Shown here in pieces: positions 1-44,336 of a stretch of 44,336 nucleotides of DNA. The DNA is from Wohlfahrtiimonas larvae (GTDB lineage: Bacteria > Pseudomonadota > Gammaproteobacteria > Cardiobacteriales > Wohlfahrtiimonadaceae). The notes under the pieces are model-generated. The model was not told where the DNA came from. It saw only the letters and a program-made list of their open reading frames with translations, and ran no database searches. The stretch lies in NCBI RefSeq assembly GCF_002006755.1, contig NZ_MVDO01000030.1:1-44336 (forward strand). Reading direction: 5' to 3'. Within the stretch, counting starts at the first letter, position 1. The number at the start of each line of letters is the position of its first letter. Made by a program: the position numbers and the translations under genes.

Positions 1-581
1 GTCGGTAATAGCTCAATTAAATTTGCAACACGTGATCGTACAGATGTAATTCCTTTGGCTTGTAATTTTTTTGGGTCAGGATTTAAATAATTTTCAAGGC
101 GCGAAAAATCTACATTTAATAAAAGTGTTCCATGATGAAACCCACGATCTGCTTTTTCTCGGTATGCGGAGCCAGAAATCTTACGAATTTCACCTTCACG
201 GTGAATAACTAAATCATTTCGACCTGAAGCTTCCACTGTTAAACCTAGTGTTTTCAAAGCATCAATAATAATTTGAGTTGATACATTTTTATTATATTCA
301 GGTTTACCGATCATAAATGTAAAATTAGTATTACCTAAATCATGAAATACAGCACCACCACCACTGTGACGACGAGCTAACTTTACATGATCATCATCCA
401 TTTTACGTGTATTACACTCTTTCCAAGGATTTTGAGCACGACCGATTACAACTGTTTTATCGTTACGCCACAAAAACAAAACCTTCTGATCTGGATCCAT
501 GGTACTAAAAATAGTCTCTTCCACAGCTAAATTAAACCATGGATCTACACTTTCAGAAATTAATAATCTCAGCTGTTTCAT
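1..581 (-). CDS. lplA: Lipoate-protein ligase A (3' end beyond window)
   Basis: Attaches lipoate to E2 and GcvH lipoyl domains through a lipoyl-AMP intermediate in the cytoplasm. The minus-strand frame is open from an ATG at 581-579 to the window edge, giving 193 residues of a family usually about 330 long. The lipoate/AMP-binding motif [12 protein letters not shown] is at about residues 70-81, and the catalytic-lysine segment [10 protein letters not shown] follows at about 130-140. An AAAGGC purine stretch lies a few bases upstream of the ATG. It diverges from the FrnE-like gene across a 99-bp gap. The family call is firm. What cannot be seen is whether the C-terminal accessory domain is present. 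Confidence 0.9.
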
Positions 582-622
582 TTTCTTGCCTTTAATAAAT
601 ACAATGTGCTCTAAAATCTAAT

Positions 623-651
623 GATAGTTTGTTTTTCTCTGTTAATATACT
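623..651 (+). promoter_or_regulatory. Candidate promoter of the frnE-like gene
   Basis: A TATACT -10 hexamer lies at 646-651, 30 bp before the ATG at 681, inside the divergent lplA/frnE gap. The matching -35 (around 623-630) is poor. Assigned from the -10 and position only. Confidence 0.35.
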
Positions 652-680
652 AATCCTAAAAGTCACACAAAGGAATCATT

Positions 681-1334
681 ATGAAAGTTGAAGTTTGGTC
701 AGATTTTTCTTGCCCATTTTGTTATATAGGCGTCCACAATTTTTATCTTGCAATGGACACATTCAATGATGAATTTAAACGTTCTGAGCAATTAATATTT
801 AAATCATATGAACTATCCCCTGATGCCCCTTTCACTAATGACCGTTCCTATTACGAAGTGTTGGCAGATAAATATGATGTACCTTTAGATCGTGCCAAAG
901 CGATGACTGATAATGCTAAAAAAATCGCAACAGAAGCTGGCTTAACATTGAATTTTGATAAGGCTATTGCAGTCAGCACATCTATTGCCCACCGTCTCAT
1001 CACTTGGGTGCAAAATCATCACCCTGACAAAACACGTGATTTGGCTATGCGTATTTTTAAAGCTTATTTTGAAGATGGTTTAAATATTGCTGATGACCAA
1101 GTTTTATCAGGATTTATGACTGAGTTAAATATTTCCAATATTACATTACCTGAAATATTAACAGACATGAAAATTAGTCAATCCATGACGGTAGATAAAG
1201 TAGAAGCACAATCTTTTGAGATCCGAAGTGTACCTTTCTTTGTTATTAACAGAGCTGATGCAGTTGCAGGCGCACAAACACCTATGAAATTTTATGAATT
1301 AATGATCCAAATTGATCGTGGCATTACTCAATAA
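681..1334 (+). CDS. DsbA-family oxidoreductase, FrnE type
   Basis: Thioredoxin-fold protein of the cytoplasmic FrnE / 2-hydroxychromene-2-carboxylate isomerase branch of DsbA. The CPFC redox motif is at residues 11-14, directly after the first beta strand. The segment between is helical, and a cis-proline motif SVPFFVIN is near residue 183. There is no signal peptide, so a cytosolic thiol-disulfide role is likely. The length of 217 aa is normal for FrnE. The ribosome site AAAGGAA precedes the ATG. The DsrE-like gene follows after about 40 bp, so the two may be co-transcribed and share a thiol or oxidative-stress role. That last point is inference. Confidence 0.85.
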   Translation: MKVEVWSDFSCPFCYIGVHNFYLAMDTFNDEFKRSEQLIFKSYELSPDAPFTNDRSYYEVLADKYDVPLDRAKAMTDNAKKIATEAGLTLNFDKAIAVSTSIAHRLITWVQNHHPDKTRDLAMRIFKAYFEDGLNIADDQVLSGFMTELNISNITLPEILTDMKISQSMTVDKVEAQSFEIRSVPFFVINRADAVAGAQTPMKFYELMIQIDRGITQ

Positions 1335-1372
1335 AATTTAATGTATTAATCATGCAATTAACGGAGTGCAAT

Positions 1373-1696
1373 ATGAAAATCGGAGTGATCATCACAACTA
1401 ATGAAGTAGAAAAAGCTTGGAATGCCTTTCGCTACATGAATACATCACTAGAAATGGGGCATGAAGTTACTGCCTTTTTGATGAGTGCAGGTGTGGAATG
1501 TGAATTCATGGATCATGAATTTTTTAATCTTTCAGATCAATTGGATAAATTCATTGAAAATAATGGTAAACTTTTTGCATGTAGCACTTGCTTACAATTT
1601 CGCAAGCTTCATGATAAAACACAACGTGCAGAAATCACAACAATGTTAAAAGCTGTTAGAATGACTGAAGATAACGACCAAGTTCTAACATTTTAA
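1373..1696 (+). CDS. DsrE-like family protein
   Basis: Small protein of the DsrE/predicted-peroxiredoxin type (sulfur-relay fold). The N-terminus MKIGVIITTNEVEKAWNAFR is the typical first strand and nucleotide-like loop, and the ACSTC cysteine pair at about residues 70-74 is where the family keeps its active cysteine. The start at 1373 is preferred to one seven codons upstream because CGGAG sits eight bases before this ATG. Length is 107 aa, normal for the fold. Its substrate is unknown. The link to the FrnE-like gene upstream suggests thiol chemistry, but nothing more can be read from the sequence. Confidence 0.75.
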   Translation: MKIGVIITTNEVEKAWNAFRYMNTSLEMGHEVTAFLMSAGVECEFMDHEFFNLSDQLDKFIENNGKLFACSTCLQFRKLHDKTQRAEITTMLKAVRMTEDNDQVLTF

Positions 1697-1730
1697 TTAA
1701 TAGACTTCATTTTAGGATAATCATTTAAAT

Positions 1731-2438
1731 ATGCTGAAAAGAACACGATCCATAAATAAATTTACTTTCCGTAAAAATTTCAAGATAAAACCAATTGCTT
1801 TATCATTATTGGTGGCATTTGGTGTTGTTGCTTGCGGCGGCAATGATGATACGGAACAATTAACCATTTATGCAGATGCTCAAGATTGCATCAGCAACAA
1901 CCCTAATATGATTGCTGAATGTACTTCAGTATATGAAAGTGCCGTTAAAGAAGCCATAGAAACGGCACCCAAATATGCCACATTAGAAGAGTGTACTGCT
2001 GATTTTGGTGCAGAAAACTGTCAATCTGTCCAACAAACAGGTAATGCTGTTACCGATGCAGGTCAAGCAGTACAGCAACAAGCTTCAAGTGGTGGCTTTT
2101 TCATGCCATTACTCGCGGGCTATATGATGGGTAAAATGATGAGTGGAATGTCTGGGAATAATGTTGCAAGTAAGCCTGTTTATTCACCAAAAGATGCAAC
2201 TGGACGCCCAACAAACTTCTATGATAGTTCAGGTAAAAGTTATGGTGCCGCCCAAGCAGGTGGACGCACTGTATCTGTACCTAAAAGTGATATTAAATCA
2301 AAACCTGCAGGCACTGTGCAGCGTGGTGGCTTTGGCAAGATGGTTTCTCAACAACGCATCGCAGCTGCTCAAAAACAAAATACACAGCGCTCAGCAACAT
2401 CTAAATCATCCAACCGTTCTACATCTTTTGGTGGTTAA
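1731..2438 (+). CDS. ygiB: DUF1190 lipoprotein YgiB
   Basis: Strongly resembles E. coli YgiB along its whole length. The N-terminus is KRTRSINKFTFRKN, followed by a hydrophobic segment ending in a lipobox-like VVAC (Cys at about residue 35). Then come the conserved block TAPKYATLEECTADFG, the MPLLAGYMMGKMM segment and a Ser/Thr/Gln-rich tail ending RGGFG...SFGG. The molecular role of YgiB is not established; it is linked to envelope stress and biofilm in enterobacteria by its pairing with ygiC. It stops 4 bp before ygiC begins, so the two are translated as a unit. The length of 235 aa matches the family. Confidence 0.9.
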   Translation: MLKRTRSINKFTFRKNFKIKPIALSLLVAFGVVACGGNDDTEQLTIYADAQDCISNNPNMIAECTSVYESAVKEAIETAPKYATLEECTADFGAENCQSVQQTGNAVTDAGQAVQQQASSGGFFMPLLAGYMMGKMMSGMSGNNVASKPVYSPKDATGRPTNFYDSSGKSYGAAQAGGRTVSVPKSDIKSKPAGTVQRGGFGKMVSQQRIAAAQKQNTQRSATSKSSNRSTSFGG

Positions 2439-2442
2439 TTGA

Positions 2443-3606
2443 ATGAAAAGAGTTGCGATTAAACCAAGGTCTGATTGGCAAGAAAAAGCTGTAGAATACG
2501 GTTTTTATTTTCACACAATGTATGATGAACCTTATTGGAGTGAAGATTATTATTATGAATTTACAGAGCGCGAAATTGATGAATTAGAAGATACCACCAA
2601 TGAGTTGCATCAAATGTCATTGGAAGCAGTTGATCTTGTCATCAACAATGAATCGTTATTGAAAAAATTTCGCATTCCTGAACATGTATGGGAATTTGTT
2701 GCGGATTCATGGCACAAAAAAGAGCCTTCTTTATATGGGCGCTTTGACTTTGCTTATGATGGCAAAACACCACCAAAAATGTTGGAATACAATGCAGATA
2801 CACCAACATCATTGTATGAAAGTGCATTTTTTCAATGGATTTGGTTAGAAGATCAAATTGAACGTGGTCAATTACCAGAAAGTGCTGATCAATTCAATAG
2901 TATTCAAGAAAAATTAATTGGACGCTTTGCCCATTTCAAAGAATGGCATGGCATTTCTAAACTACATTTCACTTGTTGCTCAGATACGGAAGAAGATCGC
3001 GGTACGATTCAATACTTACAGGATTGTGCATTAGATGCTGATTTAGCCAATGATTTCTTATTTGTAGAAGACATCGGTATAACTGAAAATGGTCAATTTA
3101 CTGATGTGAATGATGAATTGATACGCACGATCTTTAAATTGTATCCTTGGGAATTCATGTTCCGTGAAGAGTTTGCAAACTATTTAGATAGCCGTAAAAC
3201 TTTGTGGGTTGAGCCAGGATGGAAGAGCATTTTATCCAATAAAGCTATTTTACCTTTATTATGGTCAATGTTCCCAAATCATCCAAATCTATTGGAAAGC
3301 TATTTTGCAGAAGATAGCAAAGCCAATAACCTTTCTACATATGTAAAAAAACCGCTCTTCTCTCGTGAAGGTGCGAATATTTCTATTGTGGATCGTGGTT
3401 CTGTGATTTCTGAAATTGATGGCCCTTATGGTGAAGAAGGCTACATTGTTCAATCTTATTACCCATTACCAAAATTTGAAGATAACACAACATTGGTTGG
3501 CAGTTGGGTTGTGGGTGATGAATCAGCAGGTATCTGTATTCGTGAAGATAAAGAGATCATCACACAAGATTTATCTCGCTTCTACCCTCACGCAATGATT
3601 GGTTAA
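2443..3606 (+). CDS. ygiC: YgiC, glutathionylspermidine synthase-like ATP-grasp protein
   Basis: ATP-grasp carboxylate-amine ligase of the glutathionylspermidine-synthase preATP-grasp family. The N-terminal block ([20 protein letters not shown]) and [18 protein letters not shown] are close to E. coli YgiC. The ATP-grasp part carries [12 protein letters not shown] (about residues 306-317) and the C-terminus [11 protein letters not shown]. The length of 387 aa is full size. Unlike bifunctional GspSA it has no amidase domain. The reaction and substrate of YgiC proteins are not known with confidence. It follows ygiB by 4 bp and is closed by a strong hairpin terminator at 3623-3648. Confidence 0.9.
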
Positions 3607-3622
3607 TATTTATAGTTATTGG

Positions 3623-3648
3623 AAAGCGATCTTCGGGTCGCTTTTTTA
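3623..3648 (+). terminator. Rho-independent terminator of ygiBC
   Basis: A nine-pair stem (AAAGCGATC with GGTCGCTTT) closed by a TTCG tetraloop, followed by T residues, 17 bp after the ygiC stop. Confidence 0.9.
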
Positions 3649-3753
3649 TTGTTGCAAATATAGAATGGATCATCCATCCACCTTTGCTCATTTTTCATTG
3701 AATCACATCTAAAAGCTCGCTATCCTATTGATATATATTTATCAGGAGTCATT

Positions 3754-4641
3754 ATGAGCATCGAATTATTTGAATTACGTACTGCCATCATTGGTGAAAA
3801 TTTCCCGATTAAACGTGCAATCCCACAACGTGAGCTGCGCAATATTGGCCATTGGGTTTTCTTGGATCATGCTGGCCCAACCATATTTAAAGCAGGTGAA
3901 GATGTTGATGTTGGTGCGCATCCACATATTGGCTTACAAACATTCTCTTGGTTGTTACAAGGTGAAATCATTCATAATGATAGCTTAGGCAGTCACCAAA
4001 TCATGAGCCCTTATCAAATCAACTTAATGACAGCTGGTAAAGGTATCGTTCATACTGAATTGAGCCATCCCGACAGTAAAGAACTACATTTAGCCCAGCT
4101 TTGGATTGCATTGCCGAAAGAGAAAGAAACAATTGAGCCTGATTTTAAACATTATCCTAAATTGCCACACATTGATCATGATGATTATGAAGCTTATGTT
4201 TTAGTAGGTGAATGTGATGGTCACATTTCCCCTGTGGAAATGCATAGTCCATTAAGCGCATTGGATATTAAAGGCAAAAAAGATATCACCATTACTTTGC
4301 CATTGAATCCTAATTTTGAATATGGATTATTGCCATTAGAAGGAGAAATGACAGCTGAAGAAGCACAAATGAATGATAATACTTTGGCTTATATTCCTGC
4401 GGGCACAACATCTATCACTTTAAAATTACACAAAAATAGCCGTGCTTTATTGATCGGTGGCGAACCTATCGAACATCCGCCATTGATGTGGTGGAACTTT
4501 GTGGCTTGGGAACAAGAAACCATAGAGGAAGCTCTAAAAGATTGGGAGAGCCATTCTGATCGTTTTCCTGAAGTGCATTATCCTGGTAAAAGTGAACGCT
4601 TAATCGCCCCACCGTTAACTGGAAAGCTTAAGTCACATTAA
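3754..4641 (+). CDS. Pirin family protein
   Basis: Bicupin of the pirin/YhhW group. The N-terminal cupin has the metal-binding set HPHIGLQT...GEIIHNDSLGS (about residues 57-80) and the second motif GKGIVHTE near residue 95. The C-terminal cupin ends with RALLIGGEPIEHPPLMWWNFV and a helical tail. Pirins of this group can act as metal-dependent quercetinase-like dioxygenases or as regulators, and which applies here cannot be told. The length of 295 aa is standard. An AGGAG lies before the ATG. It is a single gene: the ygiC terminator lies upstream, and the degraded RHS/IS region starts six bases downstream. Confidence 0.9.
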   Translation: MSIELFELRTAIIGENFPIKRAIPQRELRNIGHWVFLDHAGPTIFKAGEDVDVGAHPHIGLQTFSWLLQGEIIHNDSLGSHQIMSPYQINLMTAGKGIVHTELSHPDSKELHLAQLWIALPKEKETIEPDFKHYPKLPHIDHDDYEAYVLVGECDGHISPVEMHSPLSALDIKGKKDITITLPLNPNFEYGLLPLEGEMTAEEAQMNDNTLAYIPAGTTSITLKLHKNSRALLIGGEPIEHPPLMWWNFVAWEQETIEEALKDWESHSDRFPEVHYPGKSERLIAPPLTGKLKSH

Positions 4642-4646
4642 TAATA

Positions 4647-4760
4647 GTGATCGAGGCAGTCAATATTGCAGTAAAGAATATCGAGCTTGAATATAATCAA
4701 ACTAGGATTCAAAAAGGATTAGGTTGGATATCCCCAAGACAGCTAGCAAATTTATATTAT
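4647..4760 (+). mobile_element. IS3-type transposase C-terminal remnant
   Basis: A plus-strand frame of about 38 residues ending in YNQTRIQKGLGWISPRQL matches the C-terminal end of IS3-family OrfB transposases (the YN-x2-R-x5-L-x4-P pattern after the last catalytic Glu). The frame then runs into antisense RHS sequence at about 4760. Everything upstream of the transposase end is missing, and no intact inverted repeats are seen. It is a scar, not an active element. It defines the left junction of the RHS island, six bases after the pirin stop. Confidence 0.65.
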
Positions 4761-7700
4761 GGGCATCCGTGGCTTCCACTGCCACAATGCGGCCAAGTGC
4801 ATCATAGCTGTATTGGTAACTGCCCAATTGATTGATGGATTGTGACAGCTTTTGGCCATTACCATTCCATGTGTAACCGAGTTCTCCCGTTGGTGTTGTC
4901 ACTTTCAGGGTTTGCCCTAAATCATCACGTTGGTACGTGAGTGATCCACTTTGGCTATCTTTGGTTTCTGTTAAATCACCTTTAGCATTGTAACTGTACG
5001 TGATAGTGCGTTTATCAGGATAAGTGATGCCCTCTAGTTGCTCTTTGCCATTGTATTTAAAGGTTGTGGTTTCGCCTTTAAAATTCTTCGTGCTCAGCAA
5101 ATCACCTTGCGTATTGTAGCTTGAAGATTCCACTTGTCCTTCAGGCAATGCTCTAGAAACTCGTTGCCCCAAATCATTATAGGCAAAACGTGTGGTTTGC
5201 TTATTAGCATCCGTCTGTGTGAGTAACTTCCCTTGGCTGTCATATGTGTAAAGTGTACTTTGATTTAAGCCATCGAGCACTTGATACAACTGGCTAATGC
5301 TATTGTATTTAAATTGCTTTTTCGCACCATTGGGTGATTCTGTGGCAATTTTACGGCCTGCTTTGTCATAATCATGCTTTGTCACTTGGTTGAGCGCATT
5401 CTTTTGCTCAATTAAGCGATTATTATCATCGTAAACATTGGTAACGCTTCTGCCATTAGCATCGGTTTGTTGGATGAGATTGCCAACGGCATCATAATCT
5501 GATGTAGAAACTGTGATATTAAGTGCATTAATGACTTTGGTTTGGCGACCTAACGCATCGTACTCATATTTCGTTTGGTTACCAAGTGCATCAATGGAAG
5601 TAGTTAGTTGACCATTGCCATCGTAAATACTCTCATTCGCAAAACCTAATGCATCGATGGATTTGGTTTCTCGCCCTAAAGCATCAAATTGAGTTTCGCT
5701 ACAGGCCCCATCATCACACACTTTGGTCACTTGGCCTTTAGCATCATAAACTGTTTCAGCAACTCGCCCCCAAGGATCTGTGACTTTGATCTGATTACCA
5801 TTACCATCGTATTCATACGTTGTGGTTCGGCCTTTCGCATCTGTCTGTTGAGTCATTTGATCTAAGCTGTTGTATTCATAACGCTGTGTATTGCCCAGTT
5901 CATCAGTGGATGATAATAAATTACCTTTCACATCAAAAGATTGCTTTGTGGTTAATGTCTTTTTAGTGCCATTTTGTACAACATCATAACTACGCTCAAT
6001 CTCATTGCCATATTGATCGTATTTAAAGCGCGTGACATTGCCTGCTGCATCGGTTTCTGAGGTTTTCAGCTCTTTACCATTGATCTTCTGATAGCCAAAC
6101 GATGTGCTATTGCCCATAGGATCAGTGATGGCGCCCAAGTTACCTGAGAAACTATAGCCAATTTTGGTGGTGTTACCCATAGCATCCTGAATACCACTAA
6201 GCTGCATTGTGTCATGGGTATAAAGGTTCACCGTTTTACGGCCCAACTCATCCACAAATTCTGTGGGTTCATTGTTGGCGTTATAAGCCGTTGTTGTACT
6301 AAAGCCTAAGGCATTTGTCTCTTTGGTGACTTCACCCCATTTATTGTGCTCATACTTTGTGGTGTGACCTAAAGCGTCTGTGATACTTGTTTCATTACCA
6401 AACTCATCATAAGTATAAGTTGTGGTATTGCCTAAAGCATCCGTGACTTTATTGACGTTACCTTGATCATCATAGAGATAAATGGTTTTATTCCCTTGTT
6501 GATCAATCACCACATCTTCATTCTTATCCGTGTTGTGCTCAAGATTCACTTTAAAGCCATTGCCATCCGTTTGAGTCACTAACTGACCTTTGTCATCAAA
6601 CTCGGCTTTGAATAAACGTTTACCATCAGCCCCTATGATTTCATCCAACTGATGTGGCGCCTTCATATTTTGAAGATAAGTGAACTGAGTTTTCTCACCT
6701 TTTGGATCCGTCACGGATTTTAAGTTACCATCACCATCATACGCATACGATAAACTGCGACCATCTGTGGTTTCAGCTTTAACAATGCGACCTTGTGCAT
6801 CGCGGTTAAAGAGAATGTTTGCACCACCTGAATGAAAAATACCATTCTTCGTAAATGATAATGTATTGCCTGTTTTATCCTTAATCTGACGGATACCAAA
6901 GCTTTTATCTAAATAATACACATCACCGTTTTTAGTGGTTAAACGGAACTCATTAGGGTTCACAACATCCACCGTATCATAATCAATCAATTGATCATTA
7001 TGAACACGAAGCTCACCCACATCCGTTGCCACTAATTCCGAAGTTGTGCCACTCATTGGTTCAAAATCAATGCTGAAGAAACTACCCGCCATTTGAGACT
7101 GCCATGTATTACATTCAGGCGATGTTTTAACTTTAAAACGTTCCATTGTGCCACCAGGCATACGAACAGTCACCAAACGTTGCCCAATTGGACGTGGACA
7201 AAACTTAGCATTTAAGCCAGCCCCAACCTTAACGATTTCCCAATCTAAACCAGGTGTACGATTCGTTTGAATCTTCACATCTTGATAAGTTGCACTCCAA
7301 CCAAAGCCAAAATCTAAACGGCTATTTTGATTGAGTGTGTCATAAGTGCGTGTTAAAAAGAGCGGTAAACTGCCTGCTTCAAAGGATAGATCCTCAAAGC
7401 TTAAGGCAAACTGACCAATCTTTTGCTCGCCTTTGAGCATCAAACCAATACCCGCGCTACTTTGATTGCCACCTGCATCTTTAACGATTAACAGTAAATC
7501 ATATTGACCATTCGCCATCGTTTGTGGGTTAATCTCGCCAAGCTTCCCTTTAACGACAGGGACCGTACTTGTTTTAATCGGCGTCCAATCTTTCTCATCG
7601 GCAGGGGAGATATAAAGTGTGTATTCCACAAAGTTCTCATCCATCGCTGTACCAATAATATCCACAGATGTGGTGATCTCTGCCACATTGATATTATCTG

Positions 7701-8025
7701 AGTTCGCAGGCGCTGTAATCTCTGCCGTTGGCGCTGTGATGTCCGCTTCATCTTTAACAATAAAGCGTTTAGAGAATGTGATCTCATTGCCACTCGCATC
7801 AATCGATACTGTTTCCACTAAATGGCCACCCACTTGATCGCTCTTCACTGTGGCTGCGCCATTCACCAAAGTAATGGGCTTGCCATCCAATGTTGCCGTG
7901 GTTGCTTGATAAGGCTTTTCTCCACCTTGAAGCTCTAAGACAATCTCCACATCTTGGTTCACTTTAGCAACAGCGGGTGAGACAAAAAGCTCGCCTTGTG
8001 ATATCAATGCATAAAAAAACTCCAT
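4702..8025 (-). CDS. RHS/YD-repeat core protein, truncated at both ends
   Basis: Forms most of an RHS shell protein. The N-terminal part has Ig-like segments (about residues 10-230), then SFEAGSLPLFLTRTYDTLN, where the RHS barrel begins, and more than 25 YD repeats of the kind TYDEFGNETSITDALG. It stops just after YDALGRIVAVEATDA, because the frame runs into the transposase remnant and gains about 20 unrelated residues. The start is also artificial: the ATG at 8025 lies inside the terminator hairpin of the gene upstream (8013-8037), and real RHS homology begins near 8008. No signal peptide and no C-terminal tip are left. It is best read as a non-functional core fragment, even though the 1107-codon frame is intact and so the damage may be recent. 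Confidence 0.85.
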   Translation of the reverse strand: MEFFYALISQGELFVSPAVAKVNQDVEIVLELQGGEKPYQATTATLDGKPITLVNGAATVKSDQVGGHLVETVSIDASGNEITFSKRFIVKDEADITAPTAEITAPANSDNINVAEITTSVDIIGTAMDENFVEYTLYISPADEKDWTPIKTSTVPVVKGKLGEINPQTMANGQYDLLLIVKDAGGNQSSAGIGLMLKGEQKIGQFALSFEDLSFEAGSLPLFLTRTYDTLNQNSRLDFGFGWSATYQDVKIQTNRTPGLDWEIVKVGAGLNAKFCPRPIGQRLVTVRMPGGTMERFKVKTSPECNTWQSQMAGSFFSIDFEPMSGTTSELVATDVGELRVHNDQLIDYDTVDVVNPNEFRLTTKNGDVYYLDKSFGIRQIKDKTGNTLSFTKNGIFHSGGANILFNRDAQGRIVKAETTDGRSLSYAYDGDGNLKSVTDPKGEKTQFTYLQNMKAPHQLDEIIGADGKRLFKAEFDDKGQLVTQTDGNGFKVNLEHNTDKNEDVVIDQQGNKTIYLYDDQGNVNKVTDALGNTTTYTYDEFGNETSITDALGHTTKYEHNKWGEVTKETNALGFSTTTAYNANNEPTEFVDELGRKTVNLYTHDTMQLSGIQDAMGNTTKIGYSFSGNLGAITDPMGNSTSFGYQKINGKELKTSETDAAGNVTRFKYDQYGNEIERSYDVVQNGTKKTLTTKQSFDVKGNLLSSTDELGNTQRYEYNSLDQMTQQTDAKGRTTTYEYDGNGNQIKVTDPWGRVAETVYDAKGQVTKVCDDGACSETQFDALGRETKSIDALGFANESIYDGNGQLTTSIDALGNQTKYEYDALGRQTKVINALNITVSTSDYDAVGNLIQQTDANGRSVTNVYDDNNRLIEQKNALNQVTKHDYDKAGRKIATESPNGAKKQFKYNSISQLYQVLDGLNQSTLYTYDSQGKLLTQTDANKQTTRFAYNDLGQRVSRALPEGQVESSSYNTQGDLLSTKNFKGETTTFKYNGKEQLEGITYPDKRTITYSYNAKGDLTETKDSQSGSLTYQRDDLGQTLKVTTPTGELGYTWNGNGQKLSQSINQLGSYQYSYDALGRIVAVEATDAHNINLLAVLGISNLILFES

Positions 8026-8037
8026 TTAAGGAGTTTT
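8013..8037 (-). terminator. Terminator after the SUKH immunity gene
   Basis: Minus-strand stem AAAACTCC/GGAGTTTT with a six-base loop and a T-rich tail, 27 bp after the stop of the gene at 8064. Confidence 0.8.
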
Positions 8038-8063
8038 AGTGTAAACATAAAAACATCAAAAAG

Positions 8064-9341
8064 TTATGTGGCTTTATGCTTTTCAATAATTTCTTCTATT
8101 TTGGGGATCATGATTTGTTCCATAAAAATCAAGTAATTTTGAGCAACTACTTCAACTTTCTCTCCTGTAACTCTAATCACTTGCCCAACAGGTTTATTTT
8201 TAGTTTCTTCATAATCAAGATAATAACAATCAGTCTCCGCCAATTGCATAATAGGAAACCACATAGGTTTGGATAGTTTTTTATTGATTATCTTTTTAAT
8301 TAATGAATCGGCACTTTGTTGGTATTCCGAGAAAGGATAACAACCATCTGGAAATAACTCTTGAATTTCAGTTTCAAGCTCCGACATTTTCACAGAACCA
8401 TCATCATTTAACTCTCGTTTATCCCAAATATTTTCATAGTCATATTGCCGATTTTTATAGTTATAAATCCCTCCAAATTTTTCTGCTACTTTTTCTATTA
8501 TTGGATCAGGAGAAATATGAAAGTTTTCGTATTCTAATGGTAAATATTGCCATGTGTATGGTGTTATTTTGTGGTATATATTTTGTAGTTTTTCTATAAC
8601 ATGAGCTATTCTTTGATCGGTAACCGTTAAAATAGAATAAAGAATAGAATATAAATTTTCCATAAATGTAGTTGTTTCTATGGATAAATTCTTTTCTTCA
8701 CATTCTATAATCATATTGGCAATATTAGGATGCTCCTTAAGATACTTTTCATAGGCTTTGTTATAACTTTCTTTATCCATCCAATCGATAACATTGTTTA
8801 TCTCTGAAAACTTCTCAATTTTATTATCTTCAAGTAATTGATAGAAATTCTTAATGTCACCTATTGAATGCTTATCATAAAACTGGGCAATACACTTATT
8901 ACCTAAATTTGTGATTTCAGGTAAATACTTATTTGGCAGCTCCTTACTATCAAATTTATTAGTTGGTAGAAATTGTTGGGGCACATCTTTTAACTTTAAT
9001 TTAAAATACTTGAGTTCTTCTCTAACTATTTGTTTTGAAAAATCATGGTTAATATAAAAATCCTGTAAAAAATAAACACTATTCCAGTAGTGAGGCAAAA
9101 TGCTCACACCAATATAGTTAATGGCATCCTTACTTATATTTAGAGGAAGATATGCTGTGTAATGACTAGAAGACGGTACATATTCCATATTTATTTTTGG
9201 TACTTCAATAATCGCAACGACTTCAAACAAAGTGTAATGCAGAAGGACAATTTTATGCACAACATTATTTGGGCTAAAAAGCTCCATCACTTTGGTTTTA
9301 TCTTTGAAGATTGAAAAATCTGTTTCAATAATTTCATACAT
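8064..9341 (-). CDS. SUKH (SMI1/KNR4)-like immunity protein
   Basis: Probable immunity partner of the toxin tip just upstream. The last 70 residues carry a SUKH-like signature: MWFPIMQLAETDCYYLDY, then GQVIRV and VVAQNYLIFME, as in SMI1/KNR4 proteins (W-x-PI ... LD ... G-x-I ... VA-x-S/N-F/Y-x-x-F). The preceding roughly 350 residues match nothing I recognise and are Lys/Glu/Asn/Ile-rich, so this is a long member. A longer frame begins at 9395, but its first 18 codons are a terminator hairpin (9357-9388); the ATG at 9341 is the likely start. Immunity by binding the adjacent nuclease tip is inferred from family and neighbourhood. Confidence 0.65.
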   Translation of the reverse strand: MYEIIETDFSIFKDKTKVMELFSPNNVVHKIVLLHYTLFEVVAIIEVPKINMEYVPSSSHYTAYLPLNISKDAINYIGVSILPHYWNSVYFLQDFYINHDFSKQIVREELKYFKLKLKDVPQQFLPTNKFDSKELPNKYLPEITNLGNKCIAQFYDKHSIGDIKNFYQLLEDNKIEKFSEINNVIDWMDKESYNKAYEKYLKEHPNIANMIIECEEKNLSIETTTFMENLYSILYSILTVTDQRIAHVIEKLQNIYHKITPYTWQYLPLEYENFHISPDPIIEKVAEKFGGIYNYKNRQYDYENIWDKRELNDDGSVKMSELETEIQELFPDGCYPFSEYQQSADSLIKKIINKKLSKPMWFPIMQLAETDCYYLDYEETKNKPVGQVIRVTGEKVEVVAQNYLIFMEQIMIPKIEEIIEKHKAT

Positions 9342-9356
9342 AGTTTTATGTCTCGT

Positions 9357-9388
9357 AAAAAAAATACGTTTCAGTAATGAAACGTATT
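9357..9388 (-). terminator. Terminator between RHS tip and immunity gene
   Basis: Minus-strand perfect 11-bp stem AATACGTTTCA/TGAAACGTATT with a four-base loop, followed by eight T residues. It sits between the stop of the RHS tip (9416) and the likely start of the immunity gene (9341). Confidence 0.85.
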
Positions 9389-9415
9389 CTCTCATAGCTT
9401 TTAATTGATTATGAG

Positions 9416-10489
9416 TTATTTTTTTCTTCTAACTCTATCAGCTTCATTTATACAATTTTGATTTTTTGACAGATTTTTAACAGCATTTGGTAAGACATAG
9501 CGTTCCGTTTCTTTCACAAAATATGAGTAAAAAACAGCAGGTGTTAAATTTGTTCCTGTTCGATTAGCACCAAGAACAGGCTTCATCAAATAATCATTTT
9601 TATAATAGTAATAATGCAGTGCTGAAGTTATCGCCAACCTTCCATAAGGCTTAACTGCGAGTTCAATCAGAGGTGAACTTGTTGCACCTCTTTTCTTCTT
9701 ATGAAGAGCAACATCTAATCCCTTCCTTCCAACCTTAACTGCAGTATCAAATAGGTACATTTGAGTATGTAAAGTTGAATGTGATGCAATATCAATTCTA
9801 GCAGTATATGTATAGTCATCAGGCCCACACATATATTTGGGAATTGTATGGTGATCATTAAATCCACTAGCACTTAACAATAAAGCTGGATATAAAGTAT
9901 CATCCATTGGAACCGTTCCCTTATCATCATAATCATTGTTAACAAGCACTTTCAAAAGCATCATCGTAAAAATATCAGATAACCCAGGTTGATCCATTGT
10001 TCCTTCAAAAATCTTTCCAAAGATATAATCGTGTAAATAATCCCTTGCCATATAGTTCAATGTTGACTGAATGCCTTGTGAGATATTGATATCCATCAAT
10101 CCAAAATGACCTGTTGGATCACTCATATTCACAGGATCAGCATGTGCGTACAAATACGGATTCAAGCTAATCGGTGTGGTTTTCATGCCTTCAAAACTAT
10201 CACGGCTAATGAATCGACCAATCTTCGGATCATAATGTCTTGCTCTAAAGTAATAGAAGCCTGTTTCTTCATCCAATACTTCGCCCACATAGCGGTGTTT
10301 GATGTGGCTTTCAGGGTTGGCATTTGATGCTAACGGATTACCAAACGCATCATAATCAAACTTAGTTTTTGTGCCGTTGTTATTCACAACTAAGCGCGTA
10401 GAGCCTTTACCATCTTGATACAAATGCTCTGTGCCAGCATCCGATTGTAAGAGTAGATCACCCACGCCATCTGGTGCATACAGGTACAA
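9416..10489 (-). CDS. RHS C-terminus with HNH-like nuclease toxin tip, 5' truncated
   Basis: The first 130 residues are the end of an RHS core: FDYDAFGNPL, RYVGEVLDEETGFYYFRARHYDP, GRFISRD and the junction motif DPVNMSDPTGHFG. The variable tip follows (about residues 130-357). It has NDHHTIPKYMCG at about 211-222 and SHSTLH at about 236-241, the paired-histidine pattern of HNH/endonuclease-VII-like polymorphic toxins, so DNA or RNA cleavage is likely. There is no upstream core: the frame opens after a stop at about 10520 and has only a TTG as a possible start. It cannot be exported as it stands, so it is an orphan tip cassette or a gene remnant. The SUKH immunity gene follows. Confidence 0.75.
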   Translation of the reverse strand: MYLYAPDGVGDLLLQSDAGTEHLYQDGKGSTRLVVNNNGTKTKFDYDAFGNPLASNANPESHIKHRYVGEVLDEETGFYYFRARHYDPKIGRFISRDSFEGMKTTPISLNPYLYAHADPVNMSDPTGHFGLMDINISQGIQSTLNYMARDYLHDYIFGKIFEGTMDQPGLSDIFTMMLLKVLVNNDYDDKGTVPMDDTLYPALLLSASGFNDHHTIPKYMCGPDDYTYTARIDIASHSTLHTQMYLFDTAVKVGRKGLDVALHKKKRGATSSPLIELAVKPYGRLAITSALHYYYYKNDYLMKPVLGANRTGTNLTPAVFYSYFVKETERYVLPNAVKNLSKNQNCINEADRVRRKK

Positions 10490-10559
10490 TTCCTCTTTCC
10501 AATTACTTCTTAAGCAACTTTATTGCTTTGATTAATATCAAATCTTTATTTTTACCTAT

Positions 10560-10583
10560 CGTTATATTTGACAATATATAACG
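10560..10583 (+). promoter_or_regulatory. ModE operator upstream of the metal-uptake operon
   Basis: Perfect inverted repeat CGTTATAT-N8-ATATAACG. It contains the ModE core TATAT-N7-TATAT (consensus TATAT-N7-TAYAT) and has the same arm spacing as the E. coli modA operator as I recall it. It covers the -35 element of the promoter at 10568-10596, the arrangement expected when molybdate-loaded ModE represses. No modE gene lies in the window. Confidence 0.8.
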
Positions 10584-10596
10584 GTTATCTTAATCT
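10568..10596 (+). promoter_or_regulatory. Sigma-70 promoter of the uptake operon
   Basis: TTGACA (10568-10573), 17-bp spacer, TAATCT (10591-10596). Predicted start near 10603, about 39 bp before the ATG at 10642. The -35 lies inside the ModE box. Confidence 0.75.
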
Positions 10597-10641
10597 GTGG
10601 TTTCCCTTAAATCACTAATTAATTAACTAGTCACTTTGTAT

Positions 10642-11691
10642 ATGGAAAATCGCCGTAGCTTTTTAAAGAAAATGTTAGTGACATCCCTAGTCGCGCATTT
10701 TCCTGTCATCCTCATGGCAGAGACAAATCAATCATTTTTGATAAAAAGCTTCGGCGAGATTCCTTCACCACAAAATATTCACCGAGTATTAAGTGCTGGC
10801 CCTGTTGCGGATGTACTATTATTATCATTAGCGCCAGAAAAATTATTAGGATTGTCGACACATCCTTTATCAGATATTCAAAAACCTTTTTTTAGTCAGC
10901 ATTTACAACAATTATCCCAAACTGGTCGTTTCGCTGGCCGTGGCACAACTGCTTCTTTAGAAAAAGTTATACAAATGAAGCCTGATGTGATTGTTGATAT
11001 TGGTAACATCACTCCCACTTACATCAGTACTGCTGAGCGTGTTCAATCACAAACCAACATTCCCTACCTTTTAATGAATGGCTCATTAGCAGAAACACCG
11101 CAACAATTATCTCATTTGGGTGAATTATTGGGTGTTAAAAATCGTGGGCAATTATTATCAAATTATGCACAAAAAGTATTATCACAAACTCATAATATTG
11201 CTGACAAAGCTACCGAATCATCCCAATTAAAAGTTTATTCTGCGCGCGGTGCCGATGGTTTAGAAACAGGTTTAGCAGGCTCCATTCATACTGAAGTTTT
11301 AGATTGGATAGGTGCAAAAAACGTCGTAGAAGGCGCAGGTGAAAAAATCATTGCTCGCGTTTCTATGGAACAACTAATGCTATGGCAACCTGATGTAATC
11401 ATTGCGATGGATCATCATTTTTATCAAAAAGTCTTCACTGATCCATTATGGCAACGCTTACCTGCTGTAAAAAATAGACGCGTTTATTATGCCCCGAAAT
11501 TACCTTTTGGTTGGTTAGATCAACCACCAAGCATTAATCGCTTATTAGGTGTTTCTTGGCTCGCTCACGTTTTATATCCTGAATTATTATCTTATGATGA
11601 TTATGCCCAAAATATCATTGAATACTATCAATTGTTCTATGGTTATTCATTATCACATGAAGCCTTAACTCAGCTCACTGGAACGATTTAA
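10642..11691 (+). CDS. Tat-exported metal/oxyanion-binding protein of an ABC importer (MolA-like)
   Basis: Periplasmic binding protein of the FecB/BtuF/MolA class (class III, two lobes joined by a helix). The N-terminus NRRSFLKKMLVTSLVAHFPV is a twin-arginine signal, so it is exported folded. The mature protein has ADVLLLSLAPEKLLGLS, LEKVIQMKPDVIVDIG and a C-terminal lobe WQPDVIIAMD. The start is set at ATG 10642 because the Tat motif begins there; the Shine-Dalgarno is weak. It overlaps the permease stop-to-start (TTTAATG). The ModE box upstream argues for molybdate/tungstate, as for H. influenzae MolBCA of the same transporter class; cobalamin, heme or iron chelates are alternatives. Confidence 0.75.
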   Translation: MENRRSFLKKMLVTSLVAHFPVILMAETNQSFLIKSFGEIPSPQNIHRVLSAGPVADVLLLSLAPEKLLGLSTHPLSDIQKPFFSQHLQQLSQTGRFAGRGTTASLEKVIQMKPDVIVDIGNITPTYISTAERVQSQTNIPYLLMNGSLAETPQQLSHLGELLGVKNRGQLLSNYAQKVLSQTHNIADKATESSQLKVYSARGADGLETGLAGSIHTEVLDWIGAKNVVEGAGEKIIARVSMEQLMLWQPDVIIAMDHHFYQKVFTDPLWQRLPAVKNRRVYYAPKLPFGWLDQPPSINRLLGVSWLAHVLYPELLSYDDYAQNIIEYYQLFYGYSLSHEALTQLTGTI

Positions 11692-12677
11692 TGGTTAGGT
11701 TGTTAATTCCACCCATTGCATTATTTGTAATGGTGCTGATCGCATTTTGTGTTGGGCAGATCAATATTCCTTTCAGTGATTTAATCCATGCTTTTAAAGA
11801 ATTATTCAATAGTGAAACATTGAGCGATCAAAGCTTTGTGCTATGGAATATCCGTTTACCCAGAATCCTTACGGCAATTTTATCGGGTGCAGCTTTAGCA
11901 GTTGCGGGCAGTACTTACCAAGGCATGTTCAGAAACCCTCTAGTTTCACCTGATATTTTAGGTGTTTCCGCAGGTGCAGGTTTGGGCGCTGTGCTTGCCA
12001 TTTATCTGAACTATTCTGTGATTGGCGTACAAATTTTTTCCTTCATCTTTGGCTTAGGCACAGTATTTTTAGTTTATATTATTTCTCAATGCGTTCGTCG
12101 ATTAGATCCAATATTAGCACTTGTTTTATCGGGCATTGCTGTTGCAGCTTTACTCGGTGCTAGCATTTCCATGATTAAATTATTATCTGATCCTTACAGC
12201 CAACTTACTGTAATCACATTTTGGATGATGGGATCATTAACAATGGCAACCATGAGCGATTTAGTCATTGTTACACCGTTATTATTTGTGAGCATTATTC
12301 CACTCATTTTATTACGTTGGCGCATGAATTTACTCAGCCTCAATGATGAAGAAGCTCTCACGCTTGGCGTGAATATTAAACATTTACGTATTATTTTTAT
12401 TTTATCTGCCACATTGATGACATCGGCAACCGTTTCCATCACTGGCATCATTGGTTGGATCGGCTTAGTGATTCCTCATATTGCACGTTTATGGGTTGGG
12501 CCAGATTTTAGAAAAATGTTGCCAACTGCCCTATTTTTAGGTGCAACTTTCTTATTGCTGACAGACACAATCGCCCGTACAGCATTCCCAATAGAAATTC
12601 CGCTCGGTGTATTAACTGCATTCATTGGCGCGCCTTTCTTCATTGGTTTATTGATCAATGGCGGAGCAAAATCATGA
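11691..12677 (+). CDS. FecCD/BtuC-type ABC permease (MolB-like)
   Basis: Inner-membrane permease of the FecCD family with about ten hydrophobic segments in 328 aa, the usual length. Family landmarks are visible: IRLPRILTAILSGAALAVAGSTYQGMFRNPLVSPDILGVSAGAGLGA near residues 50-100, and GIIGWIGLVIPHIAR near 250, the loop that couples to the ATPase, followed by LLTDTIARTAFPIEIPLGVLTAFIGAPFFI. Start and stop overlap both neighbours (TAATG before it, ATGA after it), so the three transporter genes are translationally coupled. Cargo is inferred from the ModE operator, not from the permease itself. Confidence 0.9.
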   Translation: MVRLLIPPIALFVMVLIAFCVGQINIPFSDLIHAFKELFNSETLSDQSFVLWNIRLPRILTAILSGAALAVAGSTYQGMFRNPLVSPDILGVSAGAGLGAVLAIYLNYSVIGVQIFSFIFGLGTVFLVYIISQCVRRLDPILALVLSGIAVAALLGASISMIKLLSDPYSQLTVITFWMMGSLTMATMSDLVIVTPLLFVSIIPLILLRWRMNLLSLNDEEALTLGVNIKHLRIIFILSATLMTSATVSITGIIGWIGLVIPHIARLWVGPDFRKMLPTALFLGATFLLLTDTIARTAFPIEIPLGVLTAFIGAPFFIGLLINGGAKS

Positions 12678-13429
12678 GCTTAATTCAATTACAGGATTTA
12701 ACGATTGGTTATCGTGGGCAGATCATCGCGGAAAAACTGAATCTTTCCTTTCAACCTCAAGAAGTGACTTGCTTATTGGGTGCCAATGGTTGTGGCAAAA
12801 CAACGTTATTGAAAACCATTTTAGGTATATTGCCGAAAATCGCAGGCGAAATATTAATTAATCAAAAGCCTCAACAGAAATGGCAGCGTAATGAGTTATC
12901 AAAATATTTAGGTTATGTGCCACAGGCACACAACCACGTATTTCCCTTCACTGTAGAAGCTGTTGTACTTATGGGTAGAACCGCACATTTAAATTGGTAT
13001 TCATCCCCAAAAACAGAAGATAAAGCCATTGCCTATGAATGCATTCAACAATTAGGTATTGAGCATTTAACATATAAACCTTATACCCAATTAAGCGGTG
13101 GGCAACAGCAATTGGTATTGATAGCACGAGCTCTAGCACAGAATCCATCTTTTCTAATCATGGATGAACCAACAGCCAGCTTAGATTTTGGCAACCAAAT
13201 GCGCGTGCTAGAACAAATTGAAAAACTCAAAGCCCAAGGATTATCCATATTGATGACAACGCACCAACCTGAGCATGCGATGCAAATTGCAGATCGTATT
13301 ATCTTATTAGACCACGGCAACATCATTGCAGATGGCTCAGCCAAAGCATGTTTAACATTAAAAAACTTAGCGCAGATTTATGCGCTCGATGAATCTATCA
13401 TCGCCAAAAACTTACCCTTCATTGTTTAA
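12674..13429 (+). CDS. ABC transporter ATPase (MolC/FepC-like)
   Basis: Cytoplasmic ATPase of the FepC/BtuD class, 251 aa. Walker A is GANGCGKTT (about residues 37-45), the Q-loop region GYVPQAHNHVFPF is near 82, the ABC signature is LSGGQQQLVLIARAL (about 140), Walker B is FLIMDEPTASLD (about 160) and the switch histidine is in TTHQPEHA. All catalytic parts are present. It overlaps the permease by an ATGA junction and is followed after 18 bp by the methyltransferase, so all belong to one transcript. Confidence 0.92.
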   Translation: MSLIQLQDLTIGYRGQIIAEKLNLSFQPQEVTCLLGANGCGKTTLLKTILGILPKIAGEILINQKPQQKWQRNELSKYLGYVPQAHNHVFPFTVEAVVLMGRTAHLNWYSSPKTEDKAIAYECIQQLGIEHLTYKPYTQLSGGQQQLVLIARALAQNPSFLIMDEPTASLDFGNQMRVLEQIEKLKAQGLSILMTTHQPEHAMQIADRIILLDHGNIIADGSAKACLTLKNLAQIYALDESIIAKNLPFIV

Positions 13430-13447
13430 CCTTAGAGGAATGACATT

Positions 13448-14266
13448 ATGTCTAATTCTAAAACCATTTTTGATGTCGATTTTGCAGAACTTTATCGCAA
13501 CCATGTCGCTCAAGCAATTCGTCAACCCAAAACATCAGATGATTGGGATAAAAAAGCTCACAATATGAAATCTGGCGGTGGTTGTGCGGGTGCATCTTAC
13601 ATTCAAGATTTTACATCTCGCATGGACTTAACGAATGCAAGTACATTATTAGATGTTGGCTGTGGCGGTGGCACAATTGGCTTAGCTTTAGCATCAGGCT
13701 TAGAAAAAGTTTACGAATTAGATTACAGCCCCAAAATGCTAGAAGTTGTGAAAGAACGCGCGGCAGAACAAAATATTGATAACTATGAATGCATTTTGAA
13801 ATCATGGGATGACAATTGGGATGATGTGCCTGAATGCGATATTTGTGTATCTTCTCGCTCTTCCATGGTCAATGACATTGAATCAGCTTTAGCAAAACTT
13901 AATAGCAAAGCCAAAAAAGCAGTCTATATGACAATGACGGTGGATAAAGATTTCATCAGCCGAGATATTTTGCGCGCTATTGGCCGTGATGATATCGGCT
14001 TCCCTACTTATATTTACGCTATGAACCTGCTTTATCAGCAAGGTTATCGTGTTTCTGTGGATTTTTTAGAAACACAAAATTGCTCAAGCAAAGTGCTCAC
14101 ATTGGATGAGCCAAGCTTTATCGAAGCTGTTCAATGGTCAATCGGTACATTGAATGAAGAAGAAATTGATCGTTTGAAGCATCACTATCAAAAACATCAA
14201 TCCAAACTTTATTCAGCACAACCTATGCAACGTGCATGGGCTTTTATTCATTGGAAAACTCACTAA
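13448..14266 (+). CDS. SAM-dependent methyltransferase of the uptake operon
   Basis: Class I methyltransferase, 272 aa. Motif I is LLDVGCGGGTIGLAL (about residues 67-81), followed by LDYSPKMLE as the acidic ribose-binding strand. The N-terminal region has KKAHNMKSGGGCAGASYIQDF, a Gly/Cys-rich segment that could face the substrate. An AGAGGA ribosome site precedes the ATG, 18 bp after the ATPase stop, and the TonB receptor starts 16 bp later, so the gene sits between importer and receptor genes. The substrate is unknown. A role in modifying an imported chelator or a small-molecule metal ligand is a guess from context. There is no signal peptide, so it acts in the cytoplasm. Confidence 0.8.
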   Translation: MSNSKTIFDVDFAELYRNHVAQAIRQPKTSDDWDKKAHNMKSGGGCAGASYIQDFTSRMDLTNASTLLDVGCGGGTIGLALASGLEKVYELDYSPKMLEVVKERAAEQNIDNYECILKSWDDNWDDVPECDICVSSRSSMVNDIESALAKLNSKAKKAVYMTMTVDKDFISRDILRAIGRDDIGFPTYIYAMNLLYQQGYRVSVDFLETQNCSSKVLTLDEPSFIEAVQWSIGTLNEEEIDRLKHHYQKHQSKLYSAQPMQRAWAFIHWKTH

Positions 14267-14282
14267 GTTAAAAAACATTATA

Positions 14283-16447
14283 ATGATCAAAAACTCCTCC
14301 TCATTTAAAATCAGCAAAATTTCAGCAGCATTATTACTCTGCTTCTCTGTTGCTTATGCTGATCAAACAACACAGCCAACTGACGAAATTGAAAGTACCG
14401 AGCAAACTACAAAAAGTAATGTATTCACATTGGGAACAGTTGTGGTTTCTGCATCTGTACCACAATCATCGGAGCTATTTGAATCGTACATTGGCAAAGA
14501 AACCATTGATTTATTAGAAGCTAAAGATGTAGGCGAAGCTTTACAATATACACCGGGTGTTTTTTATGATTCACCAATAGCTTCTGGCAATTCAGGGCGC
14601 TTTGAATCAGGCGTAACAGTCCGTGGTTATGGCTTACGTTATGTGCCGATATATGTAGATGGCATTCCTGTTTATATTCCTTATGATGGCTATTCGGATA
14701 TGGGCCGTTTTTCAACTGCAGATATTTCATCGATTCAAGTGGCTAAAGGTTACAGCTCTGTCATGTATGGTCATAATACAATGGGTGGCGCGATCAATAT
14801 CGTCACCATGAAACCACGATCTAAATTTGATTTTTCTGGCGTCATTGGTACTGGCACTGGAGATGTAAAAGAAACAAGCATCAATATCGGTACCTTACAA
14901 GAAAATTGGTATTTACAAGCAGGTTTTTCTGATCGAACACGTAAATATACGCGCCTAGCGGATAACTATGTAGGTAAAGATGCTGAAGGCCAATTTGTTA
15001 ATTCAGATAAATATCTCTATAACACTAAAGATCGCCGTGCCAACATTAAACTAGGTTGGACACCGAATGCTACAGATGAATATGTTTTGAGTTATTCTAA
15101 ACAAAAAGCCAAAAAATATCCGGGGCATATAGGACACAAAGGTTTTATCCCAACCACTTGGAAATGGCCGAAATGGGATCGTGAAACGATTTCGTTTGTT
15201 TCGACCACATGGTTAATGGATAATAAAATTTATATCAAACCTCGCCTTTATTATGATACTTATAAAAATACATTAACAGGTTGGCGCGGTGACCCTAAAG
15301 GTAGCCATTATGACGATAAAGCATTTGGTGCGTCTGTGGAAATTGGTACAACAGCAATCAATAATCATTTAGTCAAAATGATGCTAAGTTATAAAGATGA
15401 AACCCATGAATCATTCGATACTTTCCCGAATTCATCATTACACATGCCAGATTCTGATTCTAAAGCAACGCAAAAGTTCTATTCAATTGCCTTAGAAGAT
15501 ACAATTACATTCACAGAACAATGGGAAGCACAATTGGGCGTTGTGTATACAAAACGTAAAGCGACAGCGAGCGATATTGGTATTAATACTCAACATTTAT
15601 TGAATACTTACCCTTCTGCTAATTCGATGTTAGCACCATCTTATGATTCGACAGATTTTCAAGCAGCTCTATTCTATAAACCAACAGATTTAGATACTTT
15701 CCGCTTTACTGTCGGTAAAAAAACTCGTTTCCCAAGTTTCAAAGAATCCTACTCTAATTATGCTGGCGGTTCGGAAAGAAAATGCCCTAAGGGACAAACT
15801 GGCTGTAAACCTGGTGAATTTGTACCAAGCATCACCTTACAAAATCCTGGTCTGAAACCTGAAAGTGCACTCAATATTGAATTGGGCTATAACGGTACAC
15901 CTATTGATGGTTTAACAATGGATACTGCATTATTCTATAGCCAATCCAAAGATGCGATTGATCGCAGTGACTTTGATTATAATACTTTCCCCGGTTATGC
16001 ATTCGTCAATCCATTAACTTACCTGGAAAAGTTGAACGCAAAGGTATTGAGTTAGGCTTGGATTATGAGTTAAACCCATATCTACAATTAGGTGCTGGTT
16101 ATACTTATTTGGATGTTAAAAATAAAGATCATAAAGAGATCAAAATTAAAGATACACCAAAACATTTTGGCTATCTTTATGCATCCATCAAACCAATGGA
16201 CTGGATTGCAATCACACCATCTATGACAGGCCGAAGCAGCAGTTATGCCAATATGGAAGGCTCAGAAAAAAATAGAGCTTATCAAGTTTATAATTTAAAA
16301 GTCAGCATTACACCACCACAATGGCAAGGCGTTACATTTAATGCAGGTATTGAAAATATTTTCAACAAAAATTATGCATCATTCAATAATGACTATTCAT
16401 CACCAGGCCGATCCTTCTATGCCAACATGCGCATTGATTTTTATTAA
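14283..16447 (+). pseudogene. TonB-dependent outer-membrane receptor, frameshifted
   Basis: Outer-membrane receptor that would bring a metal complex into the periplasm for the ABC importer. A signal peptide ending AYA precedes DQTTQP. A TonB-box-like TLGTVVVSA is followed by the plug (EALQYTPGVFYDSP, VTVRGYG, VDGIPVYIPYDG, SVMYGHNTMGGAINIVTMKP) and the beta barrel, ending NMRIDFY with the usual terminal aromatic. The barrel is split: frame one stops at 16055, and the rest continues at minus one from about 16019 (LPGKVERKGIELG). Adding one T at ACTT (16018-16020) restores one frame of about 720 residues. The damage is near the last quarter, so the protein would lack its final strands. Sequencing error is possible. 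The start is ATG 14283 because the signal peptide begins there. Confidence 0.8.
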
Positions 16448-16466
16448 TTAAAAGATTCTTAAATGC

Positions 16467-16491
16467 AAAAAGCTAGTATCACTAGCTTTTT
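16467..16491. terminator. Bidirectional terminator between the TonB receptor and dcuC
   Basis: Perfect ten-pair stem AAAAAGCTAG/CTAGCTTTTT with a five-base loop. A and T tracts on both sides let it serve both convergent genes. Confidence 0.9.
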
Positions 16492-16518
16492 GTTGATTTT
16501 AGACGATAAAAACATAAT

Positions 16519-17940
16519 TTATAATGGTGCTACTGGTACTAAAATTTTAGTTGCAATGATGACAGCTAACATCCCTACAATCATTGGCACAGTTGTTCTT
16601 TTCACAATTTCAAAGGGCGATATATTTGCCATCCCTGCGGTTGCCACCACAACACCTGAAACGGGTGACATTGTTCGTCCTATATTGGATGCTTGTAACA
16701 TCGGAATCACTAAGAATGCTGAATTAATACCCATTTCTGATGCAACTTTAGGGATGAATTCCACAAATGCATAAAATGGTGCATTACCTGAACCTGTAGC
16801 AATAGCTGCTAACATTGTGACTAAAACTAAAACAATCATCATAATCAAAGCGCCACCACCTGCGGATTCTGCCAATTCAATCAATCCTGATGTAAAGCCC
16901 ACCACTTTTAAGCCTTCTGCAAATACGCCTGCAGCAACTAATAGCATCACAACTGAAACAAATGCATCTCCCATACTTTTATAAGCACAATTCAAGCCTT
17001 CAAATACTTTCTGTGCATCCCATGAACGAATAAACTCAATCGTTGCCGTTACAAACAGGCAGATGATCAAAATGGTGATGATATTTAAGTTTGGAATAAG
17101 TGTATCGCTAAATGGTAATATCCATTTACCTGAAAAAATCAATACACCTACGATCGGCATAAATGGCAAAATTGCATAAGCAGATGGTGCATTCGTTTTA
17201 ATTTCATTCACATCCAACCGCTCACAAACACTATTTTCTTTACGATCCAAATAACGTTGCCAAAAGAAATGTGTGATGGCAATCGCAATGATGGCAATGA
17301 TGGAAACAGGTAAAGTTTTATAAAAGGCAAAGTTAATTAGTAAATCACCGCCCATGCCAGATTTCTCAGCTGCTAAAATTACATCACCTGAGGTTGGCGA
17401 TAAAATCAATGCTGCAGGTGAAGCACAAATTGCTGTTGCAGCACCTCGGCTAATCCCAACATTCACCATCAATGGAAATAACGTCCCCATCAGCAATACA
17501 CCTAATCCAGTTGCCGAAGATACTGCAAATGACATCAAGCATGCAATAAAATAACCAGCGATCATTAAAATATAAGGCGATTTAATGTGCGTTAATGGTT
17601 TAGAAACAATCTTAACCACAACATCATTCGCACCAATATGATTCATGTAAGATGCAAACCCACATAAAATCATAATCATCATGCCAAGATCGGCCGCACG
17701 GCTAGATAATAAATTTTTAGTAAATTCAAAAATATCTAAAATTTTTATACCAGTTGATTGTCCTGGCAGAATATCTCGCCCCAAAAATAGGCTAATGATC
17801 AATAACACAAAGCCACCCAACATCAAAACACCTGTTGCTGAATAGCCTTTAATAATATATCGTCCAACCATTACAGCCACTGCTGTACCGATCAACAGAT
17901 CTACTATATACATCGGAATACCTAACATTTCTATCTCCAT
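16519..17940 (-). CDS. dcuC: Anaerobic C4-dicarboxylate transporter DcuC
   Basis: Inner-membrane carrier of the DcuC family, which exports succinate and exchanges C4-dicarboxylates during anaerobic growth. The 473 aa contain about 12 hydrophobic segments. Typical stretches are GMMIMILCGFASYMNHIGAND (about residue 85), SSATGLGVLLMGTLFPLM, ASPAALILSPTSGDVILAAE (about 170) and near the C-terminus MLQASNIGRTMSPVSGVVVATAG. The length is close to the E. coli protein (461). Upstream, TTGAT-N4-GTTAA at 18012-18025 resembles a weak FNR site, but no convincing -10 lies at the right distance. It is convergent with the TonB receptor across the terminator at 16467-16491. Confidence 0.9.
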   Translation of the reverse strand: MEIEMLGIPMYIVDLLIGTAVAVMVGRYIIKGYSATGVLMLGGFVLLIISLFLGRDILPGQSTGIKILDIFEFTKNLLSSRAADLGMMIMILCGFASYMNHIGANDVVVKIVSKPLTHIKSPYILMIAGYFIACLMSFAVSSATGLGVLLMGTLFPLMVNVGISRGAATAICASPAALILSPTSGDVILAAEKSGMGGDLLINFAFYKTLPVSIIAIIAIAITHFFWQRYLDRKENSVCERLDVNEIKTNAPSAYAILPFMPIVGVLIFSGKWILPFSDTLIPNLNIITILIICLFVTATIEFIRSWDAQKVFEGLNCAYKSMGDAFVSVVMLLVAAGVFAEGLKVVGFTSGLIELAESAGGGALIMMIVLVLVTMLAAIATGSGNAPFYAFVEFIPKVASEMGINSAFLVIPMLQASNIGRTMSPVSGVVVATAGMANISPFEIVKRTTVPMIVGMLAVIIATKILVPVAPL

Positions 17941-18108
17941 TGAATTTTTGGTTCTAATGGTAGGTAGAATACTGCGTTTTCAATATCCTCTAAGTGCTAT
18001 AATTACATTTCTTAACACATATCAATTTATGATTTATTTATGTTTGAATCAATAAAACATTATTAGCACTATTATCTTTAATATTATATTCACTCAAAAT
18101 ATCCCAAA

Positions 18109-18852
18109 TTACCAATGATGATGATTCAAGATTTTTTTCAAACGCTTTAAACAATCACTATTTAAATCTTTCACATGTTTGGGAATGCTATCTATCTCAG
18201 CACTTAAGAGCAAGGCTAATTCTCTAGCTTTATCTATCTCATTCAACTGAATAAGAGCTTCAATGTAACTAACCTTTGCCTCATAGCCACGATAATAAAC
18301 CACTAAAGCATCAAACTCTTCGAGCGCACGCTGTGTATTACCTTGTGCCGCCAATGCTTTTGCATAAAATAGATGCCCTTCACTTGAATCATAATCAGGA
18401 TTTTTTGCTCTTAATGTATCCAGTGTTTGAATAGTTATTTGTGGTTGATTCAAGAAAAAATGGCATTTGGCAATTTGTAATAACAACTCAGGATCATTTG
18501 CATACAATCCCACCTGAATCTTCTGGTAAACTGTCAAAGCATCTTGATAACGTTGTGCTGCAAAATAAGCATCTGCTAAATATTTCTGATTCATAAATGT
18601 TGGTGCTGTTCTTACTTCATTTTCAGCAGCCTTAATATCAGCATTAGGATTCACCAACCCTTTAATATTTTTATTAATTTGATGCCCACGACGAGAATCC
18701 ATTAAACTAGGTAAAGTCACTACAATAAAGTAAGCAATCGGCCCCAACATTGGTGCAATAATCACAATTAACACCCAATAACGCTCCTGCCCTGTTTTCA
18801 TAATATGAATAATACAGATCAGTGTAATTAAAATACTTAAAAAGTATGGCAT
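18109..18852 (-). CDS. Membrane-anchored TPR protein
   Basis: The first 60 residues contain two hydrophobic helices with GQERYWVLIVIIAPMLGPIAYFIV, like the small PLD-nuclease-N/cardiolipin-synthase N-terminal membrane domain. The rest (about 75-240) is helical with tetratricopeptide spacing: YLADAYFAAQRYQDALTVYQ, LLLQIAKCHFFLNQPQ, LFYAKALAAQGNTQRALEEFD, YIEALIQLNEIDKAREL. The protein is probably anchored in the inner membrane with a cytoplasmic TPR arm for protein contacts. The function is unknown. It ends in a His-rich NHHHW. It diverges from the NadQ-like gene. Confidence 0.75.
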   Translation of the reverse strand: MPYFLSILITLICIIHIMKTGQERYWVLIVIIAPMLGPIAYFIVVTLPSLMDSRRGHQINKNIKGLVNPNADIKAAENEVRTAPTFMNQKYLADAYFAAQRYQDALTVYQKIQVGLYANDPELLLQIAKCHFFLNQPQITIQTLDTLRAKNPDYDSSEGHLFYAKALAAQGNTQRALEEFDALVVYYRGYEAKVSYIEALIQLNEIDKARELALLLSAEIDSIPKHVKDLNSDCLKRLKKILNHHHW

Positions 18853-18932
18853 AAACTTATGCTCCCATCATAGTGTAGTGACGCTTAAAAACATATCTAT
18901 TTCTAATGCGTGCCTTATTTAAGGCTTTATCT

Positions 18933-18948
18933 TATAATCATTGATTAT
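18933..18948 (+). promoter_or_regulatory. Palindrome at the nadQ promoter (candidate autoregulatory operator)
   Basis: TATAAT (18933-18938) is a good -10 and overlaps the perfect palindrome ATAATCA-T-TGATTAT (18934-18948). The left half TATAATCATT differs at one base from TATACTCATT of the nadA/nadC operators, so the regulator may control itself. Confidence 0.5.
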
Positions 18949-18969
18949 GATTTTCAAAATATTTGCTAC

Positions 18970-19911
18970 ATGAATAAACCATTGATTACCACAAAAGAAG
19001 CTACTACAGAACTTGCAGCTGTACTGATTGCAGTGACAGATGCTGAAGCAAAAGTCCTTACAGTAGAACAAGGCAACGCTTTACCCAATGGTCCATTAGA
19101 TCCCATACACAAATCACTGCAAGCAGGCGTTCGCCAATGGGTGGAAACACAAACACAACAATCTTTGGGTTATGTCGAACAATTATATACATTGGTAGAT
19201 ACTAATCGAAAAACATCATCAGGCCATTATCTTATTTATATTAGTTACTTGGGATTAGTTCGTGAAGAAGCCAATCATCACGGCTCTCAAGCAACATGGT
19301 TAAATTGGTATCAATATTTTCCATGGGAAGATCATCGCAATGGTCGCCCAAGCTTTATTGAAACTGAGCTATTACCCATTTTTAAACATTGGATTAATGC
19401 AGGCAATACAGTCTCAGAACAAAAATCTCGTGAACAACGGGTTAATCTTTGCTGGGGATTAGCACCTTTTACTTGGAATGAAGAGTATGTATTACAACGC
19501 TATGAGTTGATGTATGAAGTGGGAGTTTTGCCAGAAAGTGCGTCACATAAAACAGTCATTGATGCTGAACACTGTGGTCATCCTATGATTCATGATCATC
19601 GCAGAGTTTTAGCATCTGCCATGGCAAGATTACGCGCCAAAATCAAATACCGTCCTGTTATTTTTGAATTAATGGCACCAACCTTTACACTATTTCAATT
19701 ACAACAAAACATTGAAGCATTAGCGGGCATTACCTTACATAAACAAAACTTCCGTCGTTTTATTCTCCAACAAGATCTCATTGAAGAAACTGGTGAAATG
19801 GATCAAGCAAGCCCTGGTCGCCCTGCTCGCTTGTATCAATTCCGAGATGACGTCTTATTAGAGCGATCACTATCTGGCAGTAAATTACCGATTTCTCGCT
19901 CATTCAATTAA
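18970..19911 (+). CDS. nadQ: NadQ-like NAD biosynthesis regulator
   Basis: Transcription factor of the NadQ/COG4111 type: a Nudix-like N-terminal domain without the catalytic Nudix box (about residues 10-200), then a winged-helix DNA-binding domain. Signature segments are [28 protein letters not shown] and, at the C-terminus, [26 protein letters not shown]...GRPARLYQF. The family was described as an NAD regulator in Alphaproteobacteria. The start is ATG 18970, because the upstream extension would overlap the -10 and palindrome. It is convergent with nadA and their stop codons overlap in TTAA at 19908-19911. Operators at nadA and nadC fit the assignment. Confidence 0.75.
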
Positions 19912-20942
19912 GCTGGGCCAATTTGATGAAATAATGCTCGATCTCTGCTCAAATCCCCTGAAGCTTTAACATTAATGGATCGTGTGGCTGAGAACGCCAA
20001 CATTCTATTGATGCCAATTTCGGCTTGTACACGAATCTCTTCAGGCACAGTAATTTCATTACTATTATTTTCTAAAATATTTTGAATTTTATCCAAAGTA
20101 TTCATTGCCATCCATGGACACATAGCACAACTTTTACATGTTGCACTTTCCCCTGCTGTTGGTGCAATAATAAAAGTTTTGTCCGGCATCAATTGCTGCA
20201 TTTTATAAAAAATACCGCGATCTGTAGCAACAATGAATTGATCAGCCTCTGCATTTTGTGCGAATTTTATAATCTGAGATGTCGAGCCTACAAAATCAGC
20301 TTGCTCTACAACTTGAGCAGGTGATTCTGGATGAACCAAAATTAAAGCGTCAGGATATTGCTCTTGGCATAAGCGCAAACTATCTGCTTTAAACTCATCA
20401 TGCACAATACATTGCCCTTGCCATAAGATCATATCAGCATTGGTTTGTTCTGCAATATAACGACCTAAATGACGATCTGGCCCCCAAATAATTTTTTTAC
20501 CTTCTAAATGCAATGCACGCACAATATCTAAAGCAATTGCAGATGTTACCACCCAATCTGCTCTTGCCTTTACTTCTGCACTAGTATTAGCATATACAAC
20601 AACGATACGATCAGGATGTTGATCACAAAACCGAGAAAAATCATCCGCAGGACAGCCAATATCTAAAGAACATGTTGCTTCTAAATCTAGCACTAATATT
20701 TTTTTATCGGGACTTAAAATTTTTGCAGTTTCTCCCATAAATTTGACACCTGCAACAATCAAGGTTTCAGCCTTAGAATCCCACCCAAATCTTGCCATTT
20801 CCAATGAATCAGCAACACATCCACCCGTCGCTTCTGCCAGTGCTTGTATTTCTGGATCAGTATAATAATGCGCAATGATGGTTGCATTATTATGCTGTAA
20901 TAACTGCTTTATTTTCTCCTGCTGCTCCATCTCCATTTCCAT
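19908..20942 (-). CDS. nadA: Quinolinate synthase A
   Basis: Condenses iminoaspartate with dihydroxyacetone phosphate to quinolinate, using a [4Fe-4S] cluster. Visible parts are [20 protein letters not shown] (about residues 22-41), the three cluster cysteine regions [19 protein letters not shown] and [16 protein letters not shown], and the phosphate-binding HPESPAQVV. The length of 344 aa is normal. The ATG at 20942 has a strong GAGGAG ribosome site. Its -10 (TATAAA) abuts the operator at 20966-20987. It diverges from nadC, and nadB is not next to it, so iminoaspartate must come from an unlinked nadB or an aspartate dehydrogenase. Confidence 0.95.
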
Positions 20943-20965
20943 TTCTCCTCATTAATGCGTTTATT

Positions 20966-20987
20966 TATACTCATTATGAGCATATAT
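20966..20987 (-). promoter_or_regulatory. nadA operator and -10
   Basis: TATACTCATTATGAGCATAT with the CTCAT-T-ATGAG palindrome. Read on the minus strand, it runs straight into the -10 TATAAA (20969-20964), 24 bp upstream of nadA. A 21-of-22 match in inverted orientation lies at 21153-21174. Confidence 0.75.
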
Positions 20988-21152
20988 CTATTTTAGAGAA
21001 AAATCATATCAGCTTTTGAATATAAAAACCAACAACTCAATTGCCCTATAATTTGTTTAAAATAAAAAACAATAAATATCAATTATCTATTTATGATTTT
21101 TTAAATTAAATTTAAAACAACCTTATCTATATTTGCAAAAGATCTTATAAAT

Positions 21153-21174
21153 ATATATGCTCACAATGAGTATA
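21153..21174 (+). promoter_or_regulatory. nadC operator and -10
   Basis: ATATATGCTCACAATGAGTA with CTCA-CAA-TGAG symmetry, overlapping the -10 TATAAT at 21171-21176. Same sequence and same position relative to the promoter as the nadA site, in mirror orientation. Confidence 0.75.
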
Positions 21175-21209
21175 ATAAATTGTATCATTAAATTTTAGGA
21201 ATCTTATAT

Positions 21210-22061
21210 ATGAATCAAATTGCACCATTACCTGACATATTATTAAAACCTTTAATTTTAAAAGCATTAGAAGAAGATCTAGGTCGAAGAGGAGATGTCA
21301 CGAGCCAAGCTATTATTCCTATAAATCAAAATGCAACATTACATATCGTTGCAAGAGAAAATGGCATCGTGGCAGGAATGGATTTAGCTCGACTGGCTTT
21401 TGAGCTGATTGATAAGAACATTGAATTTACAGCAAAAGCCCAAGATGGTGATACAATTAAGCCCAATCAAGTCTTAGCAACCATTACCGGTAATGCTCGT
21501 GCATTGCTGACGGCAGAACGGACTGCTTTAAATTTTATGACACATTTAAGCGGCATTTCAACAGAAGTTGCTAACCTTAAAGCAATGATTGCTGAATATC
21601 CTGTAGAAATCACTTGTACACGCAAAACCATTCCGGGATTACGTGTCTTACAAAAATATGCTGTGAGAGTAGGTGGTGGCCGTAATCATCGAATGGGATT
21701 AGATGATGCTATTTTGATCAAAGATAATCACATTGCGATCGCAGGCAGCATTACTCAAGCGATTCGAGATGCAAAAGAATTTGCAGGACATTTAATCCCC
21801 ATTGAAGTTGAGGTAGATACTATCGAACAATTGAAACTTGCATTAGCAGAAGGTATTAATCTTGTTTTATTAGACAATATGCCACCTGAAATGTTACAAG
21901 AAGCTGTTCAACTTTGTCATGGCAAATGCTTAACAGAAGCATCTGGCGGAATTACGCCAAAAACCATTCAAGCGGTAGCTGCAACCGGCGTTAACTTCAT
22001 TGCCATGGGTTGGTTAACACACAGCGTGAAATCCTTGGATATTGGTTTGGATTTTATATGA
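21210..22061 (+). CDS. nadC: Nicotinate-nucleotide pyrophosphorylase (carboxylating)
   Basis: Makes nicotinate mononucleotide from quinolinate and PRPP, the step after NadA. Signature segments are LEEDLGRRGDVTSQAI (about residues 18-33), AERTALNFMTHLSGIST (about 107), TCTRKTIPGLRVLQKYAVRVGGGRNHRMGLDDAILIKDNHI (about 138-178) and EVEVDTIEQL, with the C-terminal LTEASGGI and GVNFIAMGWLTHSV. All substrate-binding Arg/Lys/His residues of the family appear present. The length of 283 aa is standard. A TAGGAAT ribosome site precedes the ATG. It is controlled by the operator at 21153-21174. Confidence 0.95.
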   Translation: MNQIAPLPDILLKPLILKALEEDLGRRGDVTSQAIIPINQNATLHIVARENGIVAGMDLARLAFELIDKNIEFTAKAQDGDTIKPNQVLATITGNARALLTAERTALNFMTHLSGISTEVANLKAMIAEYPVEITCTRKTIPGLRVLQKYAVRVGGGRNHRMGLDDAILIKDNHIAIAGSITQAIRDAKEFAGHLIPIEVEVDTIEQLKLALAEGINLVLLDNMPPEMLQEAVQLCHGKCLTEASGGITPKTIQAVAATGVNFIAMGWLTHSVKSLDIGLDFI

Positions 22062-22096
22062 TATTGACGATGAATGGCTACCTGATGATTCAAATA

Positions 22097-22738
22097 TCAG
22101 GAGCGATTCAACACAAATTTTACTTCATTATTCCAATATTCAGCTAAAAATACATCTTCGCTATTTTGAATGTTCTGTTTGTTGAGCTCTTGATCTAGCC
22201 ACTCTTGATCTTTATGAATCTTCTCTAATTCAGATGTCAAAATTTCACCATTCACCATAATGATGACAGAAGGCAGCGGATCATTCATTTTAATGACCGT
22301 TAGTTGCCCGTTGGGCTCAATCTGCGCAAAACGGATCTCTTGAAATGACAAAATGCCCTGAGATCTCAATGTAGAAGCAATACTGACAATATCAATTTTA
22401 TGATCTTTAGATTCTAGATTCTCCAAAATGAATTTCCCCTCCTCAATTAAAGGAATGGGGACACCTATCGTGACTTTTCTAAAAAAATCAAATTTTTTCG
22501 TGATGATATTTAGCATCGACATCATTCCAATGCCTAAACATAAAACAAGAATGTACTGCAGCATAGAAATTGTTTCACTATAGATCACGCCACCAATGAT
22601 GCCACCTAAAATAAAATTGCCAATCAAGTCAATGGATGTCATCTGAGAAATTTGTGTTTTACCCATATAATTCATATAAGCCATAACAATGACAAAACCC
22701 ACAATGAGTTTACCTAATGTTAATAAATAGTATTCCAT
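22097..22738 (-). CDS. DUF421 (YetF-type) membrane protein
   Basis: N-terminal three-helix membrane part (about residues 1-85; LGKLIVGFVIVMAYMNYMGKTQISQMTSIDLIGNFILGGIIGGVIY is the family's signature region), then a soluble alpha/beta domain with the DUF421 pattern ILENLESKDHKIDIVSIASTLRSQGILSFQEIRFAQIEPNGQLTVI. The length of 213 aa is normal. The function of the family is unknown; in Bacillus, relatives affect spore membranes. It is convergent with nadC. A hairpin upstream (22784-22818) belongs to the formate operon, so this gene has its own promoter. Confidence 0.85.
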   Translation of the reverse strand: MEYYLLTLGKLIVGFVIVMAYMNYMGKTQISQMTSIDLIGNFILGGIIGGVIYSETISMLQYILVLCLGIGMMSMLNIITKKFDFFRKVTIGVPIPLIEEGKFILENLESKDHKIDIVSIASTLRSQGILSFQEIRFAQIEPNGQLTVIKMNDPLPSVIIMVNGEILTSELEKIHKDQEWLDQELNKQNIQNSEDVFLAEYWNNEVKFVLNRS

Positions 22739-22783
22739 AACATTTTATCTCCTAAGTAAGTTTATTATTATTTTAATAGCATA

Positions 22784-22818
22784 TAAAAAAACCACTCAAT
22801 CATCATTGAATGGTTTTA
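22784..22818 (-). terminator. Terminator of the fdn-fdhE operon
   Basis: Minus-strand stem ACCATTCAA/TTGAGTGGT (one G-T pair) with flanking A and T tracts, 16 bp after the fdhE stop. Confidence 0.8.
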
Positions 22819-22833
22819 TTATCTTTATGATCA

Positions 22834-23709
22834 TTAGCTCAAATATAAATTAAATGATTGTCGCTGTTGATTATCTTCAGCCAAAGTAAAATCCAGTGAC
22901 AATGTTGCCAAATCTTCCACATATACATCCAACATAGGATTTTTAGTCCGATCAATATGTTTGATATAAGTATTACATTCAGGACAACTTTCAGCTTTCA
23001 TTGCAGATTCTTGCCCTTCCACAGATAACAATTCAATTCGACCTGTATTAGGACAATTGTGACAAGTTGAACGTACTTTATGCCATTTGGTTTCACATAA
23101 GTTACAAACTAAATAACGTAAACCATTATCCATAGGATCAATCACACTAGCAATTGGCGCATCCCCACACATTGGGCAATGATGAAAACCTTGCTCTACT
23201 TCCAACTTTGGCAATTCTGCCAATGTTGCACTTTTTACATACACAATCTTCAAAGCGATGGATAAAAACAATTGAAATTCTTTAGCAATTTCAGTTTCTG
23301 TATAACCCAATAATGCCCAACCATAATCGATGATAACATCATCAGTTAATTGAGAAAGTTCCTGTGTAACTTTCTGAACTTCATCTGTTAATGCTTTTTT
23401 CTGCAATTCGCCCAATACAGATTTTAAAGTTATAGGTAAATATTGCAATAAAACATCATCATTCAAAAATGGAGATACGGTATTCAATTTTGGCTTTGCA
23501 ATATCAGCTTCTTTAAATGCTAAACGAGCTGATTCTGTTAGCTGAATCCAAAAATCAATCGTAATATGCAATGCCTCAAGGGCTGTGATCCGCATTTTTT
23601 CAAATTGCATCACACGACTAGTAAATGGATTATCTGTCGGTAAAATAATAGGCTTAACATCAGGAATTGTTCCCACTAAGACATTATTCTCAGGCGTAAA
23701 TTGGCTCAT
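22834..23709 (-). CDS. fdhE: Formate dehydrogenase accessory protein FdhE
   Basis: Cytoplasmic rubredoxin-like protein needed for activity of the membrane formate dehydrogenases. Four CxxC pairs are present in the C-terminal half: CPMC (about 178-181), CNLC, CHNC and CPEC, with RYLVCNLCETKWHKVRSTC as the family hallmark. The N-terminal half is helical (NPFTSRVMQFEKMRITALE). The length of 291 aa is close to E. coli FdhE (309). It lies last in the operon, 67 bp after the gamma subunit, and is followed by the terminator at 22784-22818. Confidence 0.93.
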   Translation of the reverse strand: MSQFTPENNVLVGTIPDVKPIILPTDNPFTSRVMQFEKMRITALEALHITIDFWIQLTESARLAFKEADIAKPKLNTVSPFLNDDVLLQYLPITLKSVLGELQKKALTDEVQKVTQELSQLTDDVIIDYGWALLGYTETEIAKEFQLFLSIALKIVYVKSATLAELPKLEVEQGFHHCPMCGDAPIASVIDPMDNGLRYLVCNLCETKWHKVRSTCHNCPNTGRIELLSVEGQESAMKAESCPECNTYIKHIDRTKNPMLDVYVEDLATLSLDFTLAEDNQQRQSFNLYLS

Positions 23710-23776
23710 AATTTCCTCATAAAAAGAATAAGCGCAATTACTTGCGCCTATTTTTAATCATCAACTTTAAAAAATA

Positions 23777-24433
23777 TTAATCTTTTTTAGCTGATTTAAC
23801 TTTTGCTTCATTTTGCATGATTTCACGATACCATGCGGGATGGTGAGATTTTGCCCAGTTTTCAGTCACAACACCATGTGTCATCGCACGAATTGTACCA
23901 CGAATCCAAATAGCAGCATAAACATGAACAATAATACATGCAATCAAAATTAGCGCAGCCCAAGCATGTAATAAAATTGCAATACGGCGAGCTTCAATTG
24001 AAAAATTATCTGCGAAAAAATATGGGCTTTGCCACATCATAACACCAGTTACTAACATCACAAATAAACATGCTGTCATTGCCCAAAACATCACTTTCTG
24101 GCCAGCATTGTATTTGCCCACATCACCAACTTCATGTCCCATCACCACTTCTTTCACTGATAATGCCCATCTCACATCCTCCTTATTTGGAATATTGTGA
24201 GCAGCATAGCGAAAGAATTGAATCATAAAACCAATAAACATGATTATTCCCACAAATGGATGAATAATCCGTGCTGTTTGCAATGTACCAAATACTTGCG
24301 CAAACCATGAAAATGATGGATAAAATAGAGCCAATCCTGACAGTGCTAGCAAAATAAAACAGAAAGCAACGATCCAGTGATTGATACGCTCAGAAGCGGA
24401 ATAACGTTGAATCAAACGATTTTCTTGTTTCAT
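23777..24433 (-). CDS. fdnI: Formate dehydrogenase gamma subunit (cytochrome b556)
   Basis: Membrane diheme cytochrome that passes electrons from the beta subunit to quinone. Four transmembrane helices are visible in 218 aa, with histidines where E. coli FdnI binds its two hemes: RINHWI (H19), IIHPF (about 58), LLHAW (about 155) and IVHVYAA (about 168). The N-terminal [11 protein letters not shown] is typical. It overlaps the beta subunit by ATGA at 24430-24433, so the two are translationally coupled. Confidence 0.93.
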
Positions 24434-25383
24434 GCGTTTTTCTCCTTATCAATCTCATTAACTTCTTTTGCTAATTTCTTAGGATCAATAATATCTTTGC
24501 CCTTATCTTTGCTATCTGCATCATTCGGCCCTACAGTGATAAAATGTAAGAACCCAAATAATACAGAAGCTGCGATACCAAAAGTTGATAGTGGTTTTAA
24601 GAAGCCTTTCCAAACCTCTGTAAACATACTGATCTTCGGATCTTTTGGAAGATTAGAATAGGCTTGTGGCTGGTCAGCATGATGCAATACATAAACAACA
24701 TGTGTACCACCTACTCCTTGAGGATTATAAACACCTGCATTATCAAAACCACGTGTTTTTAGCTCTGTAACTCGCTCTTCAGCAAAATGCAACATATCAT
24801 CACGTGCACCAAAACGAATCGCACCTGTTGGACAGGTTTTAACACATGCTGGTTCTTGACCAACTGCCACACGATCCGAACACAAAGTACACTTATACGC
24901 TTTGTTATCATTTTTGCTAATGCGAGGAATATTGAAAGGGCAACCTGTAATACAGTAACCACAACCAATACAATTTTCTTCATGAAAATCGACAATACCA
25001 TTTTCATATTGAACAATTGCACCAGGAGATGGACAGGCCTTCAAACACCCTGGATCTTCACAATGCATACAACCATCTTTGCGAATCAACCATTCTAATT
25101 TATCAGCTTCATCTGGCTTATTGGCAACATTTTCTGCTTCCGCAAAACGCATTACAGTCCAGCTTTCTGCTGATAAATCATGTGGGTTATTATAAGTACC
25201 ATCACAGGTTCCAACTTTATCACGAATATCATTCCACTCAGAACAAGCCACTTGACAAGCTTTACAACCAATACAAGAAGTTACATCAATCACTTTTGTC
25301 ACTTCTGTTACATGTTGACGAGTTTGTGGAGGTGTCGTTGAAGTTGCTGACAAACGCTTAATATCTAACGATTGCAATGCCAT
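24430..25383 (-). CDS. fdnH: Formate dehydrogenase beta subunit (four [4Fe-4S])
   Basis: Iron-sulfur subunit that wires the catalytic subunit to cytochrome b556; also called FdxH. Four ferredoxin cysteine groups are present: [11 protein letters not shown] (about 38-48), [13 protein letters not shown] (about 105), [11 protein letters not shown] (about 138) and CTLC...CVKTC (about 165-185). A single transmembrane helix near residues 260-282 ([17 protein letters not shown]) anchors it on the periplasmic face, as in E. coli FDH-N. The length is 317 aa against 294 in E. coli; the extra residues are a charged C-terminal tail. Its ATG overlaps the alpha stop (TAATG). Confidence 0.95.
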
Positions 25384-28300
25384 TATGCACCTCCTTGTAC
25401 TTTCTCAATATTCACGAGGAAAGTTTTAAACTCAGGCGTTTGCGTATTTGCATCTCCCACGAATGGTGTCAACGTATTAGCAATAAAGCCTTGTTTTGTT
25501 AAACCTTCATACCCCCAATGAATAGGAATACCAATATGATAAATTGGCTTACCATTAACCATAAGTTTTTTCATACGTTTAGTTACAACAGCAACAGCCT
25601 TAATATAACCACGTTTTGAAGTCACCTTAACTTTATCACCATTGGCAATACCTTTTTCCTTCGCCAATTCTTCACTCATTTCGATGAATTGTTCAGGCTG
25701 AGCAATTGCATTTAACAATGCATGCTTTGTCCAATAATGGAAATGCTCAGTCAAACGGTATGTAGTACCTACATAAGGGAACTCATCCATATTCCCCAAT
25801 TGTTCTCTGTCATTTTCAAACATACGAACAGCAGGGTTATTGAGCTGTTTTGGATACATTAAGTTAACGCCAATAGGTGATTCCATTGGTTCATAGTGCG
25901 ATGGGAAAGGTCCTTCTGCCATTTTATCAATTGCAAATAAGCGACTCACACCTTCTGGATTCATAATGTATGGATTCATTGCTGTACCAGGTGGTTCATC
26001 CGCTTTGAAGTCAGGAATATCATAACCTGTCCATTTTTTACCATTCCAGAAAATTAATGCGCGCTCTTTATCCCATGCTTTACCATCACGATCTGCTGAT
26101 GCACGATTATAAATAATCCGGCGGTTCAACGGCCATGCCCAAGCCCATCCCAAAGTATTTCCTAAACCCGATGGATCGCTATTATCACGATTTGCCATTT
26201 GGTTACCCTGTTCAGTCCAAGAACCTGCATAAATCCAACAACCTGATGCCGTTGTACCATCATCCTTCAAATTAGCAAAGCTGGAAATTAATTCTCCTTT
26301 ACGCTGAATAATATTGCCAGAAGCATCTTTAATATCTTCCAAAGCATAACCATTCAACTCTTTAGCCAATTCATCTGGATGAGGTTTGGATGGAATACGA
26401 TAATCCCACGCAATATTCATGATGGGTTCAGGATTCACACCACCTTGATCTTTATATAACTTGCGCAGCTCAAACATAATACCCGACAAAATATTAACAT
26501 CCGGTTGTGCTTCACCCGGCGCATCAGCAGCTTTCCAATGCCATTGCAACCAGCGTGCTGAGTTTACAATCGAACCATCTTCTTCTGCAAAACACGTGGT
26601 GGGTAAACGATAAACTGTTGTTGCAATCTTACTTGAGTCAACATCATTAGATTCACCATAGTTTTTCCAGAATGTCGATGTTTCTGTCACCAATGGGTCC
26701 ATTACCACTAAGAATTTCAACTTAGATAACGCAGAAATACTCTTATTCTTATTTGGGAATGATGCAACAGGATTGAAACCTTGACAGAAATAGCCATTGA
26801 TTTCACCTTTACTCATCATGTCAAAGACACGAAGAATATCGTACATTTTGTCCCATTTAGGCAACCAATCAAAGCCCCAATTATTTTCTTTTGTTGCATT
26901 TTTACCCCAATATGTCTTCATTAAGCTCACAAAGAATTTTGGTGTATTGCCCCAATAATTTAACTGTCCTGGACGATTCGCCTTAGGTGTCGTTTGAGTA
27001 ATATATGTCTGATAATCAGTTTGCTTATCATTTGGCAAGTTTAAATAACCTGGCAAATTTGTTGATAATAGACCAATATCAGTCAAACCTTGAATATTCG
27101 AGTGTCCACGTAATGCATTGACACCGCCACCAGGCATACCAATGTTACCCAATAATAATTGAATCATTGCCATGGTACGAATATTTTGTGCACCTACAGT
27201 ATGCTGAGTCCAGCCTAAAGCATATAAGAAAGTTGCAACTTTATTATGCTCTGCACATGTACCTAATGTTTCACACACTTTCAAGAAATCAGCCACAGGT
27301 GTACCAGTGATAGTGCTCACTAGTTCTGGCGTATATTCCGCATAGTGTTTTTTCATTAAATTGAATACACAACGAGGGTGCTCCATTGTAGGATCTACAA
27401 CGGCATTACCATCTTCATCCAACTCATAATTCCAAGAGGATTTATCTGTGTAAGCATTTTTTTCTTCATCCCAACCAGAGAATAATCCCTCATTGAAACT
27501 AAAATCTTCACGCACAACAAAATTTGCATTGGTATAGTTTTTAACATACTCCCAATTAATTTTGCCATTTTTAACGAGCCAATTAATTACACCACCCAAG
27601 AACGCAATATCCGTACCTGAACGAATTGGTGCATAAAAATCAGCAACAGATGCTGAGCGGTTAAAACGAGGATCAACAACGATGAACTTAGCGCCACGTC
27701 TTTGTTTTGCCTCAACAACCCAACGAAAACCAACAGGATGCGCTTCCGCGGCATTCCCACCCATTACAATAATTACATCGGCATTACGAATATCAACCCA
27801 GTGATTCGTCATGGCGCCGCGACCAAATGATGGAGCAAGACTTGCTACCGTAGGACCATGTCAGACCCGAGCCTGATTATCTATGGCCAACATCCCCAAT
27901 GATCGTACAAATTTACTTGTAATGTGCCCTGCTTCATTACTACCACCTGATGCTGCTAAAAGCCCAGTTGTTAGCCAACGATTGACGCGAGTACCTTTAT
28001 CATCATGAACAACCATATTGGCATCACGATCTTCTTTGACTAGTGCTGCAATTTCTTTATAAGCTTGATCCCAGCTAATACGCTCCCATTTATCTGAATT
28101 TGGTCGACGTACTTCAGGATATTTCAAACGATTAGGACTATGTACATAATCTAATAACCCTGCACCTTTAGGACATAATGCGCCACGGCTTACTGGATGA
28201 TCTGGGTCCCCTTCAACATGAATAACGGCCTCTTTTGCATTAAATGCACCGTCACCCATACTGTACATTAACAATCCGCATCCCACTGAACAATAAGTAC

Positions 28301-28448
28301 AAGTATTACGAACTTCCTTTGCACGCAATATTTTGTACTGGCGAACTTCCGCATTAGCGATACTTGGCGCCATTCCCATTAACGCTAAGCCAGTTCCCCC
28401 AACAGCTCCTGCGGACAGTTTAAAAAACTGTCGTCTAGAAACTTCCAT
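25383..28448 (-). CDS. fdnG: Selenocysteine formate dehydrogenase alpha subunit (read through UGA)
   Basis: Periplasmic catalytic subunit that oxidises formate to CO2 using Mo (or W) bis-MGD, a selenocysteine and one [4Fe-4S]. The N-terminus [15 protein letters not shown] is a twin-arginine signal. The cluster motif [14 protein letters not shown] is at about residues 51-64. The frame is broken once, by TGA at 27861-27863, in [27 protein letters not shown]. This is codon 196, the position of Sec in E. coli FdnG, and a SECIS hairpin follows. Downstream are [28 protein letters not shown] and the C-terminal MGD-binding domain. The full product is about 1021 residues, usual for FDH-N/O. The start has AGAGG upstream. 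First gene of fdnGHI-fdhE. Confidence 0.95.
27832..27863 (-). promoter_or_regulatory. SECIS element with the UGA codon
   Basis: Directly after the UGA (27863-27861), the minus strand has a stem GG-AGCAA/TTGCT-CC with loop GTC and one bulged U. The bulged U is base 17 counted from the U of UGA, matching the bulged U of E. coli formate-dehydrogenase SECIS elements. It would bind SelB. Confidence 0.85.
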
Positions 28449-28482
28449 AAATTACCTCTTAAATTCTAATCACTTAACAACT

Positions 28483-28511
28483 GTTATCTTTAAATTAAAT
28501 TTAAAGATAAC
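28483..28511 (-). promoter_or_regulatory. 29-bp perfect palindrome at the fdn start site
   Basis: GTTATCTTTAAATT, one central base, then its exact complement. It covers -1 to +28 of the transcript predicted from the -10 at 28522-28517, and ends 35 bp before the fdnG ATG. Candidate repressor operator or 5' UTR structure. The protein is unknown. Confidence 0.55.
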
Positions 28512-28516
28512 CTAGC

Positions 28517-28558
28517 ATTATATACTTAATGAATCTGTCTTTCTTTGAGAAAAATCAC
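28517..28558 (-). promoter_or_regulatory. fdn promoter with FNR/CRP-type box
   Basis: Minus-strand -10 TATAAT at 28522-28517 with no recognisable -35. Upstream, GTGAT-TTTT-CTCAA (28558-28545) matches FNR (TTGAT-N4-ATCAA) at 8 of 10 bases, and CRP (TGTGA-N6-TCACA) about equally. Its centre is 41.5 bp upstream of the predicted start, the standard class II activator position. Anaerobic FNR control is likely from gene content. Confidence 0.65.
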
Positions 28559-28753
28559 GTTCTCAGTCTTTATAACTTACCCTTTTACATCTCTACATGT
28601 TATCAATTAAACAATGTAATAAATCAATACAATATTGCCATGATTACATTGCTATCTGTATATTTTCCTTTGAAGATTCTGTGAAATCAAGTCACTATCT
28701 TGCTTTATCATGATTTATTGATCACTTTGACTTTTATTGTCATTTTGATGAAA

Positions 28754-28783
28754 AATCGTAATATCTATTTTGATATTACGATT
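28754..28783. promoter_or_regulatory. 12-bp inverted repeat, ModE-like or terminator
   Basis: AATCGTAATATC-N6-GATATTACGATT. The inner arms CGTAATAT-N8-ATATTACG have the spacing of the ModE box at 10560 and differ at one base per arm. On the minus strand it is followed by TTTTT, so it may instead be a second terminator for the gene ending at 28908. Confidence 0.5.
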
Positions 28784-28837
28784 AATTATCAATAACTTAT
28801 TGTTAATTAATAGATTAATTAAAAGCATATAAAGAAA

Positions 28838-28870
28838 TCCCCTTAAAGTAAGGGTATTTCTTTAAGGGGA
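28838..28870 (-). terminator. Hairpin after the sulfatase gene
   Basis: Perfect 11-pair stem TCCCCTTAAAG/CTTTAAGGGGA with an 11-base loop, 38 bp after the stop at 28908. A competing stem uses the loop (GAAATaCCCTT with AAGGGgATTTC). Confidence 0.65.
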
Positions 28871-28907
28871 ATACATATTTTCATCTATCAAAAATTGATC
28901 ACTATAG

Positions 28908-30572
28908 CTATTTCATACTTGCATCTGCAGCCTTAAGTGTATTATATATGTAATATTTATAACTATTTACCAGCTCCTGATTCTCACAATCTTCAAGCTT
29001 ACCTTCACATAAATAACGCATTTTAATATTGGCATCATAATATGGCGATACATTGGCATGAATACGCTCTAAAATGATACCACTTAAAAAATTGATATCT
29101 GTCAATGAGCCACGAATAGGGATCTCTTTACCTTCAAAATTATCCTTCATGAAAAACTGAGTCACAGTCCAAGGATTAATGAATAAATTATCTTTTAAAA
29201 CCTTACCAAATAAAGAAGGTTGATGATCACCAAAATATAAAAATAATGTAGGTTCCTGACGATTTAAAACCTTATAAGCAAAATGATCTGTGGCATCATT
29301 TAATAACTCTTGCCTAGATAGATAATCATTCAATCTACGTGCTAATTTTTCATTTTCAAAATATGGAGCTAAATTCATTGCATCTTCTACTGTATCATCA
29401 TAAGGGCCATGCTCATTCATTGATAATACAAAAACCGCAACAGGTTTATCAGTATATTTTTCTAAGATTTGAGAGACATATTCTAGCATTTCATGACTAG
29501 ATATTTTCCATAAATTTTCATTGATGGGCGCATCATATCCCAAATCTTGAGGCTGTAGAATTAAATCAATGCCAAAATGAGTATAAGCATTAGAGGTATT
29601 ATAATTATTTTTAGTCATTGGTGTTAAAAGGACCGTATAGTACCCATTATTTTTCAGCTCTTTATAAAAACTATAATTGATATGAGGGGCCACCGTATAA
29701 AATACAGAATATTTACGATGACTAAAGTCATTTGTACTTAAACCTGTTGCAAATGAGAATTCTGATAACCACGTTCCACCACCTGAAGTTTGTAATCGTA
29801 GTGGACCATAAGCACTGACAAACTCAGCCTCAGGATTAAACATAGAAAGCTTTGGTAATTTTTTTTCATCTAACAAGAAATAATCTCGATCACTAGTTGA
29901 TTCTTGTAAAAATACAACAATATCAGGCTTAATAGTTTCCATTGGCTCCAATTGAATTTTAGATGCTTCTTGCAAAAACAACTCATCACTACCAGAAAAA
30001 ACAGGAGACTCATACTGAGCACCACCCAATGACATCCAAATATTTACCAATACACCCTTTCCACTCGGCAACTGCAATTGCCATTCACGAATACTATCTT
30101 GCGCCAAAGTAATTTGATAAGTTGAAAAACCTATAAATAGGCTAATCAATATCGAACAACACCTGACTCTCCCACTTGTTTTCCAATCTTTTCTATAAAT
30201 ATAAAATGTTGCAATAATAATGATCGATAACACTACAATGACCACATACATTTCCCAATATTGATTTAATGTATCAAAATTATTGTCATCTAAAGCCACT
30301 AAAAAGTCAGAAAAGAATAAACGACTTTTAAAATAATAAATTTTTGCTGTATTCATTAATTGCAACAACAATAAAATAAAGATTGTAACGAGGATACTCT
30401 GCTTGACTCGCCCTGAAAGACCTAACCATAAAGCAAAAATTGAAATAGCCGTAAAAAAACCCACTAAACCAAATAAGGATAAAGAGGGTTCATATAATGC
30501 GATGCCTATTCCAATCAGTAATAATAAACTAAAATAAATCACTCGAATAATTTGAGTCGGGTATGTTTTCAT
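28908..30572 (-). CDS. Sulfatase-fold membrane enzyme (LtaS/EptA superfamily)
   Basis: Five transmembrane helices fill the first 150 residues, and a periplasmic alkaline-phosphatase/sulfatase-fold domain follows (about 215-520). PDIVVFLQESTSDRDYF carries the first metal-site acidic residue, LQTSGGGTWLSEFSFATG the nucleophile threonine, FVLSMNEHGPYDD a metal-binding His, and FLYFGDHQPSLFG the final Asp-His metal pair. Relatives transfer phosphoethanolamine or phosphoglycerol to lipid A, glycans or lipids; the acceptor cannot be told here. The length of 554 aa fits. It is last in the leftward cluster, 22 bp after slyX. Confidence 0.8.
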   Translation of the reverse strand: MKTYPTQIIRVIYFSLLLLIGIGIALYEPSLSLFGLVGFFTAISIFALWLGLSGRVKQSILVTIFILLLLQLMNTAKIYYFKSRLFFSDFLVALDDNNFDTLNQYWEMYVVIVVLSIIIIATFYIYRKDWKTSGRVRCCSILISLFIGFSTYQITLAQDSIREWQLQLPSGKGVLVNIWMSLGGAQYESPVFSGSDELFLQEASKIQLEPMETIKPDIVVFLQESTSDRDYFLLDEKKLPKLSMFNPEAEFVSAYGPLRLQTSGGGTWLSEFSFATGLSTNDFSHRKYSVFYTVAPHINYSFYKELKNNGYYTVLLTPMTKNNYNTSNAYTHFGIDLILQPQDLGYDAPINENLWKISSHEMLEYVSQILEKYTDKPVAVFVLSMNEHGPYDDTVEDAMNLAPYFENEKLARRLNDYLSRQELLNDATDHFAYKVLNRQEPTLFLYFGDHQPSLFGKVLKDNLFINPWTVTQFFMKDNFEGKEIPIRGSLTDINFLSGIILERIHANVSPYYDANIKMRYLCEGKLEDCENQELVNSYKYYIYNTLKAADASMK

Positions 30573-30594
30573 ATAAGTATCGATACTGTGCTAA

Positions 30595-30819
30595 TTAATA
30601 GTGTGGTGGGCGTTCATTCGTCAAGGAAATTTGAGACTCTTCAGCTTGTACTGCAATTTTAGTTGAGAGTTTAAGTAATTCTGTTTTAAGATCTTCCATT
30701 TGTTTTTGTTGATCTATTAAACATTGATTGAGAGTTTCTATTGTTAATTCATGAAACGCCTCTCTTTGCTCTAACTCATCTACTCGAGCTTTTAACAAAA
30801 TCAATTCATCGATTGACAT
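30595..30819 (-). CDS. slyX: SlyX family protein
   Basis: Short coiled-coil protein of 74 aa with heptad-like leucines (LKARVDELEQREAFHELTIETLNQCLIDQQKQMEDLKTELLKL) and the family's C-terminal end PPHY. The role of SlyX is unknown. Its start lies 14 bp inside the end of tgpA, so it is probably translated by coupling. Finding it between tgpA and a sulfatase-fold gene is unusual compared with its place near slyD in enterobacteria. Confidence 0.85.
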   Translation of the reverse strand: MSIDELILLKARVDELEQREAFHELTIETLNQCLIDQQKQMEDLKTELLKLSTKIAVQAEESQISLTNERPPHY

Positions 30820-32860
30820 TTTTTTCCTTTAATAATTTTTGCACTGCATACATTGAATATTTGACATCTTTCAAAGAGCATTCATTTAAATTTGGCTGAT
30901 ACCAATAACATACTAATACTTGCGCCATATTCTGCACTTTTTCTTGATCTTTTGCTGATAAATATTTCATCAAACTCTCTGACAATTCTATTGGTGCAAT
31001 ACTTTTTGGCAAATTTAGCCCATAAGCTTTATTCGCTAAATGAACCATCCTAAAATACTCATCCCCGATATTAAAAAATAATCTTTGCCAAGGTTTGAAA
31101 AAAATAATCACTTGTACCAAAACAAACGAAAATATCAGGCTAAGAGAGATTTTTATCAATGTAAAAACACTCACAAAATCTATCTTAAATAATTCTTTCA
31201 ACAAAGATTGCTGAGATTCACTCTGATAATTTAAAATCATTTTTGTCCAACTATAGTCAATTCTATCCTTCAGAGCTGAAAATGATGATGATAAACGGTC
31301 CCATGTTGAAATATTATTCATTCCTGTCAATTCACCAATTAACTCATCAATCCCCAAATCAATACGATCAGGAGAAACTGCCATTGTTGGATCTACTCTA
31401 ATCCACCCCTCTTTCTCATCCCAATATTCCACCCAAGCATGTGCATCTTTACCTCTAACCTCGACTAAATTACGGTCGCGATTAATAGCACCTCCCAAAT
31501 AGCCAATCACAATACGGCTAGGTATATTTGCTTTACGCAACATAAAAGCTGTAGCACTGGCATAATGCTCACAAAATCCTAATTTAGTATCAAACATGAA
31601 TTGATCAATACTATTTTCCTGCTGTAATACCCCTGGTTGCAAAGTATATTGAAAACCATCTTGCTTAAAATATTGTAAAAGACGGGTCACAAAGAGTGCT
31701 TTAGAAGGATTATCTATAAGCATCTCTTCCACTAATGCTTGTGTTTTAGGATTATTATTGGAATATTGTAAAAACATCTGCATATTATCATAATTGGCTA
31801 TGCCAATATTTCGACTCAATAATTGCACATTAGGTAAATATGTTGCTGAATATTGAATCTTCTTTTCAATAGGCTGGTTATATTCAAAGCGGAAGTCACT
31901 ATAAGAAACAATAGAATTACGTTGCAGACTTGAGTTACTATCCATCACAGATACATCCAATGTTGCTAAATATTTCTGGTGACTAGGATCAAAAATTACA
32001 CTATATCTCTGTTCACCTATCCTATTTTTAACTTTATACCTAGGCTGTGAAAGTATTTCTGATGATTGAGTCTGCTGCCAAGCCCGCCCATCAAAATAAT
32101 CCAAAGTTAAGCTACGCCAATATAAATTTTGAGGTTTAGGAATAAAACTAGAAAACTCAGCCCATAAAATATGAGTTTCACTATTTGCCAACTCAGCAAT
32201 ACTACCAGGCTCCATTCTATTAGAAACACCTGTTTGAGCCTGCATATGATTTTCATTATTTTTATTCATATTAGGCAACATAGATGGAAATCTTGGAAAA
32301 ATAATGAATAAAATTGCCATAAGCGGTAATGACAATCCCATAATTTTTATAGCATTCCACAGTAAAATTTTTTTAGAATAAAAGCTATAACCTAACTGCT
32401 GCAAACCTATCATTGCAGCCACCAATGTTGTTAAAGTAATGAGTGAAAAAATAAAAAGATAAGCTGAATTTTCAAATAAATATGTAGAAGTTAATGCAAT
32501 TAATCCGATACATCCTAAAATATAGCCATCTCGTACAGTTTTGGCCTCAACAAATTTCAACCCATAAATTGCCATAAAAAGAATTGTGCAGCCTTCTGTA
32601 TTAAGAAAATTACCTTTTGTTACAAACAACATACAGAGGATTGCTGCAATAATAATAAATTTCACAACACCATTTGGGTAATTGATTTTCATTCTAAAAA
32701 TTTGAATACGCCATACCAAACAAATGGCAAAAATCACAGCAACCCAAATCGGTAAAAAAATAAATAGTTGAGGAATAATCGTTAAGATAAAAGCTATGCT
32801 AAACCATAAAATACTACCTCGTGTTAAATCTCTCTGTGAAATATTCTGCACTCTAGTCAT
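30806..32860 (-). CDS. tgpA: TgpA-type transglutaminase-like membrane protein
   Basis: DUF3488 membrane domain (about six helices, residues 15-190), a periplasmic transglutaminase-like domain, one more helix near 560-580 and a cytoplasmic DUF4129-type tail. The catalytic triad is visible: Cys430 in KLGFCEHYASATAFML, His474 in KDAHAWVEYW and Asp490 in WIRVDPT. In Pseudomonas aeruginosa TgpA is essential and lies with moxR and DUF58 genes, as here; its substrate is still unclear. The length of 684 aa is standard. It overlaps DUF58 by 8 bp and slyX by 14 bp, which indicates tight coupling. Confidence 0.9.
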   Translation of the reverse strand: MTRVQNISQRDLTRGSILWFSIAFILTIIPQLFIFLPIWVAVIFAICLVWRIQIFRMKINYPNGVVKFIIIAAILCMLFVTKGNFLNTEGCTILFMAIYGLKFVEAKTVRDGYILGCIGLIALTSTYLFENSAYLFIFSLITLTTLVAAMIGLQQLGYSFYSKKILLWNAIKIMGLSLPLMAILFIIFPRFPSMLPNMNKNNENHMQAQTGVSNRMEPGSIAELANSETHILWAEFSSFIPKPQNLYWRSLTLDYFDGRAWQQTQSSEILSQPRYKVKNRIGEQRYSVIFDPSHQKYLATLDVSVMDSNSSLQRNSIVSYSDFRFEYNQPIEKKIQYSATYLPNVQLLSRNIGIANYDNMQMFLQYSNNNPKTQALVEEMLIDNPSKALFVTRLLQYFKQDGFQYTLQPGVLQQENSIDQFMFDTKLGFCEHYASATAFMLRKANIPSRIVIGYLGGAINRDRNLVEVRGKDAHAWVEYWDEKEGWIRVDPTMAVSPDRIDLGIDELIGELTGMNNISTWDRLSSSFSALKDRIDYSWTKMILNYQSESQQSLLKELFKIDFVSVFTLIKISLSLIFSFVLVQVIIFFKPWQRLFFNIGDEYFRMVHLANKAYGLNLPKSIAPIELSESLMKYLSAKDQEKVQNMAQVLVCYWYQPNLNECSLKDVKYSMYAVQKLLKEKNVNR

Positions 32861-33812
32861 TTAAAGTCCTATATAAGGCTAAAGCTTCTAAACACTTTTT
32901 GGTATGAATATCGCTTGAGTTTGGCTCAATTTTTATATCATTGCCCAAGATAATGCCAAATCGTTGGTTATTTTTTGAAAATTCTAATACCCAATAACAC
33001 ATTTGAGATAAACGCGTCTCCAGATTTCCTGTGAAATCTTGTTCACTTAACCAAATTTCTTTGGATGCTTGCTCTGTAAAAGTTTTAACTAATAATCCAT
33101 GGCCTTTAGCATAAGCTTTCCAATCAATGCGAGAAACTGCATCACCTAACTCATAGTTTTTTAACTCATCAAAATTATCAACGCCCCGATTTTTAGACAC
33201 ACCGCTATCTAAATAATCACTATCCTCCAAATCCACAGAGCTATAATATTGTAATTCTGAAGCTAACGGCCTTGGATAACATAATGTTGTTTGATCTAAA
33301 TCTACATAACTCCAAGCCCGAAAAATACCTAAAGGGTATGTTGTTTCTACTATAAAACGAGGTAAACGCACTCGACCTCTCTGGGTTTCAGAAACAAAAA
33401 GATATGTAGTGCTACTCGCTTTAGCTTGGCAATCTACAAAATTATTAGAATATTTAGAAGAAAGCCATAAACTATGATGAGCTCTGCCTAAGCTTTCAAT
33501 TGTAATATTAAATGTCGCTTCATCTGAAGCAAAAATTGGTTCACTGCCTGCATTGCGTAGACGAAGCCCATCCAAATTCCGCCAAGTTAAAATCATGGTA
33601 GAAACAAAAATAGAAACCAACCAAAACAGCATGATATAGACCAATGAATTTTCAAAGTTCATTGCCATTATGAACAATACAAAGCACATACCTATATAGA
33701 TAAATCCAAATTTTGTTGGAAAAATAAAGATCTGTTTTCTATTCAGTGTTACTTGACTATTTCTAGGGATGCGCTGATTAATTCTCTCTTTAAAAGATTT
33801 AAAATTAAACAT
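32853..33812 (-). CDS. DUF58 protein of the MoxR-TgpA cluster
   Basis: Two membrane helices at about residues 32-75 are followed by a beta-rich region, then the DUF58 signature (YELGDAVSRIDWKAYAKGHGLLVKTF, about 225-250), which begins a von Willebrand A-like fold. It probably acts with the MoxR ATPase as a co-chaperone for TgpA or an envelope complex, which is inferred from the conserved trio. The length of 319 aa is normal. It is 7 bp from moxR and overlaps tgpA. Confidence 0.9.
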   Translation of the reverse strand: MFNFKSFKERINQRIPRNSQVTLNRKQIFIFPTKFGFIYIGMCFVLFIMAMNFENSLVYIMLFWLVSIFVSTMILTWRNLDGLRLRNAGSEPIFASDEATFNITIESLGRAHHSLWLSSKYSNNFVDCQAKASSTTYLFVSETQRGRVRLPRFIVETTYPLGIFRAWSYVDLDQTTLCYPRPLASELQYYSSVDLEDSDYLDSGVSKNRGVDNFDELKNYELGDAVSRIDWKAYAKGHGLLVKTFTEQASKEIWLSEQDFTGNLETRLSQMCYWVLEFSKNNQRFGIILGNDIKIEPNSSDIHTKKCLEALALYRTLND

Positions 33813-33819
33813 AAGTGTA

Positions 33820-34740
33820 CTATTGAATTGCTGGAACGTTTTGTAATAACCAATAAACCAAATCTCGACTATGATTGGCTTGCTGCCCCATTTGACGTAA
33901 ACGATGCTCTAACACATTGGGCAAAACTGCTTTTATATCTTCAGGAATAATATAATCACGCCCTGAAATAAAAGCATATGCCTTAGCACCTTTTAATAAC
34001 GCTAAACTACCCCTTGGTGAAATACCCACCGTAAATTTCTCTTCTGAACGTGTTGCTTCTACAATACGAAGAATATATGTCAATAAAGCATCTGAAGCAT
34101 GAACTTTATCGACCATTTTTTGCATTAAAGTTAATTCCTCTTTTGTGAGCATTGCTGGTAAATTAATAATTTTATCGCGATTAGTTTCTCCTTTTAAAAT
34201 TTTTAGTTCCGCATCGACAGAAGGATAACCTAAAGAAACTGACATCAAAAAGCGATCCATCTGAGAATCAGGTAATGGATAAGTTCCACTACCTGATGTA
34301 TTGGGATTTTGTGTTGCAATCACAAAAAAGTGCTCCGGCAGACGATAAGTCTTCCGCCCAATAGAAACTTGTCGCTCTTCCATTGCCTCTAATAACGCAC
34401 TTTGGCTTTTCGGAGTTGTACGATTGATTTCATCTGCCAATAATATTTCTGTAAAAATTGGGCCATGATGCAATAGAAATTTTTTACTCTCCGCATCAAA
34501 AATCTCACCACCAATAATATCACCGGGTAATAAATCTGATGTAAATTGAATACGTTGATAAGATAAACCTAGCACTTTGGCTAAACTATGTGCCAATGTC
34601 GTTTTCCCCATACCAGGAAGATCTTCCAACAATAAATGTCCCTTGGCCAATAAACAAGCTAAACTTAGAGCGACTTGTTCTTCTTTCCCCAAAAGAACAT
34701 TATTCAACACTGCCTTAATTTTTAGTATTTTATTATGCAT
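33820..34740 (-). CDS. MoxR-family AAA+ ATPase
   Basis: Cytoplasmic AAA+ chaperone-type ATPase. Walker A is LPGMGKTTLAHSL (about residues 41-53), Walker B is LLADEINRTTP (about 100-110), sensor 1 is FVIATQNPNTSGSGTYPLP, and the arginine-finger/sensor 2 region is ISPRGSLALLKGAKAYAF. The length of 306 aa is typical. MoxR proteins act with VWA/DUF58 partners to assemble or activate other proteins; here the partner genes are immediately downstream. A lipoprotein gene ends 14 bp upstream and may share the transcript. Confidence 0.93.
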   Translation of the reverse strand: MHNKILKIKAVLNNVLLGKEEQVALSLACLLAKGHLLLEDLPGMGKTTLAHSLAKVLGLSYQRIQFTSDLLPGDIIGGEIFDAESKKFLLHHGPIFTEILLADEINRTTPKSQSALLEAMEERQVSIGRKTYRLPEHFFVIATQNPNTSGSGTYPLPDSQMDRFLMSVSLGYPSVDAELKILKGETNRDKIINLPAMLTKEELTLMQKMVDKVHASDALLTYILRIVEATRSEEKFTVGISPRGSLALLKGAKAYAFISGRDYIIPEDIKAVLPNVLEHRLRQMGQQANHSRDLVYWLLQNVPAIQ

Positions 34741-34754
34741 ATTATTTTTATAAA

Positions 34755-35204
34755 TTATATCTGACGAATTGCTTTCTTAAATTTTGGTTCAATCGTAATT
34801 TCTGAGTAACTTGTAATTGGTTGCGATAATAAAACAACTTCATTTTCAGCCACAAAGAAATGCATATTGCGTGCATTTAAGAGGCGAATAATTGGTGCCT
34901 TCTTATCCCATGTATATTTACCTTGAAACACGACAGGCTGACCCACAGGCCCACCATTTTTAACATTTTGCTCCATATAACGATATTGTCCGTATTGATT
35001 TAATTGTAATCTTGCCATCGTATAGTCACAATCCGTACAAGGAATTTTAGCATTATAAGTCCCCACGTAATCTAAACTATTCTGTGCAATATCACTTGCA
35101 GTACTTGTAACAATAGGTTTTGCAGGTTCTTTTTTAGACTCTATTCCCACACAACCAACTAATACTAAAGGCATCATGACAGCTGCAATTAACGTGATTT
35201 TCAT
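34755..35204 (-). CDS. NlpE-like copper-resistance/envelope lipoprotein
   Basis: Outer-membrane lipoprotein candidate. The start at 35204 (not 35228) is set by GGAG just upstream and gives a signal peptide ending LVLVGC, a lipobox with Cys at residue 18. The mature part matches the NlpE N-terminal domain: YVGTYNAKIPCTDCDYTMARLQL with its CxxC motif, then GKYTW...PIIRL. The length of about 149 aa lacks the larger C-terminal OB domain of E. coli NlpE. E. coli NlpE signals surface contact and lipoprotein stress to Cpx; that role here is inference. It is first in the moxR cluster and diverges from cmoM. Confidence 0.8.
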   Translation of the reverse strand: MKITLIAAVMMPLVLVGCVGIESKKEPAKPIVTSTASDIAQNSLDYVGTYNAKIPCTDCDYTMARLQLNQYGQYRYMEQNVKNGGPVGQPVVFQGKYTWDKKAPIIRLLNARNMHFFVAENEVVLLSQPITSYSEITIEPKFKKAIRQI

Positions 35205-35321
35205 ATATTCTCCAAAATTTATTATCAAATACCTATATGATAGTATTGTATCTCAAATTATTAGATAATTGACATTATTTGACACTCTCATCTATGATCT
35301 CTATTTTTTAAGTAAACATTT

Positions 35322-36080
35322 ATGAATTCCACTCGGTTTAATGCTCTAAGCAGCCATTTTCAAGATAAAATTTATGCTTCATTTAAAGGTAAACTGCGCC
35401 TTGCTATTTTGAAACGAGATTTTGAAAATTTCAAACTTATCCAATCAGGCAGCAAGACTTTAGACATTGGTGCAGGGCAAGGTCAATTTTCAAGTTTTTT
35501 AGCTAGCCAAGAACATTCTATGACTTTATTAGAATCATCTGAAAACATGCTAAATCTAGCCAAGGAGAGATTTACCCAACATGATTACAATGGCACCTTC
35601 ATACATGATGAATTACAAAATATTCCAAGAATCATTGATGAGAAATATGATCTTGTAACAGCGCATGCAGTGATCGAATGGCTAGAAAATCCTGAAGATA
35701 TTATTCCGATTTTAAAACATGTGACGCATTCTAACTCTACAATTTCATTGTTATTTTATAATCTCAATGGATTAATTTATCATAATTTAATTCGTGGTAA
35801 TTATCGCTATATACAGAAAAATAATTTCCGAGGTGAAGCAGGTGGATTAACACCTATTTCCCCCATTAATCCTGAATATTTAGAAAAAGCCTTAAGAGAT
35901 AATGGTTTTAAAATCATTCATCAAAGTGGGATTCGCACCTATTATGATTATATGACGAAAGAAAATAAGCAAAAGATTACAGAGGAAGAGCACATTGAAA
36001 TGGAAATGCAATGCTCTACTCAACCACAATTCATCCCCAATGCCCGTTATTTACACTGGTTAATTAAGCCATCATCATGA
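35322..36080 (+). CDS. cmoM: tRNA 5-carboxymethoxyuridine methyltransferase
   Basis: Class I SAM methyltransferase that methylates the cmo5U34 carboxyl group of tRNA wobble uridine. It aligns well with E. coli CmoM (SmtA): IYASFKGKLRLAILKRD at the N-terminus, motif I TLDIGAGQGQFSSFLA (about 46-61), AHAVIEWLENPEDIIP (about 114-129), SLLFYNLNGLIYHNLIRGNYRYIQ (about 146-169) and RTYYDYM. The length of 252 aa fits. It overlaps mutY by ATGA at 36077-36080, forming a two-gene operon. Confidence 0.9.
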   Translation: MNSTRFNALSSHFQDKIYASFKGKLRLAILKRDFENFKLIQSGSKTLDIGAGQGQFSSFLASQEHSMTLLESSENMLNLAKERFTQHDYNGTFIHDELQNIPRIIDEKYDLVTAHAVIEWLENPEDIIPILKHVTHSNSTISLLFYNLNGLIYHNLIRGNYRYIQKNNFRGEAGGLTPISPINPEYLEKALRDNGFKIIHQSGIRTYYDYMTKENKQKITEEEHIEMEMQCSTQPQFIPNARYLHWLIKPSS

Positions 36081-37174
36081 ATCAATTTTTAGCACAACCT
36101 CAAGGCGAAACATTTGAATTATTTTATGCGAAACTCATGCAATGGTTTGATGATAATGGCCGCCATAATTTGCCTTGGAAACCGCAAACACAATATACAG
36201 AAGCACAAAATATTTATCACATTTGGCTTTCTGAAATCATGCTACAACAAACACAGGTTGTGACAGTCATTCCCTACTTCTTTAATTTCATTGAGAAATT
36301 TCCAACTGCAACAGATTTAGCAAATGCAGAGCAAGAAGAAGTTTTAAAAGCTTGGGAAGGCTTAGGTTACTATGCACGCGCACGTAATTTACATGCAGGT
36401 GCTAAAATTATTAGAGATAAATTCAATGGAGAAATTCCTTTGAATTATCAAGATATTCAAAGTATCAAAGGGGTTGGCAGAACGACAGCTGCGGCAATTA
36501 TTAGCCAAGGATTCAATCGCCCTTTTGCAATTTTGGATGGTAATGTTAAACGCGTCATGGCGCGTATTACGGGTGCAATGCACCCTGAAAAGCAGCTAGA
36601 AAAAGTGCTGTTACCTTTTGCTTATTTAATGTCTGCCCAGAATCGCCCCGATGATTACACACAAGCAATCATGGACTTTGGTGCAACGATTTGTAGTAAA
36701 AATCCAAAATGTAATCAATGCTTTTGGCAATCACATTGTATTACATATCATTATCAAAAAATGGATCAAATCCCAGCAAAAAAAGTGAAGTTAATCAAAA
36801 AAGATATCGAGTTATATCCTGTGATCATTCAAAATCAGAATGGTGAACTCATATTTCATCAACGCACACAAGAAACCATTTGGCACAATTTGTATGAATT
36901 CCCTCATTTAGACTCACATTTAAACGAATTAGAAGCATTATTCAATACTGATAATGCAAAACTGCTTAGCACTCAAGAATTACCAAGCTTTAAACATGTT
37001 TTAACACACATTAATTATGAAATTTATCCCATTATTATCCAAGTGGAATCTTACAAAGATGCATTGCAATTTAATGATCAAATTTATCCTTGGGTGAATG
37101 CTGAAACCTACACTACTTATGCTAAAACTAAGCCAACAAATGATCTACTCAATATTATTCATATTCAAAGCTAA
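36077..37174 (+). CDS. mutY: Adenine DNA glycosylase MutY
   Basis: Removes adenine mispaired with 8-oxoguanine. NLPWK is at the N-terminus, WLSEIMLQQTQVVTVIPYF holds the catalytic Glu region (about 50-68), the helix-hairpin-helix is SIKGVGRTTAAAI (about 131-143), the catalytic Asp is in FAILDGNVKRV (about 152), and a C-terminal Nudix-like 8-oxoG recognition domain covers about 240-360. The iron-sulfur loop is CSKNPKCNQCFWQSHC, with five residues between the first two Cys where the usual spacing is six. The length of 365 aa is normal. Convergent with the next gene, with no space between stops. Confidence 0.95.
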   Translation: MNQFLAQPQGETFELFYAKLMQWFDDNGRHNLPWKPQTQYTEAQNIYHIWLSEIMLQQTQVVTVIPYFFNFIEKFPTATDLANAEQEEVLKAWEGLGYYARARNLHAGAKIIRDKFNGEIPLNYQDIQSIKGVGRTTAAAIISQGFNRPFAILDGNVKRVMARITGAMHPEKQLEKVLLPFAYLMSAQNRPDDYTQAIMDFGATICSKNPKCNQCFWQSHCITYHYQKMDQIPAKKVKLIKKDIELYPVIIQNQNGELIFHQRTQETIWHNLYEFPHLDSHLNELEALFNTDNAKLLSTQELPSFKHVLTHINYEIYPIIIQVESYKDALQFNDQIYPWVNAETYTTYAKTKPTNDLLNIIHIQS

Positions 37175-37729
37175 TTACATCATCGTTGACCAAAATTCTT
37201 GATCTTGTGTATTTGTTAGCTGATTAATTTCAGCTAGTAAATTCTTATGATTCTCGGTTTTTCTCAATAAAAATACATTACCCAATGCAATCATAAATTG
37301 ATTAAAATTTTGTGCTATCACTTGCGCATCATCTATGTTCATATCAGATGTCAAAGTACTGATTATGCCATTCGATAAGTCTAAGAAAAATGTGTAAGGA
37401 TCTGTCACTGCTATAATTAGCTTATGGTGCTCTTTGTAACAATTATTATTTCCATCATTGAGATTAATTAAATGCTGCAAGTAACTCAGCTGATGATTAC
37501 AGCCAAATTGTACATTACAAATAGATAAGTCACTGAAATCATATTCCAATATCCATCTACTAAAATCACTAGGAATATCCATCAAAACAGATGCTTCAAA
37601 ATTGATAATATCCTGAGTTTTTAAATAACTTGGCAACAAACGATAACCAAACATATCCATTTCAGCTTCTAAAGGAATGAATAATTCATCCAATCCATTT
37701 TTTATCTCTGATACATCCAATAATTTCAT
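37175..37729 (-). CDS. SUKH (SMI1/KNR4)-like protein
   Basis: A 184-aa protein without signal or membrane segment. The part from about residue 100 (HHKLIIAVTDPYTFFLDLSNG, then AQVIAQNFNQFMIALGNVFL) has the look of a SUKH fold: a strand pair ending in D-x-Y-x-x-x-LD and a final helix with ANF-x-x-F. SUKH proteins are often immunity proteins to nuclease toxins. No toxin gene is next to it, so it would be an orphan or a housekeeping member. The family call is tentative. Its stop touches the mutY stop and no terminator is seen between them. Confidence 0.45.
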   Translation of the reverse strand: MKLLDVSEIKNGLDELFIPLEAEMDMFGYRLLPSYLKTQDIINFEASVLMDIPSDFSRWILEYDFSDLSICNVQFGCNHQLSYLQHLINLNDGNNNCYKEHHKLIIAVTDPYTFFLDLSNGIISTLTSDMNIDDAQVIAQNFNQFMIALGNVFLLRKTENHKNLLAEINQLTNTQDQEFWSTMM

Positions 37730-37747
37730 ATCATTTTCCTTTGCTCA

Positions 37748-37777
37748 ATAAAAAAGCCACTTAAACTAAGTAGCTTT
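37748..37777 (-). terminator. Terminator of folE
   Basis: Minus-strand stem AGCTACTTA/TAAGTGGCT (one G-T pair), three-base loop, then six T residues, 26 bp after the folE stop. Confidence 0.85.
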
Positions 37778-37802
37778 GTTATGCATTTGACCAATAATCC
37801 TA

Positions 37803-38360
37803 TTATTTCAAGAAACTCAAAAATTCCGCACGAGTTGCAGGATTATTTCTAAATGCGCCTAACATTGCAGAAGTAACCATGTGAGAGTTTTGTTTTTCAA
37901 CACCACGCATCATCATACACATATGCTTTGCTTCGATCACAACAGCAACACCGTTAGCATTAGTTACTTCTTGAATAGCTTTAGCGATTTCTGATGTCAA
38001 AGATTCTTGGATCTGTAAACGGCGTGCAAACATATCAACAATGCGAGCAATTTTTGATAAGCCCAAAACTTTACCATTTGGCATATACGCAACATGAGCT
38101 TTACCAATGAAAGGTAACATGTGATGTTCGCACAATGAATATAACTCGATGTCCTTGACTAAAACCATTTCGTTACTGTCTGATGTAAAAATTGCACCGC
38201 CAACAACTTCTTCTAAGGTTTGTTCATAACCACGACACAAATATTTCATTGCCTTTGCTGCACGTTTAGGGGTATCAATTAATCCTTCGCGTTCAGGATC
38301 TTCCCCTACTTCAGTTAGGATTGCGCGATAATTTTTTTCTAAATCAGACATGATACTCAA
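37803..38360 (-). CDS. folE: GTP cyclohydrolase I
   Basis: Converts GTP to 7,8-dihydroneopterin triphosphate, the first step of folate synthesis. The motifs are [17 protein letters not shown] (about 25-41), the zinc site [44 protein letters not shown] (about 76-119) and [26 protein letters not shown]. It is the zinc-dependent FolE, with Cys and His ligands all present. The length of 185 aa is normal for the shorter form. Single gene with its own terminator, divergent from yicC. Confidence 0.95.
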
Positions 38361-38420
38361 CTCAAAGAGATTAAATAAAGTTTCGAAGTCTACTAGGATT
38401 TAGCCATTTTTTCAACGATA

Positions 38421-38450
38421 TTCACCTAATTACCAAAACAGCGTTATAAT
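38421..38450 (+). promoter_or_regulatory. yicC promoter
   Basis: TTCACC (38421-38426), 18-bp spacer, TATAAT (38445-38450), 32 bp before the yicC ATG, which has AAGGA upstream. Confidence 0.5.
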
Positions 38451-38481
38451 TAAATTTTGTTTATAGAAATTAAGGAATAAT

Positions 38482-39348
38482 ATGATCTCTTCAATGACCG
38501 GTTTCGCGAGAGAAAGTGTAACAACAGAATTTGGTGTGCTATCCATTGAATTGCGCAGTATCAACCATCGTTATTTGGAGACATATTTCAAATTACCTGA
38601 AATTTTACGACCATTTGAAGTAAAACTACGTGATTTGGCTCAAAACCAAATTAAACGTGGTAAGGTTGAAATTATGTTCCGTTTAGAATCAACGGGCACT
38701 GCCAATGAAGAATTAGTATTTAATGATGACTTAGCTAGAAAAGTCATTAAATTATATCGTCATGCCAATGAATTATTGGGAACATCCAATGCTTTATCAC
38801 CTTCAGAATTAATGCGTTTCCCCAATATGTTAATCGCAACTACGCCAGATCCTGAAGAATTAGAAGCAATTACATTAAAAACATTCAATACAGCATTAGA
38901 ATCATTGATTCAAAACCGTCAATCAGAAGGCTCACGTATCAATGCTGTGATCGAAGATCGTTTAAATAAAATTGAAGCATTAACCAAAGAAGCACAAACA
39001 CTTCGCCCAGAAGCTGCTCAACGCTTGCGTGATAAATTAACTCAACGCTTACAAGAACTGCAAGTGGAAGTGGATCAACAACGCTTAGAACAAGAACTAG
39101 TATTTGCAATTCAAAAATTAGACATTGATGAAGAAACGGATCGTTTGAGCTCACACGTTGCGGCAATGCGCGAAGCATTACAGCGTAACGATGCTATTGG
39201 TCGTCGTTTAGACTTTTTAACTCAAGAATTTAACCGTGAAGCCAATACATTAGGCTCTAAATCACAAGATGCACAATTAACAGCAATTGCGGTTGAATTG
39301 AAAGTATTGATCGAACAGATTCGTGAGCAGATTCAAAACATCGAATAA
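38482..39348 (+). CDS. yicC: YicC family endoribonuclease
   Basis: Opening MISSMTGFARES and ELRSINHRYLETYFKLPE define YicC_N (about residues 1-155). The C-terminal DUF1732 part has ELVFAIQKLDIDEETDRLSSHV and GRRLDFLTQEFNREANTLGSKS (about 215-270), ending EQIREQIQNIE. E. coli YicC is reported to be an RNase that promotes decay of the small RNA RyhB. The length of 288 aa is standard. A single gene, followed by a hairpin at 39358-39377. Confidence 0.93.
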   Translation: MISSMTGFARESVTTEFGVLSIELRSINHRYLETYFKLPEILRPFEVKLRDLAQNQIKRGKVEIMFRLESTGTANEELVFNDDLARKVIKLYRHANELLGTSNALSPSELMRFPNMLIATTPDPEELEAITLKTFNTALESLIQNRQSEGSRINAVIEDRLNKIEALTKEAQTLRPEAAQRLRDKLTQRLQELQVEVDQQRLEQELVFAIQKLDIDEETDRLSSHVAAMREALQRNDAIGRRLDFLTQEFNREANTLGSKSQDAQLTAIAVELKVLIEQIREQIQNIE

Positions 39349-39357
39349 ACCATTTTT

Positions 39358-39377
39358 AAGCCCTGTTTTTAGGGCTT
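39358..39377 (+). terminator. Terminator of yicC
   Basis: Stem AAGCCCT/AGGGCTT with a six-base loop, 9 bp after the stop. The following tract is mixed A/T, so strength is moderate. Confidence 0.65.
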
Positions 39378-39413
39378 AATTATAATTTAATAGCTAATCA
39401 AGAGTTCAATACA

Positions 39414-40400
39414 TTGTTCTATAAAAATCCTTATTATAATCCAGAAAAATCGCACCATACGCCATATGGATTCCAGAATCCTGAGCCTTTGCACATTCCT
39501 TTAACGCGCGTTGCAAAATGGCTTAAAGAACGTTGGATGAGCAAAACTTCTCGCTTACCCAAAGGCGGTTATGAACAATTCATTCAAGATTGGATGGTTG
39601 AAGCTGATTTTTCGCATTCAGGGGATTATGTGAATTGGCTTGGGCATTGTTCTTTGTATTTTAATTTAGATCATACCGGCTTATTAACTGATCCCGTATT
39701 TTCTAATCGTGCATCTTTTTTATCTTGGATTGGCCCAAAACGCCAAACACCCACGCCAATTGATATCAAAGAAATTCCTACATTACAATATGTACTCATT
39801 TCACACGAACATTATGATCATTTGGATTATGCAACTATTGTACAGTTAAATCAGCATTTTCCTAATCTTACATTTATTGTTCCTTTAGGCTTAGAACGCT
39901 GGTTTCACAAAAAAGGCATTACACAAGTGATTGCTTTGGATTGGTGGGATCAGTATGTGATTAATGATCAATTAATCATCACAGCAACACCAGCACAGCA
40001 TTGGAGTAATCGCCATCCTTTTGCACGCAATCGTAATTTATGGTGTGGTTATATGATTACACATCAAGATAAAAATCACTATTTTGCAGGTGATACAGCC
40101 TATGCTGAAAACTTATTAGAAATTGGTGATCGTTTTGACATTGACTATGGCTATATGCCAATTGGTTGTTATGCCCCCGAATGGTTTATGGGCTATCAGC
40201 ACATTTCTCCAAGTGATTCTGTACGCTTGCACAATGAATTAGGCATTAAGCAATCTATTGGTGTGCATTGGGGTGTTTTTGAATTAGGTGATGAACGATT
40301 TGATGATACACCCATTCAAATACAAAATGCGATCACACAATATGATACACCTCCTATTTTTGAAGTTGTGCCTATTAATACAACTATGAAACTCTCATAA
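39414..40400 (+). CDS. NAPE-PLD-like metallo-beta-lactamase-fold hydrolase
   Basis: Zinc hydrolase of the N-acyl-phosphatidylethanolamine phospholipase D branch. WLGHCSLYF precedes the metal motif HEHYDHLD (about residues 131-138), then PAQHWSNRHPFARNRNLWCGYMI, FAGDTAYAE (metal-binding Asp) and GVHWGVFELGDER (last His). The true substrate in bacteria is not known. No ATG lies before codon 41, so a TTG at 39414 is the only start that keeps the conserved N-terminal region (NPEKSHHTPYGFQN); AAGAG is about ten bases upstream. Confidence 0.85.
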   Translation: MFYKNPYYNPEKSHHTPYGFQNPEPLHIPLTRVAKWLKERWMSKTSRLPKGGYEQFIQDWMVEADFSHSGDYVNWLGHCSLYFNLDHTGLLTDPVFSNRASFLSWIGPKRQTPTPIDIKEIPTLQYVLISHEHYDHLDYATIVQLNQHFPNLTFIVPLGLERWFHKKGITQVIALDWWDQYVINDQLIITATPAQHWSNRHPFARNRNLWCGYMITHQDKNHYFAGDTAYAENLLEIGDRFDIDYGYMPIGCYAPEWFMGYQHISPSDSVRLHNELGIKQSIGVHWGVFELGDERFDDTPIQIQNAITQYDTPPIFEVVPINTTMKLS

Positions 40401-40424
40401 TTTTTGTTATGCTAATCAGCTTTA

Positions 40425-40501
40425 GCGCCCATAGCTCAGTTGGATAGAGTACCAGTTTCCGAAGCTGGGGGTCAGTGGTTCGATTCCACTTGGGCGCACC
40501 A
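40425..40501 (+). tRNA. tRNA-Arg (anticodon CCG)
   Basis: A 77-base cloverleaf with acceptor GCGCCCA/TGGGCGC, D arm AGCTC/GAGT, anticodon stem CCAGT/GCTGG with loop TTCCGAA, T arm AGTGG/CCACT around TTCGATT, and encoded CCA at 40499-40501. CCG reads the Arg codon CGG. The integrase begins about 175 bp downstream, so the 3' end is the probable attachment site. Confidence 0.95.
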
Positions 40502-40622
40502 ATTAAAGAATATGTGATTATAGTAGATAATAGCAAAACATAGATATAATCACACTTACAAGCAATAAAACAATCTATAAGAATAGATAATAATATACAA
40601 AGATTGCTTGAAATCGAACTAA
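40502..40622. other. Probable attP-arm region between tRNA-Arg and integrase
   Basis: No gene. A 10-bp perfect inverted repeat TGTGATTATA/TATAATCACA lies at 40513-40522 and 40545-40554, and AGATAATA occurs twice (about 40525 and 40584). Such repeats suit integrase arm or excisionase sites, but no binding motif is known to me. Confidence 0.45.
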
Positions 40623-40676
40623 ATGGAAGTAGAATTGGAGTATCTAATTCAAAATTTTCAAGGTTTTACTTCCAAA

Positions 40677-41882
40677 ATGGCCAAAATCATACTTCCACTT
40701 ACTTCCAAACAAGTCAAAGAAGCCAAACCAACGCTTAGAGCTTACAAGCTTTATGATGGTGCAGGTTTAATTCTAACAGTTTATCCAAGTGGTAAAAAAG
40801 TTTGGAGATTGGACTATAAAGATCTCAATAAAAAACGTAAAACTTACACGATTGGTGATGCCCAACATATCTCTTTATCTGATGCCAGGAAAAAACGTGA
40901 TGAACTCAAAGGGATCCTTGAAAATCATCAAAGCATATCCAAAAAAGACATCATGACATTTGGCCAAGTTTTCTATGAATGGTTTGATAAATGGAAATTG
41001 CTTGTTGTTGAATCAACAGCTAAACGTGCATTATCATCTATGAAAAAGGATTGCTTCCCTGTGATTGAAAATATGGACATCACTAAAATAAAACCAAAAA
41101 ATATTGTTGCAGCATTATCGCCAATCGATGAACGTGGATCTGGTGAAACATTAGAGAAAACCAAATCAGCACTTAAATTAACTTTTGATTATGCAGTTGC
41201 ACGTGGTATATGTGATATGAATCCTGTCTTAGCAGTCACCGCATCAGCTTTTACAGCTCATGAAACCAAGCACCATCGAGCTTTAGATGCTTCAAAAATA
41301 TATATGCTTCATGATTTTTTCATGTCTAATCGAAATTCAATTATTGTCAGAAAATGTACTGAATTTACACTCAGAACAATGTGTAGAATTAATGAATCTG
41401 TCTGCGCCACTTGGGATGAAATTGATGGAAATACTTGGACGATTCCTGCAGAAAGAATGAAGGAAAGAAGACCGCACATTGTTCATCTAACAAAGCAATC
41501 CATGTCAATTATTGAAGAAATGAAAAAATTCAAATCTTCAAAATATATATTTCAAAATGATCATTTAAATCATCATATACATAAAGATACACCAAATACT
41601 GCTATTAATAGATACGGTATTGATAGCACTGTACATGGTTTACGCTCATTAGCATCAACTGTATTGAATGGTACATGTCTATTTGATAAAGATCTTGTTG
41701 AAATGTGTCTATCACACAAAGATAAAGATGCTGTACGTGCAGCATATAATCGTGCTCTGTATCTAGAACAAAGAAAAGAGATTCTTATTTTTTGGAGTGA
41801 CTTTATAGATATGTGCGATACAGAAGAAAATAATATAAAAACTTTAGAAAAGTTCAAGCTTATACAATTAAACGACGATTAG
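40677..41882 (+). CDS. int: P4-type tyrosine integrase
   Basis: Site-specific recombinase with the DUF4102 arm-binding domain (LTSKQVKEAKPTLRAYKLYDGAGLILTVYPSGKKVWRLDY), a SAM-like core-binding domain (about 100-180) and the catalytic domain. Active residues seen are Arg in MCRINESVC, His-x-x-Arg in STVHGLRSLAS, His in CLSHKDKD, and Tyr in RAAYNRALYLEQR. A start at 40677 (MAKIILPLTSKQV) fits the family better than one 18 codons upstream. It reads away from the tRNA, as in P4-type elements. The length of 401 aa is full size. Confidence 0.9.
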   Translation: MAKIILPLTSKQVKEAKPTLRAYKLYDGAGLILTVYPSGKKVWRLDYKDLNKKRKTYTIGDAQHISLSDARKKRDELKGILENHQSISKKDIMTFGQVFYEWFDKWKLLVVESTAKRALSSMKKDCFPVIENMDITKIKPKNIVAALSPIDERGSGETLEKTKSALKLTFDYAVARGICDMNPVLAVTASAFTAHETKHHRALDASKIYMLHDFFMSNRNSIIVRKCTEFTLRTMCRINESVCATWDEIDGNTWTIPAERMKERRPHIVHLTKQSMSIIEEMKKFKSSKYIFQNDHLNHHIHKDTPNTAINRYGIDSTVHGLRSLASTVLNGTCLFDKDLVEMCLSHKDKDAVRAAYNRALYLEQRKEILIFWSDFIDMCDTEENNIKTLEKFKLIQLNDD

Positions 41883-42466
41883 TATCATCCAAGTAAAACT
41901 ACAGCGCACAAAACAAAAGTATGTAGGTAATCTATCACGCCGCGCGCTCACCTTCCCGCACCCCCGCGCTAAAAACACACTCTTTTTATTAATATGACCA
42001 GGCTAATGATATTGGCCCTTTGGCATTGTAGTAATGCGAGTTCTTGTAGAAGATGGAATGGCCAAATTGTTATTAAAGATTATCAGAATTAATAAGTGCT
42101 GTGCAAGTACAAAATTTGAATGAATTTACTCACCAAAAGTAGCTTGCTCATTTATATGTCCTGCAATTTTCTTGTATGCAACGGAAAGTTATGACATTAT
42201 GACAATTAGATAAAATATACATATAACCAACTGAAATATAATAAGAAAACTTGTCATAAAATAAAATAACATTCTATGACAATGTCATAAAAATAGCGTG
42301 ATAAATGATTTTAAAATTACTCTTTGAATACAAATAGTTATAAGAAAATGTAACAAATGTCATACAAAGTTATGTTCTTTTGTGACAATAAAATATATTT
42401 AAAATCATATTGTTATATAAAATAAATACCATTTGTCACATTGTCACACTTTTCCGATACCATGCT
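41883..42466. other. 584-bp non-coding prophage segment with cos-like patch and TGTCA repeats
   Basis: No frame over 60 codons. It holds a GC-rich patch at 41937-41970 (next entry), about 200 bp of ordinary AT-rich sequence, then repeated TGTCA/TGACA motifs from 42191 to 42448, including the perfect palindrome TATGACA-A-TGTCATA (42275-42289) and the tandem TTGTCACA TTGTCACA (42433-42448). Confidence 0.7.
41937..41970. other. Candidate cos site (GC-rich patch)
   Basis: About 75-80% G+C in surroundings near 30%. On the minus strand it reads GCGGGGGTGCGGGAAGG, then GAGCGCGCGG, similar in layout to the P2 cohesive-end region as I remember it (GGCGAGGCGGGGAAAGCAC, then GCGCGC). In P2 the cos site lies beside gene Q, the same place as here. 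Confidence 0.5.
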
Positions 42467-43438
42467 CTATTTATCTGAATTACTTTTGATAAGTGCATAC
42501 TCTGTGAAATCAAATATCTTCATGCCTAATTTTGTATTGATACCATTCAATCTATTGATAATCGGTAACATTTCATTGAAATAATAGACAGTTGCACGAT
42601 CTTTAACATTGCCAAATCCACCTGTATTTGTAGGCATGATTGATAACAGTTCTGGTGGCATGCGGTGCGCGGCTAAAATATCATCACGTGTGACATTCTT
42701 AATATTTACAAACTCATCTTTGGTGGCAATCTCTGAAATTGGTATTAAATTCACAGCATTCTTATCACCTTTTGGCATGTGGATCATCATATTACTGAAG
42801 TTATTCACGCCTTTTGAATTTTTAAGTTGATCATTAATAGCCTTCAAATCATCATCTGTCATTTCACCATTGATGCTTAAAATAAATCCCGCATATGAGC
42901 CGTTTTTATAATAACGATAACGGAAGATTGTCGCGCTGTGGTTCAGCACAATATCCAATAATGCACCTAAATACTTGGGCACACCATAAATGTTCTGTGT
43001 TGGATCATAAGCTTTAAAATGAATGATCTCTTTAATCTCTGTAATATCTTGGCCAACTTCTGTATTCAGTCTGAAGATATAAGAACCATCCCTTTTCTTA
43101 CGGATATTATTGGCCATACGATGATCAAATTGCATCACACCCCCAAGTTTATTACGTACAGGCACAAAGTAGGCATTACCAAACACAAAATAATCAGAAA
43201 TGAACTTCTGAAATTCATTAGTATCTAAGAATTTTGTTGGTTTAAAGCATGATGACAAGATATTAGTTTTGGCTTCCAAAGCTGATTCATGATGTGCATT
43301 CATCTTGATGGATTCAGTTAATACACCATAATCAACAGGTGGATTATAGTAATCACCCACCAATGAACATCTTAAAAATGATGATATTGGATCATTGATG
43401 ATGTCGAAATCTTTATATATTTTGAATGTATTATCCAT
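42467..43438 (-). CDS. Phage portal protein (P2 gpQ / PBSX type)
   Basis: Forms the portal ring through which DNA enters the capsid. It has the P2-like gpQ pattern: DNTFKIYKDFDIINDPISSFLR at the N-terminus, YFVFGNAYFVPVRN (about 89-102), EIIHFKAYDPTQNIYGVPKYLGALLDI (about 136-162), and DILAAHRMPPELLSIMPTNTGGFGNVKDRATVYYFNEMLPI (about 254-294). The length of 323 aa is slightly below P2 gpQ (344). It lies 10 bp after the terminase gene on the same strand, reproducing the leftward P-Q operon of P2. Confidence 0.9.
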   Translation of the reverse strand: MDNTFKIYKDFDIINDPISSFLRCSLVGDYYNPPVDYGVLTESIKMNAHHESALEAKTNILSSCFKPTKFLDTNEFQKFISDYFVFGNAYFVPVRNKLGGVMQFDHRMANNIRKKRDGSYIFRLNTEVGQDITEIKEIIHFKAYDPTQNIYGVPKYLGALLDIVLNHSATIFRYRYYKNGSYAGFILSINGEMTDDDLKAINDQLKNSKGVNNFSNMMIHMPKGDKNAVNLIPISEIATKDEFVNIKNVTRDDILAAHRMPPELLSIMPTNTGGFGNVKDRATVYYFNEMLPIINRLNGINTKLGMKIFDFTEYALIKSNSDK

Positions 43439-43448
43439 GATTAACCTA

Positions 43449-44336
43449 TTAATTTATAAATACTGAAGAACGAGCAGTTGCAAGTGAGCCATCTAATTTT
43501 TGATAACCCATTGCGTACATCATTGCCCATGAAATATCAGAGTGAGCAATATCATCACTGCGACTAGATGCATAAGTCACCAATCCGCTTGGAGTTTGTT
43601 TCTTTTTGATCGCTAAAAATGCACTGACAACATCAGAATCACCATGATCCATGCGTAACATTTTATTTTTGAAATTGTTTTTTGCTTGTAGTACAAACTG
43701 TGACTTGGTTTCAATGCTTGATTGATAACGCACTAAATTTGGAAAGAACTTCTCAACACGTTCAGCAACAGGTACACCAATGCCCTGTGCATCAATACCA
43801 AAATGCACAACATTGTAACGATTCACTATTTTCTGAATCTTTTCAGCTTGTTCATCGTAATCACTCCCCCTCCATATATGCTTCTCAATTGATCTAAAAT
43901 ATGGGTATTTAGCATTGGGCACAGCCAACACAGAAACAGCAGAACCATCATGTGAACGTGCAGGATCATAACCAATAGCCACAGGCTCACGCCCAATCGG
44001 TCGATGTGGATTTTCGTATGGATGCCAATCCGTCCATTCTTCCAATGCATCTACCATGCATTTACGCATTTCATCAAATGAAAAGGCACTTTCATTGCTA
44101 TCGAAAAATTCAAATTCAAATAATTGTCTGAAGCTTTCATCATCATATTGCATGCGAAGCTTATCAATGTTCACAAGATTTAAACCACCTGCGACAGCAT
44201 CATGTATCGTTATGATTTGTCTGAATTTTCCATCTTGGCCAAGATGACCTTTTCGTAATAAATCGTATGAAGTATCAATCTTATTTTTAGGGTGTTTACG
44301 ATTCCATTTATCCCCAAAAAAGAAAGCATGGCCAGG
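43449..44336 (-). CDS. Phage terminase large subunit (P2 gpP type), 5' end beyond window
   Basis: DNA-packaging ATPase/nuclease. Only the C-terminal roughly 295 residues are visible; the frame stays open to the window edge upstream of an internal GTG at 44174. Segments typical of gpP are AFFFGDKWNR, LLRKGHLGQDGKFRQIITIHDAVAGGLNL and YDDESFRQLFEFEFFDS. The RNase-H-like nuclease domain starts at VAIGYDPARSHDGSAVSVL (metal-binding Asp), continues with HFGIDAQGIGVPVAERV, and has late Asp residues in MDHGDSDVVSAFL and DISWAMMYAMGY. The Walker A part lies outside the window. It is followed by the portal gene after 10 bp. Confidence 0.9.
   Translation of the reverse strand, partial: PGHAFFFGDKWNRKHPKNKIDTSYDLLRKGHLGQDGKFRQIITIHDAVAGGLNLVNIDKLRMQYDDESFRQLFEFEFFDSNESAFSFDEMRKCMVDALEEWTDWHPYENPHRPIGREPVAIGYDPARSHDGSAVSVLAVPNAKYPYFRSIEKHIWRGSDYDEQAEKIQKIVNRYNVVHFGIDAQGIGVPVAERVEKFFPNLVRYQSSIETKSQFVLQAKNNFKNKMLRMDHGDSDVVSAFLAIKKKQTPSGLVTYASSRSDDIAHSDISWAMMYAMGYQKLDGSLATARSSVFIN

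Follow-up and report, generated by a model that had tools for sequence, protein, structure and literature searches.

The usual view is that molybdate uptake begins with diffusion through porins. Among the closest described systems, MolBC-A of Haemophilus influenzae, of the FecCD class, is a low-affinity molybdate importer that works without a TonB receptor, and its binding protein MolA takes bare molybdate or tungstate (PMC4031551). A review from 2020 that covers molybdenum enzymes and molybdenum uptake in pathogens never mentions TonB (PMC7759655). We found no prior description of a TonB-linked, ModE-controlled FecCD system, although most subscription papers, the 2003 survey of ModE sites and RegPrecise lay outside the search.

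Here we describe such a candidate in a 44,336-nucleotide stretch of DNA from Wohlfahrtiimonas larvae (contig NZ_MVDO01000030.1; the window, below). All genes of the operon lie on the plus strand. A substrate-binding protein (SBP) of the Peripla_BP_2 family (PF01497; 10642..11691), from a sister clade to MolA, is followed by a FecCD permease (11691..12677; PF01032, 298 bits), an ABC ATPase (12674..13429; PF00005), a class I SAM-dependent methyltransferase (13448..14266; PF13847/PF13649) and a TonB-dependent receptor. The SBP and permease genes overlap by 1 bp and the permease and ATPase genes by 4 bp, with gaps of 18 and 16 bp thereafter, so the gene coordinates bear out the order and tight spacing (overlaps or gaps under 20 bp) claimed in an earlier note on this DNA. 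The receptor that the note placed last has its plug and barrel domains but is not one reading frame: an N-terminal part carrying the plug and most of the barrel (14283..16055; PF07715, PF00593) is separated by a frameshift from a C-terminal part in another frame (16058..16447; C-terminus of TIGR01783). The frame is broken near 16000-16055 in this assembly and is intact, at 719-763 aa, in the related genomes G013, G014 and G015; the split is either a frameshift or an assembly error. Directly divergent from the operon is a minus-strand group at window 4702-10489, made up of an RHS-repeat gene (1107 aa, with 10 stretches of RHS repeats) and the ORFs 8064-9395 and 9416-10489, neither of which gave a Pfam match. 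The contig ends in phage integrase, portal and terminase genes (40623-44174), the edge of a prophage.

The operon is preceded by a promoter that can be read directly, TTGACA-N17-TAATCT (10568..10596, plus strand; TTGACA at 10568-10573, TAATCT at 10591-10596, spacing 17). Over its -35 element the earlier note had placed a ModE box, CGTTATAT-N8-ATATAACG, and the match proved exact (10560..10583, no strand assigned). The full 24 bp, CGTTATAT-TTGACAAT-ATATAACG, form a perfect inverted repeat whose 8-bp spacer holds the TTGACA, and the SBP gene starts 58 bp downstream. The E. coli ModE consensus is ATCGNTATATA-N6-TATATANCGAT (PMC545781); aligned with this 28-mer, ATCGTTATATTTGACAATATATAACGGT shows 3 mismatches outside the N positions, all of them at outer or inner edge letters. 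Whereas 0.29 chance matches with up to 3 mismatches are expected in the window, the operon box has 0 mismatches, and it is the only exact copy of the 24-mer in the 2.5-Mb genome. Dinucleotide shuffling of the 330-bp upstream region never matched its quality (0/1000). Because the box sits over the -35 element, repression by ModE at this promoter is inferred; the inference rests on the position of the site, without binding or expression data.

The regulator on which this reading depends, and which the earlier note had proposed to look for, is encoded in the genome. The modE gene (L008 1129-1893) specifies a protein of 254 aa with HTH and TOBE domains that scores 104 bits against TIGR00637, over the cut-off. 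A second ModE-like protein of 125 aa (G000:C224:17831-18076) has the DNA-binding domain only and remains below the cut-off (86 bits). The genome also encodes a molbindin; a TOBE search of the genome did not find ModC.

Scanning the genome for further boxes, as had also been suggested, yielded six sites with at most 2 mismatches, which include modABC (box just upstream of modA), napA (box 100 bp upstream) and fdnGHI. Since four of these six best sites precede the uptake operon, modABC, napA and fdnGHI, the 24-mer marks molybdenum genes in W. larvae. The fdnGHI site lies in the window itself. The formate dehydrogenase alpha subunit, a Mo/W enzyme that the earlier note had correctly recognised, occupies 25383..28448 on the minus strand as two ORFs (27861-28448 and 25383-27812) with an in-frame selenocysteine TGA. 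Its box, which the note had missed, is palindromic with 2 mismatches (CGTAATATC-N6-GATATTACG; 28757..28780, no strand assigned) and stands ~310 bp ahead of fdnGHI-fdhE, the operon that encodes this selenocysteine enzyme. A fifth site, again with two mismatches (L025 3106-3129), is found ~50 bp before a beta-lactamase-fold gene of the ODP family; it is possibly an unrecognised ModE target, possibly chance. The sixth falls inside an ORF. As a caveat, three-mismatch matches across the genome do not exceed background, judged by a reversed control pattern, and boxes with 4 or 5 mismatches inside genes were treated as background and left out.

Conservation in relatives, on which the earlier note had also staked its proposal, follows the regulator. 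modE and the box occur together in four Wohlfahrtiimonas genomes (this one, G013, G014 and G015), and the promoter is kept as TTGACA-N17-TAANCT in three Wohlfahrtiimonas relatives; the SBP is 94% identical to its W. populi counterpart. Three further members of the family (G009, G010 and G012) carry the operon at 59 to 63% SBP identity, and in these the box is gone and modE was not found by two kinds of search. This joint absence may be regarded as a natural test, though a single event may explain it.

Beyond the family, homologous operons with a box were found in E. coli, Proteus, Rhizobium, Shinella, Paracoccus and four other gammaproteobacteria. At most 2 of 1000 shuffles of the operon-upstream sequence equalled the box in each of E. 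coli, Proteus, the genomes G534, G182 and G209, Rhizobium, Shinella and Paracoccus. The E. coli operon, ordered SBP-permease-ATPase-methyltransferase-modD-TonB receptor, has its box (CGCTATATGTGTAAGTATATAGCG) 48 bp before the start; another allele, from the O157 lineage, CGATATATATGTAAATATATAGCG, fits too. Of the 5426 complete E. coli genomes, 2101 (~39%) carry the operon, under the annotation of an iron transport system. In one O157-lineage E. coli (L071 7860-8672) the methyltransferase is annotated as a pseudogene with an internal stop, the transporter, modD and receptor being intact. Proteus mirabilis shares the E. coli-like gene order and has boxes before both the SBP and the receptor genes; G209 and G534 have operon boxes with 1 mismatch each; and in G182 modE is divergently adjacent to the operon with an exact box in between. 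modD is located inside the operons of E. coli, Proteus and G534, and the alphaproteobacterial operons, some of which carry a TrmO-like methyltransferase, adjoin mop, moeA and modA. Boxes were all-or-none, with either at most 4 mismatches (at most 2/1000 shuffles) or at least 6. No recognisable box was seen at the presumed start of seven operons (Azospirillum, G241, G406, G520, G681, G535 and G739), several of whose genomes have ModE-like proteins.

To place the SBP relative to MolA, a tree was built that also included 20 further Peripla_BP_2 proteins from these genomes; in it the SBP clade and MolA grouped with support of 0.98 (0.59 for the SBP clade alone). The two share only ~24% identity. 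A profile of the clade scored best against the solved structure 4pag (226 bits), followed by 4ovk and then MolA (109 bits); a structure prediction from two near-identical sequences reached a pLDDT of 32 and was discarded. With 24% identity, a sister-clade position and a true MolA alongside in G534, the SBP does not qualify as an orthologue of MolA. On these comparisons it is related to MolA, yet not MolA, and the system is not MolBCA itself. Peripla_BP_2 genes outside the operon served as controls: of the 24 in six of these genomes, just one had a box (3 mismatches), and this was the true MolA of G534 (474 bits to HI_1472), which coexists with the TonB/methyltransferase operon. Because the sole boxed control gene is a true MolA, a known molybdate importer is marked in the same way, and the gene is an unplanned positive control. 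In the same region of G534 (L128 5136-8745), where the MolABC homologue has its ModE-like box, a neighbouring ModA-like gene has a palindromic box of its own.

Taken together, modE, the conserved boxes and the grouping of the SBP with MolA support the proposal of the earlier note that the operon is a ModE-controlled Mo/W uptake system, with the ligand and the choice between Mo and W remaining inferences. The operon probably imports a Mo (or W) compound through the outer membrane, the cargo being assigned because of the regulation, the neighbouring genes and the MolA relationship. We are rather confident that it is a ModE-repressed operon for Mo (or W) uptake spanning both membranes, in the absence of binding, expression or uptake data; the frameshifted receptor gene and the seven homologous operons without a recognisable box count against it. 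The genes, box, modE, conservation, the loss of the box where modE is missing and the neighbours can be read from sequence; repression and Mo/W specificity are inferred from them.

What the operon carries is less certain. It cannot be the sole molybdate importer: the same genome has a modABC with its own ModE box and another modABC set accompanied by modD, and because of these two sets the operon would be dispensable for free molybdate. A chelate is a more likely cargo than free molybdate, the ligand being unproven. Three things favour it: two ModABC-like systems take the free oxyanion, the operon includes a TonB receptor, and its methyltransferase is specific to it (among 369 gammaproteobacterial genomes the subfamily occurs in only 2, each time within the uptake operon). 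It remains possible, if on balance unlikely, that free molybdate or tungstate is imported as by MolBCA, with the receptor concentrating a very scarce oxyanion and no chelator involved. The SBP clade is, after all, sister to a binder of bare molybdate and tungstate (PMC4031551); this reading nonetheless offers no account of the dedicated methyltransferase or of modD, and the genome's two ModABC-like systems already serve the free oxyanion. Oxyanions, moreover, pass through porins. Tungsten, destined for the selenocysteine formate dehydrogenase, seems an improbable cargo in place of molybdenum: MolA also binds tungstate (PMC4031551) and the formate dehydrogenase operon in the window has its own box, but napA and modABC, both molybdenum genes, are among those with a ModE box. 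We also know of no tungsten requirement in E. coli or Proteus, which carry the operon.

The database annotation, iron ABC transporter, would instead make this a siderophore, haem or B12 uptake operon incidentally under ModE, for example for catechol siderophores that also bind molybdate. The FecCD class and a receptor weakly resembling siderophore and B12 receptors are in keeping with it, but scores against every curated model for haem, siderophores and B12 stay far below cut-off, the SBP groups with MolA and away from the remaining SBPs of these genomes, and the neighbours are molybdenum genes. No Fur box was found in 11 operons (best 6 to 8 mismatches of 19, reached by at least 8% of shuffles), and Fur control was rejected. 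We give an iron cargo little credence. That the box is merely a chance palindrome is scarcely credible: the genome is AT-rich and three-mismatch matches occur at background level, but an all-or-none conservation that tracks modE within the family and independent recurrence in many lineages, beside the shuffling result, indicate that chance is already refuted, short of a direct binding test.

One reading, to which we give somewhat less than an even chance, is a dedicated route in which an organic Mo/W complex (a molybdophore) enters, under ModE control, by way of the TonB receptor and the FecCD transporter, and the methyltransferase (TrmO-like in some alphaproteobacteria) and ModD alter the donor atoms and free the metal. 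With cytoplasmic molybdate plentiful, ModE would occupy the box and block RNA polymerase at the -35 element; as molybdate falls, the operon would be expressed. The receptor would draw the ligand across the outer membrane and the SBP would pass it to the FecCD permease and ATPase. In the cytoplasm the methyltransferase, with ModD where present, would act on the ligand, most plausibly by modifying the chelator so that the metal is freed. The chelate ligand and the role of the methyltransferase are speculative. ModD, which resembles quinolinate phosphoribosyltransferase, would at last have a role if the molybdophore route were true, and the operon family in any case offers a functional context for this uncharacterised protein. 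With this family, the long-standing question of molybdenum uptake as chelates can be put to the test, and its members suggest that Pseudomonadota have an active outer-membrane step under ModE control.

Compared with known systems, the operon resembles H. influenzae MolBCA (HI1470-1472), a FecCD-class importer with a sister-clade Peripla_BP_2 SBP, from which it differs by adding a TonB receptor, a methyltransferase and often modD; both systems coexist in G534. ModABC(D) shares the ModE box, the metal and, in some operons, modD, but has an SBP of another family (PF13531), another permease and no outer-membrane receptor. MorABC of Rhodobacter capsulatus is likewise an extra transporter, Mo-repressed through the ModE-like MopA/MopB; it is ModABC-like, however, rather than of the FecCD class, and a TonB receptor is not mentioned (PMC6925177). 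The TonB/FecCD systems for siderophores, haem and B12 are alike in overall architecture, whereas the uptake operon is set apart from them by a ModE box in place of a Fur box, a separate SBP clade and the presence of the methyltransferase and modD.
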